Shown here: in pieces, positions 1 to 64,000 of the stretch | How positions within the stretch are numbered: the stretch's first letter is position 1 | Layout of the letters: each line of letters begins with the position of its first letter | Source of the DNA: Duganella sp. Leaf126 | GTDB taxonomy: Bacteria; Pseudomonadota; Gammaproteobacteria; Burkholderiales; Burkholderiaceae_D | Length of the DNA: 64,000 nucleotides | Assembly (NCBI RefSeq): GCF_001423125.1 | Contig: NZ_LMNW01000005.1 | Location: forward strand, 62,001 to 126,000 | Reading direction: 5' to 3' | Notes under the pieces: model-generated | Told to the model about the DNA's origin: nothing | Databases searched by the model: none | What the model saw: only the letters and a program-made list of their open reading frames with translations | Translations under genes and position numbers: made by a program

Positions 1-1
1 C

Positions 2-217
2 GGCAGCGGCACGCCGCTGCGCCTCAAGGCGATGACGGCGTGGTTCGGCATCCGCGGCATCGGCTCGATCTATTACCTGGTATTCGCCATCGAGGCCGGC
101 CTGGCGCCCGACCTTGCCGCCCAGTTGACCAACATCACGCTGTTCGTCATCATGCTGTCGATCGTGGTGCACGGCCTGAGCGTCAAGCCGCTGATGAACG
201 CCGTCTGGGGCAAATAG
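2..217 (+). CDS. Cation:proton antiporter, C-terminal end (partial)
   Basis: Only the last 71 codons are inside the window; the frame is open to the left edge. The visible residues include the motif FGIRGIGSIYYL, followed by a hydrophobic segment (LTNITLFVIMLSIVVHGLSV). This resembles the last membrane helices of NhaP-type sodium/proton exchangers of the CPA1 group, which exchange cations for protons across the inner membrane. The gene ends 13 bases before the convergent end of the MarR gene. Its substrate and full length cannot be judged from this fragment. Confidence 0.7.
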   Translation, partial: GSGTPLRLKAMTAWFGIRGIGSIYYLVFAIEAGLAPDLAAQLTNITLFVIMLSIVVHGLSVKPLMNAVWGK

Positions 218-230
218 GCGCAAACAGGCG

Positions 231-692
231 TCAGATGCCTTCCAGGCTGAGCGCGCGCACCGCACTGCGCAGGGTTATGTAGAGCTGCGTGCGCTGCTCC
301 GGCGTCAGATCGGGAAACATGCGCTGCTCCACCGCGCGCACCATGCCGTCGCACTGGCCCAGGATGGCGTGACCGGCTGCCGTCAGCTGGATCTGGATGA
401 TGCGCCCGTGCGAAGGATCGGGCGAGCGCTCGATCCACCCCTTCGCCTCCATCTGCTTGACCATCTCGTTGGCCGACTGCGGCGACACCATCGTGCGCGT
501 GGCCAGCTGCGCGTTCGACAACGCGCCCTGGGCGCGGAACACCGACAGTGCCGTGTACTGCGGCACCGTCACCCCGGCCGGCGCGCAGCAGTCGCGCAGG
601 CGCTTGCCCAGCACGTGATCGAGCCGGCCCACCAGGTAGGCAAGGCCCAGCGGCCGGGAATCGTCGGAGGGGTTCGGAGCGTGTTCAACCAT
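231..692 (-). CDS. MarR-family regulator of the ferulate cluster
   Basis: The 153-residue product has the usual MarR length and a winged helix: recognition helix about residues 70-83 (SPQSANEMVKQM) and wing about 84-100 (ending DPSHGR). MarR proteins bind DNA as dimers and are released by a small ligand. It diverges from the ech-vdh-fcs genes, and a perfect inverted repeat lies in the 99-base gap between them. By analogy with MarR regulators of hydroxycinnamate catabolism, the expected role is repression relieved by feruloyl-CoA or a related thioester. The family call is firm; the ligand is inferred from position only. No strong ribosome binding site precedes the start. Confidence 0.85.
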   Translation of the reverse strand: MVEHAPNPSDDSRPLGLAYLVGRLDHVLGKRLRDCCAPAGVTVPQYTALSVFRAQGALSNAQLATRTMVSPQSANEMVKQMEAKGWIERSPDPSHGRIIQIQLTAAGHAILGQCDGMVRAVEQRMFPDLTPEQRTQLYITLRSAVRALSLEGI

Positions 693-744
693 GACTATAA
701 AATTTTCTTGTAATTCGGAAGACGTGAGTATAGTATAAGTTCCA

Positions 745-761
745 TATCAGGCAGCCTGATA
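745..761. promoter_or_regulatory. Inverted repeat, probable MarR operator
   Basis: TATCAGG-CAG-CCTGATA is a perfect 7-base inverted repeat with a 3-base spacer. It lies 52 bases upstream of the MarR start and 30 bases upstream of the ech start, inside the only divergent promoter region of the cluster. Its size and symmetry suit a MarR dimer. That it is the operator is an inference. Confidence 0.6.
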
Positions 762-791
762 CTGCACTATAAACCTACATTGGAGATCGAT

Positions 792-1625
792 ATGTCGAAA
801 TACGCAGCGCGCTGGGAAACCGTCAAGGTGGACGTGGAGGCCGGCATCGGCTGGATTACCCTCAACCGCCCCGACAAGCGCAACGCCATGAGCCCGACGC
901 TCAATCGCGAAATGATCGACGTGCTCGAAACCCTGGAGCTGGACGAGGAAGCGCAGGTGATCGTGCTGACCGGCGCCGGCGAGGCCTGGACCGCCGGCAT
1001 GGACCTCAAGGAATACTTCCGCGAGAACGACGGCAAGCCCGAGATCTTCCAGGAGCGCCTGCGCCGCGACTGCTCGCAATGGCAGTGGAAGCTGCTGCGC
1101 ATGTACTCGAAACCGACCATCGCCATGGTCAACGGCTGGTGCTTCGGCGGCGCGTTCTCGCCGCTGGTGGCCTGCGACCTGGCCATCGCTGCCGACGAAG
1201 CGGTGTTCGGCCTGTCCGAAATCAACTGGGGCATCCCGCCCGGTAACCTGGTCAGCAAGGCCGTCGCCGACACCATGGGTCACCGCCAGGCGCTCCACTA
1301 CATCATGACCGGCGACACCTTCACCGGCCAGGAAGCTGCCGCCATGGGCCTGGTCAACAAGAGCGTGCCGCGCGCCCAGCTGCGCGACGAGGTGGTCGCA
1401 CTGGCCGGCAAGCTGCTGGAAAAAGCGCCGACCGTGCTGCGCATCGCCAAGAACGGCTTCAAGCGCTGCCGCGAACTCAATTGGGACCAGAACGAGGACT
1501 ACCTGTACGCCAAGGTCGACCAGTCGAACTACCGCGACCCGGAAAAAGGCCGGGCCCAGGGCCTCAAGCAGTTCCTGGACGATAAGACCATCAAGCCTGG
1601 TCTGCAAACCTTCAAGCGCGGCTAA
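792..1625 (+). CDS. ech: Feruloyl-CoA hydratase/lyase (vanillin-forming)
   Basis: This 277-residue enoyl-CoA hydratase family enzyme hydrates feruloyl-CoA and cleaves it to vanillin plus acetyl-CoA in the cytoplasm. Residues used by hydroxycinnamoyl-CoA hydratase-lyase sit at their textbook numbers: Met70, Tyr75, Gly120, Ser123, Glu143 (in LSEINWG) and Tyr239. The N-terminus (KYAARWETVKV) and the NAMSPTLNREM segment are typical of this subfamily rather than of fatty-acid hydratases. An in-frame TTG occurs at 780, but ATG 792 is preceded by GGAG with a 6-base gap and gives the expected length. It is the first gene of the run and is followed after 32 bases by the aldehyde dehydrogenase. Confidence 0.95.
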   Translation: MSKYAARWETVKVDVEAGIGWITLNRPDKRNAMSPTLNREMIDVLETLELDEEAQVIVLTGAGEAWTAGMDLKEYFRENDGKPEIFQERLRRDCSQWQWKLLRMYSKPTIAMVNGWCFGGAFSPLVACDLAIAADEAVFGLSEINWGIPPGNLVSKAVADTMGHRQALHYIMTGDTFTGQEAAAMGLVNKSVPRAQLRDEVVALAGKLLEKAPTVLRIAKNGFKRCRELNWDQNEDYLYAKVDQSNYRDPEKGRAQGLKQFLDDKTIKPGLQTFKRG

Positions 1626-1657
1626 ACTCTACAAAAATAAAAATGGAGACACCCACC

Positions 1658-3103
1658 ATGTTTGACACCGATCTGCTCATCGGCGGCAGCACCCACGCCG
1701 CCCAGGACCGCACCACGTTCGAGCGCCGCAGCCCCGCCAGCGGCGACGTCGTCACCCGCGCCGCCGCCGCCCAGCTGGCGGACGTGGACCGCGCCGTCAA
1801 GGCGGCCAGCGAGGCGTTTCCTGCCTGGTCCGCCCTCAATCCCGGCGCCCGCCGCGCCCTGCTGCTCAAAGCTGCCGACGCGATGGAGGCGCTGCGCGCC
1901 GAGTTCGTGGCGCGCGGCGTGGCCGAAGCAGGCGGCGCGCCGATGTGGTACCAGTTCAACGTGACGCTGGCCGCCAACATGCTGCGCGAGGCAGCGTCGA
2001 TGACCACCCAGATCAGCGGCGAAGTGATCCCTTCCGACGTACCGGGCTCGCTGGCGATGGGCGTGCGCCAGGCGGCCGGCGTGGTGGTCGGCATCGCGCC
2101 GTGGAACGCGCCGGTCATCCTCGGCACCCGCGCCATCGCCATGCCGCTCGCCTGCGGCAATACGGTGATCCTGAAAGCCTCCGAACTGTGCCCGGCCCTG
2201 CACCGGCTGATCGGCACCGCCTTCGAACAGGCCGGCTTCCCGGCGGGCGTGGTCAATGTCATCACCAATGCGCCAGCCGATGCGCCGGCCGTGGTCGAGC
2301 GCCTGATCGCCGCGCCGGCCGTGCGCCGCGTGAATTTTACCGGCTCCACCAACGTCGGCCGCATCATCGCCCAGCACTGCGCCCGTCACCTGAAACCGGT
2401 GCTGCTGGAACTGGGCGGCAAAAACCCGCTGCTGGTGCTCGACGACGCCGATCTCGATGCAGCGGTGGAGGCGGCAGCCTTCAGCGCCTTCTTCAACCAG
2501 GGCCAGATCTGCATGTCGGCCGACCGCATCCTGGTGGACAACAAGGTGGCGGCCGCCTTCCTCGACAAGCTGGCCGCCAAGACCGCCACCCTCAAGGCCG
2601 CCCACGCCGATGCACCGCTGACCGGCATGATCGACGCCGCTGCAGCGACCCGCGTGGCCGCCATGCTCGACGATGCCCGCCAGCGCGGCGCCACCGTCAC
2701 CCAGTCGGCCAGCGGCGCTGCCGGCAACCTGCTGCAGCCGGCCATCGTCGACGGCGTCACGCCGGAGATGCGCGTGTACCAGGAAGAATCGTTCGGCCCC
2801 ATCGTCTCGATCCTGCGCTTCGACTCCGACGAGGAAGCGATCCGCCTGGCCAACGACAGCGAATATGGCCTGTCGTCGGCCGTCTTCAGCCGCGACATCG
2901 GCCGCGCCATGGCCGTGGCGCGCCAGATCGAATCGGGCATCTGCCACATCAACGGCCCGACCGTGCACGACGAGGCGCAGATGCCGTTCGGCGGTGTCAA
3001 GGGCAGCGGTTACGGCCGCTTCGGCGGCAAGGCGGCCATCGCGGAGTTCACGGAACTGCGCTGGATCACGGTGCAGACCACGCCGCGCCACTACCCGATC
3101 TGA
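1658..3103 (+). CDS. vdh: Vanillin dehydrogenase (NAD-dependent aldehyde dehydrogenase)
   Basis: The 481-residue protein is a complete aldehyde dehydrogenase. Visible features are the cofactor-domain motif FTGST (228-232), the conserved Glu251 in LELGGK, and the catalytic Cys285 in NQGQICM. With the feruloyl-CoA lyase upstream and feruloyl-CoA synthetase downstream, the substrate is almost certainly vanillin, oxidised to vanillate. An in-frame ATG exists at 1643, but that ATG is part of the ribosome-binding stretch (ATGGAGAC), so ATG 1658 (MFDTDLLIGG) is chosen. The next gene starts 12 bases after the stop. Confidence 0.92.
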   Translation: MFDTDLLIGGSTHAAQDRTTFERRSPASGDVVTRAAAAQLADVDRAVKAASEAFPAWSALNPGARRALLLKAADAMEALRAEFVARGVAEAGGAPMWYQFNVTLAANMLREAASMTTQISGEVIPSDVPGSLAMGVRQAAGVVVGIAPWNAPVILGTRAIAMPLACGNTVILKASELCPALHRLIGTAFEQAGFPAGVVNVITNAPADAPAVVERLIAAPAVRRVNFTGSTNVGRIIAQHCARHLKPVLLELGGKNPLLVLDDADLDAAVEAAAFSAFFNQGQICMSADRILVDNKVAAAFLDKLAAKTATLKAAHADAPLTGMIDAAAATRVAAMLDDARQRGATVTQSASGAAGNLLQPAIVDGVTPEMRVYQEESFGPIVSILRFDSDEEAIRLANDSEYGLSSAVFSRDIGRAMAVARQIESGICHINGPTVHDEAQMPFGGVKGSGYGRFGGKAAIAEFTELRWITVQTTPRHYPI

Positions 3104-3115
3104 AAGGAGCTCCGC

Positions 3116-5008
3116 ATGAACCAGTCTTTGAATGCGGAGCAGGCGGCAGATGCGGGACAGGCGGGAGGCGCAGTAAAACGGCGCCACGTCGCACTGGGCA
3201 ATCCGGAGATCGCAGCCTGGCAGCAAGCCGGGGTGTGGCACGTGGACGCCGTCACGCCGCTCGCGCCCTGTCCGTCCCGCGTCACCGACCGCCTGGAATC
3301 GGGCGCCGCCCAGCACCCGGACCGCACGCTGGTGGCGCGCCGGGGCGCCGACGGCGCATGGATACGCATCAGCTACGCGCAAATGCTCGCGCGCGCCCGT
3401 GCACTCGGCCAGGCGCTGCTGGACCTGGGCCTGTCGGCCGACCGGCCGCTGGTCATCCTGTCCGGTAACGACCTCGAACACTACCAGCTGGCGCTCGGCG
3501 CGATGTACGCCGGTGTGCCGTTTGCCCCGGTATCGCCGTCGTACTCGCTGGTGGCCACCGATTTCACGAAACTGGCAGACATGCTCGAACGCCTGACTCC
3601 GGGCGCGGTGTTCGCCAGCGACGGCGCCGCGTTCGGCCGCGCCATCGCGGCCGTGCTGCCGGCGTTGCCGGCCGATGCGCAGCTGGTGCTGGCGCATGGC
3701 GACGTGGCTGGGCGCAGCGCACTGCGCTTCGAGGCGCTGCTGGCGACCACGCCATCGTCGGTGGAAGCAGCCCATGCAACGGTCGGGGCGCAGACCATCG
3801 CCAAGTTCCTGTTTACGTCCGGCTCCACCAAGAAGCCCAAGGCCGTCATCACCACCCACGGCATGTTGTGCAGCAACCAGCAAATGCTGCTGCAGAGCTT
3901 TCCGTTCATGGGCGAGGAACCGCCGGTGCTGGTCGACTGGCTGCCCTGGAACCACACGTTCGGCGGCAGCCACAATGTCGGCATGGCGCTCTACAACGGC
4001 GGCACGCTGTACATCGACGACGGCAAGCCCACGCCGCGCGACTTCTCCGCCACGCTGCGCAACCTGGCCGAGATCGCGCCTACCATGTACTTCAACATCC
4101 CGAAAGGGTTCGAGATGCTGACCGACGCCATGGAGCACGACGCCCGGCTGGCGGCCAACTTCTTCTCGCGCGTCAAGCTGTTCCTGTGCGCGGGCGCCGG
4201 CCTGTCGCAGGCGGCGTGGGACCGGCTCGACCAGGCCGGCATCCGCGCCACCGGCGAATCGATCCGCATCATCACGGGCCTGGGCATGACCGAGACCTCG
4301 CCCTCGTGCACGTTCGGCACCGGCAGCATCATCAAGGCCGGCTATGTCGGCGTGCCGGTCCCCGGCTGCCAGGTCAAGCTGGTGCCGGCCGGCGGCAAGC
4401 TCGAAGCGCGCTTCAAGGGCCCGCACGTGATGCCCGGTTACTGGCGCGCGCCGGACCTCACCGCCGAAGCCTTCGACGAAGACGGCTACTACCGCACCGG
4501 CGACGCGCTGCGCTTTGCCGATCCCGCGCAGCCGGAACTGGGCTTCATGTTCGACGGCCGCATCGCCGAGGACTTCAAGCTCGACACCGGCACGTTCGTG
4601 AGCGTGGGGCCGCTGCGCGCGCGCGTGATCAGCACCGCCACGCCGTATGTGCTCGACGCGGTGGTCACGGGCATCGACCGCAACGCCATCGGTCTGCTGG
4701 TGTTTCCGCGCCTGGAGCACTGTCACAAGCTGTCAGGGCTGGGCGAGGACGCCAGCGCAGCCGAGATACTGGCCAGCGCGCCGGTACGGGCCAGGTTCCA
4801 GGATCTGCTGCGCCAGCTGAACCAGGACGCCAGCGGTTCGTCGATGCGCATCGACCGCCTGCTGCTGCAGGCGGAGCCGCCATCGATCGACCACCGCGAG
4901 CTGACCGACAAGGGTTCGATCAACCAGGCAGCCGTGCTGGCGCGCCGCGCCGCCACCGTCGATGCGCTGTATGAAGGGAGCGACCCACAAGTCATCATCG
5001 CAACGTAA
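3116..5008 (+). CDS. fcs: Feruloyl-CoA synthetase
   Basis: This 630-residue acyl-adenylate-forming enzyme activates ferulate with ATP and CoA to feruloyl-CoA, the first step of the pathway. The phosphate-binding loop FTSGSTKKPK is at residues 233-242, and GLGMTETSPSCTFG is the A5-type motif. The GRIAEDFKLDTGTFVSVGPL stretch is the form seen in aromatic-acid CoA ligases of the Fcs type. A strong AAAGGAG ribosome site lies just before the ATG. It is 12 bases behind vdh, so ech-vdh-fcs should be one transcript. 4-Coumarate and caffeate are likely alternative substrates. Confidence 0.92.
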   Translation: MNQSLNAEQAADAGQAGGAVKRRHVALGNPEIAAWQQAGVWHVDAVTPLAPCPSRVTDRLESGAAQHPDRTLVARRGADGAWIRISYAQMLARARALGQALLDLGLSADRPLVILSGNDLEHYQLALGAMYAGVPFAPVSPSYSLVATDFTKLADMLERLTPGAVFASDGAAFGRAIAAVLPALPADAQLVLAHGDVAGRSALRFEALLATTPSSVEAAHATVGAQTIAKFLFTSGSTKKPKAVITTHGMLCSNQQMLLQSFPFMGEEPPVLVDWLPWNHTFGGSHNVGMALYNGGTLYIDDGKPTPRDFSATLRNLAEIAPTMYFNIPKGFEMLTDAMEHDARLAANFFSRVKLFLCAGAGLSQAAWDRLDQAGIRATGESIRIITGLGMTETSPSCTFGTGSIIKAGYVGVPVPGCQVKLVPAGGKLEARFKGPHVMPGYWRAPDLTAEAFDEDGYYRTGDALRFADPAQPELGFMFDGRIAEDFKLDTGTFVSVGPLRARVISTATPYVLDAVVTGIDRNAIGLLVFPRLEHCHKLSGLGEDASAAEILASAPVRARFQDLLRQLNQDASGSSMRIDRLLLQAEPPSIDHRELTDKGSINQAAVLARRAATVDALYEGSDPQVIIAT

Positions 5009-5076
5009 TCTGGCGGCGCGGCGGCAAGCTGCAGTTTTCAGTCATGTTCACGATTCACTACAATAACGGAGACACC

Positions 5077-6249
5077 ATGAAACTCATCAAACTGGCCCGC
5101 ACGGGCGTGGCAGTCGGCGTGGCGATGCTGGCCATGAATGCAGCCTGTGCACAGGACACCATCAAGGTCGGCGTGATCGCCGCGCTGACCGGGCCGTTTG
5201 CCAATACCGGCAAGCCGTTCGAAGACGGCATCAAGACCTATATGCAGCAGTACGGCAGCAGTGTGGCCGGCAAGAAGGTGGAAATCATCTACCGCGACGA
5301 CGGCGGCAGCAATGCCGACCTGTCCAAGCGCGCGGCGCAGGAACTGATCGCGCGCGACAAGGTGCAATTCCTGATCGGCTTCTCGCTCACGCCGAGCGCG
5401 CTGGCCGTGGCACCGATCGCCACCAAGGCGAAGATCCCGATGATCGTCATGAACGCGGTCACCACCGGCATCACGGCCAAGTCGCCGTACATGCTGCGCA
5501 CCAGCATGACCATGCACCAGATGACCGAGCCGTTCGGCACCTGGTCGGGCCAGAACAAGGTCGGCAAGGTGTACACGCTGGTCAGCGATTACAGCACCGG
5601 TCACGATGCCGAGGCGAAGTTCGTCAAGGGCTTTACGGCAGCCGGCGGCAAGGTGGTGGGGTCGGCGCGCTCGCCGCTGGCCAACCCGGATTACTCGCCG
5701 TTCATCCAGCGCATCAAGGACGAGAAACCGGACGCGCTGTTCTTCTTCGCGCCCGGCGCCGAAGACGGCACCGCGCTGCTGAAGGCCTATAGCGACAAAG
5801 GGCTGGACAAGGCCGGCATCAAGTTCCTGGGCGTGGGCGACATGACCAGCGACTCGCCGACCCTGGAAGCATTGGGCGACCGCGCCCTCGGCGCCATCAC
5901 GGTGCTCAACTACTCGACCGCGCTCGACAACGCGGCCAACAAGGCCTTCCTGACCGCCTACGCTGCCGCCCTGCCGAACCGTCCGCCACCAACCTTCGTC
6001 ACGGTGGCGGCGTACGACACCATGGCCATGATCTATGAAACCGCGCGCAAGCTCAAGGGCACGATCAGCGGCGACGCCGCGGTGAAAGTCATGAGCGGCA
6101 TGAAGCTCGACAGCCCGCGCGGCCCGATCGTGATCGACCCCACCACCCGCGACATCGTCCAGAACATGTACATCCGCGAGGTGCGCAAGGTGAACGGCAA
6201 GCTGGTGAACCAGCCGATCGGCACCCTGAAAGACGTACCACCGCAGTAA
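5077..6249 (+). CDS. Periplasmic substrate-binding protein (branched-chain amino acid/aromatic ABC type)
   Basis: The 390-residue protein starts with a signal peptide (MKLIKLARTG..., cleavage near CAQDT) and continues with the type-1 periplasmic binding fold (IKVGVIAALTGPFANTG). Proteins of this family capture amino acids or small aromatic acids for an ABC importer. An upstream in-frame ATG at 5044 is rejected because GGAGAC precedes ATG 5077 and the signal peptide begins there. No permease or ATPase gene is nearby, so it is an orphan that must share a transporter encoded elsewhere. Its position between fcs and the feruloyl esterase suggests a hydroxycinnamate or aromatic ligand. Confidence 0.85.
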   Translation: MKLIKLARTGVAVGVAMLAMNAACAQDTIKVGVIAALTGPFANTGKPFEDGIKTYMQQYGSSVAGKKVEIIYRDDGGSNADLSKRAAQELIARDKVQFLIGFSLTPSALAVAPIATKAKIPMIVMNAVTTGITAKSPYMLRTSMTMHQMTEPFGTWSGQNKVGKVYTLVSDYSTGHDAEAKFVKGFTAAGGKVVGSARSPLANPDYSPFIQRIKDEKPDALFFFAPGAEDGTALLKAYSDKGLDKAGIKFLGVGDMTSDSPTLEALGDRALGAITVLNYSTALDNAANKAFLTAYAAALPNRPPPTFVTVAAYDTMAMIYETARKLKGTISGDAAVKVMSGMKLDSPRGPIVIDPTTRDIVQNMYIREVRKVNGKLVNQPIGTLKDVPPQ

Positions 6250-6358
6250 GTCCCACAGCAAGTCCGTAGTCCATCATCGCGCCAGGATCCGACGCAGCCA
6301 CCCCAGAAGCTGCGCGGATCCGTTCGTCCTGAGCATGTTAAAAAATCGAGGAGACATC

Positions 6359-8083
6359 ATGCAAAACCGTTCCACCCCGCTTACCCTGTCCGCGCTAGCG
6401 GGCAGCCTGCTGCTGGCCGCCTGCTCCGGCGGCGGCGGCAGCAATCTCGGCGCAGGCACGCCGACCATTCCTGCCCTGCCCCAGCTCGCCGCGGCCACCG
6501 GCGCCACGCTCGCTTCCTGCACCGACCTGGCGACCAGGCTGCAGCTGGCCAATACCACCATCACGGCCGCCAACGCCATCGCTGCCGGCACCTTGACCGT
6601 CGGCGGCAAGCCGGTGCCTGCACACTGCCAGGTCACCGGCCGCATGTACGACCGCGTGAGCACCGTGGACGGTCAGCGCTACGCGATCGGCTTCGAGATG
6701 CGGCTGCCCAATAGCTGGAACGGCCGCTTCTTCTATCAGGCCAACGGCGGCCTCGATGGCACCGTGGTGACGGCCACCGGCCCGGTGGGCGGCGGCGGTC
6801 CGCTCGACAATGCGCTGAACCAGGGCTTTGCGGTGATCAGTTCCGACGCCGGCCACGGCGCCCCGACCCCGCTGTTCGGCTTCGATCCGCAGGCGCGGCT
6901 CGACTACGGCTACCAGGCCGTCGGCAAGCTCACGCCGATGGCCAAGAGCCTGATCGAAACCGCCTACGGCAAGAAACCGGACCGCTCCTACATCGGCGGC
7001 TGTTCCAACGGCGGCCGCCACGCCATGGTGGCGGCGTCGCGCTATGCGGACCAGTACGACGGCGTGCTGGTCGGCGATCCCGGCTTCCGGCTGCCGCTGG
7101 CGGCAGTGGCCAATATCGCCGGCGGCAAGGCCTACGCATCGCTGGCAACGACCGCCGGCGATCCGTCCACCGGCTTCACGGTGGCCGAACGCACGCTGGT
7201 TTCGAACGCGGTGCTGGCCAAGTGCGATGCGCTCGACGGCGCCACCGATGGCATGGTGCAGAACACGCAGGCCTGCCAGGCCGCCTTCGATATCAACCGC
7301 GACGTTCCCACCTGTACCGGTGCGCGCGACGGCAGCTGCCTGAGCGCAGCCCAGAAGACCACCATCGGCGGGCTGTTCGCAGGCGCCACCACGTCCAGCG
7401 GCGCCAGGATCTATGCCAGTTTCCCCTACGATGCCGGCCTGGCGACTGGCGGCTGGTCGTTCTGGAAGTTTGGCAGCCCCGGCACGCTCGACTCGGGTGC
7501 GGTCGGCTTCGTGTTCGAGGCGCCGCCGGAAGACCTGGCCACTTTCGATGGCAAGGCCTTCGTGCGTGACGGCGACCTGGCCACCATGCTGGCCAAGGTC
7601 GGCGCCACCAGCGGCCTGTTTACGGAAAGCGCCCTGTCGTTCATGCTGCCGCCCAACCCGACCGACTTGTCCACGCTGAAAAACCGCGGCGCCAAGATGC
7701 TGGTCTATCACGGCACCAGCGATCCTATCTTCTCGAGTAACGACACCGCCGCCTGGTACGATGGCCTGCGCACCGCCAATGCCGGCGACGCATCCAGCTT
7801 TGCCCGCTACTACCAGGTGCCCGGCATGAACCATTGCAGCGACGGCCCGTCGACCGACCAATTCGACATGCTCACGCCGCTGGTCAACTGGGTCGAGAAA
7901 GGTGTGGCGCCGGGCAGCGTGACCGCCAGCGCGCGCGGCACCGGCAATGCCGGCGGCGCCAACGCCGACGTGCCGGCCGCCTGGTCGCCGACGCGCACGC
8001 GGCCTCTGTGCCCGTACCCGAAGACGGCCAAGTACAGCGGGAGCGGCAGCGTGGACGACGCGGCCAACTTCAGCTGCTCGTGA
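6359..8083 (+). CDS. Tannase/feruloyl esterase family lipoprotein
   Basis: The 574-residue product has a lipoprotein signal (LLAAC, Cys22), so it should be attached to a membrane facing the periplasm or cell surface. It carries the tannase-family CS-D-HC arrangement: Cys215-Ser216 in GGCSNGG, Asp455 in GTSDPIF, and His492-Cys493 in GMNHC, with the two cysteines expected to form the disulfide next to the catalytic triad. Such enzymes hydrolyse feruloyl or galloyl esters. Placed directly behind the ferulate pathway, it most likely frees ferulate from plant cell wall esters. The start is ATG 6359 behind GAGGAGAC rather than the upstream in-frame ATG at 6335. Confidence 0.88.
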   Translation: MQNRSTPLTLSALAGSLLLAACSGGGGSNLGAGTPTIPALPQLAAATGATLASCTDLATRLQLANTTITAANAIAAGTLTVGGKPVPAHCQVTGRMYDRVSTVDGQRYAIGFEMRLPNSWNGRFFYQANGGLDGTVVTATGPVGGGGPLDNALNQGFAVISSDAGHGAPTPLFGFDPQARLDYGYQAVGKLTPMAKSLIETAYGKKPDRSYIGGCSNGGRHAMVAASRYADQYDGVLVGDPGFRLPLAAVANIAGGKAYASLATTAGDPSTGFTVAERTLVSNAVLAKCDALDGATDGMVQNTQACQAAFDINRDVPTCTGARDGSCLSAAQKTTIGGLFAGATTSSGARIYASFPYDAGLATGGWSFWKFGSPGTLDSGAVGFVFEAPPEDLATFDGKAFVRDGDLATMLAKVGATSGLFTESALSFMLPPNPTDLSTLKNRGAKMLVYHGTSDPIFSSNDTAAWYDGLRTANAGDASSFARYYQVPGMNHCSDGPSTDQFDMLTPLVNWVEKGVAPGSVTASARGTGNAGGANADVPAAWSPTRTRPLCPYPKTAKYSGSGSVDDAANFSCS

Positions 8084-8174
8084 TCGCAACCGGAGCCTTC
8101 CGTTAGCTGGCTAACAGAGGGCGCCGGCGACTAGCGACTATGCTGGGTCTTCGACTCGACTTCACGGAGACATC

Positions 8175-8330
8175 ATGACCAAGCGTATCGGTAACAAGCA
8201 TATCGCACAGCACCGCGGCAAGGCGGAACGGCGCCTGATCAAGGCCAGCAACATCGCAGCCGAAGCGGTCAAGAAGGAAGCGGCCCGGCTCAAGTACCGC
8301 AATTCGGTCAAGAACCAGCCGCCTGTCTGA
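8175..8330 (+). CDS. Small basic protein of unknown function
   Basis: A 51-residue reading frame begins with MTKRIGNKHIAQHRGKAE and is rich in Lys, Arg and Ala, with a predicted helical middle (NIAAEAVKKEAARLKYR). A good GGAGA ribosome site lies 6 bases upstream of the ATG. No signal peptide, membrane helix or cysteine motif is visible. It sits alone between the feruloyl esterase and the convergent UvrA-like gene. The strong charge suggests nucleic-acid or ribosome contact, but no function is claimed. Codon use and the ribosome site support a real gene. Confidence 0.6.
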   Translation: MTKRIGNKHIAQHRGKAERRLIKASNIAAEAVKKEAARLKYRNSVKNQPPV

Positions 8331-8349
8331 TTCAGGTGTCCGGCGACAG

Positions 8350-8373
8350 CCGCGCAGTCACCCGACTGCGCGG
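8350..8373. terminator. Hairpin at convergent gene ends
   Basis: CCGCGCAGT-CACCCG-ACTGCGCGG forms a perfect 9-base stem with a 6-base loop. It overlaps the last codons of the UvrA-like gene and begins 20 bases after the stop of the small basic protein. There is no T-run on either side, so it is at most a weak or Rho-assisted bidirectional terminator. Confidence 0.4.
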
Positions 8374-10892
8374 CGCAGATACGGCGCCGTGCGGCTTGCC
8401 TTGTTGCCGGCGAGTTCGCGTGGCGGCCCCGCAAACACGATCTCTCCCCCCTCCTCGCCCGCACCGGGACCGACATCGATGACCCAGTCGGCGGCAGCGA
8501 GCACCTGCATATTGTGCTCGACCAGCACCACCGTGTTGCCCGCATCGACCAGGCCATGCAGCTGCGTGAGCAGCAGGTCGATGTCGGACGGATGCAGGCC
8601 GGTGGTCGGCTCGTCGAGCACGTACAGGGTGTCGCCCCGGCTGGCGCGCTGCAACTCGGTCGCCAGCTTGATGCGCTGCGCCTCGCCGCCCGACAGCTCG
8701 GTGGCCGGCTGGCCCAGTCGCAGGTAGCCCAGGCCCACGGCGCGCAGCACGTCGAGCGCATGGCGCAGCGGCGCCTGGTCGGCAAAGAAGTCGGCAGCCG
8801 CGTCGACGGTCAGCCTCAGCACCTCGGCGATATTGCGGTCGTTGTAGCGCACGGCCAGCGTCTCCGGGTTGTAGCGGGCGCCCTCGCATTCGGAACATGG
8901 CGCATACACGCTGGGCAAAAACAGCAATTCCACCATCACGAATCCCTCGCCGGCGCAGTTCGGGCAGCGGCCCTTGGCGACGTTGAACGAGAACCGTCCG
9001 GCGTCGAATTTGCGGGCGCGCGCGCTGCGGGTGGCCGCGAACAGCTTGCGGACATGGTCGAACAGGCCGGTGTACGTGGCCAGGTTCGATCGCGGCGTGC
9101 GGCCGATCGGCTTCTGATCGACCTGCACCAGCCGGCGCACCTGCTCCATCCCCTTGGCAATGCGCCCCTTGAGCGGCGCGGTGTCGCCGGTGTCGAGCAC
9201 CGGGTCGCCGCCTTCCACCTCGGCTTCCGCCGGCTCCTGTCCCAGTTGCGCGCGCACCAGTTGCACCAGCGCCTGGCTGACCAGGCTCGATTTGCCGGAA
9301 CCGGACACACCGCTCACGCAGGTCATGACGCCGAGCGGAATATCGACATCGATCCCGCGCAGGTTGTTGCGCTCGATGCCGCGCAGCTGCAGCGCGCCGG
9401 CCGCCACCCGCAGCGCGCGGGGATCGCGCGCGACGCGCTCGAACAGATAGCCTGCCGTGCGCGAGTCGTCCACCGCGCCCAGTCCCTCGGGCGCGCCGCT
9501 GTACAGCACCTTGCCGCCCTGCTCTCCTGCCTGCGGTCCGACATCGACGATCCAGTCGGCATGGCGGATCACGTCCAGTGCATGTTCGACCACGAACAGC
9601 GAATTACCGGATGCCTTCAGGCGGTCGAGCGCACGCAGCAGCGCCTCGGTATCGGCCGGGTGCAGGCCGGCCGACGGTTCGTCGAGCACATACACCACCC
9701 CGAACAGCGACGAGCGCACGGCCGTGGCCAGGCGCAGGCGCTGCAATTCGCCTGGCGACAGGGTCGGCGTGGCGCGCTCCATGCTCAGGTATCCGAGTCC
9801 CAGGTCGAGCAGCACGTTCAGGCGCGCCACCAGGTCCTGGGCGATGCGTTCGGTGACGACCGCCTTTTCCGGGTGTTTGGCCGTACCCTTCGGCCTGGCC
9901 GCGCGCCCCTCGGCAAACGGCAGCAGCAACTCGGCCAGACGCTTGAGCGGCAGGCGTCCGATCTCGGCGATGTCATGGCCGCAGAAGGTCACCGACAGCG
10001 ATTCCGGGCGCAAGCGCTTGCCGTGGCAGGTCGGACAATCCATGCCGACCAGGTACTGCGCCACGCGCTTCTTCATGATCGCGCTCTCGGTGCCGGCAAA
10101 GGTCTGCAGCACGTATTTGCGGGCGCCGGTAAACGTCCCCTGGTAGCTCGGAGTTTCCTTGCGTTTCAGGGCGCGCCGGGTTTCGGCCGGCGTCAGGCCG
10201 GCATAGACCGGGACGGTAGGCTGCTCGTCGGTAAACAGGATCCAGTCGCGCGTCTTCTTCGGCAGATCGCGCCATGGCGTATCGACGTCATGGCCGAGCG
10301 TGACCAGGATGTCGCGCAGGTTCTGGCCGTGCCAGGCCGTGGGCCAGGCAGCGATGGCGCGCTCGCGGATGGTCAGGCTGTCGTCCGGCACCATCGACTG
10401 CTCGGTCGCTTCATAGACGCGGCCCAGGCCGTGGCATTGCGGGCAGGCGCCCTGCGGCGTATTGGGCGAAAACGATTCCGCGTAGAGCAGCTCCTGCCCG
10501 GCCGGATAATCACCTGCGCGCGAGTACAGCATGCGCATGGAATTGGAAAGCGTGGTGATGCTGCCGACCGACGATCGCGTACTCGGCGCGCCGCGCTGCT
10601 GCTGCAGCGCCACGGCGGGCGGCAAGCCGTCGATGCTGTCCACCTCGGGCACCGCCATCTGGTGGAACAGCCGCCGCGCATAGGGCGATACCGATTCCAG
10701 GTAACGCCGCTGGGCCTCGGCATACAGCGTGCCGAAGGCCAGCGACGATTTGCCGGAGCCGGAAACGCCGGTAAACACCACCAGCGCGTTGCGCGGGATA
10801 TCGACATCGACGTTTTTCAGATTGTGCTCGCGCGCGCCGCGTACGCGCACGTAGCCATTATCTTGCTGGTGGGTGACTGTGGATTTGGGCAT
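8358..10892 (-). CDS. UvrA-like ABC ATPase (excinuclease subunit A paralogue)
   Basis: The 844-residue protein contains two UvrA-type ATPase modules, each with the Walker A sequence GVSGSGKSS (about residues 42-50 and 528-535) and a signature LSGGE (or LSPGE in the first half). Zinc-binding pairs CPQCHG, CPTCHG, CPNCAG and CSEC are present. It is about 100 residues shorter than housekeeping UvrA, which fits the UvrA2-like group found beside repair or drug-resistance genes. No uvrB or uvrC is near. It may assist repair of bulky adducts or self-protection against an intercalating compound; the family is certain, the role is not. Confidence 0.85.
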
Positions 10893-10955
10893 GGGGTCGC
10901 TGGCGTGAAGGATATGCCTTCATTATCGGCCAGCGACGGGCGGTGTTCGAACATG

Positions 10956-10983
10956 GTTCGCTGCCCGGCGTTAGGCAGCGAAC
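10956..10983. terminator. Strong hairpin downstream of hupE
   Basis: GTTCGCTGCC-CGGCGTTA-GGCAGCGAAC is a perfect 10-base stem with an 8-base loop. It lies 16 bases after the hupE stop and 63 bases before the UvrA-like start, which is transcribed in the same direction. This is where the cobalamin operon should end. There is no clear T-tract on the minus strand. Confidence 0.55.
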
Positions 10984-10999
10984 TTATCAAGGCGCCAGT

Positions 11000-11575
11000 T
11001 CAGGCAGCCACGCCGAGCCAGACGCCGGCCAGCGCAATCGCTGCGCCAGCGGCGCGCAGCCAGCTGCCGCGCGCCTGCACCGTGCGGGCCAGGCCCAGGC
11101 CGGCCGCGTGCAGTGCAGCGCTGGCCGCGACGAAGCCGAGACCGTACAGCAGGCCGCTGCCCATCACCGGCATCTCGACGCCGTGCGCATAGCCATGGCA
11201 CAGCGCGAATACGCCGACGGCCAACGCAGCGGGGGCGGCCGGCAGCTTGACCGCGAAGCCGATCAGCATCCCGAGCAGCAGCACCGAGGTGACGATGCCT
11301 GTTTCGGCCATCGGCAGCACGGCGCCGCTGGCGCCCAACACACCGCCGACGGCCAGGAAGCCGACGAAACTGGCCGGCAGCAGCCACTGCGCGCGGCCGC
11401 CCAGCTGGGCAGCCCACAGGCCGACGGCCACCATCGCCAGGATGTGATCGAGACCGGTCAGCGGGTGCAGCAAACCGGCGACAGCGCCTTCGGCATGGCC
11501 CGGGTGGGCCATGGCGCTGCCGCTGGCCGCCAGCGCCAGGACCAGTACGGATACGAGTTTGCGGTTGAATTTCAT
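11000..11575 (-). CDS. hupE: HupE/UreJ family metal transporter
   Basis: The 191-residue protein begins with a signal peptide (MKFNRKLVSVL..., cleavage after AMA). This is followed by the HupE/UreJ hallmark of His and Asp in the first helix region (HPGHAE, then LHPLTGLDHILAM), and about six hydrophobic segments. HupE/UreJ proteins move nickel or cobalt across the inner membrane. As the last gene of a riboswitch-controlled cobalamin operon, 46 bases after cobW, it most likely supplies cobalt. A hairpin follows its stop. Confidence 0.85.
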   Translation of the reverse strand: MKFNRKLVSVLVLALAASGSAMAHPGHAEGAVAGLLHPLTGLDHILAMVAVGLWAAQLGGRAQWLLPASFVGFLAVGGVLGASGAVLPMAETGIVTSVLLLGMLIGFAVKLPAAPAALAVGVFALCHGYAHGVEMPVMGSGLLYGLGFVAASAALHAAGLGLARTVQARGSWLRAAGAAIALAGVWLGVAA

Positions 11576-11621
11576 GGTTTCCCCTTGTGGTTAAATAGGA
11601 TGGTCAATCGTCGAATCAAAA

Positions 11622-12739
<1,118 letters not shown>

Positions 12740-12743
<4 letters not shown>

Positions 12744-14326
12744 GGCGTGTTGCGACCTGGCGCCGCGCGATCGAGCATCTGCGTCACGTCGCCGACGCTG
12801 GCGACCAGCGCCGGATAGGCCAGCTGCGGACGCGCCACCACCAGCAATGGAATGCCGAGCGCCCGCGCTGCCTGTACCTTGGCCTGGTAACCGCCAGCGC
12901 CGCCGGAGTCCTTGGTCACCACGCAGTCAATGCCCCAGTCGCGCCACAGCGCAGTGTTGAATTCGGCCGAGAACGGACCCTGCATGGCGCAGATGCGCTC
13001 GCGCGGGATGCCCAGCGCCAGGGCGCGCTCGATCAGCTCCGGCTCGGCGGTCTGGCGCACGAACCACTGCCTGTCGGCAGCACCCGGCGTTTGCAGGAAC
13101 GTGGCCAGGTCTTTCGAGCCGGTCGCCAGGAAGATGCGCTGCCCGGTCGCCACGGCGCGCGCAGCCGCCTGCTCGACCGAGTCGCAGGCCTCGCCATCCT
13201 GCACCGTGTATTCGCTCGGGCGTTCATAACGCAGATAGGGGATGCCCAGCTCCCGGGACAGTCCCAGCAGCTGCTCCGACATCGCGCGCGCATACGGATG
13301 CGTGGCGTCGAGCAGCACCCGTGCACCTTTTGCAATGAGCACGCGGCGGCGCGCCTCCACGCCCTGCCGCCCGGACCAGATGGCCGCACCGGGGCAATCC
13401 TGGCGCGCGAGGTCGCCGCCATGGTCGCTGGCGGCGGAGACCACCACCGGGCCGATATCGGCTGCGGCCAGGCCCGCCGCCAGCGCGTTGCCGTCGCTGG
13501 TGCCGGAAAAGACCCATACCGCGTTATCGGGCAGCGCCTCTTCCTGCGCAGCCTTGTCCAGCGCCGGCAGGTCGGCCGGCAGCTCGGGCTGGGCCCAGTC
13601 GTTGTAGCCGCGCGGCGTGAAGATCTGGCCGCGCTTCCTGGCCGTGAAGCGGTTGCCGACCACGATGGTGGTCAGCATGTCGAACTTCAGACCGGGCAGT
13701 TCGTCGAGGCGGTAGATATCGACCTGCTGGCCGGGGCGGTAGGCATTGCGCACCACGCCGCACAGCGTGCCGGGCGCTTTCGATTCCAGCATCAATTGCA
13801 GCACGCGGTACACGCCTTCCTGGCGGCTGGCGCTCTGCACGTTGTACATCACGCAGGCCAGGTCGGCCTGGGCGATATGGCGCGCGCGATGCTCGATCCA
13901 TTCCCAGGGGCACAGCAGGTCGGACAGGCTCAGTGTCGCAAAGTCGTGCGACAGCGGAGAGCCGAGCAGCGATGCGCAGGCGTTGGCCGAGGTCACTCCG
14001 GGGACCAGGTTGACCGCGTAGGTATCGTCCTCGCGCATCTCTTCGTACGCCAGCGCCGCCATCGCGTAGATGCCGATGTCGCCGCTGGAGATCAGCGACA
14101 CCCTGGCGCCCTTGCGGGCATGCTCGATCGCCAGTTGCGCGCGCTCGCGCTCCTGCGTCAGCGGCGGGCTGAAAACCTGCTTGCCTTCGATATGCGGCGC
14201 GATCCAACGCAGATACAGTTCATAGGCGACGATTACGTCGCTGTCGCGCAAGGCGGCAATCGCGCGCGGAACGATCAGGTCCTCGTAACCGGGACCCACC
14301 GACACCAGATTCAGTACACCACTCAT
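12740..14326 (-). CDS. cobJ-cobK: Fused precorrin-3B C17-methyltransferase and precorrin-6A reductase
   Basis: The 528-residue protein joins two cobalamin enzymes. Residues about 1-245 are a CobJ/CbiH methyltransferase (SVGPGYEDL near the start, SSGDIGIYAMA, PGVTSANA, VVGNRFT), which methylates C17 with ring contraction. Residues about 270-520 are a CobK/CbiJ reductase (VFSGTSDGNALA, DATHPYA, GSKDLATF, KDSGGAGGYQAK), which reduces the macrocycle with NAD(P)H. Both catalytic blocks look intact. It overlaps cbiG and cobW by 4 bases each, so translation is probably coupled. Confidence 0.92.
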
Positions 14327-15105
14327 TCAATTTCCATCCATTTATCGATTACCACTGCGACGGCAACGCCGTCGAGGCGCATTTTCGGCACCAGCAGCGC
14401 ACCGCGCGGGCTTGCCACCAGGGCGCAGGGTTCGCACACCCCGTCCAGTCCCACATTTTGCTGCACCCATGCCGATGGCTGGCTCACCCAAGGCCGCGCG
14501 GCCAGCGTGGCGCGCGCGAACACCCGCAGCGGCACGTCGTGCTGCAGGCAGAACGCCAGCAGGCCCGGCTCGTTCGCCTTCAGATCCACGGTCGCCATCT
14601 CGCGCACATCGCGCATGCCATAGTCGCCGGCCGCCAGCAGCGCCTTGACGACCGCTGCCTCGATCTTCTCCGCCGGCACACCCTTGCGGCAGCCGATGCC
14701 CACCGTCAGCGGCTTCAGCGCTTCGGTGGCGGTGGTGACCACCGGCGCCGCACCGACCACGTTGGCCACGCGGTAGGCAAGGATATTGCCGCCACCCTCA
14801 TGGCCGGACAGCAGCGCCACTGCGTGGCGCGCCGCTTCGTCCACTACCACCACGGCCGGATCGGTATGTTTGTCCACGGGCAGACCTTCGAGGAAGCGCA
14901 CGGCGATGCCGCTGGCGCCCACCATGATCCACTGCGCGTGGCGGCGCCAGGCGGCGGAAAATTGCGCCTTTTGCGCCATGCCGGGCTGCATCCACGGCCG
15001 GTAGATGTCGCCGCCGAGGCGCACGTGCAGAACCCCCGCCAGCGCTTCCGCTTCGGGTCGCACCAGCCAGATGCCGAGCGGCGACCCGGGCGCTGGCGAT
15101 GTCAC
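14323..15105 (-). CDS. cbiG: Cobalt-precorrin-5A hydrolase CbiG (short form)
   Basis: CbiG opens the ring A lactone and releases the C20 fragment as acetaldehyde in the early cobalt-insertion pathway. This 260-residue version shows the N-terminal domain (GASGIAVRFL, LLSGHEGGGN) and the C-terminal CobE-like domain (VGIGCRKGVPAEKI, SVDLKANEPGLLAF-like stretch). Full CbiG proteins are about 340-360 residues, so the middle domain seems to be missing. Both ends overlap neighbouring cobalamin genes by 4 bases. It is a marker of the anaerobic route although the operon also carries cobN. Confidence 0.85.
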   Translation of the reverse strand: MTSPAPGSPLGIWLVRPEAEALAGVLHVRLGGDIYRPWMQPGMAQKAQFSAAWRRHAQWIMVGASGIAVRFLEGLPVDKHTDPAVVVVDEAARHAVALLSGHEGGGNILAYRVANVVGAAPVVTTATEALKPLTVGIGCRKGVPAEKIEAAVVKALLAAGDYGMRDVREMATVDLKANEPGLLAFCLQHDVPLRVFARATLAARPWVSQPSAWVQQNVGLDGVCEPCALVASPRGALLVPKMRLDGVAVAVVIDKWMEIE

Positions 15106-15878
15106 GCCGCTTCCTCGTTCTTCTTGACGACCCGGAACAGGTGCGTGAACTCCTTCGAATACAGGCTCGATTCGACCGCCACGCCTTTATCGAGCGCCGC
15201 GCCAACCAGCATCATGGTGGTCAGATTCCAGGCGCCGCGCTTGGTCTCTTCCAGTATCGTGCCCAGCGTGCCGGTATAGCTGCGCTGCTCGGGCCAGGTC
15301 GCGCGGTGCACCAGGCTGACCGGGGTGTCCGGCGGATAGTGCAGCAGCAGGTCGCCGACGATTTTCTTCAGGTGCGGTCCGGACAGGAAGATACACATGG
15401 TGGCACGGTGCTCTGCCAGCCGCGCGATCGATTCCAGTTCCGGCACGGCCGAAGCGCGGCCGGACACGCGCGTCAGGATCACGCTTTGCGACACTTCCGG
15501 CTTGGTCAGCTCGGCGCCGATGGCTGCTGCGGCTGCCGTAAACGACGACACCCCGGGCACGATCTCGTAGGCGATGCCCAGCGCCTCCAGGCGCCGCATC
15601 TGTTCGGCGGTGGCGCCGTAGATGGCCGGGTCGCCCGAGTGCAGGCGCACCACGTCGATATCCTGCTCCTGCGCGCGGACGTAGCAGGCCTGCTGCTGCT
15701 CCAGGTCCATCTGCGCGGTATCGAGCAGTTCGGTGCCCGGCGCGCAGTGGGTCAGCAGTTCCACCGGCACCAGCGAACCGGCGTACAGCACCATGCGCAC
15801 GCTGCCCAGCAGGCGCGCACCGCGCACGGTAATCAAGTCGGCGGCGCCGGGACCGGCGCCTACAAAATACACTTTCAT
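15102..15878 (-). CDS. cobM: Precorrin-4 C11-methyltransferase
   Basis: The 258-residue protein is a SAM-dependent methyltransferase of the CobM/CbiF type. It starts MKVYFVGAGPGAADLIT, has LHSGDPAIYGA and VPGVSSFTAAAAA, and ends with a positively charged tail. It methylates C11 of (cobalt-)precorrin-4. The stop overlaps the cbiG start by 4 bases and its start abuts the cobI stop with no gap. Length and motifs are those of the normal single-domain enzyme. Confidence 0.93.
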   Translation of the reverse strand: MKVYFVGAGPGAADLITVRGARLLGSVRMVLYAGSLVPVELLTHCAPGTELLDTAQMDLEQQQACYVRAQEQDIDVVRLHSGDPAIYGATAEQMRRLEALGIAYEIVPGVSSFTAAAAAIGAELTKPEVSQSVILTRVSGRASAVPELESIARLAEHRATMCIFLSGPHLKKIVGDLLLHYPPDTPVSLVHRATWPEQRSYTGTLGTILEETKRGAWNLTTMMLVGAALDKGVAVESSLYSKEFTHLFRVVKKNEEAA

Positions 15879-16619
15879 CTATCTGTCCTTTCGCGGGTGG
15901 CGGCGCACCAGCATGGTGGCCAGGTAACCCATCGCATCATCGGCCACCAGGTCGGCCACGCCCGACGCCAGCAGTTCGCCGGGCAAGCCGATACGCCGCG
16001 CGAACGCGCAATGATCGGCGATCTTCATCTCGCGCAGCAGGTCCAGCACCCATGGCAGCCGGGTTCCCACTTTCATCAGCACCACGATGTCGTGGGTTTC
16101 TATCTCGCGCCGCAGTTCTTCCGGCGTTTCCGGGCATGGCAGGATCAGTACCCGCTCCTTGCCCTCGCCCAGCGGCCAGGCCAGCGCCGATGCCGCAGCA
16201 GCGTAGCTGGTGATGCCGGGGAAGGTGCACTGCGGCAGATCCGGCAGCCGCTCGCGCAGCCCGGCCAGTACGTAGCCGTAGGTCGAATAGGTGAGCGAGT
16301 CGCCGATGGTCAGATACGCGACGTTGCGGCCGGCGCGCAGTTCCACGGCCAGCGTGTCGGCCAGCTGGGCGTAATGCTCGCTCAGCACCGAGCGGTCCGG
16401 ATCCATGTTGAATTCGATCTCGCGCAGCCGGGCCGGATCGGGAATGAAGCCGGCGCTGGCCAGGCATTGCAGTGCGACCGAATCGGCGGCGCCACGCGCA
16501 CGCGGCGCATAGATCAGGTCCGCATGACGCAAGGCCTCGAGCGCGGCCGCCGGCACGAAACCGGCCGGACCGGGACCGACGCCGATGCCATACAGCGTGC
16601 CGAGGGCTGCGGCGCTCAT
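15879..16619 (-). CDS. cobI: Precorrin-2 C20-methyltransferase
   Basis: This 246-residue SAM-dependent methyltransferase carries YGIGVGPGPAGF at the start, the GDSLTYSTYGY motif characteristic of CobI/CbiL, and PGITSYAAAASAL. It adds the C20 methyl group to precorrin-2 or its cobalt form. It overlaps cbiD by 4 bases and directly adjoins cobM. Sequence alone does not show whether it prefers the metal-free or cobalt-bound substrate, which matters because the operon holds genes of both routes. Confidence 0.93.
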   Translation of the reverse strand: MSAAALGTLYGIGVGPGPAGFVPAAALEALRHADLIYAPRARGAADSVALQCLASAGFIPDPARLREIEFNMDPDRSVLSEHYAQLADTLAVELRAGRNVAYLTIGDSLTYSTYGYVLAGLRERLPDLPQCTFPGITSYAAAASALAWPLGEGKERVLILPCPETPEELRREIETHDIVVLMKVGTRLPWVLDLLREMKIADHCAFARRIGLPGELLASGVADLVADDAMGYLATMLVRRHPRKDR

Positions 16620-17752
16620 CGGTGTTCTCCCAGCAGATTGCCGGCCAGGTCGAACAGGCGCACCTCGATGCGGTGCACCGAGGGCACGCGGCCATGCACC
16701 AGCGCCGCGATGCGGTGCTCGATCTCGCGCCAGAACGCTGGCGCGCCCGGTTCCTGCCTTAATATGTCCATTGCTGCTTCCACTGTATTGGCCTGTTCAA
16801 TTTGCTGCACCATCGTCGGCGCGTATCCCACCTCGGCAGCCACGCGCGCGACGCCGCCCATGGCCATCCTGCTCTTGCTCGAATGCGTATCCCACCAGCC
16901 GTCGATTACCTTGGCCAGCTTGCCCGGGTGGCCGGCCAGCCAGAGCACGTCCAGCGTACGCCGGTCTTCGACCAGCACCCGTTCGGTGAAGTCGAGCGCA
17001 TCGCCGAGAAAATTGGCGATCTGCACCGTGTTCTTGTCCGGCAGCTGCAGAACGTCGCGCGCGAACTCGCGCCCGATCTTGCCCGGCAGGTAAGCCACGC
17101 ACTGCTGCCCCTGCGCCAGCGCCACCCGGATATACACCTCCACAGACGCGATCCACGTCGCCAGCGACATCGGTTCCACGATGCCCGACGTGCCGAGGAT
17201 CGAGATGCCGCCGACGATGCCCAGCCGGGGGTTGAAGGTCTTGGCGGCGATTACTTCGCCATTTTCACAGCCGATGGTCAGATCGAACCCCTGGCCGTCG
17301 CGCCCCGCCACTTCCTGCACCGCCAGCCGCATCATCTGGCGCGGCACCGGATTGATGGCCGGCTCGCCCACCGCCACCCGCAAGCCGGGCAAGGTGGCCG
17401 TGCCCACGCCACGACCGGCAAAAAAACGCACCACGCCGGCGTCATTGCGCCGCACCTCGGCGAAGATAGTGGCGCCGTGCGTGTTATCGGGATCGTCGCC
17501 ACCATCCTTGATCACCTCGGCGCGCACCGCCTCGCCCGGCAGCAGCCACGCCTGCTGCTGAATCGGCACCGACAGATAATGCACGCCGTCGGGCAGGCTG
17601 ATATCGACGGTCGATAGCCGCACGTCCTGCAGCAGCAGGCGCAGCGCCGCCTTGACGGCAGCCGTGGCGCAGCTGCCCGTGGTGCGTCCGCGCCGCAGGC
17701 CGTTCAGGGCCCGGACGTCGAGGTCGAAAGGCTGGCGTTCAGCCAGCGACAT
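16616..17752 (-). CDS. cbiD: Cobalt-precorrin-5B C1-methyltransferase CbiD
   Basis: CbiD methylates C1 after the CbiG step. The 378-residue protein has the conserved start [19 protein letters not shown], a [12 protein letters not shown] stretch and [16 protein letters not shown], which are hallmarks of CbiD, a fold unrelated to the other cobalamin methyltransferases. It overlaps the cbiX-cbiC fusion by 14 bases and cobI by 4. CbiD and CbiG together indicate that the corrin ring is contracted by the oxygen-independent chemistry. Confidence 0.93.
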
Positions 17753-19361
17753 CTTTCCCCGGGCCGGCCGCGTCTTGAGCCGATGCGGCCGGCGCAGCCT
17801 GCGCCAGCTCGGCGGCCAGCCCGTTCAAGGCGTCGATCATCAAGCCATTGACCACGCTGGCCGCCCACGGCGAGCCGCCGCGCGTGCCCCGATTGGTGAT
17901 GCGCGGCACCTGCAGGCAGCGGCGCAGATCCTCCTTGGTCTCGCGCGTGCCGACAAAACCGACCGGCAGCCCGATCACCAGCTGCGGGCGCCAGCCGTGC
18001 TCGCGGATCAGGCGCGTGGCTTCGGCAATCGCGGTGGGTGCGTCGCCGATCGCCACCACCACGTCGTTGCCGAATTTTTCCCAGCCGCGCCGGATCCCGG
18101 CCGCCGACCGGGTAATCCCGTACTGCTCCGACATCAGATGCGTTTCGCGATCATGCACGCCGCACCATGTGTCGATGCCCAGTTCCTCGAGCAGCGCGCG
18201 CTTGAGGCCCGTCTGCACCATGGTGACATCGGTCAGCACCCGCTTGCAGCGCAGCAGCGCGCGGATGCCGCTGTCCACGGCACCCGGCGAGAAATACATG
18301 TCGTCGACGGCGCCGAAGTCGCCGCTCGTGTGCACCAGGCGCTGCAGGATGGTCAGCTGCTCGGGCGGGAACGGCGCCCAGTCGCGGCCTTCGGCGATGA
18401 TGCGGAAGCTTTCCGCCTCGATCGGATGCGGCACATAAAAATTGTACTGCGGTCCGGCCGCGGGGTCCGGCGCCGGCTGCGCGGACAAGGCCCGCACCGC
18501 CAGGTGGTGCGCCTGCTGCGGCTCGCCCACCTGCTGTTCGAAGCCGACGATCTGCACGCGGTATTTGCACAGCGAGCAGTTCATCGCGGCGCGGCCGGCC
18601 ACCGCTTCGCGCGCGCGCTCGATCATCACGTCGGCCATCAGCGGATGCACGCCCAGGTAACCGGCTTTCAGCACCTCCAGGCCAGGTTCGCGTTCGGCCA
18701 AATCGTCCGCCGCCGCGTAGATACGTTTGACCAGCACACCGTCGAACAAAAAGAACGGCAGCACCACCACGCGCGCGTAACCGAGGCGCGCCACGCTGCG
18801 CAAGCCGTCGGCCACCAGCGGACTGGCGGTACCCGAGTAGCAGACGCTGGCCGCGCCGAAGCCCAGGCCTTCCTCGAGCATGCGCGCCAGCTTGGCCACT
18901 TCGCCGTTGGCGTCGGGGTCGGTCGTGCCGCGTCCGACCACCACCAGGCAGGTGTCGGCACGGCGCACGGTATGCGGCGACAGCGCTTCGGCCGCCACGA
19001 TGCGTTCCTGCGCCAGTTGCAGCAGCTTGGGGTCGAGGTTCATCGGCGCGCCGAAATGAAAGTCGATCCCGGGATGGTCGCGTGCCGCGGCCTGCATCTC
19101 GGCCGGCATATCGTTCTTGGCGTGACGGGCAGCGAGCAGCACGCCGGGCACGATTGCCACCTGACCGGCGCCGCCGGCGATGTTGGCCTGCACGGCCTCG
19201 CCGATGGTCGGCGTGGCAAATTCCAGGTAGCCATGGGTGACCACGTCCTGCGGCGCCCGTGCTTTGACCAGTTCCACCAGCGCCTCGAACTCGCGCACGG
19301 CGTCGGGATCGCGGCTGCCATGGCCGGCGATCACGATGCCGAATCGTTCGCTACCGCTCAT
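17739..19361 (-). CDS. cbiX-cbiC: Fusion of CbiX sirohydrochlorin cobaltochelatase and precorrin-8X methylmutase
   Basis: The 540-residue product joins two enzymes. The N-terminal part (about 1-260) is a two-repeat Cbi[11 protein letters not shown] with His14 in the first repeat, and [10 protein letters not shown] in the second, where Arg replaces His. The C-terminal part (about 310-520) is CobH/CbiC, which moves the C11 methyl to C12 ([39 protein letters not shown]). The start at 19361 is chosen because it overlaps the cbiE stop in an ATGA and begins with the CbiX sequence; a longer upstream frame runs into cbiE. The two activities are far apart in the pathway, so the fusion probably serves expression or complex assembly rather than direct channelling. 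Confidence 0.88.
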
Positions 19362-20065
19362 GCCGGCACCGGTGGCGGCTCGATCTGGCTGGCCATCGGC
19401 GCCATGGTGCGGATCAGCATGATGCTCATGTCCGACACCTCGCGCTCGGCGCATTCGGCCAGCGTGCCATGCCACTCCGCCTCGTTACGGGTCAGGTTTT
19501 CCCAGACCTCGACCGGCTGGCTGGCAGGAATGCCCTGCTCGATCAGGTATTTGGCGATATGCCACGGCATGAACGAACGCGCCGCATCCCAGGGACACGG
19601 GATGACGATGGCATTGCGCTGGTCCTGCAGCACATGCACCAGGTGGCGCTTGAACGGCTCCAGGTCGCCGCGCCGGTGGAAGGTGATGAAGGTGGTCTCG
19701 TCGAAGCACACCTTGGCGCGCGAGGCCAGGATCTGCGCCGATGAAATGCCGGGCAGCGATTCGACCGGGTGGCCGCAGGCGCGCTCCACGCGCTCCAGGT
19801 ACTGGAAGCCGCTGAAATGGATGTCGCCCATGAAGACGACCACGCATTTCTTGCCGGCGTGGTGTTCCACCGCGACCTTGTCGAGCTGCTCGACCTGGTC
19901 GCGGTAACCCATGCTGATCACGCGCGCGGTGTCGGGAATCAGGCTGCGCACCACATTGAGCACGGCCTCGAAGCCGGCCACCACGTCGGCGTCGCGTATC
20001 AATTCCGCGCCGCGCTGGGTCAGGTAACCGACGTCGCCGGGACCGGCGCCTATACAAATAATCAT
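19358..20065 (-). CDS. cbiE: Cobalt-precorrin-7 C5-methyltransferase CbiE (no CbiT domain)
   Basis: The 235-residue protein has the CobL/CbiE N-terminal fold ([38 protein letters not shown]) and methylates C5. In many proteobacteria CobL also carries a CbiT domain that methylates C15 and decarboxylates the C12 chain; here the protein ends before such a domain and none of the operon genes encodes it. A 50-base gap separates it from the chelatase gene upstream, the widest gap among the biosynthetic genes from cobN to cobW. It overlaps the next gene by 4 bases. Confidence 0.87.
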
Positions 20066-20115
20066 TACTGCTCCTGATAAAACTTTAGGATGATCGCCAT
20101 CTTGCCATTATGCCG

Positions 20116-22383
20116 TCATGCCAGCCTTGCCCGCACCGTCAGCGCCAGGCTGTCGGCCGATAATTCTTCGAGTGTCAGGCACTCGGCGCCCAGCGCCTGC
20201 GCCAGCTGCGCAGCGCGGCCCAGGCGCAGGTAGCCGCTCTCGGTGTCGATCACCAGCGCCGGCACGCGGCGCTCTGCTAGCAGTTCCGCCATTGCCAGCG
20301 CTTCGCCCCACGCGTCGCCGCCTTCGGCCATCGGCACGTTGCCCTTGCCGTCCGTGAGCAGCACCAGCAGCGGCGGCGCGGTGCGGGCGTTGGCGCCAGC
20401 GCGCTGCAGCGTTTCCAGCGCCAGTTGCAGGGCGTGCGGCAGCGGCGTGCGGCCGCCGGTCGGCAAGCTGCGCAAGCCCTGCTCGGCCAGGTCCACGCTG
20501 CGCGTGGGCGCCAGCAGCAGTTCGGCGCGCTGGCCGCGAAACGCCACCACTGCCACCTCGTCACGCTGCTGGTAGGCGTCCGTCAGCAGGCTGAGCACCG
20601 CACCCTTGAGCGCTTCCATGCGCCGTTGCGCCGCCATCGAACCGGAAGCGTCGACCACGAATAGTATCAGGTTGGCGCTGGCGCCGACCCGCACCTGCTG
20701 GTGCAGATCGGCGCGCGTGACTTGCAGGCGGCCGAAATTGCTACCTTCGTTGCTACCTTTGTTGTCACCTTTGTTGTCACCGTGGTTGCCACCTTCATTG
20801 CCACCTTCGCCCCCGCGCCCGACGCCGCGCAGCGCCGCGCTGCGCAGGGTGGCGCCGATGGCAATGCTGTCCGGCTGCTGGTTCGGCACCGCGCGCAGTA
20901 CCTGACCGCGCGATGCATGCTGCGCCACGCTGCGACGCCCGGCCGCGCTTGAAGACGACTGCGCCTCGACCGAGATGCGCGCAGTCGGCAGGCTGGCAGC
21001 GGCAGCAAACACCTGCGGGTGCTCTCCGCCGGCGGACTGCTCGCGGTCTGGCTCGCGGTCTGGCTCGCGGTTCTGGTCCCGGTGTTGGTCCCTGGCCTGC
21101 CCACCATCGCCCGTCTGCCTTGGTCCGCCTGCCTGCTGCGCTTCGGCGGCAGGCAGCCCGCCGCTGTCCCGCTGGCGGTCACCGCTCTCCGTGTGATCAA
21201 CAGCCTGACCTTGTCCGCTGCTCGCAGCCCGGTCGCTGCCCGGTTCACGATTGCCATCCGGCTGCTGCGCGTGTTTTGGCTGCACACCGCTTTCAGGTGG
21301 CAATTCTCCCTCCGGCCGCTGCGCGTTGCCGGAAGACTGTCCGCTGCCCGCCTGCTGCTCAGCGCTGCGATCGCGTTCGGACGGCGCCTGCTGCATCAGT
21401 TCATCGAGTTTTTGCTGATCGAGGCCCGGCTGCTCGAACGGTTTGCGGCGGCGCCGATGCGGCAGCACCAGTTCGGCCGCGCCGCGGATGTCATTTGGCG
21501 TGACCGCGAGCCGCCCGTCCAGCGCAGCGATGGCGCGCGCGGTCTTGTACATCACGATGTCGGCGCGCAGGCTGGCCACTTCCAGTTCGCAGCACAGGTG
21601 GCTGATCAGGTCGAGCAGCGCGTCGTCGAGCGTTACCTGCGGCAGCAGCTGCTGCGCCCTGGCCAGGGTGGCCTGCAAGTCTTCCTGCGGTTCGCGCCAC
21701 GCCTGGCTGAACGAGGCCGGATCGGCCTCGAAGCCGATCCGGCGGCGCACGACCTCGGCGCGCACCGCCTTGTCGCGCGGCGCCGTCACTTCCACCATCA
21801 GGCCAAAGCGGTCGAGCAGCTGCGGGCGCAGGTCGCCCTCCTCCTGGTTCATGGTCCCGACCAGCGTGAAGCGCGCCGGATGACTGACCGCGAGGCCCTC
21901 GCGCTGGACGCGGTTCACGCCCATGGCGGCAACGTCGAGCAGCACATCGACCAGGTGATCCGCCAGCAGGTTGACTTCATCGATATACAGCAACCCGCGA
22001 TGGGCCGCTGCCAGCAATCCGGGCTGGAATGCCTGCTGGCCGCCGCTCAGCGCACGCGACAGATCGAGGCTGCCCAGCACCCGGTCTTCGGTCGCGCCAA
22101 GCGGCAGCGTGACAAAGGGCACCGGCGACAATCGGACCACGCGATCGGCCTGATTGCAGGTTTCGCAGTGTGCGCACGGAGCCTGCACGGCGCAGTTGAA
22201 GGCGCAGGCCGCGACCAGTTCGACCGGCGGTAGCACTTCGGCCAGAGCGCGCGCGGCCGTGCTCTTGGCCGTGCCCTTGTCGCCGCGTATCAGCACGCCA
22301 CCGATGCCTGGATCGACTGCGCACAACATCAGGGCAAGCCGCAGCTGCTCCTGGCCGACGATGGCGGTAAACGGAAAATTCAT
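20116..22383 (-). CDS. Fused ChlI/ChlD-type AAA+ subunit of a cobaltochelatase
   Basis: The 755-residue protein combines an AAA+ ATPase (GDKGTAKST at 34-42, IDEVNLLAD, sensor NQEEGDLRPQLLDRFGL) with a C-terminal von Willebrand A domain (metal site DASGSM, 578-583). Between them is a long polar linker rich in Gln, Glu, Asp, Ser and Pro (about 335-470). A short Gly/Asn-rich repeat of GGN, GDNK and GSNE units follows (about 524-549). Such BchI-BchD-like fusions replace CobS and CobT as ATP-driven partners of CobN. The gene starts 12 bases after cobN, in keeping with a two-part chelatase. Confidence 0.9.
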   Translation of the reverse strand: MNFPFTAIVGQEQLRLALMLCAVDPGIGGVLIRGDKGTAKSTAARALAEVLPPVELVAACAFNCAVQAPCAHCETCNQADRVVRLSPVPFVTLPLGATEDRVLGSLDLSRALSGGQQAFQPGLLAAAHRGLLYIDEVNLLADHLVDVLLDVAAMGVNRVQREGLAVSHPARFTLVGTMNQEEGDLRPQLLDRFGLMVEVTAPRDKAVRAEVVRRRIGFEADPASFSQAWREPQEDLQATLARAQQLLPQVTLDDALLDLISHLCCELEVASLRADIVMYKTARAIAALDGRLAVTPNDIRGAAELVLPHRRRRKPFEQPGLDQQKLDELMQQAPSERDRSAEQQAGSGQSSGNAQRPEGELPPESGVQPKHAQQPDGNREPGSDRAASSGQGQAVDHTESGDRQRDSGGLPAAEAQQAGGPRQTGDGGQARDQHRDQNREPDREPDREQSAGGEHPQVFAAAASLPTARISVEAQSSSSAAGRRSVAQHASRGQVLRAVPNQQPDSIAIGATLRSAALRGVGRGGEGGNEGGNHGDNKGDNKGSNEGSNFGRLQVTRADLHQQVRVGASANLILFVVDASGSMAAQRRMEALKGAVLSLLTDAYQQRDEVAVVAFRGQRAELLLAPTRSVDLAEQGLRSLPTGGRTPLPHALQLALETLQRAGANARTAPPLLVLLTDGKGNVPMAEGGDAWGEALAMAELLAERRVPALVIDTESGYLRLGRAAQLAQALGAECLTLEELSADSLALTVRARLA

Positions 22384-22395
22384 CGTGTGCCTGTC

Positions 22396-25300
22396 TTATC
22401 CATTGCGCGGGGTTTCGCCGCGTTCTTCCAGCAGCGTCTCGCTGCGCAGATACAGTTCACGCAGCTGCTCGATCGTCTCCGGCCTGGGCGCCGCCCACAT
22501 GCCGCGCGCGGCCGCTTCCAGCAGGCGCTCGGCGATCGCATTTTGCGCCCATGGATTGGCCGTCTGCAGGAACTGCTGCATGGCGGGATCGAAGCCATAG
22601 CATTGCGCCACGTCTTCGTACATCCAGTCGTCCATCACCTGCGCCGTGGCGTCGTAGCCGAACAGGTAATCGACGGTGGCGGTCAGTTCCAGGCCGCCCT
22701 TGTAGCCATGGCGCTGGATGCTGGCCAGCCACTTGGGATTGACCACGCGCGACCGGAACACGCGCAGCGTCTCCTCCTTCAGATCGCGCACCTGGGCGCG
22801 CGATGGATCGTGGCTGTCGCCAAAATAATGGCGCGGCTGCTGGCCGCTCAGCGCGCGGATGGTGGCGATCATGCCGCCGTGGAACTGCAGGTAATCGTCG
22901 CTGTCGAAGATATCGTGTTCGCGGTTGTCCTGGTTGTGCAGCGCGATCTGCACGCCGTTCAGGCGGGTGCGGAAGGCGTCGCGCTGATCCGAACCCTGGG
23001 TGCCGCGCGCATACGCATAACCGCCCCAGTTGACATAGGCCTCGGCAAAGTCGGCGTCGGCTTCCCAGTTGCGGTGCTGGATCAGCGGCAGCACGCCGGC
23101 GCCGTAAGCACCCGGCTTGGCGCCGAAGATGCGGTAGGCAGCACGCGCATGCGCTTCGCCCTGCGCCACGCCATCAGCCATCAGACCGGCCAGCTCCTCG
23201 AGGTAGTGCTTGCGCACGAAGTTGTGCGTGGGCGGCTCGTCGAGCGCGATCACCTGGTGTACAGCGTCGTCCACCAGGTCGATCAGTTGCGGGAAGGCGT
23301 CGCGGAAGAAGCCGCTGATACGGGTGGTGACGTCGATCCGTGGCCGTTTCAGTTCGTCCAGCGGGATCACTTCCACGCCGCTCACCTGCCGGCTTTCTGC
23401 GCGCCACACGGGGCGCACGCCCAGCAGCGCCAGGATTTGCGCCACGTCGTCGCCGTGGGTGCGCATGGCGCTGGTGCCCCAGATGCTGATCGCCACGCTC
23501 TCCGGGTAGGCTCCGGTCTCGCGCTGATAGCGCTCCAGCACTTCGCGCGCCAGCTGCTGGCCCACGCGCCACGCCGATTGCGACGGCACGCTGCGCGGAT
23601 CGACCGAATAGAAATTGCGTCCGGTCGGCAGGATGTGGGCCATGCCGCGCGTGGGCGAACCGCTGGGTCCGGCCGGCACGTAGCCGCCGGCCAGGCCGCG
23701 CAGCAGGTTGTCGATTTCGTCGGTGGCGCGGGTCAGGTTCGGTACCAGGTCGGTACAGGCAAACGCCAGGACCGTGCGCAGGCCGTCGAAGCGCGCGGCG
23801 CCAGCCGGTTTGGCCGTCGCAATGGCCTGTTTCGCAGGTTTCAGCGGGACCGGCTTCGCACGCGGCTTGCCCATTTGCGACAGCACGTTGGCCGCCGATT
23901 TCACGGCCGGCTGCAGCAGTGGCGCTGCCGGTGCGGATGCATCGAGGTCGGCAAACACCGATGCCAGCACGGCATCGATGCGCGCTGCGTCGTAACCGGC
24001 GTCGCCGAGCGCCGCGAACAGGCGTACGCACAGCACGTCCACCGCTTCCAGCGCATTTGCGCGCGAAACCACGGCACGCCCGGACAGGCGGGCGAGGGCC
24101 GGATCGACATTGAGCCGCCGGCCCTGCTGGTCGAGCAGCATTTCCATGGTCAGGCCGAACAGGCCGGCGATTTCCGCCTGCAGGCCGGGGATGCCCAGGT
24201 TGGGCAGCCGCGTGAGCGCCACCAGCATATCCGGCATCTGCGCATCGTCCGGTCGGCGTCCGAGGATGTGCAGGCCATCGCGGATCTGGGCCGAGCCGAG
24301 TTCGCACAGGTAGCCGTCGAGATCCTCGATCAGGTGGGCGACATCGGAGCCGCCCATCGCCGCCAGCGCGGCCGGCAGCGCGCCGTCGTGCGCGTGATCG
24401 TTATCGTGATCGTGCCCATGGTCGTGATCGTGCCCATGACCGTGATGATCGTGATGGCCATGGCCGTGACCATGGTGGTGATCGTGCTCGTGGTCGTGGT
24501 GCCCATGACCGTGACCGTGATCATGATCATGATCATGGTGCAGCAGCCGCATCTGCAGATCGGCATCGAGGTTGGTCTGTTTGACCAGTTCCCAGATCTG
24601 CTGCTGCAGCAAGGGCAGCTTGGCCGGGTCGAGCACTTCGACCTGGTAGTATTCCCCCACCAGCTGCGTCAGCTGCGCCAGCGCGCCGTAGGTGTCGGCC
24701 GTCGTCATCGGCGGCGTCAGGTGATCGACCACCACGGCGTGGCCCCGGCGCTTGGCTTGCGAGCCCTCGCCCGGGTCGTTGATGATGAACGGATAAAACA
24801 GCGGCAGGTCGCCGAGCAGCGCGTCCGGAAAGCATTGTTCCGACAAGCCGACACCTTTGCCCGGCAACCATTCCATCGTGCCGTGCTTGCCGACGTGGAC
24901 GATGGCGTCGGCCTGCCAGACATCGCGCAGCCAGCGGTACAGCGCATAGTAATGGTGCGTCGGCGGCAGGTCCGGCTGGTGGTAGATGGCGTCCGGATCC
25001 ATGCCGTAGCCGCGCGGCGGCTGCAGCGCGACAAAGGCGTTACCGAGCTCGATGCCGGCCAGCGCCACGTAGTCCTCGTGCACATAGGCTGCGCCGGGAG
25101 CGGCGCCCCATTGCGCAGTCATCCTGTCCTGCATGGACTGCGGCAGCTGGTCGAACCATTGCCGGTACTGCGCCGCCGGCACGCGGCCGGCGGCGCCGTG
25201 CATCTGTTCGGCCGTCAGGTAGATATTGTCGTACGAGCAGCGTGCCACCAGGTCGTGAATCAGCGCCGTCCCGCTTTCCGGCAGGTCGTCGATCGTATAG

Positions 25301-26553
25301 CCTGCCAGCTTCATCGCTTCCAGGATGCGCATCAGCGACGCCGGCGCATCGAGGCCCACGGCATTGCCGATCTGCGAAGCCTTGCTGCTCGAATTGGTGA
25401 ACATGAACGCCACGCGCTTGTCCGCATTCGGCACGCGCTTGAGGCGCGCTGCGCGCCAGGCAATGCCGGCGATGCGCGCCACCCGGTCGGGCAGCGGGTC
25501 GTATTCGACCGCGTCGCCGGGCATGCCGGCAGCACGGGCCTTGAACGACAGCGGCACGGTGATGATGCGGCCATCGAATTCCGGCAGCACCACGTTCATC
25601 GCTGCGTCGAGCGGATTGAGTCCCCGCGCCGACTGGTCCCACTGGGCCAGCGTCATGCCGCTGGTGATTGCCTGCAGCACCGGCACGTCGAGCTGTTCGA
25701 GTACACCGACCGACCAGCCGGCGGGCGTGGGACCGCCCGGCGTGATCTCGCCCATCGCGAACGACGTGGTGTTGATCAGGACATCGACATGGGCACGGGT
25801 GGCGCCGTCTTCGACGGTGCCGAAATAGCGCAATGCAGCAGGCAGCTGGCCGTCGCCGGCGCCTGCCCGCAGCGAGGCAGTAAACACGGGCAGCACGTTC
25901 ATGCCGCGCGCTTCGAGTGCGTTGAGCAGCGCATCGATGAAACGTGTGTTACCGCTCATCCAGTGCGCGCGATAGAACACGATGCCCACGCTGGGGCGCT
26001 GTGGATCGGCCAGTGCCAGCCACGCGGCCAGGTCGGCGCCAGGCGCCAGGTCCGGATGGTAGATGCCGTGGTCCAGCAATGCCAGCGCCGGCTCGAAACC
26101 GAAGCCGGTCCACAGCAGGTGGTCGGACAGGAAGCGCAGCAACTGCGCCAGGTTGGCGCTGCCTCCGGCCTGGAAATAGGTGAGCGTCATGTCCAGCACG
26201 TCGGGACGCACGGTGGACACGGCCGCCAGTTCGGGATCGGGTTCGCCGGTGCCGCTGACGACGACCAGGTGCCGGCCGTGGCGCCGCGCATGCTCGACCA
26301 GCTCCGCGAAGCCGGGGATGCTCCCCAGGCGGCCCAGTACCCGTACCACGATCACGCGCGCTGCGCGCAGTTCATCATCGAGCAACTGCGCCAGGGTGCA
26401 GTCCTCGTCCAGCGCCTGCAGGTTCACGCCCGCGACCGGACCGAAGCCGTCCGGCAGCTGGGCCTGCGCCTGGTGCAGCACGGTGAGGTCGTTCGAGGCG
26501 TGGGTCAGCAGCGCCAGTTGCGCGGTGGTTACAGAGGTCGGGATATCGGTCAT
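22396..26553 (-). CDS. cobN: Cobaltochelatase subunit CobN with His-rich insertion
   Basis: This 1385-residue protein matches the large CobN/ChlH chelatase subunit, which inserts cobalt with the help of the AAA+ partner encoded next. Recognisable stretches include HVGKHGTMEWLPGKG, TNSSSKASQIGNA and RVPNADKRVAFMF. CobN proteins are normally near 1250-1300 residues; the extra length includes a 51-residue insertion at 672-722 with 28 histidines alternating with Asp and Gly. The start at 26553 overlaps the ferredoxin stop in an ATGA; the frame upstream of it is out-of-frame ferredoxin sequence. The insertion probably binds cobalt or nickel near the catalytic subunit. Confidence 0.93.
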   Translation of the reverse strand: MTDIPTSVTTAQLALLTHASNDLTVLHQAQAQLPDGFGPVAGVNLQALDEDCTLAQLLDDELRAARVIVVRVLGRLGSIPGFAELVEHARRHGRHLVVVSGTGEPDPELAAVSTVRPDVLDMTLTYFQAGGSANLAQLLRFLSDHLLWTGFGFEPALALLDHGIYHPDLAPGADLAAWLALADPQRPSVGIVFYRAHWMSGNTRFIDALLNALEARGMNVLPVFTASLRAGAGDGQLPAALRYFGTVEDGATRAHVDVLINTTSFAMGEITPGGPTPAGWSVGVLEQLDVPVLQAITSGMTLAQWDQSARGLNPLDAAMNVVLPEFDGRIITVPLSFKARAAGMPGDAVEYDPLPDRVARIAGIAWRAARLKRVPNADKRVAFMFTNSSSKASQIGNAVGLDAPASLMRILEAMKLAGYTIDDLPESGTALIHDLVARCSYDNIYLTAEQMHGAAGRVPAAQYRQWFDQLPQSMQDRMTAQWGAAPGAAYVHEDYVALAGIELGNAFVALQPPRGYGMDPDAIYHQPDLPPTHHYYALYRWLRDVWQADAIVHVGKHGTMEWLPGKGVGLSEQCFPDALLGDLPLFYPFIINDPGEGSQAKRRGHAVVVDHLTPPMTTADTYGALAQLTQLVGEYYQVEVLDPAKLPLLQQQIWELVKQTNLDADLQMRLLHHDHDHDHGHGHGHHDHEHDHHHGHGHGHHDHHGHGHDHDHGHDHDNDHAHDGALPAALAAMGGSDVAHLIEDLDGYLCELGSAQIRDGLHILGRRPDDAQMPDMLVALTRLPNLGIPGLQAEIAGLFGLTMEMLLDQQGRRLNVDPALARLSGRAVVSRANALEAVDVLCVRLFAALGDAGYDAARIDAVLASVFADLDASAPAAPLLQPAVKSAANVLSQMGKPRAKPVPLKPAKQAIATAKPAGAARFDGLRTVLAFACTDLVPNLTRATDEIDNLLRGLAGGYVPAGPSGSPTRGMAHILPTGRNFYSVDPRSVPSQSAWRVGQQLAREVLERYQRETGAYPESVAISIWGTSAMRTHGDDVAQILALLGVRPVWRAESRQVSGVEVIPLDELKRPRIDVTTRISGFFRDAFPQLIDLVDDAVHQVIALDEPPTHNFVRKHYLEELAGLMADGVAQGEAHARAAYRIFGAKPGAYGAGVLPLIQHRNWEADADFAEAYVNWGGYAYARGTQGSDQRDAFRTRLNGVQIALHNQDNREHDIFDSDDYLQFHGGMIATIRALSGQQPRHYFGDSHDPSRAQVRDLKEETLRVFRSRVVNPKWLASIQRHGYKGGLELTATVDYLFGYDATAQVMDDWMYEDVAQCYGFDPAMQQFLQTANPWAQNAIAERLLEAAARGMWAAPRPETIEQLRELYLRSETLLEERGETPRNG
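24388..24540 (-). repeat. His/Asp/Gly codon repeat inside cobN
   Basis: About 150 bases made of short CAC/CAT, GAC/GAT and GGC/GGT codon steps encode CobN residues 672-722. Of the 51 residues 28 are His, the rest almost all Asp or Gly. It is low-complexity in DNA but uses both synonymous codons, so it is maintained at protein level rather than being a pure microsatellite. Confidence 0.9.
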
Positions 26554-26882
26554 TTCGGTCCAGGTTCGCAGGTATCCCCCACGCCAAGGCAGTGGAATAC
26601 CAGGTCGGCGACTTCGCGCCCGCCCAGCAGGTGGTCGTGGACGATGCGCTCGGCATTGGCTTCGTTGACGCGCTGGTACCACACGCCTTCTGGATAGACC
26701 ACCACCACCGGCCCTTCGAAGCGGCACGCGACCATGCAGTGGGTGCGCGTGCGCTTGACGGCCAGTTCCGGGTGCGCGTCGATGATCTTGCCCATGTGCT
26801 CGAAGACGGCTTGCGCGCGGCCTTCTTTCGGCTCGCAGCGCGGACCGACGCACATGAAGATGTGACGGTGGTGAGTTCTCAT
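26550..26882 (-). CDS. Thioredoxin-like [2Fe-2S] ferredoxin of the cobalamin operon
   Basis: The 110-residue protein has Cys11, Cys16, Cys49 and Cys53, with the C-x32-C-x3-C spacing of thioredoxin-fold [2Fe-2S] ferredoxins (HIFMCVGPRC near the start, HCMVACRF in the middle). It lies between the cobalt transporter cbtA (27-base gap) and cobN (4-base overlap). Ferredoxins of this kind recur beside cobN. A role in supplying electrons, for example for cobalt reduction, is plausible but inferred from location only. Confidence 0.8.
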   Translation of the reverse strand: MRTHHRHIFMCVGPRCEPKEGRAQAVFEHMGKIIDAHPELAVKRTRTHCMVACRFEGPVVVVYPEGVWYQRVNEANAERIVHDHLLGGREVADLVFHCLGVGDTCEPGPK

Positions 26883-26909
26883 GATTCGGACAACCTTATC
26901 TGGCGGTCT

Positions 26910-27704
26910 TCAGGCAGGTTTTTTGTAGAACCAGCCAACCAGCGCGCCCAGGGCCAGCCAGAACACGGCATTGGCCAGCGCGGTGGCGACTACGAAGGCG
27001 CCTGCCAGTTCGGCTGGCGCCGCCATCGCATGCACGGACGGTTGCGGTGCGCCGACCAGGTGCGGCACGAACAGCAGCGCCACGGCGCCGACCTTGAGCC
27101 AGAGGTTGCGGCTCCAGACCAGCATGCCCAGTGCCACGGCGGTGGAAAAAGCGGTGCAGATCCACCAGGCCTGGCGGGCAGCCACCGGCGCAGCCAGGGT
27201 GCCCGGCAACTCGGGCGGCAGGCCGAGCGAGGGGGCGATGAAGAATACTGCGTAGGCGGCCGCGCCCCACAGCAGGCCGCGGCGCCACGTGACAGCGCCG
27301 CCGCGCAGGCAGATTGCGGCCACCAGCAGCAGCGCGTAACCGACGCCCATGCTCACATCGGCCAGTGCGGTGTAGGCCGTGCGTTCGAGACCGTCGTCGG
27401 GTTCCCAGCCGCCATGGCTGTGGGCTGCTTCGCCGACGCCATGCGCATCATGGGCATGCGCGTGCTCGTGTGCGTGCTGGGCTGGCGCGGCATCCTGATG
27501 CACGTGAACGGCGGGTGGGCTGGCCTCCTGCGCCTTTTCGTAGACTTCCGCCTGCTGAATGATCGGTATGACCTGCAGGTGCTGGATCGCGGTCAGCAGC
27601 AGCCCCGCCACGATGCCGGCGGCAGCGGCCGTGCGGACGATGCCATTGAAAACGCCGGTGCCTGCTGCGGAAACGCCGGCTGCGCCGGCGCGGTTCAGTG
27701 GCAC
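26910..27704 (-). CDS. cbtA: CbtA-type cobalt transporter subunit
   Basis: The 264-residue membrane protein has an N-terminal helix (about 25-45), a periplasm-facing His-rich loop (about 65-97, with HVHQD, HAHEHAHAHDAHG and HSHGG), and about four further helices. This is the CbtA pattern: predicted cobalt uptake proteins found behind cobalamin riboswitches, always with the one-helix CbtB. Its start overlaps cbtB by 10 bases. The His-rich loop is the likely metal capture site. Confidence 0.88.
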   Translation of the reverse strand: MPLNRAGAAGVSAAGTGVFNGIVRTAAAAGIVAGLLLTAIQHLQVIPIIQQAEVYEKAQEASPPAVHVHQDAAPAQHAHEHAHAHDAHGVGEAAHSHGGWEPDDGLERTAYTALADVSMGVGYALLLVAAICLRGGAVTWRRGLLWGAAAYAVFFIAPSLGLPPELPGTLAAPVAARQAWWICTAFSTAVALGMLVWSRNLWLKVGAVALLFVPHLVGAPQPSVHAMAAPAELAGAFVVATALANAVFWLALGALVGWFYKKPA

Positions 27705-27892
27705 GGGAAGCCTGCCGAATGACGGCTGTCATGGGCCGCGTTATGCAGCGCCTCCATCGACGCGAAGCCGGCGCCGAACAGCAGCACGGCGCCAAGGCCG
27801 GCTGCGCACAGTGCAGGCACCAGCTTTTCGCGCAGGCTCGCCAGACGGCTGGAACTTTCGGTGTGACCGGAGATGACTGGGGTGACGGGCAT
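27695..27892 (-). CDS. cbtB: CbtB-type small cobalt transporter subunit
   Basis: A 65-residue protein with one membrane helix (about 26-45, ALCAAGLGAVLLFGAGFA). It is followed by the conserved His cluster of CbtB (ALHNAAHDSRHSAGFPCH). It is the first gene after the riboswitch, and the start at 27892 is preceded by GGAAG. The longer frame reaching to 28222 runs through the riboswitch and is not coding. CbtB is always paired with CbtA and probably forms part of the same channel. Confidence 0.87.
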   Translation of the reverse strand: MPVTPVISGHTESSSRLASLREKLVPALCAAGLGAVLLFGAGFASMEALHNAAHDSRHSAGFPCH

Positions 27893-28034
27893 GATCTTCC
27901 TTCCAGGGTGCGTGAATACGTCGGGGTACGCGCAGGAGGAACAGCGGGGAAGCGGCCGGAATGCGTTGCAACAGGACAGACAGCACGGCGCAGCACTCAC
28001 CCGTATCGCCCTCCGCAATACAAACGTGTTGACC

Positions 28035-28205
28035 GCTGCTGGCTGGTTTCCGGGCTGACGAGTGGATTGCTCCTGGCGGTGCGCCTTCCCATGCGTGTGC
28101 ACAGTGGCTGCTTGCACTACCTTGACCTCGACTACCGTTGCGGGGGCAGCGCCGGCATGGCCCTGCGGGCGCACCGGCTTCCCATTTAAATGTGCAGACC
28201 GCGAT
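28035..28205 (-). promoter_or_regulatory. Cobalamin riboswitch
   Basis: Read on the minus strand this leader holds the conserved elements of the cobalamin aptamer in order: GGGAAGCCGGTGCG, then GCTGCCCCCGCAACGGTAG, the B12-box core GCCACTG, GGGAAGGCGC, and the closing CAGCCCGGAAACCAGCC. It ends about 140 bases before cbtB, leaving room for an expression platform. Binding of adenosylcobalamin is expected to switch off the whole operon of transport and synthesis genes. The exact 5' boundary is approximate. Confidence 0.95.
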
Positions 28206-28295
28206 CGACCGGGGCCTGGCACATACCAGAAGCTTGACTACCGGCGAAGTATAGGGGCCGCAGGATGGAATTGCAAGGCGTTCAGCCAGCAGGGT

Positions 28296-28817
28296 TCAGC
28301 CATCCACGGGCGCGGCTGGCGTCGGCAGTATCAGCTGATAGAACGCCAGATCCAGCCAGCGGCCGAACTTAAAGGCGGCGTGGCGCACGGTGCCGGCGTG
28401 GACGAAACCCAGCTGCTCGTGCAGCGCAATGCTGGCGCGGTTGTCGGCGTCGATGCCGCCGACGATGGTGTGCAGCCCGGCCTGGCCCGCTGCAACGACA
28501 ACTTGTTCGAGCAGCGCGCGTCCCAGTCCCTTGCCGCGCTGGTCGGCCCGGACATAGACCGAATGCTCCACCGCGTACTTGTTGGCGGGATAGCCGCGAA
28601 ACGCGCCATAGCTGGCAAAGCCGAGCAGCGTGCCGGCGCCATCCTCGTATCCGAGCACCGGGTAGCCGCCGGCGCGCTTGGCTGCAAACCAGTTCGTCAT
28701 GGTCTCGTGCGTGCGCGGATGGTATTCGTACAGCGCGGTCGAATTGGCGATGGCGTCGTTGAAGATATCGAGTATCGCTTGTGCGTGGCGTTCTTCGGTA
28801 CAGCTGACGAGGTGCAT
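28296..28817 (-). CDS. GNAT-family N-acetyltransferase (phosphinothricin acetyltransferase-like)
   Basis: The 173-residue protein follows the layout of the Pat/YncA group: FNDAIANSTALYEY near residues 19-32, HSVYVRADQRGKGLGRALLEQ as the acetyl-CoA binding motif, and IDADNRASIALHEQLGF after it. These enzymes acetylate small amines such as methionine sulfoximine or phosphinothricin. The start at 28817 has GGAG 5 bases upstream; the longer frame to 28874 lacks one. It lies upstream of the riboswitch on the same strand and is a separate unit. Confidence 0.85.
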   Translation of the reverse strand: MHLVSCTEERHAQAILDIFNDAIANSTALYEYHPRTHETMTNWFAAKRAGGYPVLGYEDGAGTLLGFASYGAFRGYPANKYAVEHSVYVRADQRGKGLGRALLEQVVVAAGQAGLHTIVGGIDADNRASIALHEQLGFVHAGTVRHAAFKFGRWLDLAFYQLILPTPAAPVDG

Positions 28818-28997
28818 GGTGGCTCCGTCCGGGTGGCGAGGGGTAAGACACCCGACATGATAGGGGCAAAGCACCGGTATGCCAATGTCGGGCGCCGCGC
28901 TGGCAGGTGGCGTTTGTTGTCCCGCCGCTTATTTTCTTGCTTTTAAGACACAGCAAATTCATGTAACATATGTGCCATCCCGACCATTACAGGTATC

Positions 28998-30581
28998 ATG
29001 CGCGCCCCCTCGATCCGATCCCGCTTGCTGTATCTGGTAGTCGCATGCATCGTGCCGGCGTCGTTGATGGCGATTCTGCTGATCGGCTACGACTACACGC
29101 AGGCACGGGCTGCGTTCATCACCGGCGCCATGGCAACGGCGCGCGCCAACGCCACCGACATCGACAAGGAATTCGCCGCCGTCGAAGCGGCGCTGCGCGC
29201 GCTGGCCGCATCGCCGGACCTGATGCGCCAGGACTTGCGGGGGTTTTACGAGCAGGCGCGCGGGCTGGCCGCCTCCCAGAACATGCTCAACATCGTGCTC
29301 GAAGACGCCAGCGGCAAGCAGCTGATCAACACCTTCCTGCCGCGCGGCGCTGCACTGCCGCCGGCCTCGGTGGGGTCGGCGCTGCGCGTCATCAGCGAGC
29401 ACGAAGCCACGGCCATTTCCGGTATCTTTGTCGGCGAGGTCTCGCATCGCCAGGTGGCATCGGTCGGTGTGCCGGTGCGTTACAGCGCCGGCGACTGGCC
29501 GAATCAGGGTGGCGAAGTCGGTGCCCTCAGCGCCGCTGTCACCGTGGAGCGTTTCGGCGCCCTGCTCTCTCAGCAAAGCTACCCGGAACACTGGATTGCC
29601 AGCATCCTCGACCGCGACGGCAACGTGGTCGCCCGCAGCGAGGACATGCAGCGCTACGTCGGCCACAAGGCGCTGCCCGAGGTGATCAGGCGCATGCGCG
29701 AAGGTTTCGAAGGCGGTTTCGAAACCGCCACCCTGGACGGCAAGCCTATCCTGGCCGTGATGACCCGCGCCGGCACGTCCGGCTGGACGGTCGGCATCGG
29801 CATCCCGCTCGAAGTGCTGAACGCCGAGCTCAATCGCAAGCTGTGGCTGCTGGTGCTGGTCACTGCCACGCTGATGGCGGCCGGCCTGCTGGTGGCCTGG
29901 CGCATCGGCAACCAGGTGTCGCGCGCCATCGGCGCACTGGTCACGCCGGCCATGGCGCTCGGTCGCGGCGAACCGGTGGCACCCGCCAGCTACGGCCTGC
30001 GCGAAGCCGATGAAGTGGGTAACGCCCTGGTGGACGCGGCACGCATGCACGCGCTGGCGCGCCACCAGGCCACGCACGATCCGCTGACGGGACTGGCCAA
30101 CCGCACCATGTTTACAGAGTTTCTGGGGCGGCAGGTAGAGTTGTGCGCACGCTTCGGCGCGCCCCTGTCGCTGTTATACCTCGATCTCGATGGCTTCAAG
30201 CATATCAACGACACCTATGGCCACGCCGCCGGCGACCAGCTGCTGACCGGCGCCGCAGCGCGGCTGCGCGCGGAGCTGCGCAAGTCCGATCTGGCGGCAC
30301 GACTGGGCGGCGACGAATTTGCCGTGGTGCTGGTCGGTAGCGACGCCGCCAACACCGACATCGTGGTGGGAAAGCTGGAAGCGAGCCTGGGCCGGCCCCA
30401 TTGCATCGAGGGCCGCGAACTGGCGGCCGGCGCCAGCATCGGTGTCGCCATCATGCCTGCCGCAAGCGGCCACCCCGGCGCCGTGCCCAGCGCCGCCGAC
30501 CTGGTAGCCGACGCGGACGACGCCATGTACCGGCGCAAGGCGCAGCGCAAGCGGGCGGCAGCCGAATCCCTTCAAAGCTGA
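28998..30581 (+). CDS. Membrane diguanylate cyclase with periplasmic sensor domain
   Basis: This 527-residue protein has an N-terminal membrane helix (about 10-32), an extracytoplasmic sensor region of the dCache/CHASE type (about 33-280), a second helix (about 281-303), a short linker and a GGDEF domain. The active motif GGDEF is intact at 437-441. An RxxD product-inhibition site (RKSD, 428-431) lies the correct five residues upstream. It should make cyclic-di-GMP in response to an external ligand. It is monocistronic, and its end overlaps the convergent next gene by 10 bases. Confidence 0.92.
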   Translation: MRAPSIRSRLLYLVVACIVPASLMAILLIGYDYTQARAAFITGAMATARANATDIDKEFAAVEAALRALAASPDLMRQDLRGFYEQARGLAASQNMLNIVLEDASGKQLINTFLPRGAALPPASVGSALRVISEHEATAISGIFVGEVSHRQVASVGVPVRYSAGDWPNQGGEVGALSAAVTVERFGALLSQQSYPEHWIASILDRDGNVVARSEDMQRYVGHKALPEVIRRMREGFEGGFETATLDGKPILAVMTRAGTSGWTVGIGIPLEVLNAELNRKLWLLVLVTATLMAAGLLVAWRIGNQVSRAIGALVTPAMALGRGEPVAPASYGLREADEVGNALVDAARMHALARHQATHDPLTGLANRTMFTEFLGRQVELCARFGAPLSLLYLDLDGFKHINDTYGHAAGDQLLTGAAARLRAELRKSDLAARLGGDEFAVVLVGSDAANTDIVVGKLEASLGRPHCIEGRELAAGASIGVAIMPAASGHPGAVPSAADLVADADDAMYRRKAQRKRAAAESLQS

Positions 30582-31036
30582 GGGACGACCGCGCCTACCC
30601 TTCCCGTGAAATGCCCGGGCGCCCAGGCGGCGCAGCGGCCGGTCACACTGGAGCTTGCGCTTTGTCCTGTAGCCAGCACGAGTTCGACGGTACACAAGAA
30701 AGGCTCGCCAGCAGGATTGGCACCGGTGTAACGGACGGAGACGTCGGCGTTGAACTGTAAGGTAAGGGAAGCGCGCTGCAGGCACTGCCAGTCAAGCATC
30801 TGCTTCGACAGTGCAGCGCGTAAGTATGCCGATTCCCTGGCAGCGATACAGGCAGCGATCGCATTGATGGGAGAGGCAGTTCCGGAAAGCAGATCGAGTT
30901 CGATGTGCCAGGGTGGCACCTGCACACCTCTGTATAACAAGCCCAGAGCCCAAAAACCCTGGTAGTCGTTATTCCGGCCGACAAACCTGGAGAGCAGGCC
31001 GGCAGCACTATGCTTGAGTCGGGAGCGAACTTTCAT
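30572..31036 (-). CDS. Protein of unknown function
   Basis: The 154-residue reading frame starts MKVRSRLKHSAAGLLSRF and has no signal peptide, membrane helix or motif I recognise. It contains FWALGLLYRG, a cysteine pair region and many Ala, and reads like an ordinary globular protein rather than a shadow frame. The start at 31036 is preferred to 31102 because the upstream residues look non-coding, but no clear ribosome site precedes either. It overlaps the end of the diguanylate cyclase by 10 bases, tail to tail. About 160 bases upstream of it are empty. Confidence 0.55.
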   Translation of the reverse strand: MKVRSRLKHSAAGLLSRFVGRNNDYQGFWALGLLYRGVQVPPWHIELDLLSGTASPINAIAACIAARESAYLRAALSKQMLDWQCLQRASLTLQFNADVSVRYTGANPAGEPFLCTVELVLATGQSASSSVTGRCAAWAPGHFTGRVGAVVPQL

Positions 31037-31196
31037 GAAGGGTTCCAGCGTGGCTAGCGGCCTGTACGCCCATCCGCGTCGCGGAGCACGCCATCTTATC
31101 ACTAGCGTAAAAACTGGCTTGCTGCTAAGGCGTCGCTAGTGAGCATCACCGCGTCTCCTGTAGAAATGCATGGGCCATGGCTATCCGTGGTCCGCA

Positions 31197-32198
31197 TCAC
31201 CTGCCCGCCGCCTCCACATAAATCTCGTCGCCGCACCCCTGCACCCGCGCCGGTGCCGGCTGGGCGTTACCCACCATGGTCGCCAGGTCGCGGTCGGTGG
31301 GGAAGTCCAGCGGCAGCGAGACGCGGATCTCTTGCAGGTATTTGCGCTGGCTGCATACCAGCGTCAGGCTGTTGGCGGCCTTTTCGCCTTCGCGGGCTTT
31401 GACGCGGGCGAAGAAGTCGGACACGCGTACGCTCTTGCCGGTGCTCGACAGGATGATCTTGCCCACTTCCGAATCGTTGACCACCCGCACGGCGGATACG
31501 GCCTTGATGAAATAGTCGTCCGGCGCCAGCGACTGGCATTTGCCATGCTTGTTCCACTCGTAGGCGCCGAAGGTGCGTTCGTAATAAAAGTTGGGCATCC
31601 ACGGCGCGATCTTGGCGATCGTGTCCTGGGACAGCGCGAATGGCGGCCCCTCGCAGCTGCCGTAGCGGGTACCGCACTCCTTCTTGTTGGGCCACAGGCC
31701 GTGCAGGCTCAGGGTCCTGGCTTCCAGTTTGCCGCCGTTCATGGCGTCGCATTCGGGCTTCTTGCCCTTGTACGGGAAGTGCTCGCAGAACCCGGGCTGC
31801 CAGGTGACGGCCAGCACATAGCTGTCCTGGCGGTTGGCGATGTTGCAGGAACCACCGTCGCCCTGCGGATCGCTGCCGCGCGGCGGCCGCTTCGAACGCT
31901 GCTCGATCGGTTCCAGAATGGCGGCGCCGCAGTCGCGCTGCACCCAGCGCAGCCCGGGTTCCGCGCCCGGCACTTCCACCCGCAGCCACTGGTAATCGGC
32001 CTGGTTGATTTCGCGGACCGTGTAGCGCTGGCCCGCTGCGATGCGGGCGCCGCCGGGGTTGGTGCGCTTGGCAAACGAGGCATAGGCTTCGCAGCTTTGC
32101 GCGGCGGTGAACGTTCCGCTGGCAGCTTCGCTGGCCTGGGCGGCGGTGGTGCAGAACGCCAGCAGGATGGTGACGCTGGCTACACTGGTACGCAACAT
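31197..32198 (-). CDS. Secreted ribonuclease T2 family protein
   Basis: A 333-residue precursor with a signal peptide (MLRTSVASVTILLAF..., cleavage near AQA). The first part (about 25-110) is an extra domain. RNase T2 follows, with both catalytic blocks: LHGLWPN (His166) and EWNKHG (Glu214, Lys217, His218). T2 enzymes cut single-stranded RNA through 2',3'-cyclic phosphates in the periplasm or outside the cell. ATG 32198 has GGAG upstream and starts the signal peptide. It diverges from the TonB receptor gene; a LacI-type operator sequence lies in the shared upstream region. Confidence 0.9.
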   Translation of the reverse strand: MLRTSVASVTILLAFCTTAAQASEAASGTFTAAQSCEAYASFAKRTNPGGARIAAGQRYTVREINQADYQWLRVEVPGAEPGLRWVQRDCGAAILEPIEQRSKRPPRGSDPQGDGGSCNIANRQDSYVLAVTWQPGFCEHFPYKGKKPECDAMNGGKLEARTLSLHGLWPNKKECGTRYGSCEGPPFALSQDTIAKIAPWMPNFYYERTFGAYEWNKHGKCQSLAPDDYFIKAVSAVRVVNDSEVGKIILSSTGKSVRVSDFFARVKAREGEKAANSLTLVCSQRKYLQEIRVSLPLDFPTDRDLATMVGNAQPAPARVQGCGDEIYVEAAGR

Positions 32199-32278
32199 GG
32201 AGAACTCCGCGAGTGGGGGTGTCGGCATTGTAGCCGAGACGCGCTCGGCGTTGTCGATTCGCCACGTCCAGCGAAAAA

Positions 32279-32293
32279 TGGTAGCGCATGACA
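32279..32293 (+). promoter_or_regulatory. LacI-type operator-like site, upstream of TonB receptor
   Basis: TGGTAGCGCATGACA shares TGGTAGCG and the terminal CA with the sites in front of the LacI gene and gudD. It lies 19 bases upstream of the -35 element of the receptor promoter, so it may act as an auxiliary site together with the one at 32346. Confidence 0.55.
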
Positions 32294-32311
32294 TTTTGCC
32301 GGATCTTTCTG

Positions 32312-32341
32312 TTGACAACGCCTTTGCAACCGTCCTAGACT
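32312..32341 (+). promoter_or_regulatory. Sigma-70-type promoter of the TonB receptor gene
   Basis: TTGACA (32312-32317) and TAGACT (32336-32341) are separated by 18 bases and stand 75 bases before the receptor start. An operator-like palindrome begins 4 bases after the -10 element, in the expected initiation region, a typical arrangement for repression. Confidence 0.6.
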
Positions 32342-32345
32342 CAAA

Positions 32346-32359
32346 TGGTCGCGGTACCA
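32346..32359. promoter_or_regulatory. Operator-like palindrome over the receptor start site
   Basis: TGGTCGCGGTACCA is nearly symmetric and matches the ideal palindrome TGGTAGCGCTACCA at 12 of 14 positions. It covers the region just downstream of the -10 element, so a bound LacI-family dimer would block initiation. Confidence 0.6.
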
Positions 32360-32416
32360 TAATCACAATCATCGCTGCGGCAAATTACAAAAGCATAAAA
32401 TCATTAGGAGACAGCA

Positions 32417-35400
32417 ATGCCCAGCCCCCTTACCCCAACCGGCGGTGGCCGCCGTGCGCCTGCGCGCCTGGCCTGCGGCCTGACCATCATGGCCGGCCTG
32501 GTCGCCCAGGCCTACGCCCAGCAGGCACCGGCCCCCACGCCGCCCGCCGCCCCCATCGACGAAGCGACCATCCAGAAGGTGGAAGTGAGCGGCTACCGCA
32601 ACAGCCTGATCTCGTCGGCCAAGGACAAGAAGGAAGCAGTCGGCTTCCAGGATTCGATCAACGCCGAAGACTTCGGCAAATTCCCGGACAAGAATATCGC
32701 CGAGTCGCTCAGCCGCATTCCCGGCGTGGGCGTCTCGCGCGACGTCACCGGCGAAGGCATGAACATCCAGATTCGCGGCCTCGGTTCGAGCTTCACCAAG
32801 ATCCTGCTGAACAACGCGCAGATCGCGGTGGCGTCGTCCGGTCCGGTCGATGGCCAGAACAGCAACCGCGAGGTCGATCTCGACCTGCTGCCGACCGACC
32901 TGTTCACCAAGCTCACGGTCAGCAAGAGCCCGACCGCCAGCATGCTCGAAGGCGGCGCTGCCGGCGTGGTGAACCTGCGCAGCGCGCGACCGTTCGACAA
33001 GGAAGGCAGCACCGTTGCCATGAGCGTGACCGGTACCCGCAACCAGATCGCCGACAAGACCGGCGGCCGCGGTTCGCTGCTGGCCAGCCAGACCTGGGGC
33101 AAGACCTTCGGCATCCTAGGCGGCATATCGCTGTCGCGCCAGGAAATTCGTACCACCGGTTTCGAAACGGTGGGCTGGACCAATCCGAACCTGAGCGCCG
33201 CGCAGAACACGTCCGCCACCCGCAACAACACCGGCGGCGGCAACTGGAACATTCCCGCGGTGGTGCCGGCCAATGCCGGCAACGGCCTCGTGCCGGGCAC
33301 CGTGATCGACCAGGCCTTCCTGCTGGCGCACAATCCGGGCTTGACCATCGAGCAGATCGACAACGCCATTGTGCCGCGCCTGGGCCGCACCATGGATTAC
33401 TTCGGCACCAAGGACAAGCTCTCGGCCATTTTCAGCACCGAGTATCGCCCTACCGACGACCTGCACTTCTACGTCGACACCATGTACAGCAAGCGTGACG
33501 ACAAGGCCCAGCGCGTTGCCTACAACTGGGCCGTGCGCAACAACGCCGCGATCCCGCTCAACATGACGGTGGACCGTACCGATTGCAGCGCCGGCTGCAC
33601 CGTCACCAGCGGCACCTTCGCCAATTCGCTCAACTTCATCGAGTACGGCCCGCGCCGCGACAAGGTGGACCTGCTGGGCATCAATCCTGGCATGGAATGG
33701 ACCATCGCCCCCAAGCTCAAACTCGACGCCCAGGTCAATTACACGCGCAGCCGCTTCAGTCACGAGGCCCCGACCGTGATGCCGATCACGCCGGCCAACA
33801 GCGGCAACACCGTCACCTTCGATAACACCGGCGGCGGCATTCCCAACATCACGTCCAGCCTCGATCTGAACAACCCGGCCAACTACGCGTGGGCCGGCGG
33901 GCGCGTGAATATCGCCAACGAACTGCGCGAAACCCGCACCAAGGGCGCCCACACCGACCTGACCTGGGGCGACCGCGCATTCAACATCAAGGCCGGCCTG
34001 GCCTACGACGATATCAACCGCCGCATCCGCGCCCAGGAAAATTCGGCCGCGTGGCAGGCCGCCGTGTGCGGCAACAACCCGAGCGTGGTGCTGGACGGCC
34101 CGAACGGCGCACCCAACTGCGACGGTGCCAACACGCCCGGCGCCAGCGCCGCCGCCCTGTACCCGGGCTTCGGCACCGGCTACACGGCCGGCCGCACCGA
34201 CGCCCTCACCTACGGCGGCTCGCTGATCCCGCAAAGTGCCCTGGGCAGCTACATCGTGCCCGGACCGTACGGCCGGCCGATCATCGACTGGGACCGCTTC
34301 CGCAAGGATTCCAACTACGACACGTACAACAACAACGCGCCGTTTGCCACGTCGTCGTCCACCGGCGCCAGCGCCGGCTTCATCGCCGAGAAGACCACCG
34401 GCATCTACACCGAGCTCAATGGCGAAGCCAAACCCTGGGGCATGGAGCTGCGCTACAACGCCGGCGTGCGCTACGTGCGCACCCGTCAGCAGGTGGGGTC
34501 GTTCAACTCGTTCAGCGATCCGCGCAATGCCAGCCTGCCGCTCAACGGCAGCAAGTATCCGAACGTGAGCCAGTGGGTGTACCAGGACACGACCTACAAC
34601 AACACGCTGCCGTCGGCCACCGCCGCGCTCAACCTGCGCAGCGACGTGGTGGCCCGCGCCGCCGTCTCGCGCAGCATGACGCGCGCCGATCCGAACGCGC
34701 TGCGACCCGGCATCAACTTCTCGTCGCCGTCGGCCGACATCGGCACCATCGGCAACCCGACGCTGAAGCCCTATTTGTCCGACAATATCGACCTGGGGCT
34801 GGACTGGTACACGGGGCGCGAAGGCTATCTGAGCGCCACGGTATTCCAGAAAAAAGTGGCCGGCTTTACCGCCAACGAAAACCTCACGCTGCCGTTCAGC
34901 GACCTGGCGGCCTTCGGCATCACCTATAACAACCTGACGGCCAACCAGCAAAGCGCGATCAACGACCGGGGCGGACCCAACGCCGCCACCGTGGTCATGA
35001 CGCGCACCCGCAACGCCAGCGGCATGCTGCGCATCCGCGGCCTGGAGCTCGGCTGGGTGCAACCGCTCGACAAGCTGCTGCCCTTCCGCGGCCTCGGCTT
35101 CAACGAAACCGTCACCTTCATCACCCAGCGCGCCAACGGCGAAGGCAGCGAGGGCTTCGTCGCGCTGGGCGTCCCCAAGCGCACCAACAACCTCTCGGTG
35201 TTCTACGAGAATTACGGCTACTCGGCGCGGCTGTCGCACACGTTCTCCAAGGGCAGCCAGGTCTCCACCGGCAACCAGAGCGGCATCCCGCTGGCCAATC
35301 TGTACGTCAACGACTACAAGCAGCTCGACTTCTCGTCGAGCATCGACCTGGAACAGGTGCTGGACCGCGAGGGCTGGCCCACGCTCACCTTCGACATCGT

Positions 35401-35509
35401 CAACCTGAACCGCGACGCCAAGCGCACCTACTTCCAGTTCTCGAACGCCCGCTTTACCGAGTACGCGCCGGGCCGCACGTATTCGTTCGGCTTACGCAAG
35501 AAGTTCTGA
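32417..35509 (+). CDS. TonB-dependent outer membrane receptor
   Basis: The 1030-residue protein has a signal peptide (cleavage near AYAQQ), a plug domain (about 50-200: KVEVSGYRNSL, NIAESLSRIPGV, IQIRGLGSS, EGGAAGVVNL) and a long beta-barrel ending in YSFGLRKKF with terminal Phe, as required for outer-membrane insertion. Receptors of this size take up oligosaccharides with energy from TonB. It is the first gene of a hemicellulose locus and has two LacI-type operator sequences at its promoter, which points to xylo-oligosaccharides, perhaps carrying glucuronic acid. A factor-independent terminator follows the gene. Confidence 0.92.
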   Translation: MPSPLTPTGGGRRAPARLACGLTIMAGLVAQAYAQQAPAPTPPAAPIDEATIQKVEVSGYRNSLISSAKDKKEAVGFQDSINAEDFGKFPDKNIAESLSRIPGVGVSRDVTGEGMNIQIRGLGSSFTKILLNNAQIAVASSGPVDGQNSNREVDLDLLPTDLFTKLTVSKSPTASMLEGGAAGVVNLRSARPFDKEGSTVAMSVTGTRNQIADKTGGRGSLLASQTWGKTFGILGGISLSRQEIRTTGFETVGWTNPNLSAAQNTSATRNNTGGGNWNIPAVVPANAGNGLVPGTVIDQAFLLAHNPGLTIEQIDNAIVPRLGRTMDYFGTKDKLSAIFSTEYRPTDDLHFYVDTMYSKRDDKAQRVAYNWAVRNNAAIPLNMTVDRTDCSAGCTVTSGTFANSLNFIEYGPRRDKVDLLGINPGMEWTIAPKLKLDAQVNYTRSRFSHEAPTVMPITPANSGNTVTFDNTGGGIPNITSSLDLNNPANYAWAGGRVNIANELRETRTKGAHTDLTWGDRAFNIKAGLAYDDINRRIRAQENSAAWQAAVCGNNPSVVLDGPNGAPNCDGANTPGASAAALYPGFGTGYTAGRTDALTYGGSLIPQSALGSYIVPGPYGRPIIDWDRFRKDSNYDTYNNNAPFATSSSTGASAGFIAEKTTGIYTELNGEAKPWGMELRYNAGVRYVRTRQQVGSFNSFSDPRNASLPLNGSKYPNVSQWVYQDTTYNNTLPSATAALNLRSDVVARAAVSRSMTRADPNALRPGINFSSPSADIGTIGNPTLKPYLSDNIDLGLDWYTGREGYLSATVFQKKVAGFTANENLTLPFSDLAAFGITYNNLTANQQSAINDRGGPNAATVVMTRTRNASGMLRIRGLELGWVQPLDKLLPFRGLGFNETVTFITQRANGEGSEGFVALGVPKRTNNLSVFYENYGYSARLSHTFSKGSQVSTGNQSGIPLANLYVNDYKQLDFSSSIDLEQVLDREGWPTLTFDIVNLNRDAKRTYFQFSNARFTEYAPGRTYSFGLRKKF

Positions 35510-35545
35510 GTGTGTCGCTCCCTGCTCCCACGGAGCAGTTTATGG

Positions 35546-35581
35546 GCACTGTCGCCGGGTGGCGGCGGTGCTTCTTTTTTT
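35546..35581 (+). terminator. Rho-independent terminator after the TonB receptor
   Basis: An 11-base stem (GCACTGTCGCC with GGCGGCGGTGC, including two G-T pairs) closes a 4-base loop and is followed by TTCTTTTTTT. This is the clearest intrinsic terminator in the window. It separates the receptor transcript from the GH35-like gene 24 bases further on. Confidence 0.9.
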
Positions 35582-35604
35582 GACAATCTCGATGGAGCCT
35601 CGCG

Positions 35605-37269
35605 ATGACATCACGTGCTTCGAATGGCGCTGCAGCAGCGCTGCTGTTTGCCCTGTACTGGCTTTGCGCGGGCGCGGTCGCGCATGCGGCTGCCACCGCC
35701 CCCGTGCCGCAGCTGCGCCAGCAGGGCACCGCCACCCAGCTTATCGTCGACAACCAGCCATACCTGGTGCTCGGCGGCGAACTGCATAATTCCTCGGCGT
35801 CGCACCTGCCTTACCTGGAACGGCTGTGGCCTGCACTGAAAAAAGCCGAACTCAATACCGTGCTGGTCCCGGTCCAGTGGGACCAGATAGAGCCGGAAGA
35901 AGGCCGCTACGACTTCGCCACGCTCGATGGCATGCTGACGCAGGCACGCGCCAACCATATGCGGTTGATTTTGCTGTGGTTCGGCGCCTGGAAAAATTCG
36001 ATGTCCACCTATGCGCCACCGTACGTCCGGCGCGACACCGTCCGCTTTCCGCGCGCCCTCAACCGCGCCGGCGCAGTGCAGGAAATCCTCACGCCGTTTG
36101 GTGGCCAGACCTTGCAGCGCGACAGCGCAGCCTTCCGTGCACTGCTGGCGCACCTGGCGCAAGTCGATACCCGGCGCACCGTGATCATGGTACAGGTGGA
36201 AAACGAGATCGGCATGCTGCCCGATGCGCGCGATTACGGTCCGCTGGCCAACACGGCGTTGGCTGGCGCGGTGCCAGCGCGTCTGCTGGCCTATCTTCAA
36301 ACGCACCGCGCGACGCTGCATCCTGCGCTGCTGGCGCTGTGGACCACGCATGGCCAGCGCACGCACGGCACCTGGGCCGAGGTGTTCGGCACCTCCGCCG
36401 CTGCCGAAGAGGTGTTCCAGGCCTGGGCCTATGCGGCATTCGTCGAAACCATGGCCACCGCCGGCAAGTCGGCCTATCCGATTCCGCTGTATGTCAACGC
36501 GGCCCTCAACCGTCCGGGCAAGAAGCCGGGCGAATACCCGAGTGCCGGCCCTTTGCCGCACCTGTTCGACGTGTGGAAGGCGGCGGCGCCATCGATCGAC
36601 GTGCTGGCGATCGACACCTATTTCCCCAATTTTGGCGACTGGGCGCCGCAATTCAAGCGCCACGACAACCCCCTGTTCGTACCGGAAGCCGACAACGCCG
36701 GCCGCCACGATGCCGCCGCCAAGGCCTTCTACGCCATTGGCCAATACGACGCCTTCGGCTTTTCGCCGTTCGGCATCGAAGACAGCACCGGCACCGGCGA
36801 CGACACCCTGCCGGCAGCCTACCGCCTGCTGCGCCAGCTCGCCCCCGTGATCAGCCGATACCAGGGCGCCGGCGCCATGCGCGGCTTCAAGGTCAAGGTG
36901 TCGTACGACGGCGTGGTGGACGCCACGGCGCAGCAGGCGACGCTGGGCGGCTATCTGCTCAATGTCGGCTTCAGCAATCCCTGGGCCAAGTCCAGCAGCC
37001 GCGAACTCGAGGCATGCGGTGGCCTGGTGATACAGCTGGCGGACGACGAGTTCCTCATCGCCGGCAAGGGCCTGACCGTATCGTTCAAGGACGCCACCGG
37101 CGCTGGCGACAGCGTCGGCCTGGAACGGGTTACGGAAGGCACCTACGACGATGGCCAGTGGATACCGGGCCGCTGGCTGAACGGCGATGAAACCCACCAG
37201 GGCCGCCAGGTCATGCTGGGTACGGGCGGCTTCACCATGCAGCGGGTGAAGCTCTATCGCTACCGCTGA
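35605..37269 (+). CDS. GH35-like glycoside hydrolase (beta-galactosidase fold, DUF5597 type)
   Basis: The 554-residue protein has a signal peptide (to about residue 31) and a TIM-barrel glycosidase domain. The start of the barrel reads LVLGGELHNSSAS and VLVPVQWDQIEPEEG. The acid/base Glu is expected in MVQVENEIG, and the nucleophile Glu in LFVPEADN. A C-terminal beta domain follows (after about 400). The architecture is that of GH35-related enzymes with DUF5597 rather than classical LacZ. Within this locus it may remove galactose or arabinose-like decorations from xylan or another hemicellulose; the exact sugar is not evident. Confidence 0.8.
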   Translation: MTSRASNGAAAALLFALYWLCAGAVAHAAATAPVPQLRQQGTATQLIVDNQPYLVLGGELHNSSASHLPYLERLWPALKKAELNTVLVPVQWDQIEPEEGRYDFATLDGMLTQARANHMRLILLWFGAWKNSMSTYAPPYVRRDTVRFPRALNRAGAVQEILTPFGGQTLQRDSAAFRALLAHLAQVDTRRTVIMVQVENEIGMLPDARDYGPLANTALAGAVPARLLAYLQTHRATLHPALLALWTTHGQRTHGTWAEVFGTSAAAEEVFQAWAYAAFVETMATAGKSAYPIPLYVNAALNRPGKKPGEYPSAGPLPHLFDVWKAAAPSIDVLAIDTYFPNFGDWAPQFKRHDNPLFVPEADNAGRHDAAAKAFYAIGQYDAFGFSPFGIEDSTGTGDDTLPAAYRLLRQLAPVISRYQGAGAMRGFKVKVSYDGVVDATAQQATLGGYLLNVGFSNPWAKSSSRELEACGGLVIQLADDEFLIAGKGLTVSFKDATGAGDSVGLERVTEGTYDDGQWIPGRWLNGDETHQGRQVMLGTGGFTMQRVKLYRYR

Positions 37270-37382
37270 CGGCCGCGCCGCCATGCTGCCCTGCCGATGG
37301 TCGGCAGCCGGCAGCAGGCAGCCAGCCCCCGGCTGCGTTAAAAGGATGAACTATGCTACAGTGTTGTTACACCATCGCATGA

Positions 37383-37397
37383 TGGTAGCGTTTTACA
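37383..37397 (+). promoter_or_regulatory. LacI-type operator-like site before the regulator gene
   Basis: TGGTAGCGTTTTACA matches the site near gudD (TGGTAGCGCTAATCA) at 11 of 15 positions. It begins 41 bases upstream of the chosen LacI start, consistent with autoregulation. The region 37270-37423 holds no gene. Confidence 0.5.
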
Positions 37398-37423
37398 TCA
37401 CTCCACCGAAGGTAGTCCTCCCC

Positions 37424-38551
37424 ATGAATAAAATGGCGCCAGATGAGCGCAGCCAGCCGACCATGCATGATGTGGCTCGGCTCGCTGGCGTGTCGCCGAT
37501 GACGGTGTCGCGCGTCATGAACGGCAAGGATACGGTCCACGCCAGGACCCGCAAGAAGGTCGCCGACGCGGCCGCCGCCCTCAACTACATGCCGAACCAG
37601 GAGGCGCGCAAGCTGGCCGGCGCGCGGCCGATCCGTATCGGTTTCTTGTACAGCAACCCCAGCGCCGGCTACCTGAGCGCACTGCTGGTCGGCCTGCTCA
37701 ACCAGTCGAGCATCCACAACATGCAGCTGTTCGTGGAAAAAGGCGACGACCAGGCCCACCAGCTCGAGCAGATCGAGCGGCTGATCGACAACAACCTCGA
37801 TGGCATCGTGCTGCCGCCGCCGCTCGGCGACGATCCGGCCATCCTGGCGCGCCTGAACAGCGCCGGTGCGCCCGTGGTGACGGTGGCCTGCGGCCAGCCC
37901 GAGGCCGATGTCAGCTCGGTCAGCATCGACGATTACCTGGCCGCCTTCCAGATGACGCGCCAGCTGATTGGCCTGGGCCACCAGCGCATCGGCTTCATCG
38001 CCGGCGACGGCAACCAGATCGCCAGCGCACGGCGGCTGGCCGGCTACCAGGCGGCGCTGCAGGAAGCGGGCGCCCAGATCGCCCAGGAACTGGTGGTGCC
38101 CGGTCTGTACACTTACCGGTCGGGTCTGGAAGCGGCGGAAACCCTGCTGGCGCTGGCCGAGCGGCCCAGCGCCATCTTCGCCAGCAATGACGACATGGCG
38201 GCAGCCACCGTGGCGGTGGCGCACCGGCTGGGCATGGACGTGCCCGGAGATCTGACGGTGGTGGGCTTCGACGACACGGCGCTGGCCACCACCATCTGGC
38301 CTGCCCTCACGACCGTGCACCAGCCGATCACCGACATGGCCGGCGAAGCGGTGCGCCTGCTGCAGCGGCAGATCCGCAGCCGGCGCGACGGCGCACCGCT
38401 GCATCCCGAACACGTGCTGATGAACTTCTCGCTGGTGCGGCGCCAGTCCGACGCCGCCCCGCGCGTACGTCCACCGGCGCGCTACCTGCCGCCGCAGGCG
38501 CCGCGTCCGGTGGACGCGGCGACGCTGTTGTTTAGCCCACCATCAGCTTGA
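37424..38551 (+). CDS. LacI-family transcriptional regulator of the hemicellulose locus
   Basis: The 375-residue product has the LacI helix-turn-helix at its start (MHDVARLAGVSPMTVSRVMNG), a hinge helix (NYMPNQEARKLAG) and the periplasmic-binding-like sensor domain (SNDDMAAATVAVAH, VVGFDDTALA). Such dimers bind operators until a sugar is captured. ATG 37424 (MNKMAPDERSQ) puts the HTH at the usual distance; the frame upstream to 37283 looks non-coding. Similar operator sequences occur before this gene, the receptor and the gudD/esterase divergent pair. The end overlaps the convergent GH3 gene by 20 bases. Confidence 0.9.
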   Translation: MNKMAPDERSQPTMHDVARLAGVSPMTVSRVMNGKDTVHARTRKKVADAAAALNYMPNQEARKLAGARPIRIGFLYSNPSAGYLSALLVGLLNQSSIHNMQLFVEKGDDQAHQLEQIERLIDNNLDGIVLPPPLGDDPAILARLNSAGAPVVTVACGQPEADVSSVSIDDYLAAFQMTRQLIGLGHQRIGFIAGDGNQIASARRLAGYQAALQEAGAQIAQELVVPGLYTYRSGLEAAETLLALAERPSAIFASNDDMAAATVAVAHRLGMDVPGDLTVVGFDDTALATTIWPALTTVHQPITDMAGEAVRLLQRQIRSRRDGAPLHPEHVLMNFSLVRRQSDAAPRVRPPARYLPPQAPRPVDAATLLFSPPSA

Positions 38552-40919
38552 CGGATTTGAGCTGCACCGAGTCCGGGCCGGCGTGGATGGTGAAGCTGCC
38601 CGGTTCCACCACGCGCTCCATGCGCATATTGTAGAACTGCAGGTCCGCAGGCTTGATGTCGAACGACAGCGTGCGGCGCTCGCCCGGTTGCAGCGTCACG
38701 CGCTGGAACGCTTTCAGTTCCAGCACCGGCCGCGTGGCCGAGCTGACGTCGTCGCGGATGTAGATCTGCACCACTTCGTCGCCGGCGCGCTTGCCGGTGT
38801 TGGCCACGTCCACTTCGACCCTGGTGCTCTCGCCCACCGCGATGCGGGCCTTGGTCAGGCGTGGCGCGGAAATGTCGAACGTGGTGTAACTGAGACCGAA
38901 GCCGAACGGGTACAGCGGCTTGGTGCTGCCGTCGATGTAGCCGCGCCGCGCCGATGGCTTGTAGTTGTAGAAGATCGGCAGCTGACCCACGCTGCGCGCG
39001 ATCGATACCGGCAGCTTGCCGCCGGGGTTGGCGCGGCCGAACAGGAGGTCGGCCACGGCGTTGCCGGTTTCCTGGCCCATGTACCAGCCTTCCACCAGCG
39101 CATCCGCTTTTTCGGCCAGCAGGTTGACCGACAGCGGACGGCCGTTGAGCAGGAATACCACGGTCGGTTTGCCGAGCGCGAAAATGGCGCGCGCCAGGTC
39201 GTTCTGCTGGCCGATCAGGTCCAGTGACTCGCGGTCCCCCAGGTGATTGTCGGCCCACGCTTCGCGGCTGGTCTGCTCGTTGTCGCCGAGGACCATGATG
39301 ATGGTGTCGGCGTTCTTTGCCGCAGCCACCGCCTCGGCGATCAGCCTGGCGTTCACTTCCGGCGCCACGAACTTGATCTCGTCCTGGCCCCAGATGCGGC
39401 TCTCGGTCAGCCGCACGCCCTCGGCGTACGCCAGCTCGAAACCCTGGGCGCGGCTTTCGGCCTGCAGGCCTTCGTACACCGATACCACGTGGCGCGGAAT
39501 GTCGGAATAGCCGCCGATCGGCGTGTCCTTGGCGTGCGCGCCCAGCAGCAGTACCTTGCCCACCTTTTTACCGTCCAGCGGCAGCAGGCCCTTGTCGTTC
39601 TTCAGCAGTACCGGCGTGCGGGTGGCGACCAGGCGCGCCAGCGCCACGGCGTCGCTGGCCGCGGTCAGGCTGTCGGCGCGGCTGGCATCGACGTACGGCT
39701 GTTCGAACAGGCCGGCCTGAAACTTGAGTTTCAGGATGCGGCGCACCACGGTGTCGATCTCCTTGACCGACACCCGCTTTTCCTTGACCAGTTCGGCCAG
39801 CGACAGGTAGGACAGCGGGTCCGGCGTTTCGATATCGACGCCGGCCTTGATCGCATAGTAGCCCGCCTCTTTCGGATCGGCCGCCAGCTTGTGACGCGAA
39901 GCCATTTCGTTGATGCCGAAGTAGTCCGATACCGTGACGCCCTCGAAACCCCATTCCTCGCGCAGCACCTTGTGCAGCAGCCAGTGGTTGGCGTGCGACG
40001 GAATGCCGCCGATCTCGTTATACGACGGCATTACCGCCGCCACGTTGGTTTCGCGGATCAGGCGCTCGAACGGCGGGAAGAAGTCTTCGCGCAGCGTGCG
40101 CTCGCTCACTTCGGCAGGACCGATGTTGGTGCCGCTCTCGGGCTGACCATGGCCGGTCATGTGCTTGAGCGTGACGAAGACCTTGTCCTTGGCCAGCACC
40201 GGGTTGGTGCCGGCGAAACCGATCACTGCGGCCTTGCCGATTTCCGCGCTCAGGTGGGCGTCCTCGCCGTAGGTTTCCTCGATACGGCCCCAGCGCGGCT
40301 CGCGCGCCACGTCCACCACCGGCGCCAGCGCCAGGTTGGCGCCGCGCGCGCGCATTTCGCGCGCCGCCACGCTGAAGGCCTGCTGCACCAGCGGCGGATC
40401 GAACGACGACGCCAGGCCGATCGCCTGCGGGAAGCTGGTGGCGTCGCGCGCCACGTAGCCGTGCAGTGCCTCCTCGTGCATGAACAGCGGGATGCCGAGG
40501 CGGGTCTGCTCGACCGCCCACTTCTGGGCAGCGTTGGTGTAGGTGGCCGTTTCCAGCGCGTTGCGGTTCTTGACGCCGCCGGTATCGCCGGCGCCGGCGG
40601 CCTGGCCCAGCTGGCGGTCGGACGGGCGGCCGATCATGCCGATACCGTGCGGGTAGGCAGCCTTGGCCTTTTCCGCATTGAACTCGCCGCTGGCGTCCTG
40701 GATCGCGGTCTTCTTCTGCCACACGCACAGCATTTGGGCGATCTTCTCTTCCAGCGTCATGCGGCCCAGCAGGTCGTTCACGCGGCGGTCCACGGGCAAG
40801 GCCGGATTTTTATACGGTGCGCTGGTGGCAGCGGCGGCCAGCGCCATCGGCGCCGACACCATGGACAGCCCGGCCACGCCGGTCATCGAGGACAGGAAGG
40901 TCCTGCGGTTGGTTTTCAT
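38532..40919 (-). CDS. GH3 beta-glucosidase/beta-xylosidase with Tat signal
   Basis: The 795-residue protein begins with a twin-arginine signal (NRRTFLSS followed by a hydrophobic stretch and ALAAA), so it is exported folded to the periplasm. Three GH3 parts follow: the barrel with catalytic Asp332 in VTVSDYFG, the alpha/beta domain (LLLGAHAKDTPIGGY, MVLGDNEQTSREAW), and a fibronectin III-like tail. The length is that of BglX-type enzymes. In this locus cleavage of xylo-oligosaccharides is likely. It is 40 bases downstream of gudD and probably co-transcribed with it. Confidence 0.9.
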   Translation of the reverse strand: MKTNRRTFLSSMTGVAGLSMVSAPMALAAAATSAPYKNPALPVDRRVNDLLGRMTLEEKIAQMLCVWQKKTAIQDASGEFNAEKAKAAYPHGIGMIGRPSDRQLGQAAGAGDTGGVKNRNALETATYTNAAQKWAVEQTRLGIPLFMHEEALHGYVARDATSFPQAIGLASSFDPPLVQQAFSVAAREMRARGANLALAPVVDVAREPRWGRIEETYGEDAHLSAEIGKAAVIGFAGTNPVLAKDKVFVTLKHMTGHGQPESGTNIGPAEVSERTLREDFFPPFERLIRETNVAAVMPSYNEIGGIPSHANHWLLHKVLREEWGFEGVTVSDYFGINEMASRHKLAADPKEAGYYAIKAGVDIETPDPLSYLSLAELVKEKRVSVKEIDTVVRRILKLKFQAGLFEQPYVDASRADSLTAASDAVALARLVATRTPVLLKNDKGLLPLDGKKVGKVLLLGAHAKDTPIGGYSDIPRHVVSVYEGLQAESRAQGFELAYAEGVRLTESRIWGQDEIKFVAPEVNARLIAEAVAAAKNADTIIMVLGDNEQTSREAWADNHLGDRESLDLIGQQNDLARAIFALGKPTVVFLLNGRPLSVNLLAEKADALVEGWYMGQETGNAVADLLFGRANPGGKLPVSIARSVGQLPIFYNYKPSARRGYIDGSTKPLYPFGFGLSYTTFDISAPRLTKARIAVGESTRVEVDVANTGKRAGDEVVQIYIRDDVSSATRPVLELKAFQRVTLQPGERRTLSFDIKPADLQFYNMRMERVVEPGSFTIHAGPDSVQLKSVKLMVG

Positions 40920-40959
40920 ATTTGTCTCCGTATTTTTATGGTGGTTACGACGAAAATGT

Positions 40960-42393
40960 TCAGCGCCCCAGACTGGGCCTATTCGGGGAATAGGTCCAGC
41001 CGGGCACCAGGTAGCGCATCGCCATGGCATCGTCGCGCGCGGTGGTGGCGACCTTATTGTAAAGCGCGTGGGCCGCTTCGATGCGGTCCATGTCGGGTTC
41101 GATGCCCAGGCCCGGACGTTGCGGCACCATCACCTCGCCGCCGACGATCTGCAGCGGCTCGCGGGTCAGGCGTTCCTGCCCCTCCTGCCAGATCCAGTGG
41201 GTGTCGATGGCCGTGATACGGCCCGGCGCCGCCGCTGCGGCATGGGTGAACATGGCCAGCGAGACATCGAAATGGTTGTTCGAGTGCGAGCCCCAGGTCA
41301 TGCCCCATTCGGCGCACAGCTGCGCCAGGCGCACCGAGCCCTGCATGGTCCAGAAATGCGGATCGGCCAGCGGAATATCGACCGCGCCCAGCAGGTGCGC
41401 ATGCGCCATTTGGCGCCAGTCGGTGGCGATCATGTTGGTGGCGGTGGGGATGCCGGTGGCGCGGCGGAATTCCGCCATCGTCTCGCGCCCCGAATAACCG
41501 TTCTCGGGACCGCACGGGTCTTCGGCGTAGGCCAGCAAATGTCCCTGGCCGCGACACAGGTCGATGGCCTCGCGCAGCGACCAGGCGCCGTTGGGGTCGA
41601 GCGTTGCGCGCGCGTCGGGAAAGCGCGCCTTGATCGCGGCCACCGCTTCGAGTTCCTCGGCGCCGTGCATCACCCCGCCCTTGAGCTTGAAGTCGCGGAA
41701 GCCATAGCGCGCCACCGTGGCCGCGGCCTGGTCGGCAATCGCGGCAGGCGTGAGGGCTTGCTGGTGACGCAGGCGGTACCAGTCGTCGCCACCGCCGGAC
41801 GAAGCGGCCAGGTATGGCAGATCGGTGCGGCCACGGTCGCCGATGTAGAACAGGTAGGCCAGCATCGGCACGCTGTCGCGCTGCTGGCCGGCGCCGAGCA
41901 GTTCGCACACGGGCACGCCGAGGTGCTGGCCAAGCAGATCGAGCAGCGCCGCTTCCACCGCAGTGATCACGTTTTCCAGGCGCAGATTGATTTCGTGCGG
42001 CTGCTTGAGCACTTCCGCTTCGGCCGCCGACGTGACCTGGTATTGCTGGCCGCTGACGTCGCGCCGGGCGATGGCGGCGCGGATGCCGTTGAGCGTGTGG
42101 TTGTAGCGGCCGATCGCCGTTCCCACCACCAGCGGCACGGCGTTTTCCAGCGCGCGCAGGATGCCGGCGCCGCCCGGCACCTCGCCGATGCCGGTGTGGC
42201 CGGCGCTGTCCTGCAGCAGGACCAGGTTGCGGGTGAAATACGGCGCGTGCGCACCGCACAGGTTGAGCAGCATGCTGTCGTGACCGGCCACCGGGATCAC
42301 GCGCATGGCCGTGATGACGGGCGTCGCGGAGACCGGTGGGGACGAAGGCGTGGAAGGTAAGGGGGACTGCGGTAAATGTGTTGCCTGTACCAT
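40960..42393 (-). CDS. gudD: Glucarate dehydratase (enolase superfamily)
   Basis: The 477-residue protein is very close to glucarate dehydratase throughout: [16 protein letters not shown] near the start, FKLKGGV with Lys236/Lys238, [23 protein letters not shown], and [16 protein letters not shown] with the catalytic His. The enzyme dehydrates D-glucarate or L-idarate to 5-keto-4-deoxyglucarate. An extra Pro/Ser-rich stretch of about 30 residues precedes the conserved start, so a later start is possible. It is read away from the esterase gene, sharing a 51-base promoter region with an operator. It links the glucuronic acid released in this locus to the glucarate branch after oxidation. Confidence 0.93.
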
Positions 42394-42408
42394 GCCTTTA
42401 TCCTAAAA

Positions 42409-42423
42409 TGATTAGCGCTACCA
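42409..42423 (-). promoter_or_regulatory. LacI-type operator in the gudD/esterase divergent promoter
   Basis: On the minus strand the sequence is TGGTAGCGCTAATCA, with the symmetric core TAGCGCTA. It lies in the 51 bases between the gudD start and the first possible esterase start, so one bound dimer could control both operons. It resembles the xylan-utilisation LacI box I recall from Xanthomonas. Confidence 0.65.
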
Positions 42424-42433
42424 TTTACTCAGT

Positions 42434-42618
42434 GTGAAGGATTTATGCGATCACGTCAACCTGTCAGACCTTTTCAAAACATGACGGCAGGCGGTATCGC
42501 TGCCGCTGCCCGACTCGCGGTGGCCTCGCTTGGTGAAGGATTTATGCGGTCACGTCAACCCGTCAGACCTGTTCAAAACATGACGGCAGGCGGTATCGCT
42601 GTCGCTGCCCGACTCGAA
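42434..42618 (+). repeat. 99-base tandem duplication carrying ribosome site and start codon
   Basis: Two head-to-tail copies with a 99-base period begin at 42434 and 42533. About 85 bases of each match, with a few substitutions: both contain GTGAAGGATTTATGCG, then the codons for MRSRQPVRP and QNMTAGGIA. Both copies therefore carry a GAAGGA ribosome site and an in-frame ATG (42445 and 42544). The unit length is a multiple of three, so the frame stays open. Confidence 0.9.
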
Positions 42619-43878
42619 GTTGGCGCCATCGCTGTCGCCACCCTGCTCGCCGTCGGCACCCTGGGCGGCTGCGCCACGGCTGCTGACCGTGGCGGTCCGG
42701 ATAGCCAGCACTGGGTGGCGTCCTGGGGAACGGCGCAGCTGGTGCCGGAGCCGGCCAACGAGCTGCCTGCGGCCAGCTGGCGCGACGCCAGCCTGCGCCA
42801 GATCGTCCACCTCTCGCTTGGCGGCAGCCAGCTGCGGATACGGCTCAGCAACGCGTTCGGCACCGCCCCGCTGCTGGTCGACGCGGCCAGCGTGGCGCGC
42901 GCCGTCGCTCCCGGTCGCGCCGATATCGACGCTGCGACCGTGCAGGCGCTGACCTTCGACGGTCGCCGCACCGTCACCATCCCGGCTGGCGCAGAATACT
43001 ATAGCGACCCGGTGAAGCTCGATGCGCCGCCCGGCGCCGACCTCGCCATCTCGCTGCACTTCAATGCCGAACCGGCGCGCCAGACCAGCCATAGCGGCGC
43101 GCGGACCACCAGCTTTGTCACCCCCGGCAACCGCACGGCGGACGCCAGCTGGCCCGATGCCGGCAAGATCACGCGCTGGTACACGATCGCCGATGTGGAC
43201 GTGATGGCGCCGCGCGCTGCCGGTGCGCTGGTGGCGGCCGGCGATTCGATCACCGATGGCTACGGCGTGACCACCGACGGCAACAACCGCTGGACCGATG
43301 TGCTGGCGGCCCGCCTGCGCCAGGACGGCCTGCCGATGGGCGTGGTCAATGCGGGCATCGGCGGCGGCCGCATGCTCAGGGATGGCCTGGGCCCGAACCT
43401 GATGGCGCGCTTCGACCGCGACGTCTTTTCGCGCGCGGGCGTCACCCATGCGCTGGTGTTCATCGGCGTCAACGATCTTGGCGGCCAGCACCGCAACACG
43501 CCGGACCTGCCGGCCGACCGCCAGCAACTGCTGGCCGACCTGAAACTGGCGCACCGCCAGCTGGCGGCCCGCGCGCGCGAACGCGGCGTGTGCCTGATCG
43601 GGGCCACCGTCACGCCGTACGTCGGCAGCGACTATTATCACCCGGAGCCGGCCAACGAAGCAGACCGGCAGGCACTCAATGCCTGGATCCGCGACTCAGG
43701 CGTCTTCGATGCCGTGGTCGACTTCGACGCCGCGCTGCGCGATCCGGCGCAGCCGCAGCGGATCTTGCCGCAATACGATTCGGGCGACCACCTGCACCCG
43801 TCGCTGGCCGGCTACCGCGCACTGGCCGACGCGGTGCCGCTGGCGCTGCTGCGGCAGTCGTGCCGCAGCAGCCCCTGA
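42544..43878 (+). CDS. SGNH/GDSL-type esterase lipoprotein
   Basis: From ATG 42544 the product is 444 residues with a lipoprotein signal (LAVGTLGGC, Cys43), followed by a beta-rich N-terminal region and an SGNH hydrolase domain. The catalytic Ser235 is in GDSITDG; the Asn block is in GVNDLGG; Asp415 and His418 are in DHLHPS. Two start codons are equally well equipped because the leader is duplicated; the longer form from 42445 adds 33 residues before the signal. In a xylan locus, acetyl-xylan esterase activity is the likely role. It starts an operon with GH115 (56-base gap) and GH67. Confidence 0.85.
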   Translation: MRSRQPVRPVQNMTAGGIAVAARLEVGAIAVATLLAVGTLGGCATAADRGGPDSQHWVASWGTAQLVPEPANELPAASWRDASLRQIVHLSLGGSQLRIRLSNAFGTAPLLVDAASVARAVAPGRADIDAATVQALTFDGRRTVTIPAGAEYYSDPVKLDAPPGADLAISLHFNAEPARQTSHSGARTTSFVTPGNRTADASWPDAGKITRWYTIADVDVMAPRAAGALVAAGDSITDGYGVTTDGNNRWTDVLAARLRQDGLPMGVVNAGIGGGRMLRDGLGPNLMARFDRDVFSRAGVTHALVFIGVNDLGGQHRNTPDLPADRQQLLADLKLAHRQLAARARERGVCLIGATVTPYVGSDYYHPEPANEADRQALNAWIRDSGVFDAVVDFDAALRDPAQPQRILPQYDSGDHLHPSLAGYRALADAVPLALLRQSCRSSP

Positions 43879-43934
43879 CCAGCTTCTGCATGCAGTTCCC
43901 GCATTACACACTATAAAAACGGATAACCACAACA

Positions 43935-46868
43935 ATGAGACAAATGCTGACCGCTGCGGCGGGGGCACGGGCACTGCGCGCCCTCGCCCGCCACCTTCCA
44001 CTTCCCCCTGTCCTGCACCGTATCGCGCTCTGCAGCCTGTCCCTCGGTCTGCTGATTGCCGCGCCCGCGCAGGCACTGGGCCAGAAGCCGCTGGTGCTGT
44101 TCGCGGCGCCGCCCGCCGGCGCCGTGACCATGGCGGACAACGGCAAGGCCGCGCCGCTGTACGTGGATGCGGCCGACCATGCGGGCGTGCTGCGCGCCGC
44201 GCACGACCTGCAGGCCGATATCGCGCGCGTGACCGGCGTCACGCCGGCGCTGCAACAAGGTGCGCCGGCCGGCGCCGACGTCATCCTTATCGGCACGGTC
44301 GGCCACAGTCCGCTGATCGACAAGCTGGTGGCGACGGGCAAGCTCGATGTGGCGGCGATCCGCGGCAAGTGGGAAGGCTGGCAGGTGCAGACCGTGCTGC
44401 AGCCGATGCCGGGCGTGGAACGGGCCCTGGTGATTGCCGGCAGCGACAAGCGCGGCACCATCTACGGCATCTATGAAATGTCCGAGCAGATCGGCGTGTC
44501 GCCGTGGTACTGGTGGGCCGATGTGCCGCCGCCCAAGCGCGCCGCCCTGTATGCAGCGGCACCGGCAGCGGTGCACGATGCGCCCGTGGTCAGGTACCGC
44601 GGCATCTTCCTCAACGACGAGCAGCCGGCGCTGACCGGCTGGGTGCAGCAGACCTACGGCGGCTACAACCACCGCTTCTATGAAAAGGTGTTCGAGCTGC
44701 TGCTGCGTTTGCGCGCCAACTACCTGTGGCCCGCCATGTGGAACGCGGCGTTTTTCGATGACGATCCGCTCAACGGCAAGCTGGCCGACGATTACGGCAT
44801 CGTCATGGGCACCTCGCACCACGAGCCGATGATGCGCGCGCAAAAGGAGTGGGCACGCCAGGGCAAGGGCCCGTGGGACTATCAGCGCAACCCCGGGGTG
44901 CTGCGCAATTTCTGGACCGGCGGCATCCGCAACACGCGCGACTACGAGAAGATGATCACCATCGGCATGCGCGGCGACGGCGACGAGCCGATGTCGGAAG
45001 CGTCGAACGTGGCGCTGCTCGAGCGCATCGTGGCCGACCAGCGCACCATCATCGGCCAGCAGATGGGGCGCGACGCCGCCACCGTGCCGCAGATGTGGGC
45101 GCTGTACAAGGAAGTGCAGGACTACTACGAACAGGGCATGCGCGTGCCGGACGATGTGACGCTGCTGTGGGCCGACGATAACTGGGGCAATATCCGCCGC
45201 CTGCCCACCGCCGAAGAACGCAAGCGCAGCGGCGGCGCCGGCGTGTATTACCACTTCGATTACGTGGGCGGCCCGCGCTCGTACAAATGGCTCAACGTCA
45301 CGCCGCTGCCGAAGATCTGGGAGCAGATGCACCTGGCGTGGCAGTACCAGGCCGACCGCATCTGGATCGTCAACGTGGGCGACCTGAAGCCGATGGAAGT
45401 GCCGATCGAATTCTTCCTCACCTATGCCTGGAACCCGGCCGCGTGGCCGGCCGCGCGCCTGCCCGACTATCTGAAACTGTGGGCCACGCGCGAATTCGGA
45501 CCGGAGCACGCCGACGCCATCGCCGACATCGTTGCCAGCTACGCGCGTTACAACGGCCGCCGCAAACCGGAACAGCTGGCGCCGGACACCTACAACCTGG
45601 TCAATTACGACGAGTCCGAGCGCGTGGTGGCCGAATTCCGTGCCATCGCCGACCGCGCCGAAAAAATCGCGGCGCAGCTGCCGGCCGCGCAGCGCGATGC
45701 CTTCTTCCAGCTGGTGCAGTACCCGGCGCAGGCCAGCGCCGTGGTCACCGAGCTGTATGCGACAGCGGGCCGCAACCGGCTGCACGCGGTGCAGGGCCGC
45801 ACCTCGACCAACGACCTGGCGCTGCGCGCGCGCAGCCTGTTCGCGCAGGATGCGGAGCTTATGCGCCGCTACCACCAGGAGATCAGCGGCGGCAAGTGGA
45901 ACCACATGATGTCGCAGACCCACCTCGGTTATACCTACTGGAACCAGCCGCCGCGCAACGTGATGCCGGCCGTGAGCGAGGTGCAGGCGCCAGTGGCGGC
46001 CGACATGGGCGTGGCCGTGCAAGGCAGTGCGCAGGCATGGCCCGGACCCGACAGCGACAAGCTCGCCCTGCCCCCGCTCGACGAATACACCGGGGCGCCC
46101 GCGTACCTGGAAGTATTCAATCGCGGCCAGCAGCCGTTCGACTACCGCATCACGGCCAGCGCGCCTTGGATAGAGATCGACCAGCCGGATGGCCGGGTGG
46201 AACGCGACCGCCGTGTCTACATCAAGGTGCGCTGGGACCAGGTGCCGCGGGGCGCCGATCGCGCAGTGCTGACCGTGCAGGGTCCCAACCGCGCCAAGGT
46301 CGCTATCCAGGCGCCGCTGCGCCGCCTGCTGCCCGGCGTTACCGCCGGCGATTACGTCGAAACCGGCGGCGTGGTGTCGGTCGAAGCGGCCGACTACAGC
46401 CGCGCGGTGGCGCCGGCCGGGCGCCAGTGGCTGACCATACCGGGCCACGGCCGCACGCAGTCCGGCGTCACCGCGCTGCCGGTGGTGGCCACACCAGAGC
46501 AGTCGCCGTCGATGCGGCTTGAATACGCGGTGCACCTGCAGACGGCCGGCCCGGTCGTGGTCCACGCCACGCTGGCGCCTACCCAGAAGTTCCAGCCCGG
46601 CGCCGGCCTGCGCTACGCCGTCTCGTTCGATGACGAAGCGCCGCAGCTGGTGAATATGCATGCCGACCAGTCCGAGCGGGCCTGGGAAAAGAGCGTCTCG
46701 GACGGCGCCACCGTCATGTCGTCGCGTCACACCATCGCCAGGCCCGGCCACCACACGCTGAAGTTCTGGGCGATCGACGCGGGCGTGGTGCTGCAAAAAA
46801 TCGTGGTCGATACGGGCGGCATGAAGGACAGCTATCTCGGTCCGCCGGAAAGCCCGCGCGCCCGGTAA
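43935..46868 (+). CDS. GH115 xylan alpha-1,2-glucuronidase
   Basis: The 977-residue protein carries a signal peptide (cleavage near AQALG) and matches the GH115 layout. An N-terminal domain (about 50-180) is followed by a barrel (RGIFLNDEQPALTGW, NYLWPAMWNAAFFDDD, GTSHHEPMMRAQ, GMRGDGDEPM), a helical region and a beta-rich C-terminus. GH115 enzymes remove glucuronic or 4-O-methylglucuronic acid from internal or terminal xylose of glucuronoxylan. With GH67 downstream it gives the locus two complementary alpha-glucuronidases. Confidence 0.92.
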   Translation: MRQMLTAAAGARALRALARHLPLPPVLHRIALCSLSLGLLIAAPAQALGQKPLVLFAAPPAGAVTMADNGKAAPLYVDAADHAGVLRAAHDLQADIARVTGVTPALQQGAPAGADVILIGTVGHSPLIDKLVATGKLDVAAIRGKWEGWQVQTVLQPMPGVERALVIAGSDKRGTIYGIYEMSEQIGVSPWYWWADVPPPKRAALYAAAPAAVHDAPVVRYRGIFLNDEQPALTGWVQQTYGGYNHRFYEKVFELLLRLRANYLWPAMWNAAFFDDDPLNGKLADDYGIVMGTSHHEPMMRAQKEWARQGKGPWDYQRNPGVLRNFWTGGIRNTRDYEKMITIGMRGDGDEPMSEASNVALLERIVADQRTIIGQQMGRDAATVPQMWALYKEVQDYYEQGMRVPDDVTLLWADDNWGNIRRLPTAEERKRSGGAGVYYHFDYVGGPRSYKWLNVTPLPKIWEQMHLAWQYQADRIWIVNVGDLKPMEVPIEFFLTYAWNPAAWPAARLPDYLKLWATREFGPEHADAIADIVASYARYNGRRKPEQLAPDTYNLVNYDESERVVAEFRAIADRAEKIAAQLPAAQRDAFFQLVQYPAQASAVVTELYATAGRNRLHAVQGRTSTNDLALRARSLFAQDAELMRRYHQEISGGKWNHMMSQTHLGYTYWNQPPRNVMPAVSEVQAPVAADMGVAVQGSAQAWPGPDSDKLALPPLDEYTGAPAYLEVFNRGQQPFDYRITASAPWIEIDQPDGRVERDRRVYIKVRWDQVPRGADRAVLTVQGPNRAKVAIQAPLRRLLPGVTAGDYVETGGVVSVEAADYSRAVAPAGRQWLTIPGHGRTQSGVTALPVVATPEQSPSMRLEYAVHLQTAGPVVVHATLAPTQKFQPGAGLRYAVSFDDEAPQLVNMHADQSERAWEKSVSDGATVMSSRHTIARPGHHTLKFWAIDAGVVLQKIVVDTGGMKDSYLGPPESPRAR

Positions 46869-46891
46869 ACAAAAAAAATCACGGAGACACC

Positions 46892-49126
46892 ATGCATACA
46901 TCATTTGCCAATGCACTGGCGGCACTGCTGCTGGCCGGCGCCATCGGTCTGGCTGCTGCAGCACCGGCAGCGTCGGCAGCGCCGGCTGGCGCGCCTGCAA
47001 CCGCCGCCCGGACACAGCATACGGCCCCCGACGAAGATGGCTACAAGCTGTGGCTGCGCTATCAGGCGCTGGCCCCCGCTGCGCAGGAACGGCTGCAAGC
47101 CCAGGCACGCAGCATCGTCCTTGCCGCTGCAGCGACGCCGACCACCAGCGCCGCCATCGCCGAGCTGCAGCGCGGCCTGGCCGGCATGACCGGCACGGCG
47201 CCGCCGCAGGCCAGTGCGCTCGCCGACGGTGCACTGGTGCTGGCGACACCGGCTTCCATGCCGTCACTCGATGCCGCCTTGAAAGCCGAACTGGCGCAAC
47301 TGGGCCAGGAAGGCTATCTGCTGCGCGCGACGCGCCTGCAGGGTCGTGCGGTGACACTGATCGCCGCCAACGCCGACACCGGCCTGCTGTACGGCGCTTT
47401 TGCCTGGTTGCGCGCCGCCGCCACCGGCGTGGCGCCGGAAGCGCGCTCCGCTCCCGGGCTGCAACTGCGCCTGCTCAACCACTGGGACAATCTCGACCGC
47501 CACGTGGAACGCGGCTACGCGGGCGCGTCGATCTGGGACTGGTGGGCGCTGCCGGAGATCGTCGACAGCCGCTACACCGATTACGCGCGAGCCAATGCCT
47601 CGCTGGGCATCAACGGCACGGTGCTCAATAACGTCAACGCCAAGCCCGAGGTGCTCACTGCGGCCTACATCGCCAAGGCGGCCGCTGTGGCCGACGTGCT
47701 GCGTCCCTATGGCATCAGGGTATTCCTGTCGGCGCGGTTTTCCACGCCGCTGGAGCTGAAGGAAACCGATACGGCAGATCCGCTGGCGCCTGCCGTGCAG
47801 GCCTGGTGGAAGAACAAGGCCGACGAGATTTACCGCGCCATCCCCGACTTCGGCGGCTTCCTGGTCAAGGCCAATTCCGAAGGCCAGCCCGGTCCCCAGG
47901 ATTATCACCGCAGCCATGCCGATGGCGCCAACATGCTGGCTGCGGCGCTGGCGCCACACCATGGCATCGTGATGTGGCGCGCGTTCGTGTATGCGCCGCA
48001 CCCCGATCCGAAAACCGACCGCGCCCGCCAGGCCTACGAAGAGTTCAAGCCGCTCGACGGCAAGTTTGCCTCCAACGTGATCGTGCAGGTAAAAAACGGC
48101 GCCATCGACTTCCAGCCGCGCGAGCCATTCCACCCGCTGTTCGGCGCGATGCCGCACACGCCGCTGATGATGGAATTCCAGATCACCAAGGAGTACCTGG
48201 GCTTTTCCACCGATATCGCCTACCTCGGCACCTTGTTCTCCGAAGTGCTCGACAGCGACACCATGCAACGCGGCCAAGGCAAGGGGCCGACGGTGGCGCA
48301 GGTGCTCGAGGGCGGCGACGCGCCGCGCCAGCTGACCGGGATGGCCGGCGTGGCCAACATCGGCGTGGACCGCAACTGGACCGGCCACCATTTCGATCAG
48401 GCCAACTGGTATGCGTTCGGCCGCCTGGCCTGGAATCCGCAGGCATCGGCCCAGCACATCGCCAAGGAATGGGCCGCGCAAACCTTCGGCAACGATGACC
48501 GCGTCCAGCAGCAGGTGGTGCAGATGCTGATGATGTCGCGCGAAACGGTGGTCGATTACATGACGCCCCTGGGCTTGCACCACCTGATGGGCACTGCCCA
48601 CCATCACGGTCCGGCACCGTGGGTGAATGACCTGGAACGCCCGGACTGGAACCCCGTGTACTACCACCGCGCCGCCCGCGACGGCATCGGCTTCGATCGC
48701 ACCGCCAGCGGCACCAATGCGCTCGACCAGTATGCACCGGCGCTGGCCCGCCTGTACGCCGACCCGCGCACCACGCCCGACAGATACCTGCTGTGGTTCC
48801 ACCACCTGCCGTGGACTTACACCATGGCGTCGGGCCGTACGCTGTGGGCCGAGCTGCTGTGGCATTACGATCGCGGCGTGGCTGGCGCGCGCGACTTGCA
48901 AGCACGATGGGAAGCGCTGCGCGGCGCGGTCGATGCGCGCCGGCACGCGGAAGTCGCGCAGCGCCTGCGGCGCCAGGTGATCAATGCCGAATTGTGGCGC
49001 AATGCCTGCATCGCGTATTTCCAGTCCGTCTCGGGCCTGCCGCTGCCGCCCGGGGTGGCACCGCCACCGCAATCACTCGATGCCTACAAGGCCATTCATT
49101 TCCCTTATGCGCCCGGTCGCGGCTGA
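46892..49126 (+). CDS. GH67 alpha-glucuronidase
   Basis: The 744-residue precursor has a signal peptide (MHTSFANALAALLLAG...). Conserved GH67 blocks include LLNHWDNLD, YGIRVFLSARFSTP, VKANSEGQPGP (Glu330, acid), GAIDFQPREP (Asp406) and EFQITKEYLGF (Glu434); the last two keep the 28-residue spacing of the known catalytic pair. GH67 releases methylglucuronic acid from the non-reducing terminal xylose of xylo-oligosaccharides. A GGAGAC ribosome site precedes ATG 46892, 23 bases after GH115. It is the last gene of the esterase operon. Confidence 0.93.
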   Translation: MHTSFANALAALLLAGAIGLAAAAPAASAAPAGAPATAARTQHTAPDEDGYKLWLRYQALAPAAQERLQAQARSIVLAAAATPTTSAAIAELQRGLAGMTGTAPPQASALADGALVLATPASMPSLDAALKAELAQLGQEGYLLRATRLQGRAVTLIAANADTGLLYGAFAWLRAAATGVAPEARSAPGLQLRLLNHWDNLDRHVERGYAGASIWDWWALPEIVDSRYTDYARANASLGINGTVLNNVNAKPEVLTAAYIAKAAAVADVLRPYGIRVFLSARFSTPLELKETDTADPLAPAVQAWWKNKADEIYRAIPDFGGFLVKANSEGQPGPQDYHRSHADGANMLAAALAPHHGIVMWRAFVYAPHPDPKTDRARQAYEEFKPLDGKFASNVIVQVKNGAIDFQPREPFHPLFGAMPHTPLMMEFQITKEYLGFSTDIAYLGTLFSEVLDSDTMQRGQGKGPTVAQVLEGGDAPRQLTGMAGVANIGVDRNWTGHHFDQANWYAFGRLAWNPQASAQHIAKEWAAQTFGNDDRVQQQVVQMLMMSRETVVDYMTPLGLHHLMGTAHHHGPAPWVNDLERPDWNPVYYHRAARDGIGFDRTASGTNALDQYAPALARLYADPRTTPDRYLLWFHHLPWTYTMASGRTLWAELLWHYDRGVAGARDLQARWEALRGAVDARRHAEVAQRLRRQVINAELWRNACIAYFQSVSGLPLPPGVAPPPQSLDAYKAIHFPYAPGRG

Positions 49127-49212
49127 CCAGCTGGCCGCCTGCGTGTGCAAGCGAACATACAGGCGTCCTCTTCAACCCCATGATGCAAGAACGATATTTT
49201 TCCGTTCACATC

Positions 49213-50292
49213 ATGTCTCCACTTGCCCGCTTACGCCACGATCTGGCGCCGGCGCCCACCAGGGTGCCGGCCTTGCTGGCGCAGTTCCTGTCCGGCGCGC
49301 ACGATGACGCCGCCGCCACCCTCGCTGGCGCCATCGCTGCCGGACTCGATAGGCTGCCGCTGCCCGGCAGCGGCGCCACCCTGACGCGCTGGCAGGCGCT
49401 GTCCATCGCAGGCCATCATGACCTGTCGTTCGCCAAGCTGTACGAGGGCCACACCGACGCCCTGGCCATTCTGGCGGAACTCGGCGGACCGCAGATCGCC
49501 GGCGCCAGCTGGGGCGTGTGGTGCGCCGAGCCGCCCGGGCCCGCCGTAGCGTTGCGCATGCAAGGCGATGGCCGGTACACGCTGTCCGGCCGCAAGCTGT
49601 GGTGCTCGGGCGCGGCGGCGTTGAGCCATGCCCTGGTCAGCTGCCGCGATGCGGCCGGCCGGCGCATGCTCGCTGCGGTCGATCTGCGCCAGCCCGGCGT
49701 GCACGTGACAGACCAGGGCTGGCACGCCGTCGGCATGGCCGGCAGCGCCAGCGTGGACGTGGAATTCAGCGAGGCGCAGGCGGTACCGGTCGGCGAACAC
49801 GAATCCTACCTGACCCGCGCCGGCTTCTGGCACGGCGGCGCCGGCGTGGCAGCCTGCTGGTACGGCGCCGCCCGCGCCATCGGCGAACGGCTGTTGACAT
49901 CTACCCATGCGCAGCTTGCGCCACGTACTGCAGATGGCGAAGCCTCTGCGCAGGCCGATCCGCATCGCCTCGCGCACCTCGGCCACGTCGATCTCGCGCT
50001 GTCCGGCGCTGCGGCGGTGCTGATCGGGAGTGCGGCAGCGATCGACGCGGCACCGGACACCGGCGCCCAGGCGCTGGCGCTGCGCGTGCGCCTGACCGTG
50101 GAGGCGGCAGCGAGCACCGTGCTCGAACACGCGACCCGGGCGCTCGGCGCCGGTCCGCTGTGCCGGGACGCCCGCTTCGCGCGCATGGCAGCCGACCTGC
50201 CCGTGTTCCTGCGCCAGAGCCACGCGGAACGCGACCTGGCCACGCTGGGATCGACGCTGGCTGCCACCGGAGACGCTCCATGGGCTTTATGA
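49213..50292 (+). CDS. Acyl-CoA dehydrogenase-like flavoprotein of an uncharacterised cluster
   Basis: From ATG 49213 the protein is 359 residues. It shows the acyl-CoA dehydrogenase order: helical N-terminal part, middle beta domain (YTLSGRKLWCSGAA, MLAAVDLRQPGV, GWHAVGMAGSASVDVEF) and C-terminal helices (FLRQSHAERDLATLG). It is shorter than typical fatty-acid enzymes. ATG 49180 is also in frame; neither has a good ribosome site. It is the first of four genes joined by short overlaps with a deacetylase, a methyltransferase and a glycosyltransferase, so its substrate is probably a lipid or polyketide-like part of their product rather than a beta-oxidation intermediate. Confidence 0.75.
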   Translation: MSPLARLRHDLAPAPTRVPALLAQFLSGAHDDAAATLAGAIAAGLDRLPLPGSGATLTRWQALSIAGHHDLSFAKLYEGHTDALAILAELGGPQIAGASWGVWCAEPPGPAVALRMQGDGRYTLSGRKLWCSGAAALSHALVSCRDAAGRRMLAAVDLRQPGVHVTDQGWHAVGMAGSASVDVEFSEAQAVPVGEHESYLTRAGFWHGGAGVAACWYGAARAIGERLLTSTHAQLAPRTADGEASAQADPHRLAHLGHVDLALSGAAAVLIGSAAAIDAAPDTGAQALALRVRLTVEAAASTVLEHATRALGAGPLCRDARFARMAADLPVFLRQSHAERDLATLGSTLAATGDAPWAL

Positions 50293-51167
50293 ACACTGCA
50301 TTAATTGCGGCGCATGCCGCTGCCGGCCCCGCCCCGGGCGGTCTGCTGCATGAACCACAGCATCCGCGCCAGATCGCCGGCCAGGGCACGCCGGACGCCG
50401 CATGGCAGGCGTGGGAAGGCTTGCGCCTGATGCCGTCCATCGCTGCGCACGAACTGGTGGCGCCGGGCCAGCGCGCCATCATCGTGGCGCCGCACCCCGA
50501 CGACGAAGTACTGGCCTGCGGCGGCTTGCTGCAGCTGCTGGCGGCGCAAGGCACGCGCACCGTCATCATTGCCGCCACCGACGGCGACGCCAGCCACCCG
50601 GGCTCGCAGCGCTACACGCCGGCGCAGCTGGCCCGCCTGCGCGCCCGCGAGACCGAAGCCGCCTTGCGGGCACTGCTCGGGCAAGACCCGCTCGCTGCGA
50701 CGCATGCCGCACCACCGTTGCCGCGGCAGTCGCCGTCCCCGCTTCCGCAGATTATCCGCGCCCGCCTGCCCGATGGCGACGTCACCGGTCAGGCGAGTGT
50801 ACTGCACACCCTGCTCGGCCAGCTGCTGCGCCCCGATGACGTGCTGTTTACTACCTGGCGCCAGGATGGCCATCCCGACCACGAAGCGTGCGGCCACGCT
50901 GCCGCCATGGCCGCACGGCTGTGCGGCGCGCGCCTGGTGGAACTGCCGGTATGGACCTGGCACTGGGCCGAACCGGGCGACCGGCGCGTGCCGTGGCACC
51001 GCGCGCGGCGCCTGGCGCTCGATGCCGCGACCTTGCAGCGCAAGCACGACGCCATTGCCTGCTACACCACCCAGCTCGAACCCGATCCGACCACCGGCCA
51101 GCCGGCCATCCTGCCGCCGCATGTGCTGGCGCGCCTCACGCATCCTTACGAGATCTGCTTCCTATGA
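50280..51167 (+). CDS. PIG-L family (LmbE-like) deacetylase
   Basis: The 295-residue protein has the zinc-site motif HPDDE at 72-76 and the second site HPDHE from residue 198, as in N-acetylglucosamine-type deacetylases of the PIG-L/LmbE/MshB superfamily. A non-conserved extension of about 60 residues precedes the fold. ATG 50280 is chosen because GGAG lies 7 bases upstream; it overlaps the dehydrogenase by 13 bases, while the alternative ATG 50289 gives an ATGA overlap. The stop overlaps the methyltransferase start by 4 bases. It probably deacetylates a sugar made or carried by the neighbouring enzymes. Confidence 0.88.
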   Translation: MGFMNTALIAAHAAAGPAPGGLLHEPQHPRQIAGQGTPDAAWQAWEGLRLMPSIAAHELVAPGQRAIIVAPHPDDEVLACGGLLQLLAAQGTRTVIIAATDGDASHPGSQRYTPAQLARLRARETEAALRALLGQDPLAATHAAPPLPRQSPSPLPQIIRARLPDGDVTGQASVLHTLLGQLLRPDDVLFTTWRQDGHPDHEACGHAAAMAARLCGARLVELPVWTWHWAEPGDRRVPWHRARRLALDAATLQRKHDAIACYTTQLEPDPTTGQPAILPPHVLARLTHPYEICFL

Positions 51168-51787
51168 CCATCAGCAACCGGCACAGCCACTTCCAGCAGC
51201 TCTACACCGACGATGCCGATCCGTGGAAGGTGCGCCAGCGCTGGTATGAACAGCGCAAACGCAGCCTGCTGCTCGCGTGCCTGCCGCTGCAGCACTACCG
51301 CCACGCCTTCGAACCGGCCTGCGGCAACGGCGAGCTGACGGCAGCGCTGGCGCAGCGGGCCGACGCCGTGCTGGCCACCGACCTCTCGCCCGAGGCGGTA
51401 CGCCTGACGCAGCAGCGCGTGCGCCAGGAGGAGGCGGCTGCCGCCGCCCGCGTGACGGTGCGCCAGCAGGTGGTGCCGCAGGAGTGGCCCGAGCATACCT
51501 TCGACCTGATCGTGATCAGCGAGATGGCGTACTACCTGCCCGAGCACGAAGTGGGCACACTGCGCCAGCGCTGCATGGCGTCGCTGGACGACCATGGCAC
51601 GCTGGTGCTGTGCCACTGGCGCTGGCCGTTTGCGGACCGTCAGCTCGACAGCGCCGACATCCACGCCGCCTTCGACGGCACGCCGGGCATGCACCGCCTG
51701 ATGCAGCACAGCGAAGCCGATTTCCTGCTCGATATCTGGTCGCGCAATCCGTGCTCGGTCGCGCAGAAGGAAGGGCTGGCGCCGTGA
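51164..51787 (+). CDS. NodS-like SAM-dependent methyltransferase
   Basis: The 207-residue protein has the class I methyltransferase motif EPACGNGELTAAL (50-62), ATDLSPEAV as the second motif, and FDLIVISEMAYYL. The N-terminus (HFQQLYTDDADPWKVRQRWYEQRK) resembles the NodS group, which methylates the free amino group of chitin oligosaccharides after deacetylation. Its position between a deacetylase and a glycosyltransferase fits N-methylation of an amino sugar. Overlaps of 4 bases on both sides suggest coupled translation. Confidence 0.85.
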   Translation: MTISNRHSHFQQLYTDDADPWKVRQRWYEQRKRSLLLACLPLQHYRHAFEPACGNGELTAALAQRADAVLATDLSPEAVRLTQQRVRQEEAAAAARVTVRQQVVPQEWPEHTFDLIVISEMAYYLPEHEVGTLRQRCMASLDDHGTLVLCHWRWPFADRQLDSADIHAAFDGTPGMHRLMQHSEADFLLDIWSRNPCSVAQKEGLAP

Positions 51788-52497
51788 TCGGCATCGTCAT
51801 CCCGGCCCATGACGAGGAGCGCTATCTGGCTGCCTGCCTTGCTGCCGTCAGCCAGGCAGCGTGTCATGCCGGCCTGCGCGGCGAGTCGGTCTGCGTGGCC
51901 GTGGTGCTCGATCACTGCCGCGACAATTCGCGCGCCATCGCCATGGCGCACGCCGGTGGGCTGCACGGCGCGGCTTACCGGGTGGATGTGCTGGAAGTCG
52001 ATGTCCGCAACGTCGGTGCGGCGCGCGCGGCCGGCGCCGAATGCCTGCTGGCGTATGGCGCGCGCTGGCTGGCGTTCACCGATGCCGATACGGTCGTGGC
52101 GCCTGACTGGTTAGTGGCGCAATTGCGGCTGGGGGTGGAGGTGGTATGCGGCACGGTGGCGGTGGACGACTGGTCGGCCCATCACGAGCAGCCGCTGCTG
52201 CTGAGCAGGCACTTCGACGCAGCCTACACCGATTGCGACGGCCATCGTCATATCCACGGCGCCAACCTCGGCGTGTGCGCGCTGGCCTACCGCACCGCGG
52301 GCGGTTTTGCCCCGCTGGCCTGCAGCGAGGACGTCGCGCTGGTGCGCGCGCTCGAACGCTGCGGCGCCAGTTTCGCCTGGAGCGCGGCGCCGCGCGTCAA
52401 GACCAGCGCACGCAGCGACGCACGGGCGCGCGGCGGCTTCGGCGACACCCTGCTCCAGTATGCTGCCGCCGCCATGCTGGCGCCGGCAGTGGCCTGA
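51784..52497 (+). CDS. Family 2 glycosyltransferase
   Basis: The 237-residue protein shows the GT-A fold: VIPAHDEERYLAACL at the start, VVLDHCRDNS, the metal-binding DAD at 100-102 in AFTDADTVV, and CSEDVALVRALE as the acceptor-site block. It starts with GTG, overlapping the methyltransferase stop by 4 bases (GTGA). No membrane helix is visible, so it is not a processive synthase. It should transfer one sugar to the compound handled by the preceding three enzymes. It ends the cluster. Confidence 0.87.
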   Translation: MIGIVIPAHDEERYLAACLAAVSQAACHAGLRGESVCVAVVLDHCRDNSRAIAMAHAGGLHGAAYRVDVLEVDVRNVGAARAAGAECLLAYGARWLAFTDADTVVAPDWLVAQLRLGVEVVCGTVAVDDWSAHHEQPLLLSRHFDAAYTDCDGHRHIHGANLGVCALAYRTAGGFAPLACSEDVALVRALERCGASFAWSAAPRVKTSARSDARARGGFGDTLLQYAAAAMLAPAVA

Positions 52498-52536
52498 TCC
52501 CGTGCAGGACCGGTCAGCCGGTTCAGGTAACACGGA

Positions 52537-52737
52537 TCAGGCAGTCTCCTTGCGGCGTGGCGCCACGCGCTGGTGCGACTCCGGCGCGCGCAGCACCTTG
52601 TAGGCGATGAAACGCGGGATACCCATGCTTATGGCGTACTGGGCTGCAGGGTCGAGCCCGGTCTCGGGCAGCAGCCGCCTGGCTTCCTCGATGATGGCGG
52701 CGGTGGCAGTAGGTTTGCGGCGGTCGGATAAGGGCAT
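52537..52737 (-). CDS. Small protein of unknown function
   Basis: A 66-residue reading frame starting MPLSDRRKPTATAAII contains a helical middle (EARRLLPETGLDPAA) and the segment YAISMGIPRFIAYKVL. It has a basic tail and no signal or membrane helix. The start at 52737 is preferred over 52806 because the upstream codons look non-coding. It is read in the same direction as the AraC gene 88 bases upstream and converges with the glycosyltransferase gene. No function is evident. Confidence 0.55.
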   Translation of the reverse strand: MPLSDRRKPTATAAIIEEARRLLPETGLDPAAQYAISMGIPRFIAYKVLRAPESHQRVAPRRKETA

Positions 52738-52825
52738 GGTGAACTCGCGGTGGCGTAAAGTTACAATGTACGGTGCGCTGGCGCCTGCGACTGTACGCAG
52801 CCTCACCCATTCCTTCCAAGCGGAA

Positions 52826-53731
52826 TTATTTTAGCTGGTGCAGCGCACGGAACGCACCGGGCGACATCAGCGCCTCGCGCCTGAAAAACTTGGTGAAATT
52901 GGTGGCCTCATCAAACCCGACCTGGCCACCGACCACGGCCACCGGAAGCGCCGTGTGCGCCAGCAGGCGCTTGGCCTCGAGCATGATGCGCTCGACGATG
53001 ACGGCCTTGGCAGTGCAATCGGCAAAGGCCTGTGCGGCGCGGTTGAGCGACTTGTCGGAACAACCGAGCGCTGCCGCGTAGTCCTGCACCTGGTGCCAGT
53101 GGCGGAAACGCTGCTCCACCAGCTGCAGGAAGCGCCGGTAACGCTGGCGCTCGCCGGCGCTGACCGGGTGGCCGGCGCTGGCCGCCTCGCGCTCGCCCCA
53201 GGCGATGGCCAGCCGGATCAATAAAGCGTGCAGCTGGTGGCGCAGCAAGGCATGCAGTTCACCGCGCACGGCCGGCAGCTGCGTATCGCGGTGCAGCTGG
53301 GCCACGGAGTCCGCCACCCGCTGCTGCAGGGCGCCATCGAGCTGCATGGGCTGGCCCAGCCAGGCCAGCTCCGGCGCCAGGCTGCGGCCAGCCTGCGCGG
53401 CGCCCGACGGCAACAGGAAATCGGACTGGAACAGCAGCAGCCAGCCATCCCAGGCGCCGTCGGTGTCGAATTGCTGGGCTTGTCCGGGCCTGGTCATCAG
53501 GATGGTGCCGGCCACGCAGTCGACTTGGCCGAAGTCGACCACGTGGGCGCACCGTCCCTCGGTCACGTACAGCAGCTGGTGGAAGTCGATGCGGTGCGCC
53601 CGGCGCAGCTGCTCGGCCTTTTGGCGGGGCCACAGCTCGGCCACACGAAAGACCTCGATGTCCAGATTATATTTGCCGAACGGTTGATAACCAACGCGTT
53701 CCATTCCCTGCGCTACCGTCGGTGTCGCCAT
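52826..53731 (-). CDS. AraC-family transcriptional regulator
   Basis: The 301-residue protein (from ATG 53731) has an N-terminal cupin-like sensor (FHQLLYVTEGRCAHVVDFG, ILMTRPGQAQQF) and a C-terminal double helix-turn-helix (about 205-300; DYAAALGCSDKSLNRAAQ, then VGFDEATNFTKFFRREALMSPGAFR). It diverges from the flavodoxin-like gene across 116 bases, so that gene is the probable target. The ligand is unknown; the sensor domain resembles regulators of small aromatic or sugar metabolism. Confidence 0.87.
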   Translation of the reverse strand: MATPTVAQGMERVGYQPFGKYNLDIEVFRVAELWPRQKAEQLRRAHRIDFHQLLYVTEGRCAHVVDFGQVDCVAGTILMTRPGQAQQFDTDGAWDGWLLLFQSDFLLPSGAAQAGRSLAPELAWLGQPMQLDGALQQRVADSVAQLHRDTQLPAVRGELHALLRHQLHALLIRLAIAWGEREAASAGHPVSAGERQRYRRFLQLVEQRFRHWHQVQDYAAALGCSDKSLNRAAQAFADCTAKAVIVERIMLEAKRLLAHTALPVAVVGGQVGFDEATNFTKFFRREALMSPGAFRALHQLK

Positions 53732-53847
53732 CGCTGTCCCAAAATGACCATCAGTGGTTCGAATTCTACCGTGAGTTGCAGCGGCGACTCGCCTATAGTC
53801 CGGAAGCAGGTCTTTCTTCATTCGCCACACATTCAACAGGAGTCATC

Positions 53848-54405
53848 ATGAGCAAAGTCGTTATCGTCTTCCATTCCGGCTACGGCCACACCCAACGCGT
53901 TGCCGAGAGCGTGGCAGCAGGCGCCGGCGCCGGTGCCGAACTGCTGCAGATCAGCGCCGAGGGCGAGCTGCCCGAAGGCGGCTGGGACAAGCTCGCTGCC
54001 GCCGATGCCATCATCTTCGGCACCCCGACCTACATGGGCAATCCCAGCTGGCAATTCAAGAAATTCGCCGAAGCGACATCGAAGATCTGGTTTTCGCTCG
54101 GCTGGAAGGACAAGGTCTTCGGCGGTTTTACCAACAGCGCCAGCTTCAACGGCGACAAGGCCGTGACGATGATTTCGCTGCAGACGCTGGCGTCGCAGCA
54201 CGGCGGCATCTGGGTCAGCCTGGGCATCCTGCCGTCGAACACCAAGGCTGCCCAGCGGACCGACTTGAACAACCTGGGCGGCGCGCTCGGCGCGCTGGTG
54301 CAATCGCCGTCGGACGCCGGTGTCGATGAAATTCCGCAGGGCGATCTCGATACGGCCAAGGCGTATGGCAAGCGCGTGGCGGAAGTCGCAGCGCGCCTGG
54401 CCTGA
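53848..54405 (+). CDS. Flavodoxin-fold NAD(P)H:quinone oxidoreductase-like protein (WrbA-related)
   Basis: The 185-residue protein begins MSKVVIVFHSGYGHTQRVAES, the FMN phosphate loop of flavodoxins. It has GTPTYMGNPSWQFKKF and NSASFNGDKAVT, which match the WrbA/NQO family. Such enzymes reduce quinones by two electrons and protect against redox cycling. ATG 53848 has AGGAG upstream. It diverges from an AraC regulator, a common arrangement for inducible quinone or aldehyde defence genes, and converges with dabA with a 16-base gap. Confidence 0.85.
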   Translation: MSKVVIVFHSGYGHTQRVAESVAAGAGAGAELLQISAEGELPEGGWDKLAAADAIIFGTPTYMGNPSWQFKKFAEATSKIWFSLGWKDKVFGGFTNSASFNGDKAVTMISLQTLASQHGGIWVSLGILPSNTKAAQRTDLNNLGGALGALVQSPSDAGVDEIPQGDLDTAKAYGKRVAEVAARLA

Positions 54406-54421
54406 GCCGGCCCCGCCTGAC

Positions 54422-56974
54422 TCAGCTGCCGCTGTTCAGGGTCAGCGGCAGCCAGCTTGCATGCGCGTAGCGCTGCAAGCCTGCCTGGTCGAAGCGCCAC
54501 AGGTGCAGCCAGCCATGGTCGAGCAGCTGCCTGACCACGGCATGCTTGCCGATCACCGCGTCGATCGCCGCCTGCGGGGCGTCGATCACCACGGTCAGCC
54601 GCAGCGGTTCATGCATCCAGCGCTCGCCGTCGTGCAGCGACTGCTGCGACAGGCCGATGCGCAAATCGCCGCCATTGCCCTCGAATACGCCGAGCGTGCC
54701 GCCCACCACGTTGTGCAGCAGCTTGTTGCCGCTGCCCAGGCGCTGCGGATCGCAGGTGGACGCGTGGTACTGCCAGTTGATCCAGTGGGTCACCAGCATC
54801 GGCGCCGTCATCAACAGTTCGAGCACGCTGCCGTCGGCATCGAGGCTGGCGTCGTAGTCGTGCAGGAAGCTGCGCCCGTCGAGCGCCAGACCCATGCTGC
54901 GCCGACGCGGCGCAATCAAAAAGGCCGCATTGCCCGCCAGGCCCCATTCGGGCCGGGTCTGGGCGCCATCGTTGGCGCGGCGGATCAGCTGGTCCAGTAA
55001 TGCATCGTGCGATGCCTGCGGATCGAGCCGCAGGCTCAGGGCCCGCTCGCGCCGCACCTGGTCGCCGGCCTGCGCAAAGACCGCCTGCAGCCGCAGCCAG
55101 CGCGCCTGCGCTGCCGGCGGCAGCAGATCCAGATCGAAGCCCTCGATCTGATCGGTGGTGGTGTTATGCAGCGCCGCCACGAACACCGTCGTCTCCGGCA
55201 CGTGCACGCCCCGCCCTTGCAGGCCTTGGCGCACCGCCCCATCGTTGAGCAATTGCGCCAGGCTGCGCGCATTCACCTCGCCGGTCTGGCCGCAGCAGGC
55301 GCCGCAATCGAGCGCCGCCGCATGGGCATTGTTGGCGGACTGGCTGCCGTGGCCGACCAGCAGCACCAGCGGCGCCAGCTGCTGCTCCAGCCCCATCGCA
55401 TGCAGCACCCGCGCCGCCAGCGCGACCTTGGCGTCCAAGTCCACACCCAGCAATTGTGGCCGGCAGAGCTGGCGGTAGCGGGTGGACAAGCCGGCCAGAT
55501 CGTCGCGCGCGCGCGCTTGACGGTTCGGCCGAAGCCAGTTGCCGAGTTTGCCGACATAAGCCACGCCCGCCGCTTCCACGAAGGAGAAGGCGGCGCCCGG
55601 CCAGCGACTGGCCGCCAGCCACTGGTCGGCCCGTGCAAAACGCGCCTGGCGCGCGCGGCTGGCCGCGCCTAGTCTGGCCGCATCGTCCGCGCGCTGCACC
55701 GGATCGCTGCTGACGATGCGGTCGCCGACCGCCATCGATGGCGCCAGCAGCCCTGGCAGCTGGGGCCGGCTGGCCTCGGTCGCCAACGGGGTGTAATCGA
55801 CCGGCAAGCCGAAAAACCCGGCAAACCCGAGCGTCCGGATGCCGGGCCACGCCGCCTCCAGCGCGCGCCGCAACGGTTCGCTGCGCACGTCGATACAGAA
55901 CGCGGCCTGCACTTCGATGGCAGTTGCTGGCGCATCGTGCACATGGGCTGCCGCCAGCTGCTGGGCCAGCGCGCGCTGATAGCCGATCTCGAGGGCCAGC
56001 TGCCAGACCTCGTCGGGCAGCAAGGCCTGTTCGGCGTCCTGCAATACGGCCCCAGCCTGGCTCCAGGCTTGCTGCAATGCGCCAAACGCCTGCCGGGCCG
56101 CTGCATCGTCCTTGCACTCGAGCAGCAACACGCCCCAAGCCAGACGGATTGCCAGCAGTTCGCGCAGGTGGCTGTCCTGGCGTCCGGCCAGGCCGGCCTG
56201 CCAGCCGAGATAGGCGCACCACGAAGCCCAGCCGTTGACGGTCAGCAGCACCGATTCCAGGTAGTCCGCCCAGACCGCCTGCGGCAGCCCCAGGCGCTCG
56301 ATCACCCAGCGCTCGGCGTCCTGCACGGTGGCGGGCAAGGCGCTGATCGCCCGGCCGATGTGCGGCAAACCCATCAGCAAGCCGATGCCATGGTCGTGCT
56401 GCAAGGTTTCGCGCCAGAACGCATACAGGCCCTGGCTGCGCTCGGGCTGCCAGCTGGCCTGGTGTTCATCGAAATACGCGGCGCAGGTCTGGCTGACCTG
56501 GTGCGTGATGGCCTGCCGCCACGGCAGCCTGGTATGGCGCTGGGGATCGTTGTCGAGTACGTCGATCAGCAAGGGCAGTTGCACCCGCAGCGCGCCTGCC
56601 TGCAGTGCAGCGATGCACTGTTCGGCCGTCACGGCGGCGGTCTGCGCAGCCGGCAGCTGACGCAGCGCCTCGGCCAGATCGGCTGCCGTGATGCGGCCCT
56701 CGCGCCAGGCCAGCAGTTGCCGGTCGCGCGGCGGGAAAACCTGGATCCCGCCCAGCACCGCCATCCGCGCAGCCACGCGGCGCACCGGCATGCCGATGCG
56801 CGACCAGTGCGGGTTGACGGCAATGGCGCGATCGAGCGGCCAGGCCGGGGCGATGGCCTGGCAGGCCATTGCGCAGGCGCGTGCGATGGCCGCGTGCCTG
56901 GTTTGCGCCACGTCGCCGGCCGCCATGAGGTCTTCCGCTGGCGCGGTTGCTTGCTTGCTCAGTTGATCGATCAT
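54422..56974 (-). CDS. dabA: DabA, carbonic-anhydrase-like subunit of an inorganic carbon pump
   Basis: This 850-residue protein belongs to the DUF2309/UPF0753 family, now known as DabA. The zinc site is complete: Cys360 and Asp362 in FCIDVRSE, His542 in VGHGSQSANN, and Cys557 in LDCGACCGQTGE. DabA converts CO2 to bicarbonate at the cytoplasmic face in a reaction driven one way by ion flow through DabB. The gene starts 21 bases after dabB, and a LysR gene lies upstream in divergence. Length and spacing of the site residues are normal for the family. Confidence 0.93.
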   Translation of the reverse strand: MIDQLSKQATAPAEDLMAAGDVAQTRHAAIARACAMACQAIAPAWPLDRAIAVNPHWSRIGMPVRRVAARMAVLGGIQVFPPRDRQLLAWREGRITAADLAEALRQLPAAQTAAVTAEQCIAALQAGALRVQLPLLIDVLDNDPQRHTRLPWRQAITHQVSQTCAAYFDEHQASWQPERSQGLYAFWRETLQHDHGIGLLMGLPHIGRAISALPATVQDAERWVIERLGLPQAVWADYLESVLLTVNGWASWCAYLGWQAGLAGRQDSHLRELLAIRLAWGVLLLECKDDAAARQAFGALQQAWSQAGAVLQDAEQALLPDEVWQLALEIGYQRALAQQLAAAHVHDAPATAIEVQAAFCIDVRSEPLRRALEAAWPGIRTLGFAGFFGLPVDYTPLATEASRPQLPGLLAPSMAVGDRIVSSDPVQRADDAARLGAASRARQARFARADQWLAASRWPGAAFSFVEAAGVAYVGKLGNWLRPNRQARARDDLAGLSTRYRQLCRPQLLGVDLDAKVALAARVLHAMGLEQQLAPLVLLVGHGSQSANNAHAAALDCGACCGQTGEVNARSLAQLLNDGAVRQGLQGRGVHVPETTVFVAALHNTTTDQIEGFDLDLLPPAAQARWLRLQAVFAQAGDQVRRERALSLRLDPQASHDALLDQLIRRANDGAQTRPEWGLAGNAAFLIAPRRRSMGLALDGRSFLHDYDASLDADGSVLELLMTAPMLVTHWINWQYHASTCDPQRLGSGNKLLHNVVGGTLGVFEGNGGDLRIGLSQQSLHDGERWMHEPLRLTVVIDAPQAAIDAVIGKHAVVRQLLDHGWLHLWRFDQAGLQRYAHASWLPLTLNSGS

Positions 56975-56995
56975 GAAATTCTCCGTGTAATCTGA

Positions 56996-58579
56996 TTAGC
57001 GCGCAGCATCCACTGCCCGGGCGGCAGACGGCTGGGCGGCGATGCGGACAGCAGTGACCGCGGACGCTGGGCTCCAGCGCGCCGGCCACAGCAGCAGTGC
57101 CAGGCGGGTATAGGCTTCATCGAGATAAAAGCCGGCGTAGCTCCAGCGCCGCCAGCGCGACAGCAGCTGCGCCTGCTGTTGCAGCGCCACCTCGAACAGG
57201 TACAGCACTGCCATGCCGGCCAGGACGATCACGCCCAGGCGGTGGTCGGGCGCGTCGTGCAGGCCGAACGGCAGCAGGTGGGCGACCATGGCGGCAACCG
57301 TCAGCGCCATCGTGGTGACGATGCCAAACAGCAGCTGGCGCGTACGGGCAGCACCGCCAGCTTGCCCGGTGGGCAGCCACAGCAGCGGCGCCCACGCCAG
57401 GCCCATCACGACGCTCCACCACCAGGGCCAGGCCGCCACACCCGACAGCGCGAGCACCAGCAATACCGCCGACGTCGTGATCAGCGGCGCCAGCAGCAGG
57501 CTAGCGCCATGCGGCGAGGACGTTCCGTGCAGCGCCTGTACCCGCGTGTCGCGCACCACCGACGACGCCGACAGGAACGCATGCGCCTTGTAGAGCGAAT
57601 GTCCGACCAGGTGCAGGGCCGCGAGCGTGTACAGACCGAGCGCGCATTCGAGCAGCATGAAGCCCATCTGCGCCACCGTGGACCAGGCCAGCCTGACCTT
57701 GATGCTGATGCGGGTCAGCATGACCATGCCGGCCAGCAGCGCGGTCGCCAGGCCCAGGATCATCAGCAGGCCGCGCGCGGGACCGGCCTGTTCCAGCAGT
57801 GGCGCACAGCGTATCAGCACGAAACCGCCCAGGTTGACGACGCCTGCATGCAGCAATGCCGACACCGGGGTCGGCGCTTCCATCACCTGGATCAGCCAGC
57901 CATGGACTGGCAACAGCGCGGTGCGCAGCACCACCGCCAGCACCAGCAGCACGGCGCTTGCATGCAGCGGCAGCGACATGCCATGCTGGGCCAGGTGCGC
58001 CCACAGCGCCGACAGCGCACCGCTGCCGATCGTCGACCACGCCAGCCCAGCAGCGCCCAGCAGGATGACGTCGGCCAGCCGGTCGGCAATGCGCTTTTTA
58101 TGCGCCGCCAGCAAGGCGAACGGGCGATCCGGGTAAAAGCACAGCAGCTGCTGCAAGGCCATGCCCACGGCCGCCCAGGCTGCGATCAACAGCAGCCAGT
58201 GGTCGGCCAGCAGCAGCAGGTGGACGCTGGCCAGTACGGCGGCCAGGCCGCCGATGTAGCGTTGCTGGGCGGCTTCGCCATCCAGGTAGCGCGCAGAAAA
58301 CGCGCCGATAACGGTGCCCAGCAGCTGCACCAGCACGGCCAGCACCAGGCTGAACGTGGTCGCATTCACGACGCCAGGCCAGAACGGCTGCTGCGCGCCG
58401 ACCGCGAGCGACAGCGCGCAGCAGGCCAGCGCCGCCAGCGACACCGTCCGAAACAGCCGCCACTGCTGCGCCGGAGCACGGTCGGTGCAGCGCGTCGCCA
58501 GGGCCAGCGCCGCCAGCAACGTCAGCAAGGCGACCGGCGCCAGCGCGCAAACCATGTAAATAATCTGGAAAATCTTCAT
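56996..58579 (-). CDS. dabB: DabB, proton-channel subunit (NuoL/antiporter-like)
   Basis: The 527-residue membrane protein is related to NuoL and Mrp antiporter subunits, with about a dozen helices. Conserved blocks include HGWLIQVMEAPTPVSALLHAG, typical of proton-conducting helices, and LHLVGHSLYKAHAFLS. Paired with DabA it supplies a cation or proton gradient for CO2 hydration. The start is set at 58579 (MKIFQIIYMV), giving a membrane-inserting N-terminus; the longer frame to 58627 adds a polar stretch. It is the first gene of the pair and is divergent from the LysR gene. Confidence 0.92.
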   Translation of the reverse strand: MKIFQIIYMVCALAPVALLTLLAALALATRCTDRAPAQQWRLFRTVSLAALACCALSLAVGAQQPFWPGVVNATTFSLVLAVLVQLLGTVIGAFSARYLDGEAAQQRYIGGLAAVLASVHLLLLADHWLLLIAAWAAVGMALQQLLCFYPDRPFALLAAHKKRIADRLADVILLGAAGLAWSTIGSGALSALWAHLAQHGMSLPLHASAVLLVLAVVLRTALLPVHGWLIQVMEAPTPVSALLHAGVVNLGGFVLIRCAPLLEQAGPARGLLMILGLATALLAGMVMLTRISIKVRLAWSTVAQMGFMLLECALGLYTLAALHLVGHSLYKAHAFLSASSVVRDTRVQALHGTSSPHGASLLLAPLITTSAVLLVLALSGVAAWPWWWSVVMGLAWAPLLWLPTGQAGGAARTRQLLFGIVTTMALTVAAMVAHLLPFGLHDAPDHRLGVIVLAGMAVLYLFEVALQQQAQLLSRWRRWSYAGFYLDEAYTRLALLLWPARWSPASAVTAVRIAAQPSAARAVDAAR

Positions 58580-58677
58580 CGCTTGATCCCGTTGAAATGC
58601 ACTGGGCGCATCATGAATGGAATGCAAAATGCTGTAAAATAGATTGTTAGTGTGAAACTCATACCGAAAACAGAACG

Positions 58678-59568
58678 ATGCAACTGAACCAGCTCAACTT
58701 CAATCACCTGTTCTATTTTTGGCAAGTAGCCAAGCTCGGGCATTTGACCCGCGCGGCAGCCGCGTTACACACGTCGCAATCGGCAGTGTCGGCGCAGATC
58801 CGCCAGCTGGAGCAGCGCATCGGCGACGACTTGTTCATCCGCGAAGGCCGCCGATTGGTATTGACCGATACGGGCCAGCTGGTGCTCGCCTATGCCGACG
58901 ACATCTTCGGACTGGGTCAGGAGATGCTGGGACGGCTGCAAGGCCGCTCGGCCGGGATTAGCCGCCTGCGAGTGGGCAGCGTCTCGACCATGTCGCGCAA
59001 CTATCAGGAAAACTGGATACGGCCCGCGCTCACCGATCCGGCGGTGGTCCTGACCCTGGAATCGGGCTTGCTGGAAGGCCTGCTACTGAGGCTGGCGCAA
59101 CATCAGCTCGACGTCGTGCTGGCCAACGAAACCGTGCCGGCCGACCCCGATCGCCCCCTGCACTGCCAGTTCCTCGGCAGCCAGCCGATCGTGCTGGTCG
59201 GCCCCGCCAGCAAGTGGGCGTCGCAGCGCCTGCGCATCCCGGAAGACCTCGACGGTGTGGACATCGCCCTGCCCGGCCCGCGCCACGCCTTACGCGCCCA
59301 GTTCGATGCGCTGTGCGCCAGCGCCGGCGTGACGCCACGGTTGCGGGCCGAAGTGGACGACATGGCGCTGCTGCGCCTGATCGCGCGCGACAGCGGCTGG
59401 CTGGCCGTGCTGCCGGAAGTCGTGGTGCAGGACGAATTGCGGTCCGGCTTGCTTGTCGTGGTCGGCCACTCCACGACCTTGCAGGAGCGCTTTTATGCGA
59501 TTACGACGCCGAGGCGCCATGCTGTCGAGGTGCTCGATCGGTTGTTGGCAGGGGCGACGCAAGCGTGA
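58678..59568 (+). CDS. LysR-family regulator of dabBA
   Basis: The 296-residue protein has the LysR helix-turn-helix at its start (NFNHLFYFWQVAKLGHLTRAAAALHTSQSAVSAQIRQLE in overlapping short blocks) and a two-lobed effector domain ending near residue 290. The N-terminal wording (LNHLFYFW-like, LTRAAA) resembles the NhaR subgroup. It diverges from dabB with a 98-base shared promoter region. By analogy with other LysR genes next to carbon-uptake genes it probably controls dabBA; the inducer, perhaps low CO2 or an ion signal, is not visible. Confidence 0.88.
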   Translation: MQLNQLNFNHLFYFWQVAKLGHLTRAAAALHTSQSAVSAQIRQLEQRIGDDLFIREGRRLVLTDTGQLVLAYADDIFGLGQEMLGRLQGRSAGISRLRVGSVSTMSRNYQENWIRPALTDPAVVLTLESGLLEGLLLRLAQHQLDVVLANETVPADPDRPLHCQFLGSQPIVLVGPASKWASQRLRIPEDLDGVDIALPGPRHALRAQFDALCASAGVTPRLRAEVDDMALLRLIARDSGWLAVLPEVVVQDELRSGLLVVVGHSTTLQERFYAITTPRRHAVEVLDRLLAGATQA

Positions 59569-59660
59569 TGGCGGCCTTCCTGCCCGGCGTTTCGGTCATG
59601 CCAAATGCTGCGGGTGCCAGTGCCTGGGCTGCCCTTCTGTCGGGAGCGCGCCGTCAGTCT

Positions 59661-59682
59661 GCCGGCGACGGCGGTCGCCGGC
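59661..59682. terminator. Hairpin between convergent LysR and EthD genes
   Basis: GCCGGCGAC-GGCG-GTCGCCGGC is a perfect 9-base stem with a 4-base loop, lying 92 bases after the LysR stop and 6 bases after the EthD gene's stop on the other strand. No T-run follows, so it is only a possible bidirectional terminator. Confidence 0.45.
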
Positions 59683-59688
59683 GCTGCT

Positions 59689-60708
59689 CTACGTGATGGA
59701 CGTTGTTGGCGGTATTTCCGTTGCCAGTTCCGGCATCAGTCGATTGATCACGCTGTAATTGAGCGCCGTCCACCACTCGGAGCCTTCGCCCGTGAGCGTC
59801 TGCTCGGAGGCCGCGATGGCTGCGTAGCCCTCACTGACCAGGTAATCCTCGACATCGTTCATCGAGGCGAACGCGAAGATCGACACTGCATCGATCTTCT
59901 TGCCTTCCGGATCTTTCTGCGTGGAGCCGATGTTATGCAACTGCGCGTAGCGACGCACGAATTGTCGGGTCGCCGGATTGGCCACGACCAGCGGCGCATG
60001 CTCATGCAGCAGCCGCTGCTGGAACTGTTCGCGCGTCAGGCCGTCGGCGCGCAGGTGAATTTTCACCAGGCTGATCGCGTCGCGGTGCTGCGCGCTGGGA
60101 ATCAGGATGTACTCGCGCGCGACTTCGCGCGACACCATGCGAAACGCCACCTGTTCATCGGCGATGATGCGCTCGGCAAATTTCTCCTGCTCCAGCGTGG
60201 TATCGATGTCGTCCCGCTCGGCGTAGGTGATGTAAGCGAGGCCGTCCCAGCGCGGCCGCTGGTACGCCGGGACGCAACGGTGCGGCGCCGACGGCAGCTT
60301 GCCGCTGTCATCGATCATGGCCCGGTAAGGCGGCGGAAAAAAATTCGATGGCCCCGATGCGATGCGGTGCAGCTGGTCGTAGCGCAGCACCAATGCGCCC
60401 GAGCTGCCCGGCTCGTCCCAGGCGAACTTGGGCCCGTGCACTTTGCGCCAATATTCCTGCCAATGCTCGTACGCAAGGTTGGGACGGTCTTCGAGCGCCA
60501 GCGATCCGCTACGCCAGTTGGGGAAATGGATCCCGTGGCCGCGTTTGCTGGTGGACGAGCCGGCATCGAGCGGACGTTCGCTGCGCGGCGTATCGTCGAC
60601 CCGGCTGACAAATGTGCCGGTGACGATCAACGGCTTGGCGGTGGCGCCGATCGGCTGGACCATTGGCGGGCGGTGCAGATTGTCGGCGCGATTGAAATCG
60701 GTGGGCAT
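59689..60708 (-). CDS. EthD-domain protein with two ferredoxin-like halves
   Basis: The 339-residue protein contains two stretches typical of EthD/dimeric alpha-beta barrel proteins: EHWQEYWRKVHGP at about 81-93, and EQFQQRLLHEHAPLV near 225-240. EthD-type barrels support oxidative or dehalogenating chemistry on small hydrophobic or aromatic compounds. A polar N-terminal region of about 70 residues has no assignment. The first barrel is followed by a long insertion with FFPPPY. It stands alone, with its end facing the LysR gene. The fold is likely; substrate and activity are unknown. Confidence 0.75.
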   Translation of the reverse strand: MPTDFNRADNLHRPPMVQPIGATAKPLIVTGTFVSRVDDTPRSERPLDAGSSTSKRGHGIHFPNWRSGSLALEDRPNLAYEHWQEYWRKVHGPKFAWDEPGSSGALVLRYDQLHRIASGPSNFFPPPYRAMIDDSGKLPSAPHRCVPAYQRPRWDGLAYITYAERDDIDTTLEQEKFAERIIADEQVAFRMVSREVAREYILIPSAQHRDAISLVKIHLRADGLTREQFQQRLLHEHAPLVVANPATRQFVRRYAQLHNIGSTQKDPEGKKIDAVSIFAFASMNDVEDYLVSEGYAAIAASEQTLTGEGSEWWTALNYSVINRLMPELATEIPPTTSIT

Positions 60709-60983
60709 GGTGGTGGTCCTTGTCTGATCCCTGCATGAGTGGACTGACCAGCTTACCGTGCCCGATCGCCGCGCTAGGTTGGCCGACGTACAAAGCGGAC
60801 GTGTTGCGCCTGCCGATGTGACCGCGCCTGGAGGCAGCCCGGACCAGGGGGGATCGCAGGCCTGACAGTGAGCGCTTCAATAGGCCAGGCGCCTATGACG
60901 CATCCAAGCCGCGCCGCAGTATGGCATGCTGCGTCAAGAAAACGCGCAACGACACGGCGCCTGCTTCCTACGAACGCGGCGAC
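60709..60983. other. Intergenic stretch without recognised features
   Basis: About 275 bases between the EthD gene start and the end of the serine hydrolase gene. No frame with convincing coding character, repeat, hairpin with T-run, or tRNA-like fold was seen. The EthD promoter should lie in its left part. Confidence 0.6.
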
Positions 60984-62099
60984 TCATTGCGATGTGGCTG
61001 GACTCAATTGCACAAACAATTTTCTGGCCAAGCCCATGAGCACCTTGTCGGCGCCCATGTCCGGACCCGCATTGGCCACCATCAGCGCCCCGGTCCCTGA
61101 CTCAGGAAATAGCACGGCAATGGCGAGCCAGTTGCCGTCCGAACCCTGGTGCACCAGAACGGGACCTTTACGGCCCGCAATCGACTGCTGCACGCCCCAG
61201 TCGAGGCCTGCCGGGCTGCCAGGCTGCGCCGTCTGCATCAGCCGGTAGGACGCCGGCGACAGCAGCTTGCCCTTGCCTGCCGCCCCCGCGAGCTGGTCCA
61301 GATTGAACTTCGCCCAGTCGCCCAGGCTCATGTGCAGAAAGCCAGCGGGCGCGTACATTTGTGGGGCGCCGTCGTCGAGCCTGGCCATATCGAGCATCGG
61401 CGCACCGTGCTGGTGGCCGCGATTCTGTCCCCTGCCGGTGTTGCCGAAGCCGACACCTGTCGTGCCCAGCGGCTTGAATACTTCTGATCCCATCAGTCCC
61501 TCATAGCTCGCATGCGCGGCGCGCTCGGCAATAACGGTGGCGACAATGAAGCCCACGTTGCTGTAGCTGAAGGTACCTGGCTGCGCTTCCGGCTCGTCCT
61601 CGAGTGCGTGAGCCGCGTAGCTCAGGCGCTGTTGCGCGCTAGGGCGCGCATCGTGGAAAAACTTCACCATTTCAGTTTCGTCCCGCAGGTCACGTGGGAA
61701 GCCGGCGCGGTGCGAGAGCAGTTCAACCAGGGTCACCTTGCGATATTCAGGTCGCATGGAGGCTGCGAGTTCCGGCAGCATCGCATCCAGCGGCGCGTCC
61801 CATGCAAGCAGGCCTCGTTCGACCAGGCGGGCGATCATGGCCACTGTCATCACCTTGCCCGTTGAGCCGATCAGCCACACATCGTCGAGCTTCACCGCCG
61901 CCGTGCTTCCCGCCTCGCGTACGCCCAGCACGGCCTGCGCCGAGATAGCGCCGTCGCGCAGGATGACGGCGCCGACGGCAGGCACGCTCGACCCTGACTT
62001 TGCCGCTGCAAGGGCGGCCGAGAGCTCATCCGAAGGAGTTGCCGCAGCCGCAACAGCGAAGGTGAAGGCTGCCGCGCCGCAGAGAAATCGTTTCAACAT
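60984..62099 (-). CDS. Exported serine hydrolase (class C beta-lactamase/esterase family)
   Basis: The 371-residue protein has a signal peptide (MLKRFLCGAAAFTFAVAAA, cleavage near AAATP). Its motif set is that of the beta-lactamase-related superfamily: SxxK as Ser79-Lys82 in IGSTGK, YxN as Tyr179-Ser180-Asn181, and HQGSDGN near the C-terminus in place of KTG. The HxG form is common in esterases and D-aminopeptidases of this family, so peptidase or esterase activity is more likely than resistance. GGA lies 8 bases before ATG 62099; the longer frame to 62492 overlaps a decayed recombinase and is rejected. Confidence 0.85.
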   Translation of the reverse strand: MLKRFLCGAAAFTFAVAAAATPSDELSAALAAAKSGSSVPAVGAVILRDGAISAQAVLGVREAGSTAAVKLDDVWLIGSTGKVMTVAMIARLVERGLLAWDAPLDAMLPELAASMRPEYRKVTLVELLSHRAGFPRDLRDETEMVKFFHDARPSAQQRLSYAAHALEDEPEAQPGTFSYSNVGFIVATVIAERAAHASYEGLMGSEVFKPLGTTGVGFGNTGRGQNRGHQHGAPMLDMARLDDGAPQMYAPAGFLHMSLGDWAKFNLDQLAGAAGKGKLLSPASYRLMQTAQPGSPAGLDWGVQQSIAGRKGPVLVHQGSDGNWLAIAVLFPESGTGALMVANAGPDMGADKVLMGLARKLFVQLSPATSQ

Positions 62100-62252
62100 A
62101 TCGTGTCCTTTTTGATTTGCATGGTCGGAGTCTAGGCGGGCGCGACAATAACCGAGTCCATATTGCGACGAGCGGGAGAATGCGGGGAATGGAACGTACC
62201 AATTCCCGGCAGACCGCAGCGACCGCACTCTGGAGGACCCACAAGCGGGAGG

Positions 62253-62523
62253 AATACGAAGCAGCCCGTCAAGTTCCAATTCACCTCGGGAACCAGGAGA
62301 AGCCTCGGTGACTGGATCATGGCGGCGGCGCTGCGCCAAGGCGATCTTCTTTTTCCAGTCGAATTGCAGAATTGCTGCACAGTTAGACCAGGCAGTACGC
62401 ACACGATGCGCCCCATAAAGCCAGCACTGTTGTTGGGCCACACGCGCCCCGAAAGCACCGCACGATATACGGAATATCGAAGTTGTTGACACTCTCGAAA
62501 TGGCCGAGCAAACGGACGCTTAA
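62253..62523 (+). pseudogene. Decayed tyrosine recombinase/integrase, C-terminal fragment
   Basis: In one frame the sequence reads NTKQPVKFQFT, then DWIMAAALRQGDLLFP, then HTMRPIKPALLLGH and TRPESTARY, which follow the catalytic part of phage-type integrases: the HxxR box, LLLGHT and the RY tyrosine. Two internal blocks are missing (between LLFP and HTMR, and between HTMR and LLLGH). A one-base shift after TARY moves the ending IEVVDTLEMAEQTDA into another frame, where it stops at 62523. No N-terminal domain or partner element is visible. It is a remnant of a mobile element; the surrounding 62100-62643 has no other gene. Confidence 0.75.
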
Positions 62524-62643
62524 GAACACGGGCAACGCCAGCAGTTCAGACCATAGCTGTCGCCCGATTTTCCATGGCGACGGCCTGCTGTGTAACGCGT
62601 CACTGGGAACATGGCTTTCTGTCCGCGAGGGACCCAGTACACA

Positions 62644-63867
62644 TTAATCAACGCGGTACAGGCTGTCGCCGCCTAGCTCCACTGACGTGCTGTCTGCACC
62701 ACCAGGCATCGGTAGGCCCTGGCTCCACGCGCTTGCCAGGCTCTGCACGTCACGCACAGGATCGGATTGCCTGGCCCTCTCGTTGCGGTCGCGGCAGGTT
62801 TCGGGGTATGTGGCGAGCAGTGCACGTGCGAAGACGCGTCCCTGTTGTGCCAGCCCTGCGGTTTTCGGTGCGCGAATTCTCGCAAACGCCTGGAAGATGT
62901 CTTCCAACCTCCTGCTTGCACCGTCCAGGCTTCGGGCCAGATGCCACGCATCCTCAAGCGCCTGACAGGCGCCTTGACCCGACGTCGGCTACGGCGCATG
63001 CGCCGCATCTCCCACCAGCAGCACATTTGCCCGGCTCCACGTGTGCAACGGCTCCAAGTCATGCACGGCAATCAGTCGGATGGCATCGGCCGGTGTCGCC
63101 TGGATGAGACGTGTGATTGGCTCGGGCCATTCTGCGAACAAGCCTTCGATTTCATTACGCATATTCACTGCAGGTGCCGCGTTCGGTAATGGCCGTGCCT
63201 GTGCCGCCGCCCAGTAGACCAGATCCGGACGGACCGGCACGGAACCGAACCGCTGGCCCGTCCCCCAGAAATCCTGAATCGAAACATCGTTCACGAGTGC
63301 ACGCGACGCCTGCGCAACGCCAATCCAGTTCACAAAGCCTTGATAGATCGGTGCGTTGTCACCCGCGACAAACTTGCGCGCAACCGATTCCATGCGGCCG
63401 TCGGCCCCTATGAGCAAATCCGGGCAGATGCTCGCGCCACTATCGAAATGGGCCACGGCTCTGCCGTTAGTACCGAGTTCGATAGCAACTGCCCGGCGTC
63501 CGAACGCCACCGGAATTCCTGCCTGTGCCGCATGATCGAGCAGCACTTCCTGCAAGTGCCTGCGCAGCACCGTGTATGTCGGGTATCCCATCGTCCGGTC
63601 CAGCAAGCCAATATCGAGGCCCCCCAGTGCATTTCCCGCAGCATCCTGGCGCCGCATGGTCGGGGGTCTGCCGCCAATGGCCGCAATGTCTTGCAGCAGT
63701 CCCAGTTCTTCCAGCACGAAGCTGGCATTGGGCCACAGCGTCACGCCAGCCCCCATGGTTGCCGGCGCCACGCGGCGCTCATACACGCGGGGACTGTGCC
63801 CCTTCTTGCTCAAGGCCAGCGCCACGCTCAACCCTGCAATACCGCCACCAAGTATTCCGATGTCCAT
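62644..63867 (-). pseudogene. FAD-dependent monooxygenase interrupted by an in-frame amber codon
   Basis: Reading from 63867, residues 1-292 are a flavoprotein hydroxylase of the UbiH/salicylate hydroxylase type: GGGIAGLSVAL for FAD binding at 7-17, IGADGRMES in the middle, and VLLVGDAAHAP as the second FAD motif. Codon 293 (62989-62991) is TAG where the family has a hydrophobic residue. The frame then continues without shift as PTSGQGACQALEDAWHLA and runs to a stop at 62644, giving the full family length of about 407 codons. No other damage is visible. It is either a recent pseudogene, a readthrough gene or a sequencing error. It lies beside a decayed integrase. Confidence 0.85.
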
Positions 63868-64000
63868 GCTAAAGCTCTCCTGTTGAATCCGTCGCGACGG
63901 GCCGCCGACGGCGATTCATCGAACGAGATGGCATAGTAAATTCCGCCACTGTAGGACACTAGTGTGTAAAAATGGGTCGATTTCATACCTTAATCGGGAT

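Follow-up and report, generated by a model that had tools for sequence, protein, structure and literature searches.

Layout of the cassette

A cluster of four genes lies on the forward strand at positions 49213 to 52497 of the window, the 64,000-nucleotide stretch of the Duganella sp. Leaf126 genome (contig NZ_LMNW01000005.1, positions 62,001 to 126,000) that was analyzed here. According to the open reading frame (ORF) list, consecutive genes overlap by 13 (or 4), 4, and 4 bases:

49213..50292, + strand, gene 1, flavoprotein of the acyl-CoA dehydrogenase (ACAD) fold, 359 aa (Pfam Acyl-CoA_dh_M, PF02770, 2.9e-09)
50280..51167, + strand, gene 2, PIG-L/LmbE-type deacetylase, 295 aa (Pfam PIG-L, PF02585, 5.3e-23)
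51164..51787, + strand, gene 3, NodS-like SAM-dependent methyltransferase, 207 aa (Pfam Methyltransf_25, 1.7e-11; NodS, 1.4e-10)
51784..52497, + strand, gene 4, small GT2 (GT-A) glycosyltransferase, 237 aa, GTG start (Pfam Glycos_transf_2, 4.3e-11)

The four same-strand overlapping genes reported in the initial annotation are present at these positions in the ORFs, the Pfam domains, and a codon-based gene call. The shorter first overlap applies if the PIG-L gene uses an in-frame ATG at 50289. The codon-based call recovers the same four genes but places the start of gene 1 later, at 49264, so this start is uncertain (49213 or 49264). A promoter and terminator scan of positions 48900 to 52900 found no element at the cassette start, and Pfam identified no acyltransferase among the four genes. 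A tie of the cassette to the upstream xylan genes (GH115/GH67-like, named by eye) was rejected as a general feature: a regulator-like gene separates the two in the nearest relative (L041), and the xylan gene pair is absent in front of the cassette in the other stretches compared.

Distribution and gene content

From a scan with gene 1, 80 named loci were kept, of which 60 have the complete set on a single strand within 4.5 kb and 77 carry gene 1 together with the methyltransferase. Because all four genes stand together in 60 of the 80 loci, the grouping is not due to chance; co-occurrence in other genomes had been named as a test of the proposal that the four genes serve one pathway, and its conservation across phyla supports that proposal. 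Complete sets are also encoded in Kitasatospora, Streptomyces, Acinetobacter, Legionella, Pandoraea, Comamonas, Novosphingobium, and Sulfitobacter records, while whole or partial cassettes, some of them plasmid-borne, were identified in Acinetobacter, Streptomyces/Kitasatospora, Alphaproteobacteria, Deinococcus, Rubrobacter, and Legionella. The gene order is shuffled in distant phyla and the set is kept. Presence is patchy in the family of the window's genome (47 of 245 genomes, its own included).

The PIG-L gene was not seen in 5 of the 80 loci (in one of which it lies behind an insertion) and the glycosyltransferase gene in 17, both counts including contig ends; either function may therefore be supplied elsewhere or be dispensable. 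A divergent PIG-L takes the place of the missing gene in L054 and L193. On a Rubrobacter plasmid (L200), a NodB-type (Polysacc_deac_1, CE4) deacetylase gene adjoins gene 1 where PIG-L is usual, and this is the only locus in which a CE4 gene was seen beside a cassette. In Deinococcus sp. NW-56 and Bradyrhizobium, the glycosyltransferase gene adjoining the cassette is encoded on the opposite strand; D. radiodurans and Roseomonas have no annotated glycosyltransferase gene next to theirs, and alphaproteobacterial versions possess several extra ones. Gene 1 occurs alone on a Methylobacterium plasmid (L151). No convincing match was found for the N-terminal 421 residues of the fused D. radiodurans protein (Pfam, NCBIfam, and PDB) or for the 347-aa protein before gene 1 in L197 (NCBIfam and PDB). 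As the initial annotation had supposed, searches of openly licensed papers turned up no description of this four-gene pathway, and we know of no enzyme activity, metabolite, or mutant phenotype for the cassette, which is widespread but unstudied.

Gene 1 is probably not a dehydrogenase

Gene 1 had been described as acyl-CoA dehydrogenase-like, which holds for its fold and probably does not hold for its activity. The PF02770 score (37.4 bits; cut-off, 33.3) places the protein in the ACAD fold, and its structure model (pLDDT 91.2) aligns with ACADs, TdsC/DszC, and KijD3 alike among the 50 matches listed (Z 30.8 to 32.6; rmsd 2.6 to 3.5; 316 to 333 residues aligned). The catalytic Glu of the C-terminal EGT-type loop, kept in the canonical ACAD rows L153_2, L038_0 (YEGT), and L032_0 (GEGT), is absent in all 33 aligned gene 1 homologues (Ser in 32, Gly in 1), a comparison that addresses the EGT-type loop site and covers the alternative Glu site of isovaleryl-CoA dehydrogenase less rigorously.

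The sequence profile of gene 1 is closer to DszC/SfnB-type flavin monooxygenases than to dehydrogenases. Its matches among solved structures include TdsC/DszC, MsuC, DnmZ, KijD3, and ORF36, with the best scores for TdsC (2e-11) and MsuC (2.6e-10) and the first entry named acyl-CoA dehydrogenase at 6e-10; the best LHDP-type row reaches 43.9 bits against the gene 1 profile, and the Glu-bearing rows 21.4, 18.3, and 16.0. Fifteen frames from 18 loci matched this profile in the ACAD comparison (L037_3, in the wrong frame, was ignored), including 2 of the 9 ACAD loci of the window's own genome (L153 and the LHDP-type L161). Weak matches with E values above 1e-16 (e.g., L032 to L040) represent ordinary ACAD/SfnB relatives and do not enter the cassette counts. 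Both the fold and the nearest sequence profile are thus shared with the nitrososynthases KijD3, ORF36, and DnmZ and the monooxygenases DszC, TdsC, MsuC, and SfnB, at about 20% identity to ACAD-fold amino-sugar N-oxygenases and DszC-type monooxygenases. ACAD-fold nitrososynthases act on amino sugars. The gene 1 loop reads R-Q-S-H at residues R334, Q335, S336, and H337, in contrast to L-H-D-P in SfnB-like rows and the EGT type in canonical ACADs, and is replaced by R-Q-P, R-Q-A, or R-Q-C in five distant rows; RQSH, KLYEGHTDA, and WCSGA are conserved stretches of the family.

Judged by its sequence, the gene 1 product is probably a monooxygenase- or oxidase-like enzyme and not a dehydrogenase. 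Since the catalytic Glu is missing and the profile is nearer to the DszC/SfnB type, gene 1 lends no support to the acyl or lipid part previously suggested for the product; with no acyltransferase in the cassette either, a lipid product was rejected as unsupported. Acyl-metabolism genes do lie close to a few cassettes (acyl-CoA synthetase, MaoC, and CoA transferase in Comamonas antarctica), and a Kitasatospora locus has a second ACAD nearby. Genes annotated as acyl-CoA dehydrogenases that adjoin PIG-L deacetylases may not encode dehydrogenases.

The deacetylase and the glycosyltransferase have intact motifs

The metal-site motifs of the window PIG-L protein are complete (HPDD and DGHPDH), and residues P71, H72, P73, D74, D75, H198, D200, and H201 are invariant in 22 aligned PIG-L rows. 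The nearest solved relatives are diacetylchitobiose deacetylase, TT1542, glycopeptide deacetylases, MshB, and BshB. The cassette enzyme shares the family and the HPDD and HxDH-type motifs with MshB, BshB, and diacetylchitobiose deacetylase, but it falls far under the NCBIfam cut-offs (44.4 bits versus 182.5 for BshB1), and its partner genes differ from the mycothiol and bacillithiol sets. The glycosyltransferase carries the DAD and ED motifs on a GT-A fold, as expected of GT2; its model (pLDDT 92.2) has no added membrane domain and resembles WrtF, AvpGT, and TarS/TarP most closely. WrtF and TarS/TarP are surface-glycan enzymes, and MshA and BshA belong to GT4 with a GT-B fold.

The methyltransferase is related to NodS

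The methyltransferase belongs to the NodS superfamily (Pfam NodS, 41.8 bits; gathering threshold, 24 bits) and scores 47.1 bits on the NCBIfam NodS equivalog model, under its cut-off of 300 bits; on the same model a Bradyrhizobium cassette homologue scores 73.8 bits and the nodABC-linked NodS of L206 scores 293. Its best solved profile match is 4isc (no function named; 5.8e-77), and NodS (3ofj) matches at 1.2e-21. The N terminus reads ADPW, and the DPW motif recurs in 31 of 32 cassette methyltransferase rows (a Mesorhizobium fusion, the 33rd pooled row, left out) and in five of five NodS proteins. We regard the enzyme as a putative N-methyltransferase, as NodS similarity is no proof of N-methylation.

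Phylogenetic analysis placed NodS and the cassette methyltransferases adjacent to each other. With two outgroup rows, NodS and the Mesorhizobium fusion fall beside the Bradyrhizobium cassette methyltransferase with support that is not strong (89/75). With seven methyltransferases of the window's own genome as the outgroup (rows OUT_L194_MT, OUT_L200_arsM, Sphingo_L203, and cl_L063_9 left out), the long branches become scattered and the tree loses its root, so descent between NodS and the cassette methyltransferases may have run in either direction.

The cassette had also been likened to Nod-factor synthesis carried out with different folds. The logic of the NodC-NodB-NodS core is indeed shared, namely a GT2 enzyme (the class of NodC), amino-sugar de-N-acetylation, and a NodS-like methyltransferase. 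Different folds apply to the deacetylase only, where PIG-L stands in place of the rhizobial CE4 enzyme NodB, whose fold differs; the methyltransferase is related to NodS, and the glycosyltransferase is of the GT2 class. Unlike the Nod-factor set, the cassette has a small glycosyltransferase and an ACAD-fold flavoprotein as constant partner, and its four window genes include no counterpart of the NodA acyltransferase and no NodB-type deacetylase.

Neighborhoods and expression suggest a link to stress

The cassette is repeatedly linked to trehalose, sucrose, catalase, and nonhomologous end-joining (NHEJ) genes. In 37 of 39 Pseudomonas loci, the distance between the end of glgX and the start of gene 1 is −29 to +93 bases, and treZ, malQ, and treY precede the glgX-linked cassette in 36 of these 37. 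Two Comamonas plasmids have the order otsA-ACAD-PIGL-MT-GT-otsB, and the cassette directly follows otsB-otsA in L053 and L058. The otsAB genes lie near it on Acinetobacter plasmids, otsB-GH65 in Legionella lytica, and sucrose-phosphate synthase beside two alphaproteobacterial versions (L059 and L063). The glgX, treZ, malQ, treY, and sucrose-phosphate synthase names were model-checked, the trehalose names on one locus. A catalase gene adjoins the cassette in several loci and Ku-LigD (NHEJ) genes in some. Outside Pseudomonas, ots or treYZ/glgX genes occur in the examined flanks of only 3 of 41 named loci. Trehalose, catalase, and Ku/LigD genes are absent around the window's own copy, which is why the initial annotation lacked the stress setting; the sole OtsB match in this genome is on another contig. 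The product may be a small diffusible signal, as the initial annotation considered; collectively, the neighborhoods elsewhere point to protection against stress (drought, oxidation, and DNA damage).

Expression data exist for Acinetobacter baumannii, where the operon ACICU_02432-02435 has four products named and ordered as in the cassette and decreased 31- to 62-fold together with otsA, otsB, and a catalase (operon e in Table 2 of PMC5660220). This operon was matched to the family by product names, gene order, and neighbors, and not by sequence. The section of that paper covered here presents the genes as differentially expressed, without a proposed function (PMC5660220). Because the mutants compared depend on colistin, the data do not come from a clean stress experiment. 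The co-regulation with a catalase in the same data would also fit a thiol pathway. In the A. baumannii record L149, the cassette is preceded by a DUF2171 gene (84% to an annotated one) and followed by a YgiW/BOF-like and a BLUF gene (both named by eye).

A proposed pathway and its alternatives

We favor, with moderate confidence, a stress-linked pathway that glycosylates, de-N-acetylates, N-methylates, and flavin-oxidizes an amino-sugar metabolite. The order of steps, donor, acceptor, flavin chemistry, cellular location, and protective role that we infer are as follows. The GT2 enzyme would transfer an N-acetylated amino sugar (from UDP-GlcNAc, as a guess) to a small acceptor, PIG-L would remove the acetyl group, and the NodS-like enzyme would methylate the freed amine. 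The flavoprotein may then oxidize the amino sugar or the aglycone, by analogy with ACAD-fold nitrososynthases. The product is most likely a cytosolic protective metabolite, either compatible-solute-like or redox-active, whose synthesis would accompany that of trehalose and catalase during osmotic, desiccation, or stationary-phase stress. Whole or partial cassettes occur from Oxalobacteraceae to Acinetobacter, Pseudomonas, Deinococcus, and Streptomyces, repeatedly inside or next to trehalose genes. This distribution implies that these bacteria have a stress metabolite in common, and the pathway offers a route to a compound that may account for part of desiccation tolerance.

Alternatively, the enzymes may decorate a surface glycan or glycolipid (lipopolysaccharide [LPS], capsule, or exopolysaccharide) with an N-methylated amino sugar at times of stress. 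This is consistent with WrtF and TarS/TarP as the closest glycosyltransferase folds, with the extra glycosyltransferases of alphaproteobacterial versions, and with DnpA, a putative de-N-acetylase of P. aeruginosa that reportedly has a link to LPS. We consider it unlikely, however, as the cassette is linked to cytosolic solute synthesis, the two proteins modeled (gene 1 and the glycosyltransferase) have soluble-type folds, and the annotation tables of the plasmid regions viewed, which are incomplete, list no flippase, polymerase, or undecaprenyl-phosphate transferase inside the cassette.

It is likewise doubtful that the cassette modifies trehalose (or sucrose), with the glycosyltransferase adding an amino sugar to the disaccharide before deacetylation, methylation, and oxidation. 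Arguments for this are the two plasmids in which the cassette is inserted into the otsA-otsB pair, the 37 of 39 Pseudomonas loci where it follows glgX, the two other loci where it comes directly after otsB-otsA, and the sucrose-phosphate synthase gene beside two alphaproteobacterial versions; however, 38 of the 41 non-Pseudomonas named loci have no such gene in their flanks, and co-location may mean shared regulation only. A bolder and improbable reading is that the cassette makes a new class of stress protectant, an oxidized N-methyl-amino-sugar glycoside built on trehalose or sucrose or alongside them, that plasmids have spread the cassette among drought- and radiation-tolerant bacteria, and that rhizobial NodS arose by recruitment of such a cassette's methyltransferase. 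The cassette would then be a possible source of the Nod-factor methyltransferase, and part of Nod-factor chemistry would descend from a stress pathway.

It is very unlikely that the four stress genes have separate roles and share only their location, in an operon that is a regulatory convenience: the neighbors do form a loose stress island and PIG-L or the glycosyltransferase is sometimes missing, but the overlaps are tight, the same set is kept with shuffled order in distant phyla, and some loci that lack the usual PIG-L have a divergent PIG-L or a CE4 deacetylase gene in its stead. Least probable of all, a low-molecular-weight thiol or redox cofactor pathway like that of mycothiol or bacillithiol (glycosyltransferase plus PIG-L) would agree with MshB and BshB as PIG-L relatives but is disfavored by the lack of an MshC/BshC-like ligase among the four genes, and a glycosyltransferase of the GT-A fold, not GT-B as in MshA and BshA.

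The four-gene cassette in the window

The initial annotation described four overlapping genes reading in one direction at 49213-52497, and this cluster is real, borne out by open reading frame positions and domain searches.

Genes of the cassette, with families assigned by domain search
49213-50292, plus strand: gene 1, ACAD-fold flavoprotein (Acyl-CoA_dh_M)
50280-51167, plus strand: PIG-L deacetylase (PIG-L)
51164-51787, plus strand: NodS-like methyltransferase (NodS/Methyltransf_25)
51784-52497, plus strand: GT2 glycosyltransferase, GT (Glycos_transf_2)

The overlaps are 13, 4, and 4 bases in gene order; a start of the second gene at 50289 would shorten the first to 4. A custom gene caller returned the same four genes with the start of gene 1 placed later. 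The assembly holding the window is 5.31 Mb, and the nearest gene 1 matches among those listed belong to Duganella, Janthinobacterium, Variovorax, and Massilia.

Just upstream lie two large same-strand genes (43944-49126) that by eye are alpha-glucuronidase-like (GH115- and GH67-like); the cassette begins 86 bases after this pair, and in the nearest relative a regulator-like gene stands in between. Also by eye, two minus-strand genes encoding 850 and 527 aa (54422-58579) resemble a DabA/DabB-type inorganic-carbon system, and a long minus-strand gene run (11622-26855) resembles a cobalamin biosynthesis cluster.

Distribution and gene order

The cassette is widely shared, partly plasmid-borne, and tied to stress protection, the last through gene neighborhoods and one expression table. 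It is also patchy, because gene 1 was matched in only part of each sample: strongly (E < 1e-100) in 6 of 24 other genomes of the genus, at 1e-30 in 47 of 245 family genomes (own included; 10 of 44 genera), and, among 299 genomes across the phylum (own included), in 34 at 1e-3 and 13 below 1e-50.

The gene 1 scan yielded at least 459 relatives, and the best 80 loci, thus the nearest relatives, were searched with the window proteins (tblastn); as far as named, they are Beta- and Gammaproteobacteria. Sixty of the 80 hold the complete cassette (four genes within 4.5 kb on one strand), 14 hold gene 1, PIG-L, and methyltransferase, 3 hold gene 1, methyltransferase, and GT, and 1 holds gene 1 and PIG-L. 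Gene 1 stands by itself in the remaining 2, in one of which (L085) the other three lie ∼5.6 kb further on. The GT precedes gene 1 in four loci (L097, L117, L125, and L146).

A further 26 stretches include at least 3 from genomes already in the 80-locus set; all four proteins were matched in 18 of the 26, with the GT on the opposite strand in L060. In the rest, PIG-L, GT, or both went unmatched; loci L061 and L064 matched gene 1 and methyltransferase only. Distant complete cassettes occur in Kitasatospora, Streptomyces, Acinetobacter, Pandoraea, Comamonas, Legionella, Novosphingobium, and Sulfitobacter records, with gene 1 identity of ∼28 to 51% where measured. Gene 1, PIG-L, and methyltransferase are present in Bradyrhizobium and Deinococcus sp. 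NW-56, each with a GT on the opposite strand, and in Roseomonas, with no GT annotated. D. radiodurans has a helicase gene between PIG-L and methyltransferase, and its gene 1 homologue (L198:1178-3517) is fused behind a ∼420-residue (421) N-terminal domain that found no family match in our searches.

Some alphaproteobacterial cassettes include an extra protein of ∼350 aa annotated as a glycosyltransferase (L197:7727-8770), for which there was no NCBIfam match and no convincing PDB sequence match; its L060 relative had no Pfam match.

Enzyme families of the cassette

We infer the putative chemistry of the cassette from its enzyme families. Despite its fold, the gene 1 product is probably not a dehydrogenase, judging from profile and alignment evidence. 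The top PDB hits of a profile of 33 homologues were TdsC, a thermophilic DszC; methanesulfinate monooxygenase; and a pair of entries named "acyl-CoA dehydrogenase type 2 domain protein," one of which bears the title flavin-containing monooxygenase. Next came DszC and the amino-sugar N-oxygenases DnmZ, KijD3, and ORF36, with true dehydrogenases interspersed and lower. In the alignment with ACADs of the own genome and relatives, the catalytic Glu column is Ser in 32 of 33 homologues and Gly in one, inside an invariant R-Q-x-H; five distant rows read R-Q-P, R-Q-A, or R-Q-C. SfnB-like monooxygenases have LHDP at this site, so gene 1 adds a third type of loop. The structural model (pLDDT 91.2) fits dehydrogenases, TdsC/DszC, and KijD3 near-equally (Z 30.8 to 32.6) and is therefore indecisive by itself.

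The methyltransferase profile matched 4isc, a solved methyltransferase with no function named in the match table, at 5.8e-77 and NodS at 1.2e-21. An N-terminal DPW motif is present in 31 of 32 cassette rows and 5 of 5 NodS, and its letters occur in 1 of 21 other profile-matching methyltransferase loci of the own genome, within a 1076-residue frame. NodS adjoins the Bradyrhizobium cassette methyltransferase in a tree whose root is not trustworthy. A Mesorhizobium plasmid encodes a 970-aa protein annotated as a glycosyltransferase (L210:1498-4410) with a NodS-like methyltransferase part (residues ∼500 to 665), which branches beside NodS. The GT, small and of the GT-A type (model pLDDT 92.2), is structurally nearest to WrtF (Z 22.6), AvpGT, and TarS/TarP.

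PIG-L keeps the motifs HPDD and DGHPDH, and its nearest relatives are diacetylchitobiose deacetylase, TT1542, glycopeptide deacetylases, MshB, and BshB. Where the usual PIG-L is missing, some loci carry another deacetylase close by as a replacement (DEACETYLASES). A divergent PIG-L lies behind the GT in L054, and in Cupriavidus a PIG-L is on the opposite strand, past a catalase. On a Rubrobacter plasmid (L200:4954-9605), a Polysacc_deac_1 (NodB-type) gene lies 44 bases upstream of gene 1 in PIG-L's stead. The PIG-L cluster comprises 98 genes from 73 loci; 24 Pseudomonas loci have a second PIG-L behind the GT, or behind the methyltransferase where the GT is uncalled, suggesting a second deacetylation. 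The substitute and second deacetylases together suggest that de-N-acetylation may be an essential step. Five neighbors scanned in the Achromobacter piechaudii locus L077 included no deacetylase. One second paralogue lies close behind the cassette at L078:13178-13939, and the Rubrobacter cassette has an additional pyridine-nucleotide oxidoreductase gene.

Trehalose and stress genes around the cassette

In 37 of 39 Pseudomonas loci, the called start of gene 1 falls between -29 and +93 bases relative to the end of glgX. Thirty-six of these 37 are also preceded by treZ, malQ, and treY; in the remaining one, the contig starts within treY. Equivalog models confirmed the gene names on L078. Queries for ots (otsA/otsB) or treYZ/glgX genes found them in the flanks of 3 of the 41 other best-80 loci. 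The 26 further stretches have ots genes in 6, treYZ-type genes in 3, and sucrose-phosphate synthase (identified by models on L059) in 2. Among 20 plasmid regions around cassette genes (L147-L152 and L192-L205; two unannotated, all tables incomplete), ots genes are present in 5 and GlgE in one more. Two Comamonas plasmids share the order otsA-ACAD-PIGL-MT-GT-otsB; in L194, one outer joint is a 4-base overlap and the other a 4-base gap, and in L205 both overlap, by 4 and 17 bases. How the sugar genes are arranged beside the cassette varies between lineages, which speaks for functional linkage rather than common descent.

Catalase and Ku/LigD genes recur near cassettes. In A. piechaudii (L077:6542-12239), Ku and LigD genes lead directly into ACAD-MT-GT, without PIG-L. 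The window itself holds no trehalose/sucrose, catalase, or Ku/LigD-type neighbor of the cassette, and OtsB was matched just once in the genome, on a different contig.

A full-text search of openly licensed papers found no description of the cassette pathway. For two colistin-dependent A. baumannii mutants, Table 2 of PMC5660220 shows operon e (ACICU_02432-02435: glycosyltransferase, SAM-dependent methyltransferase, LmbE protein, and acyl-CoA dehydrogenase-related protein) lowered 31- to 62-fold, and otsA, otsB, and a catalase fall along with it. We tentatively equate this operon with the cassette by the tabulated product names and order and by the neighbors seen in the Acinetobacter record L149. 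PMC11348943 reports a DUF2171 gene falling together with katE and ots genes. LmbE, a glycosyltransferase, and a methyltransferase are named in PMC9948694 as predicted neighbor-based partners of BlsA, with which a BLUF-like gene (by eye) behind the L149 cassette agrees.
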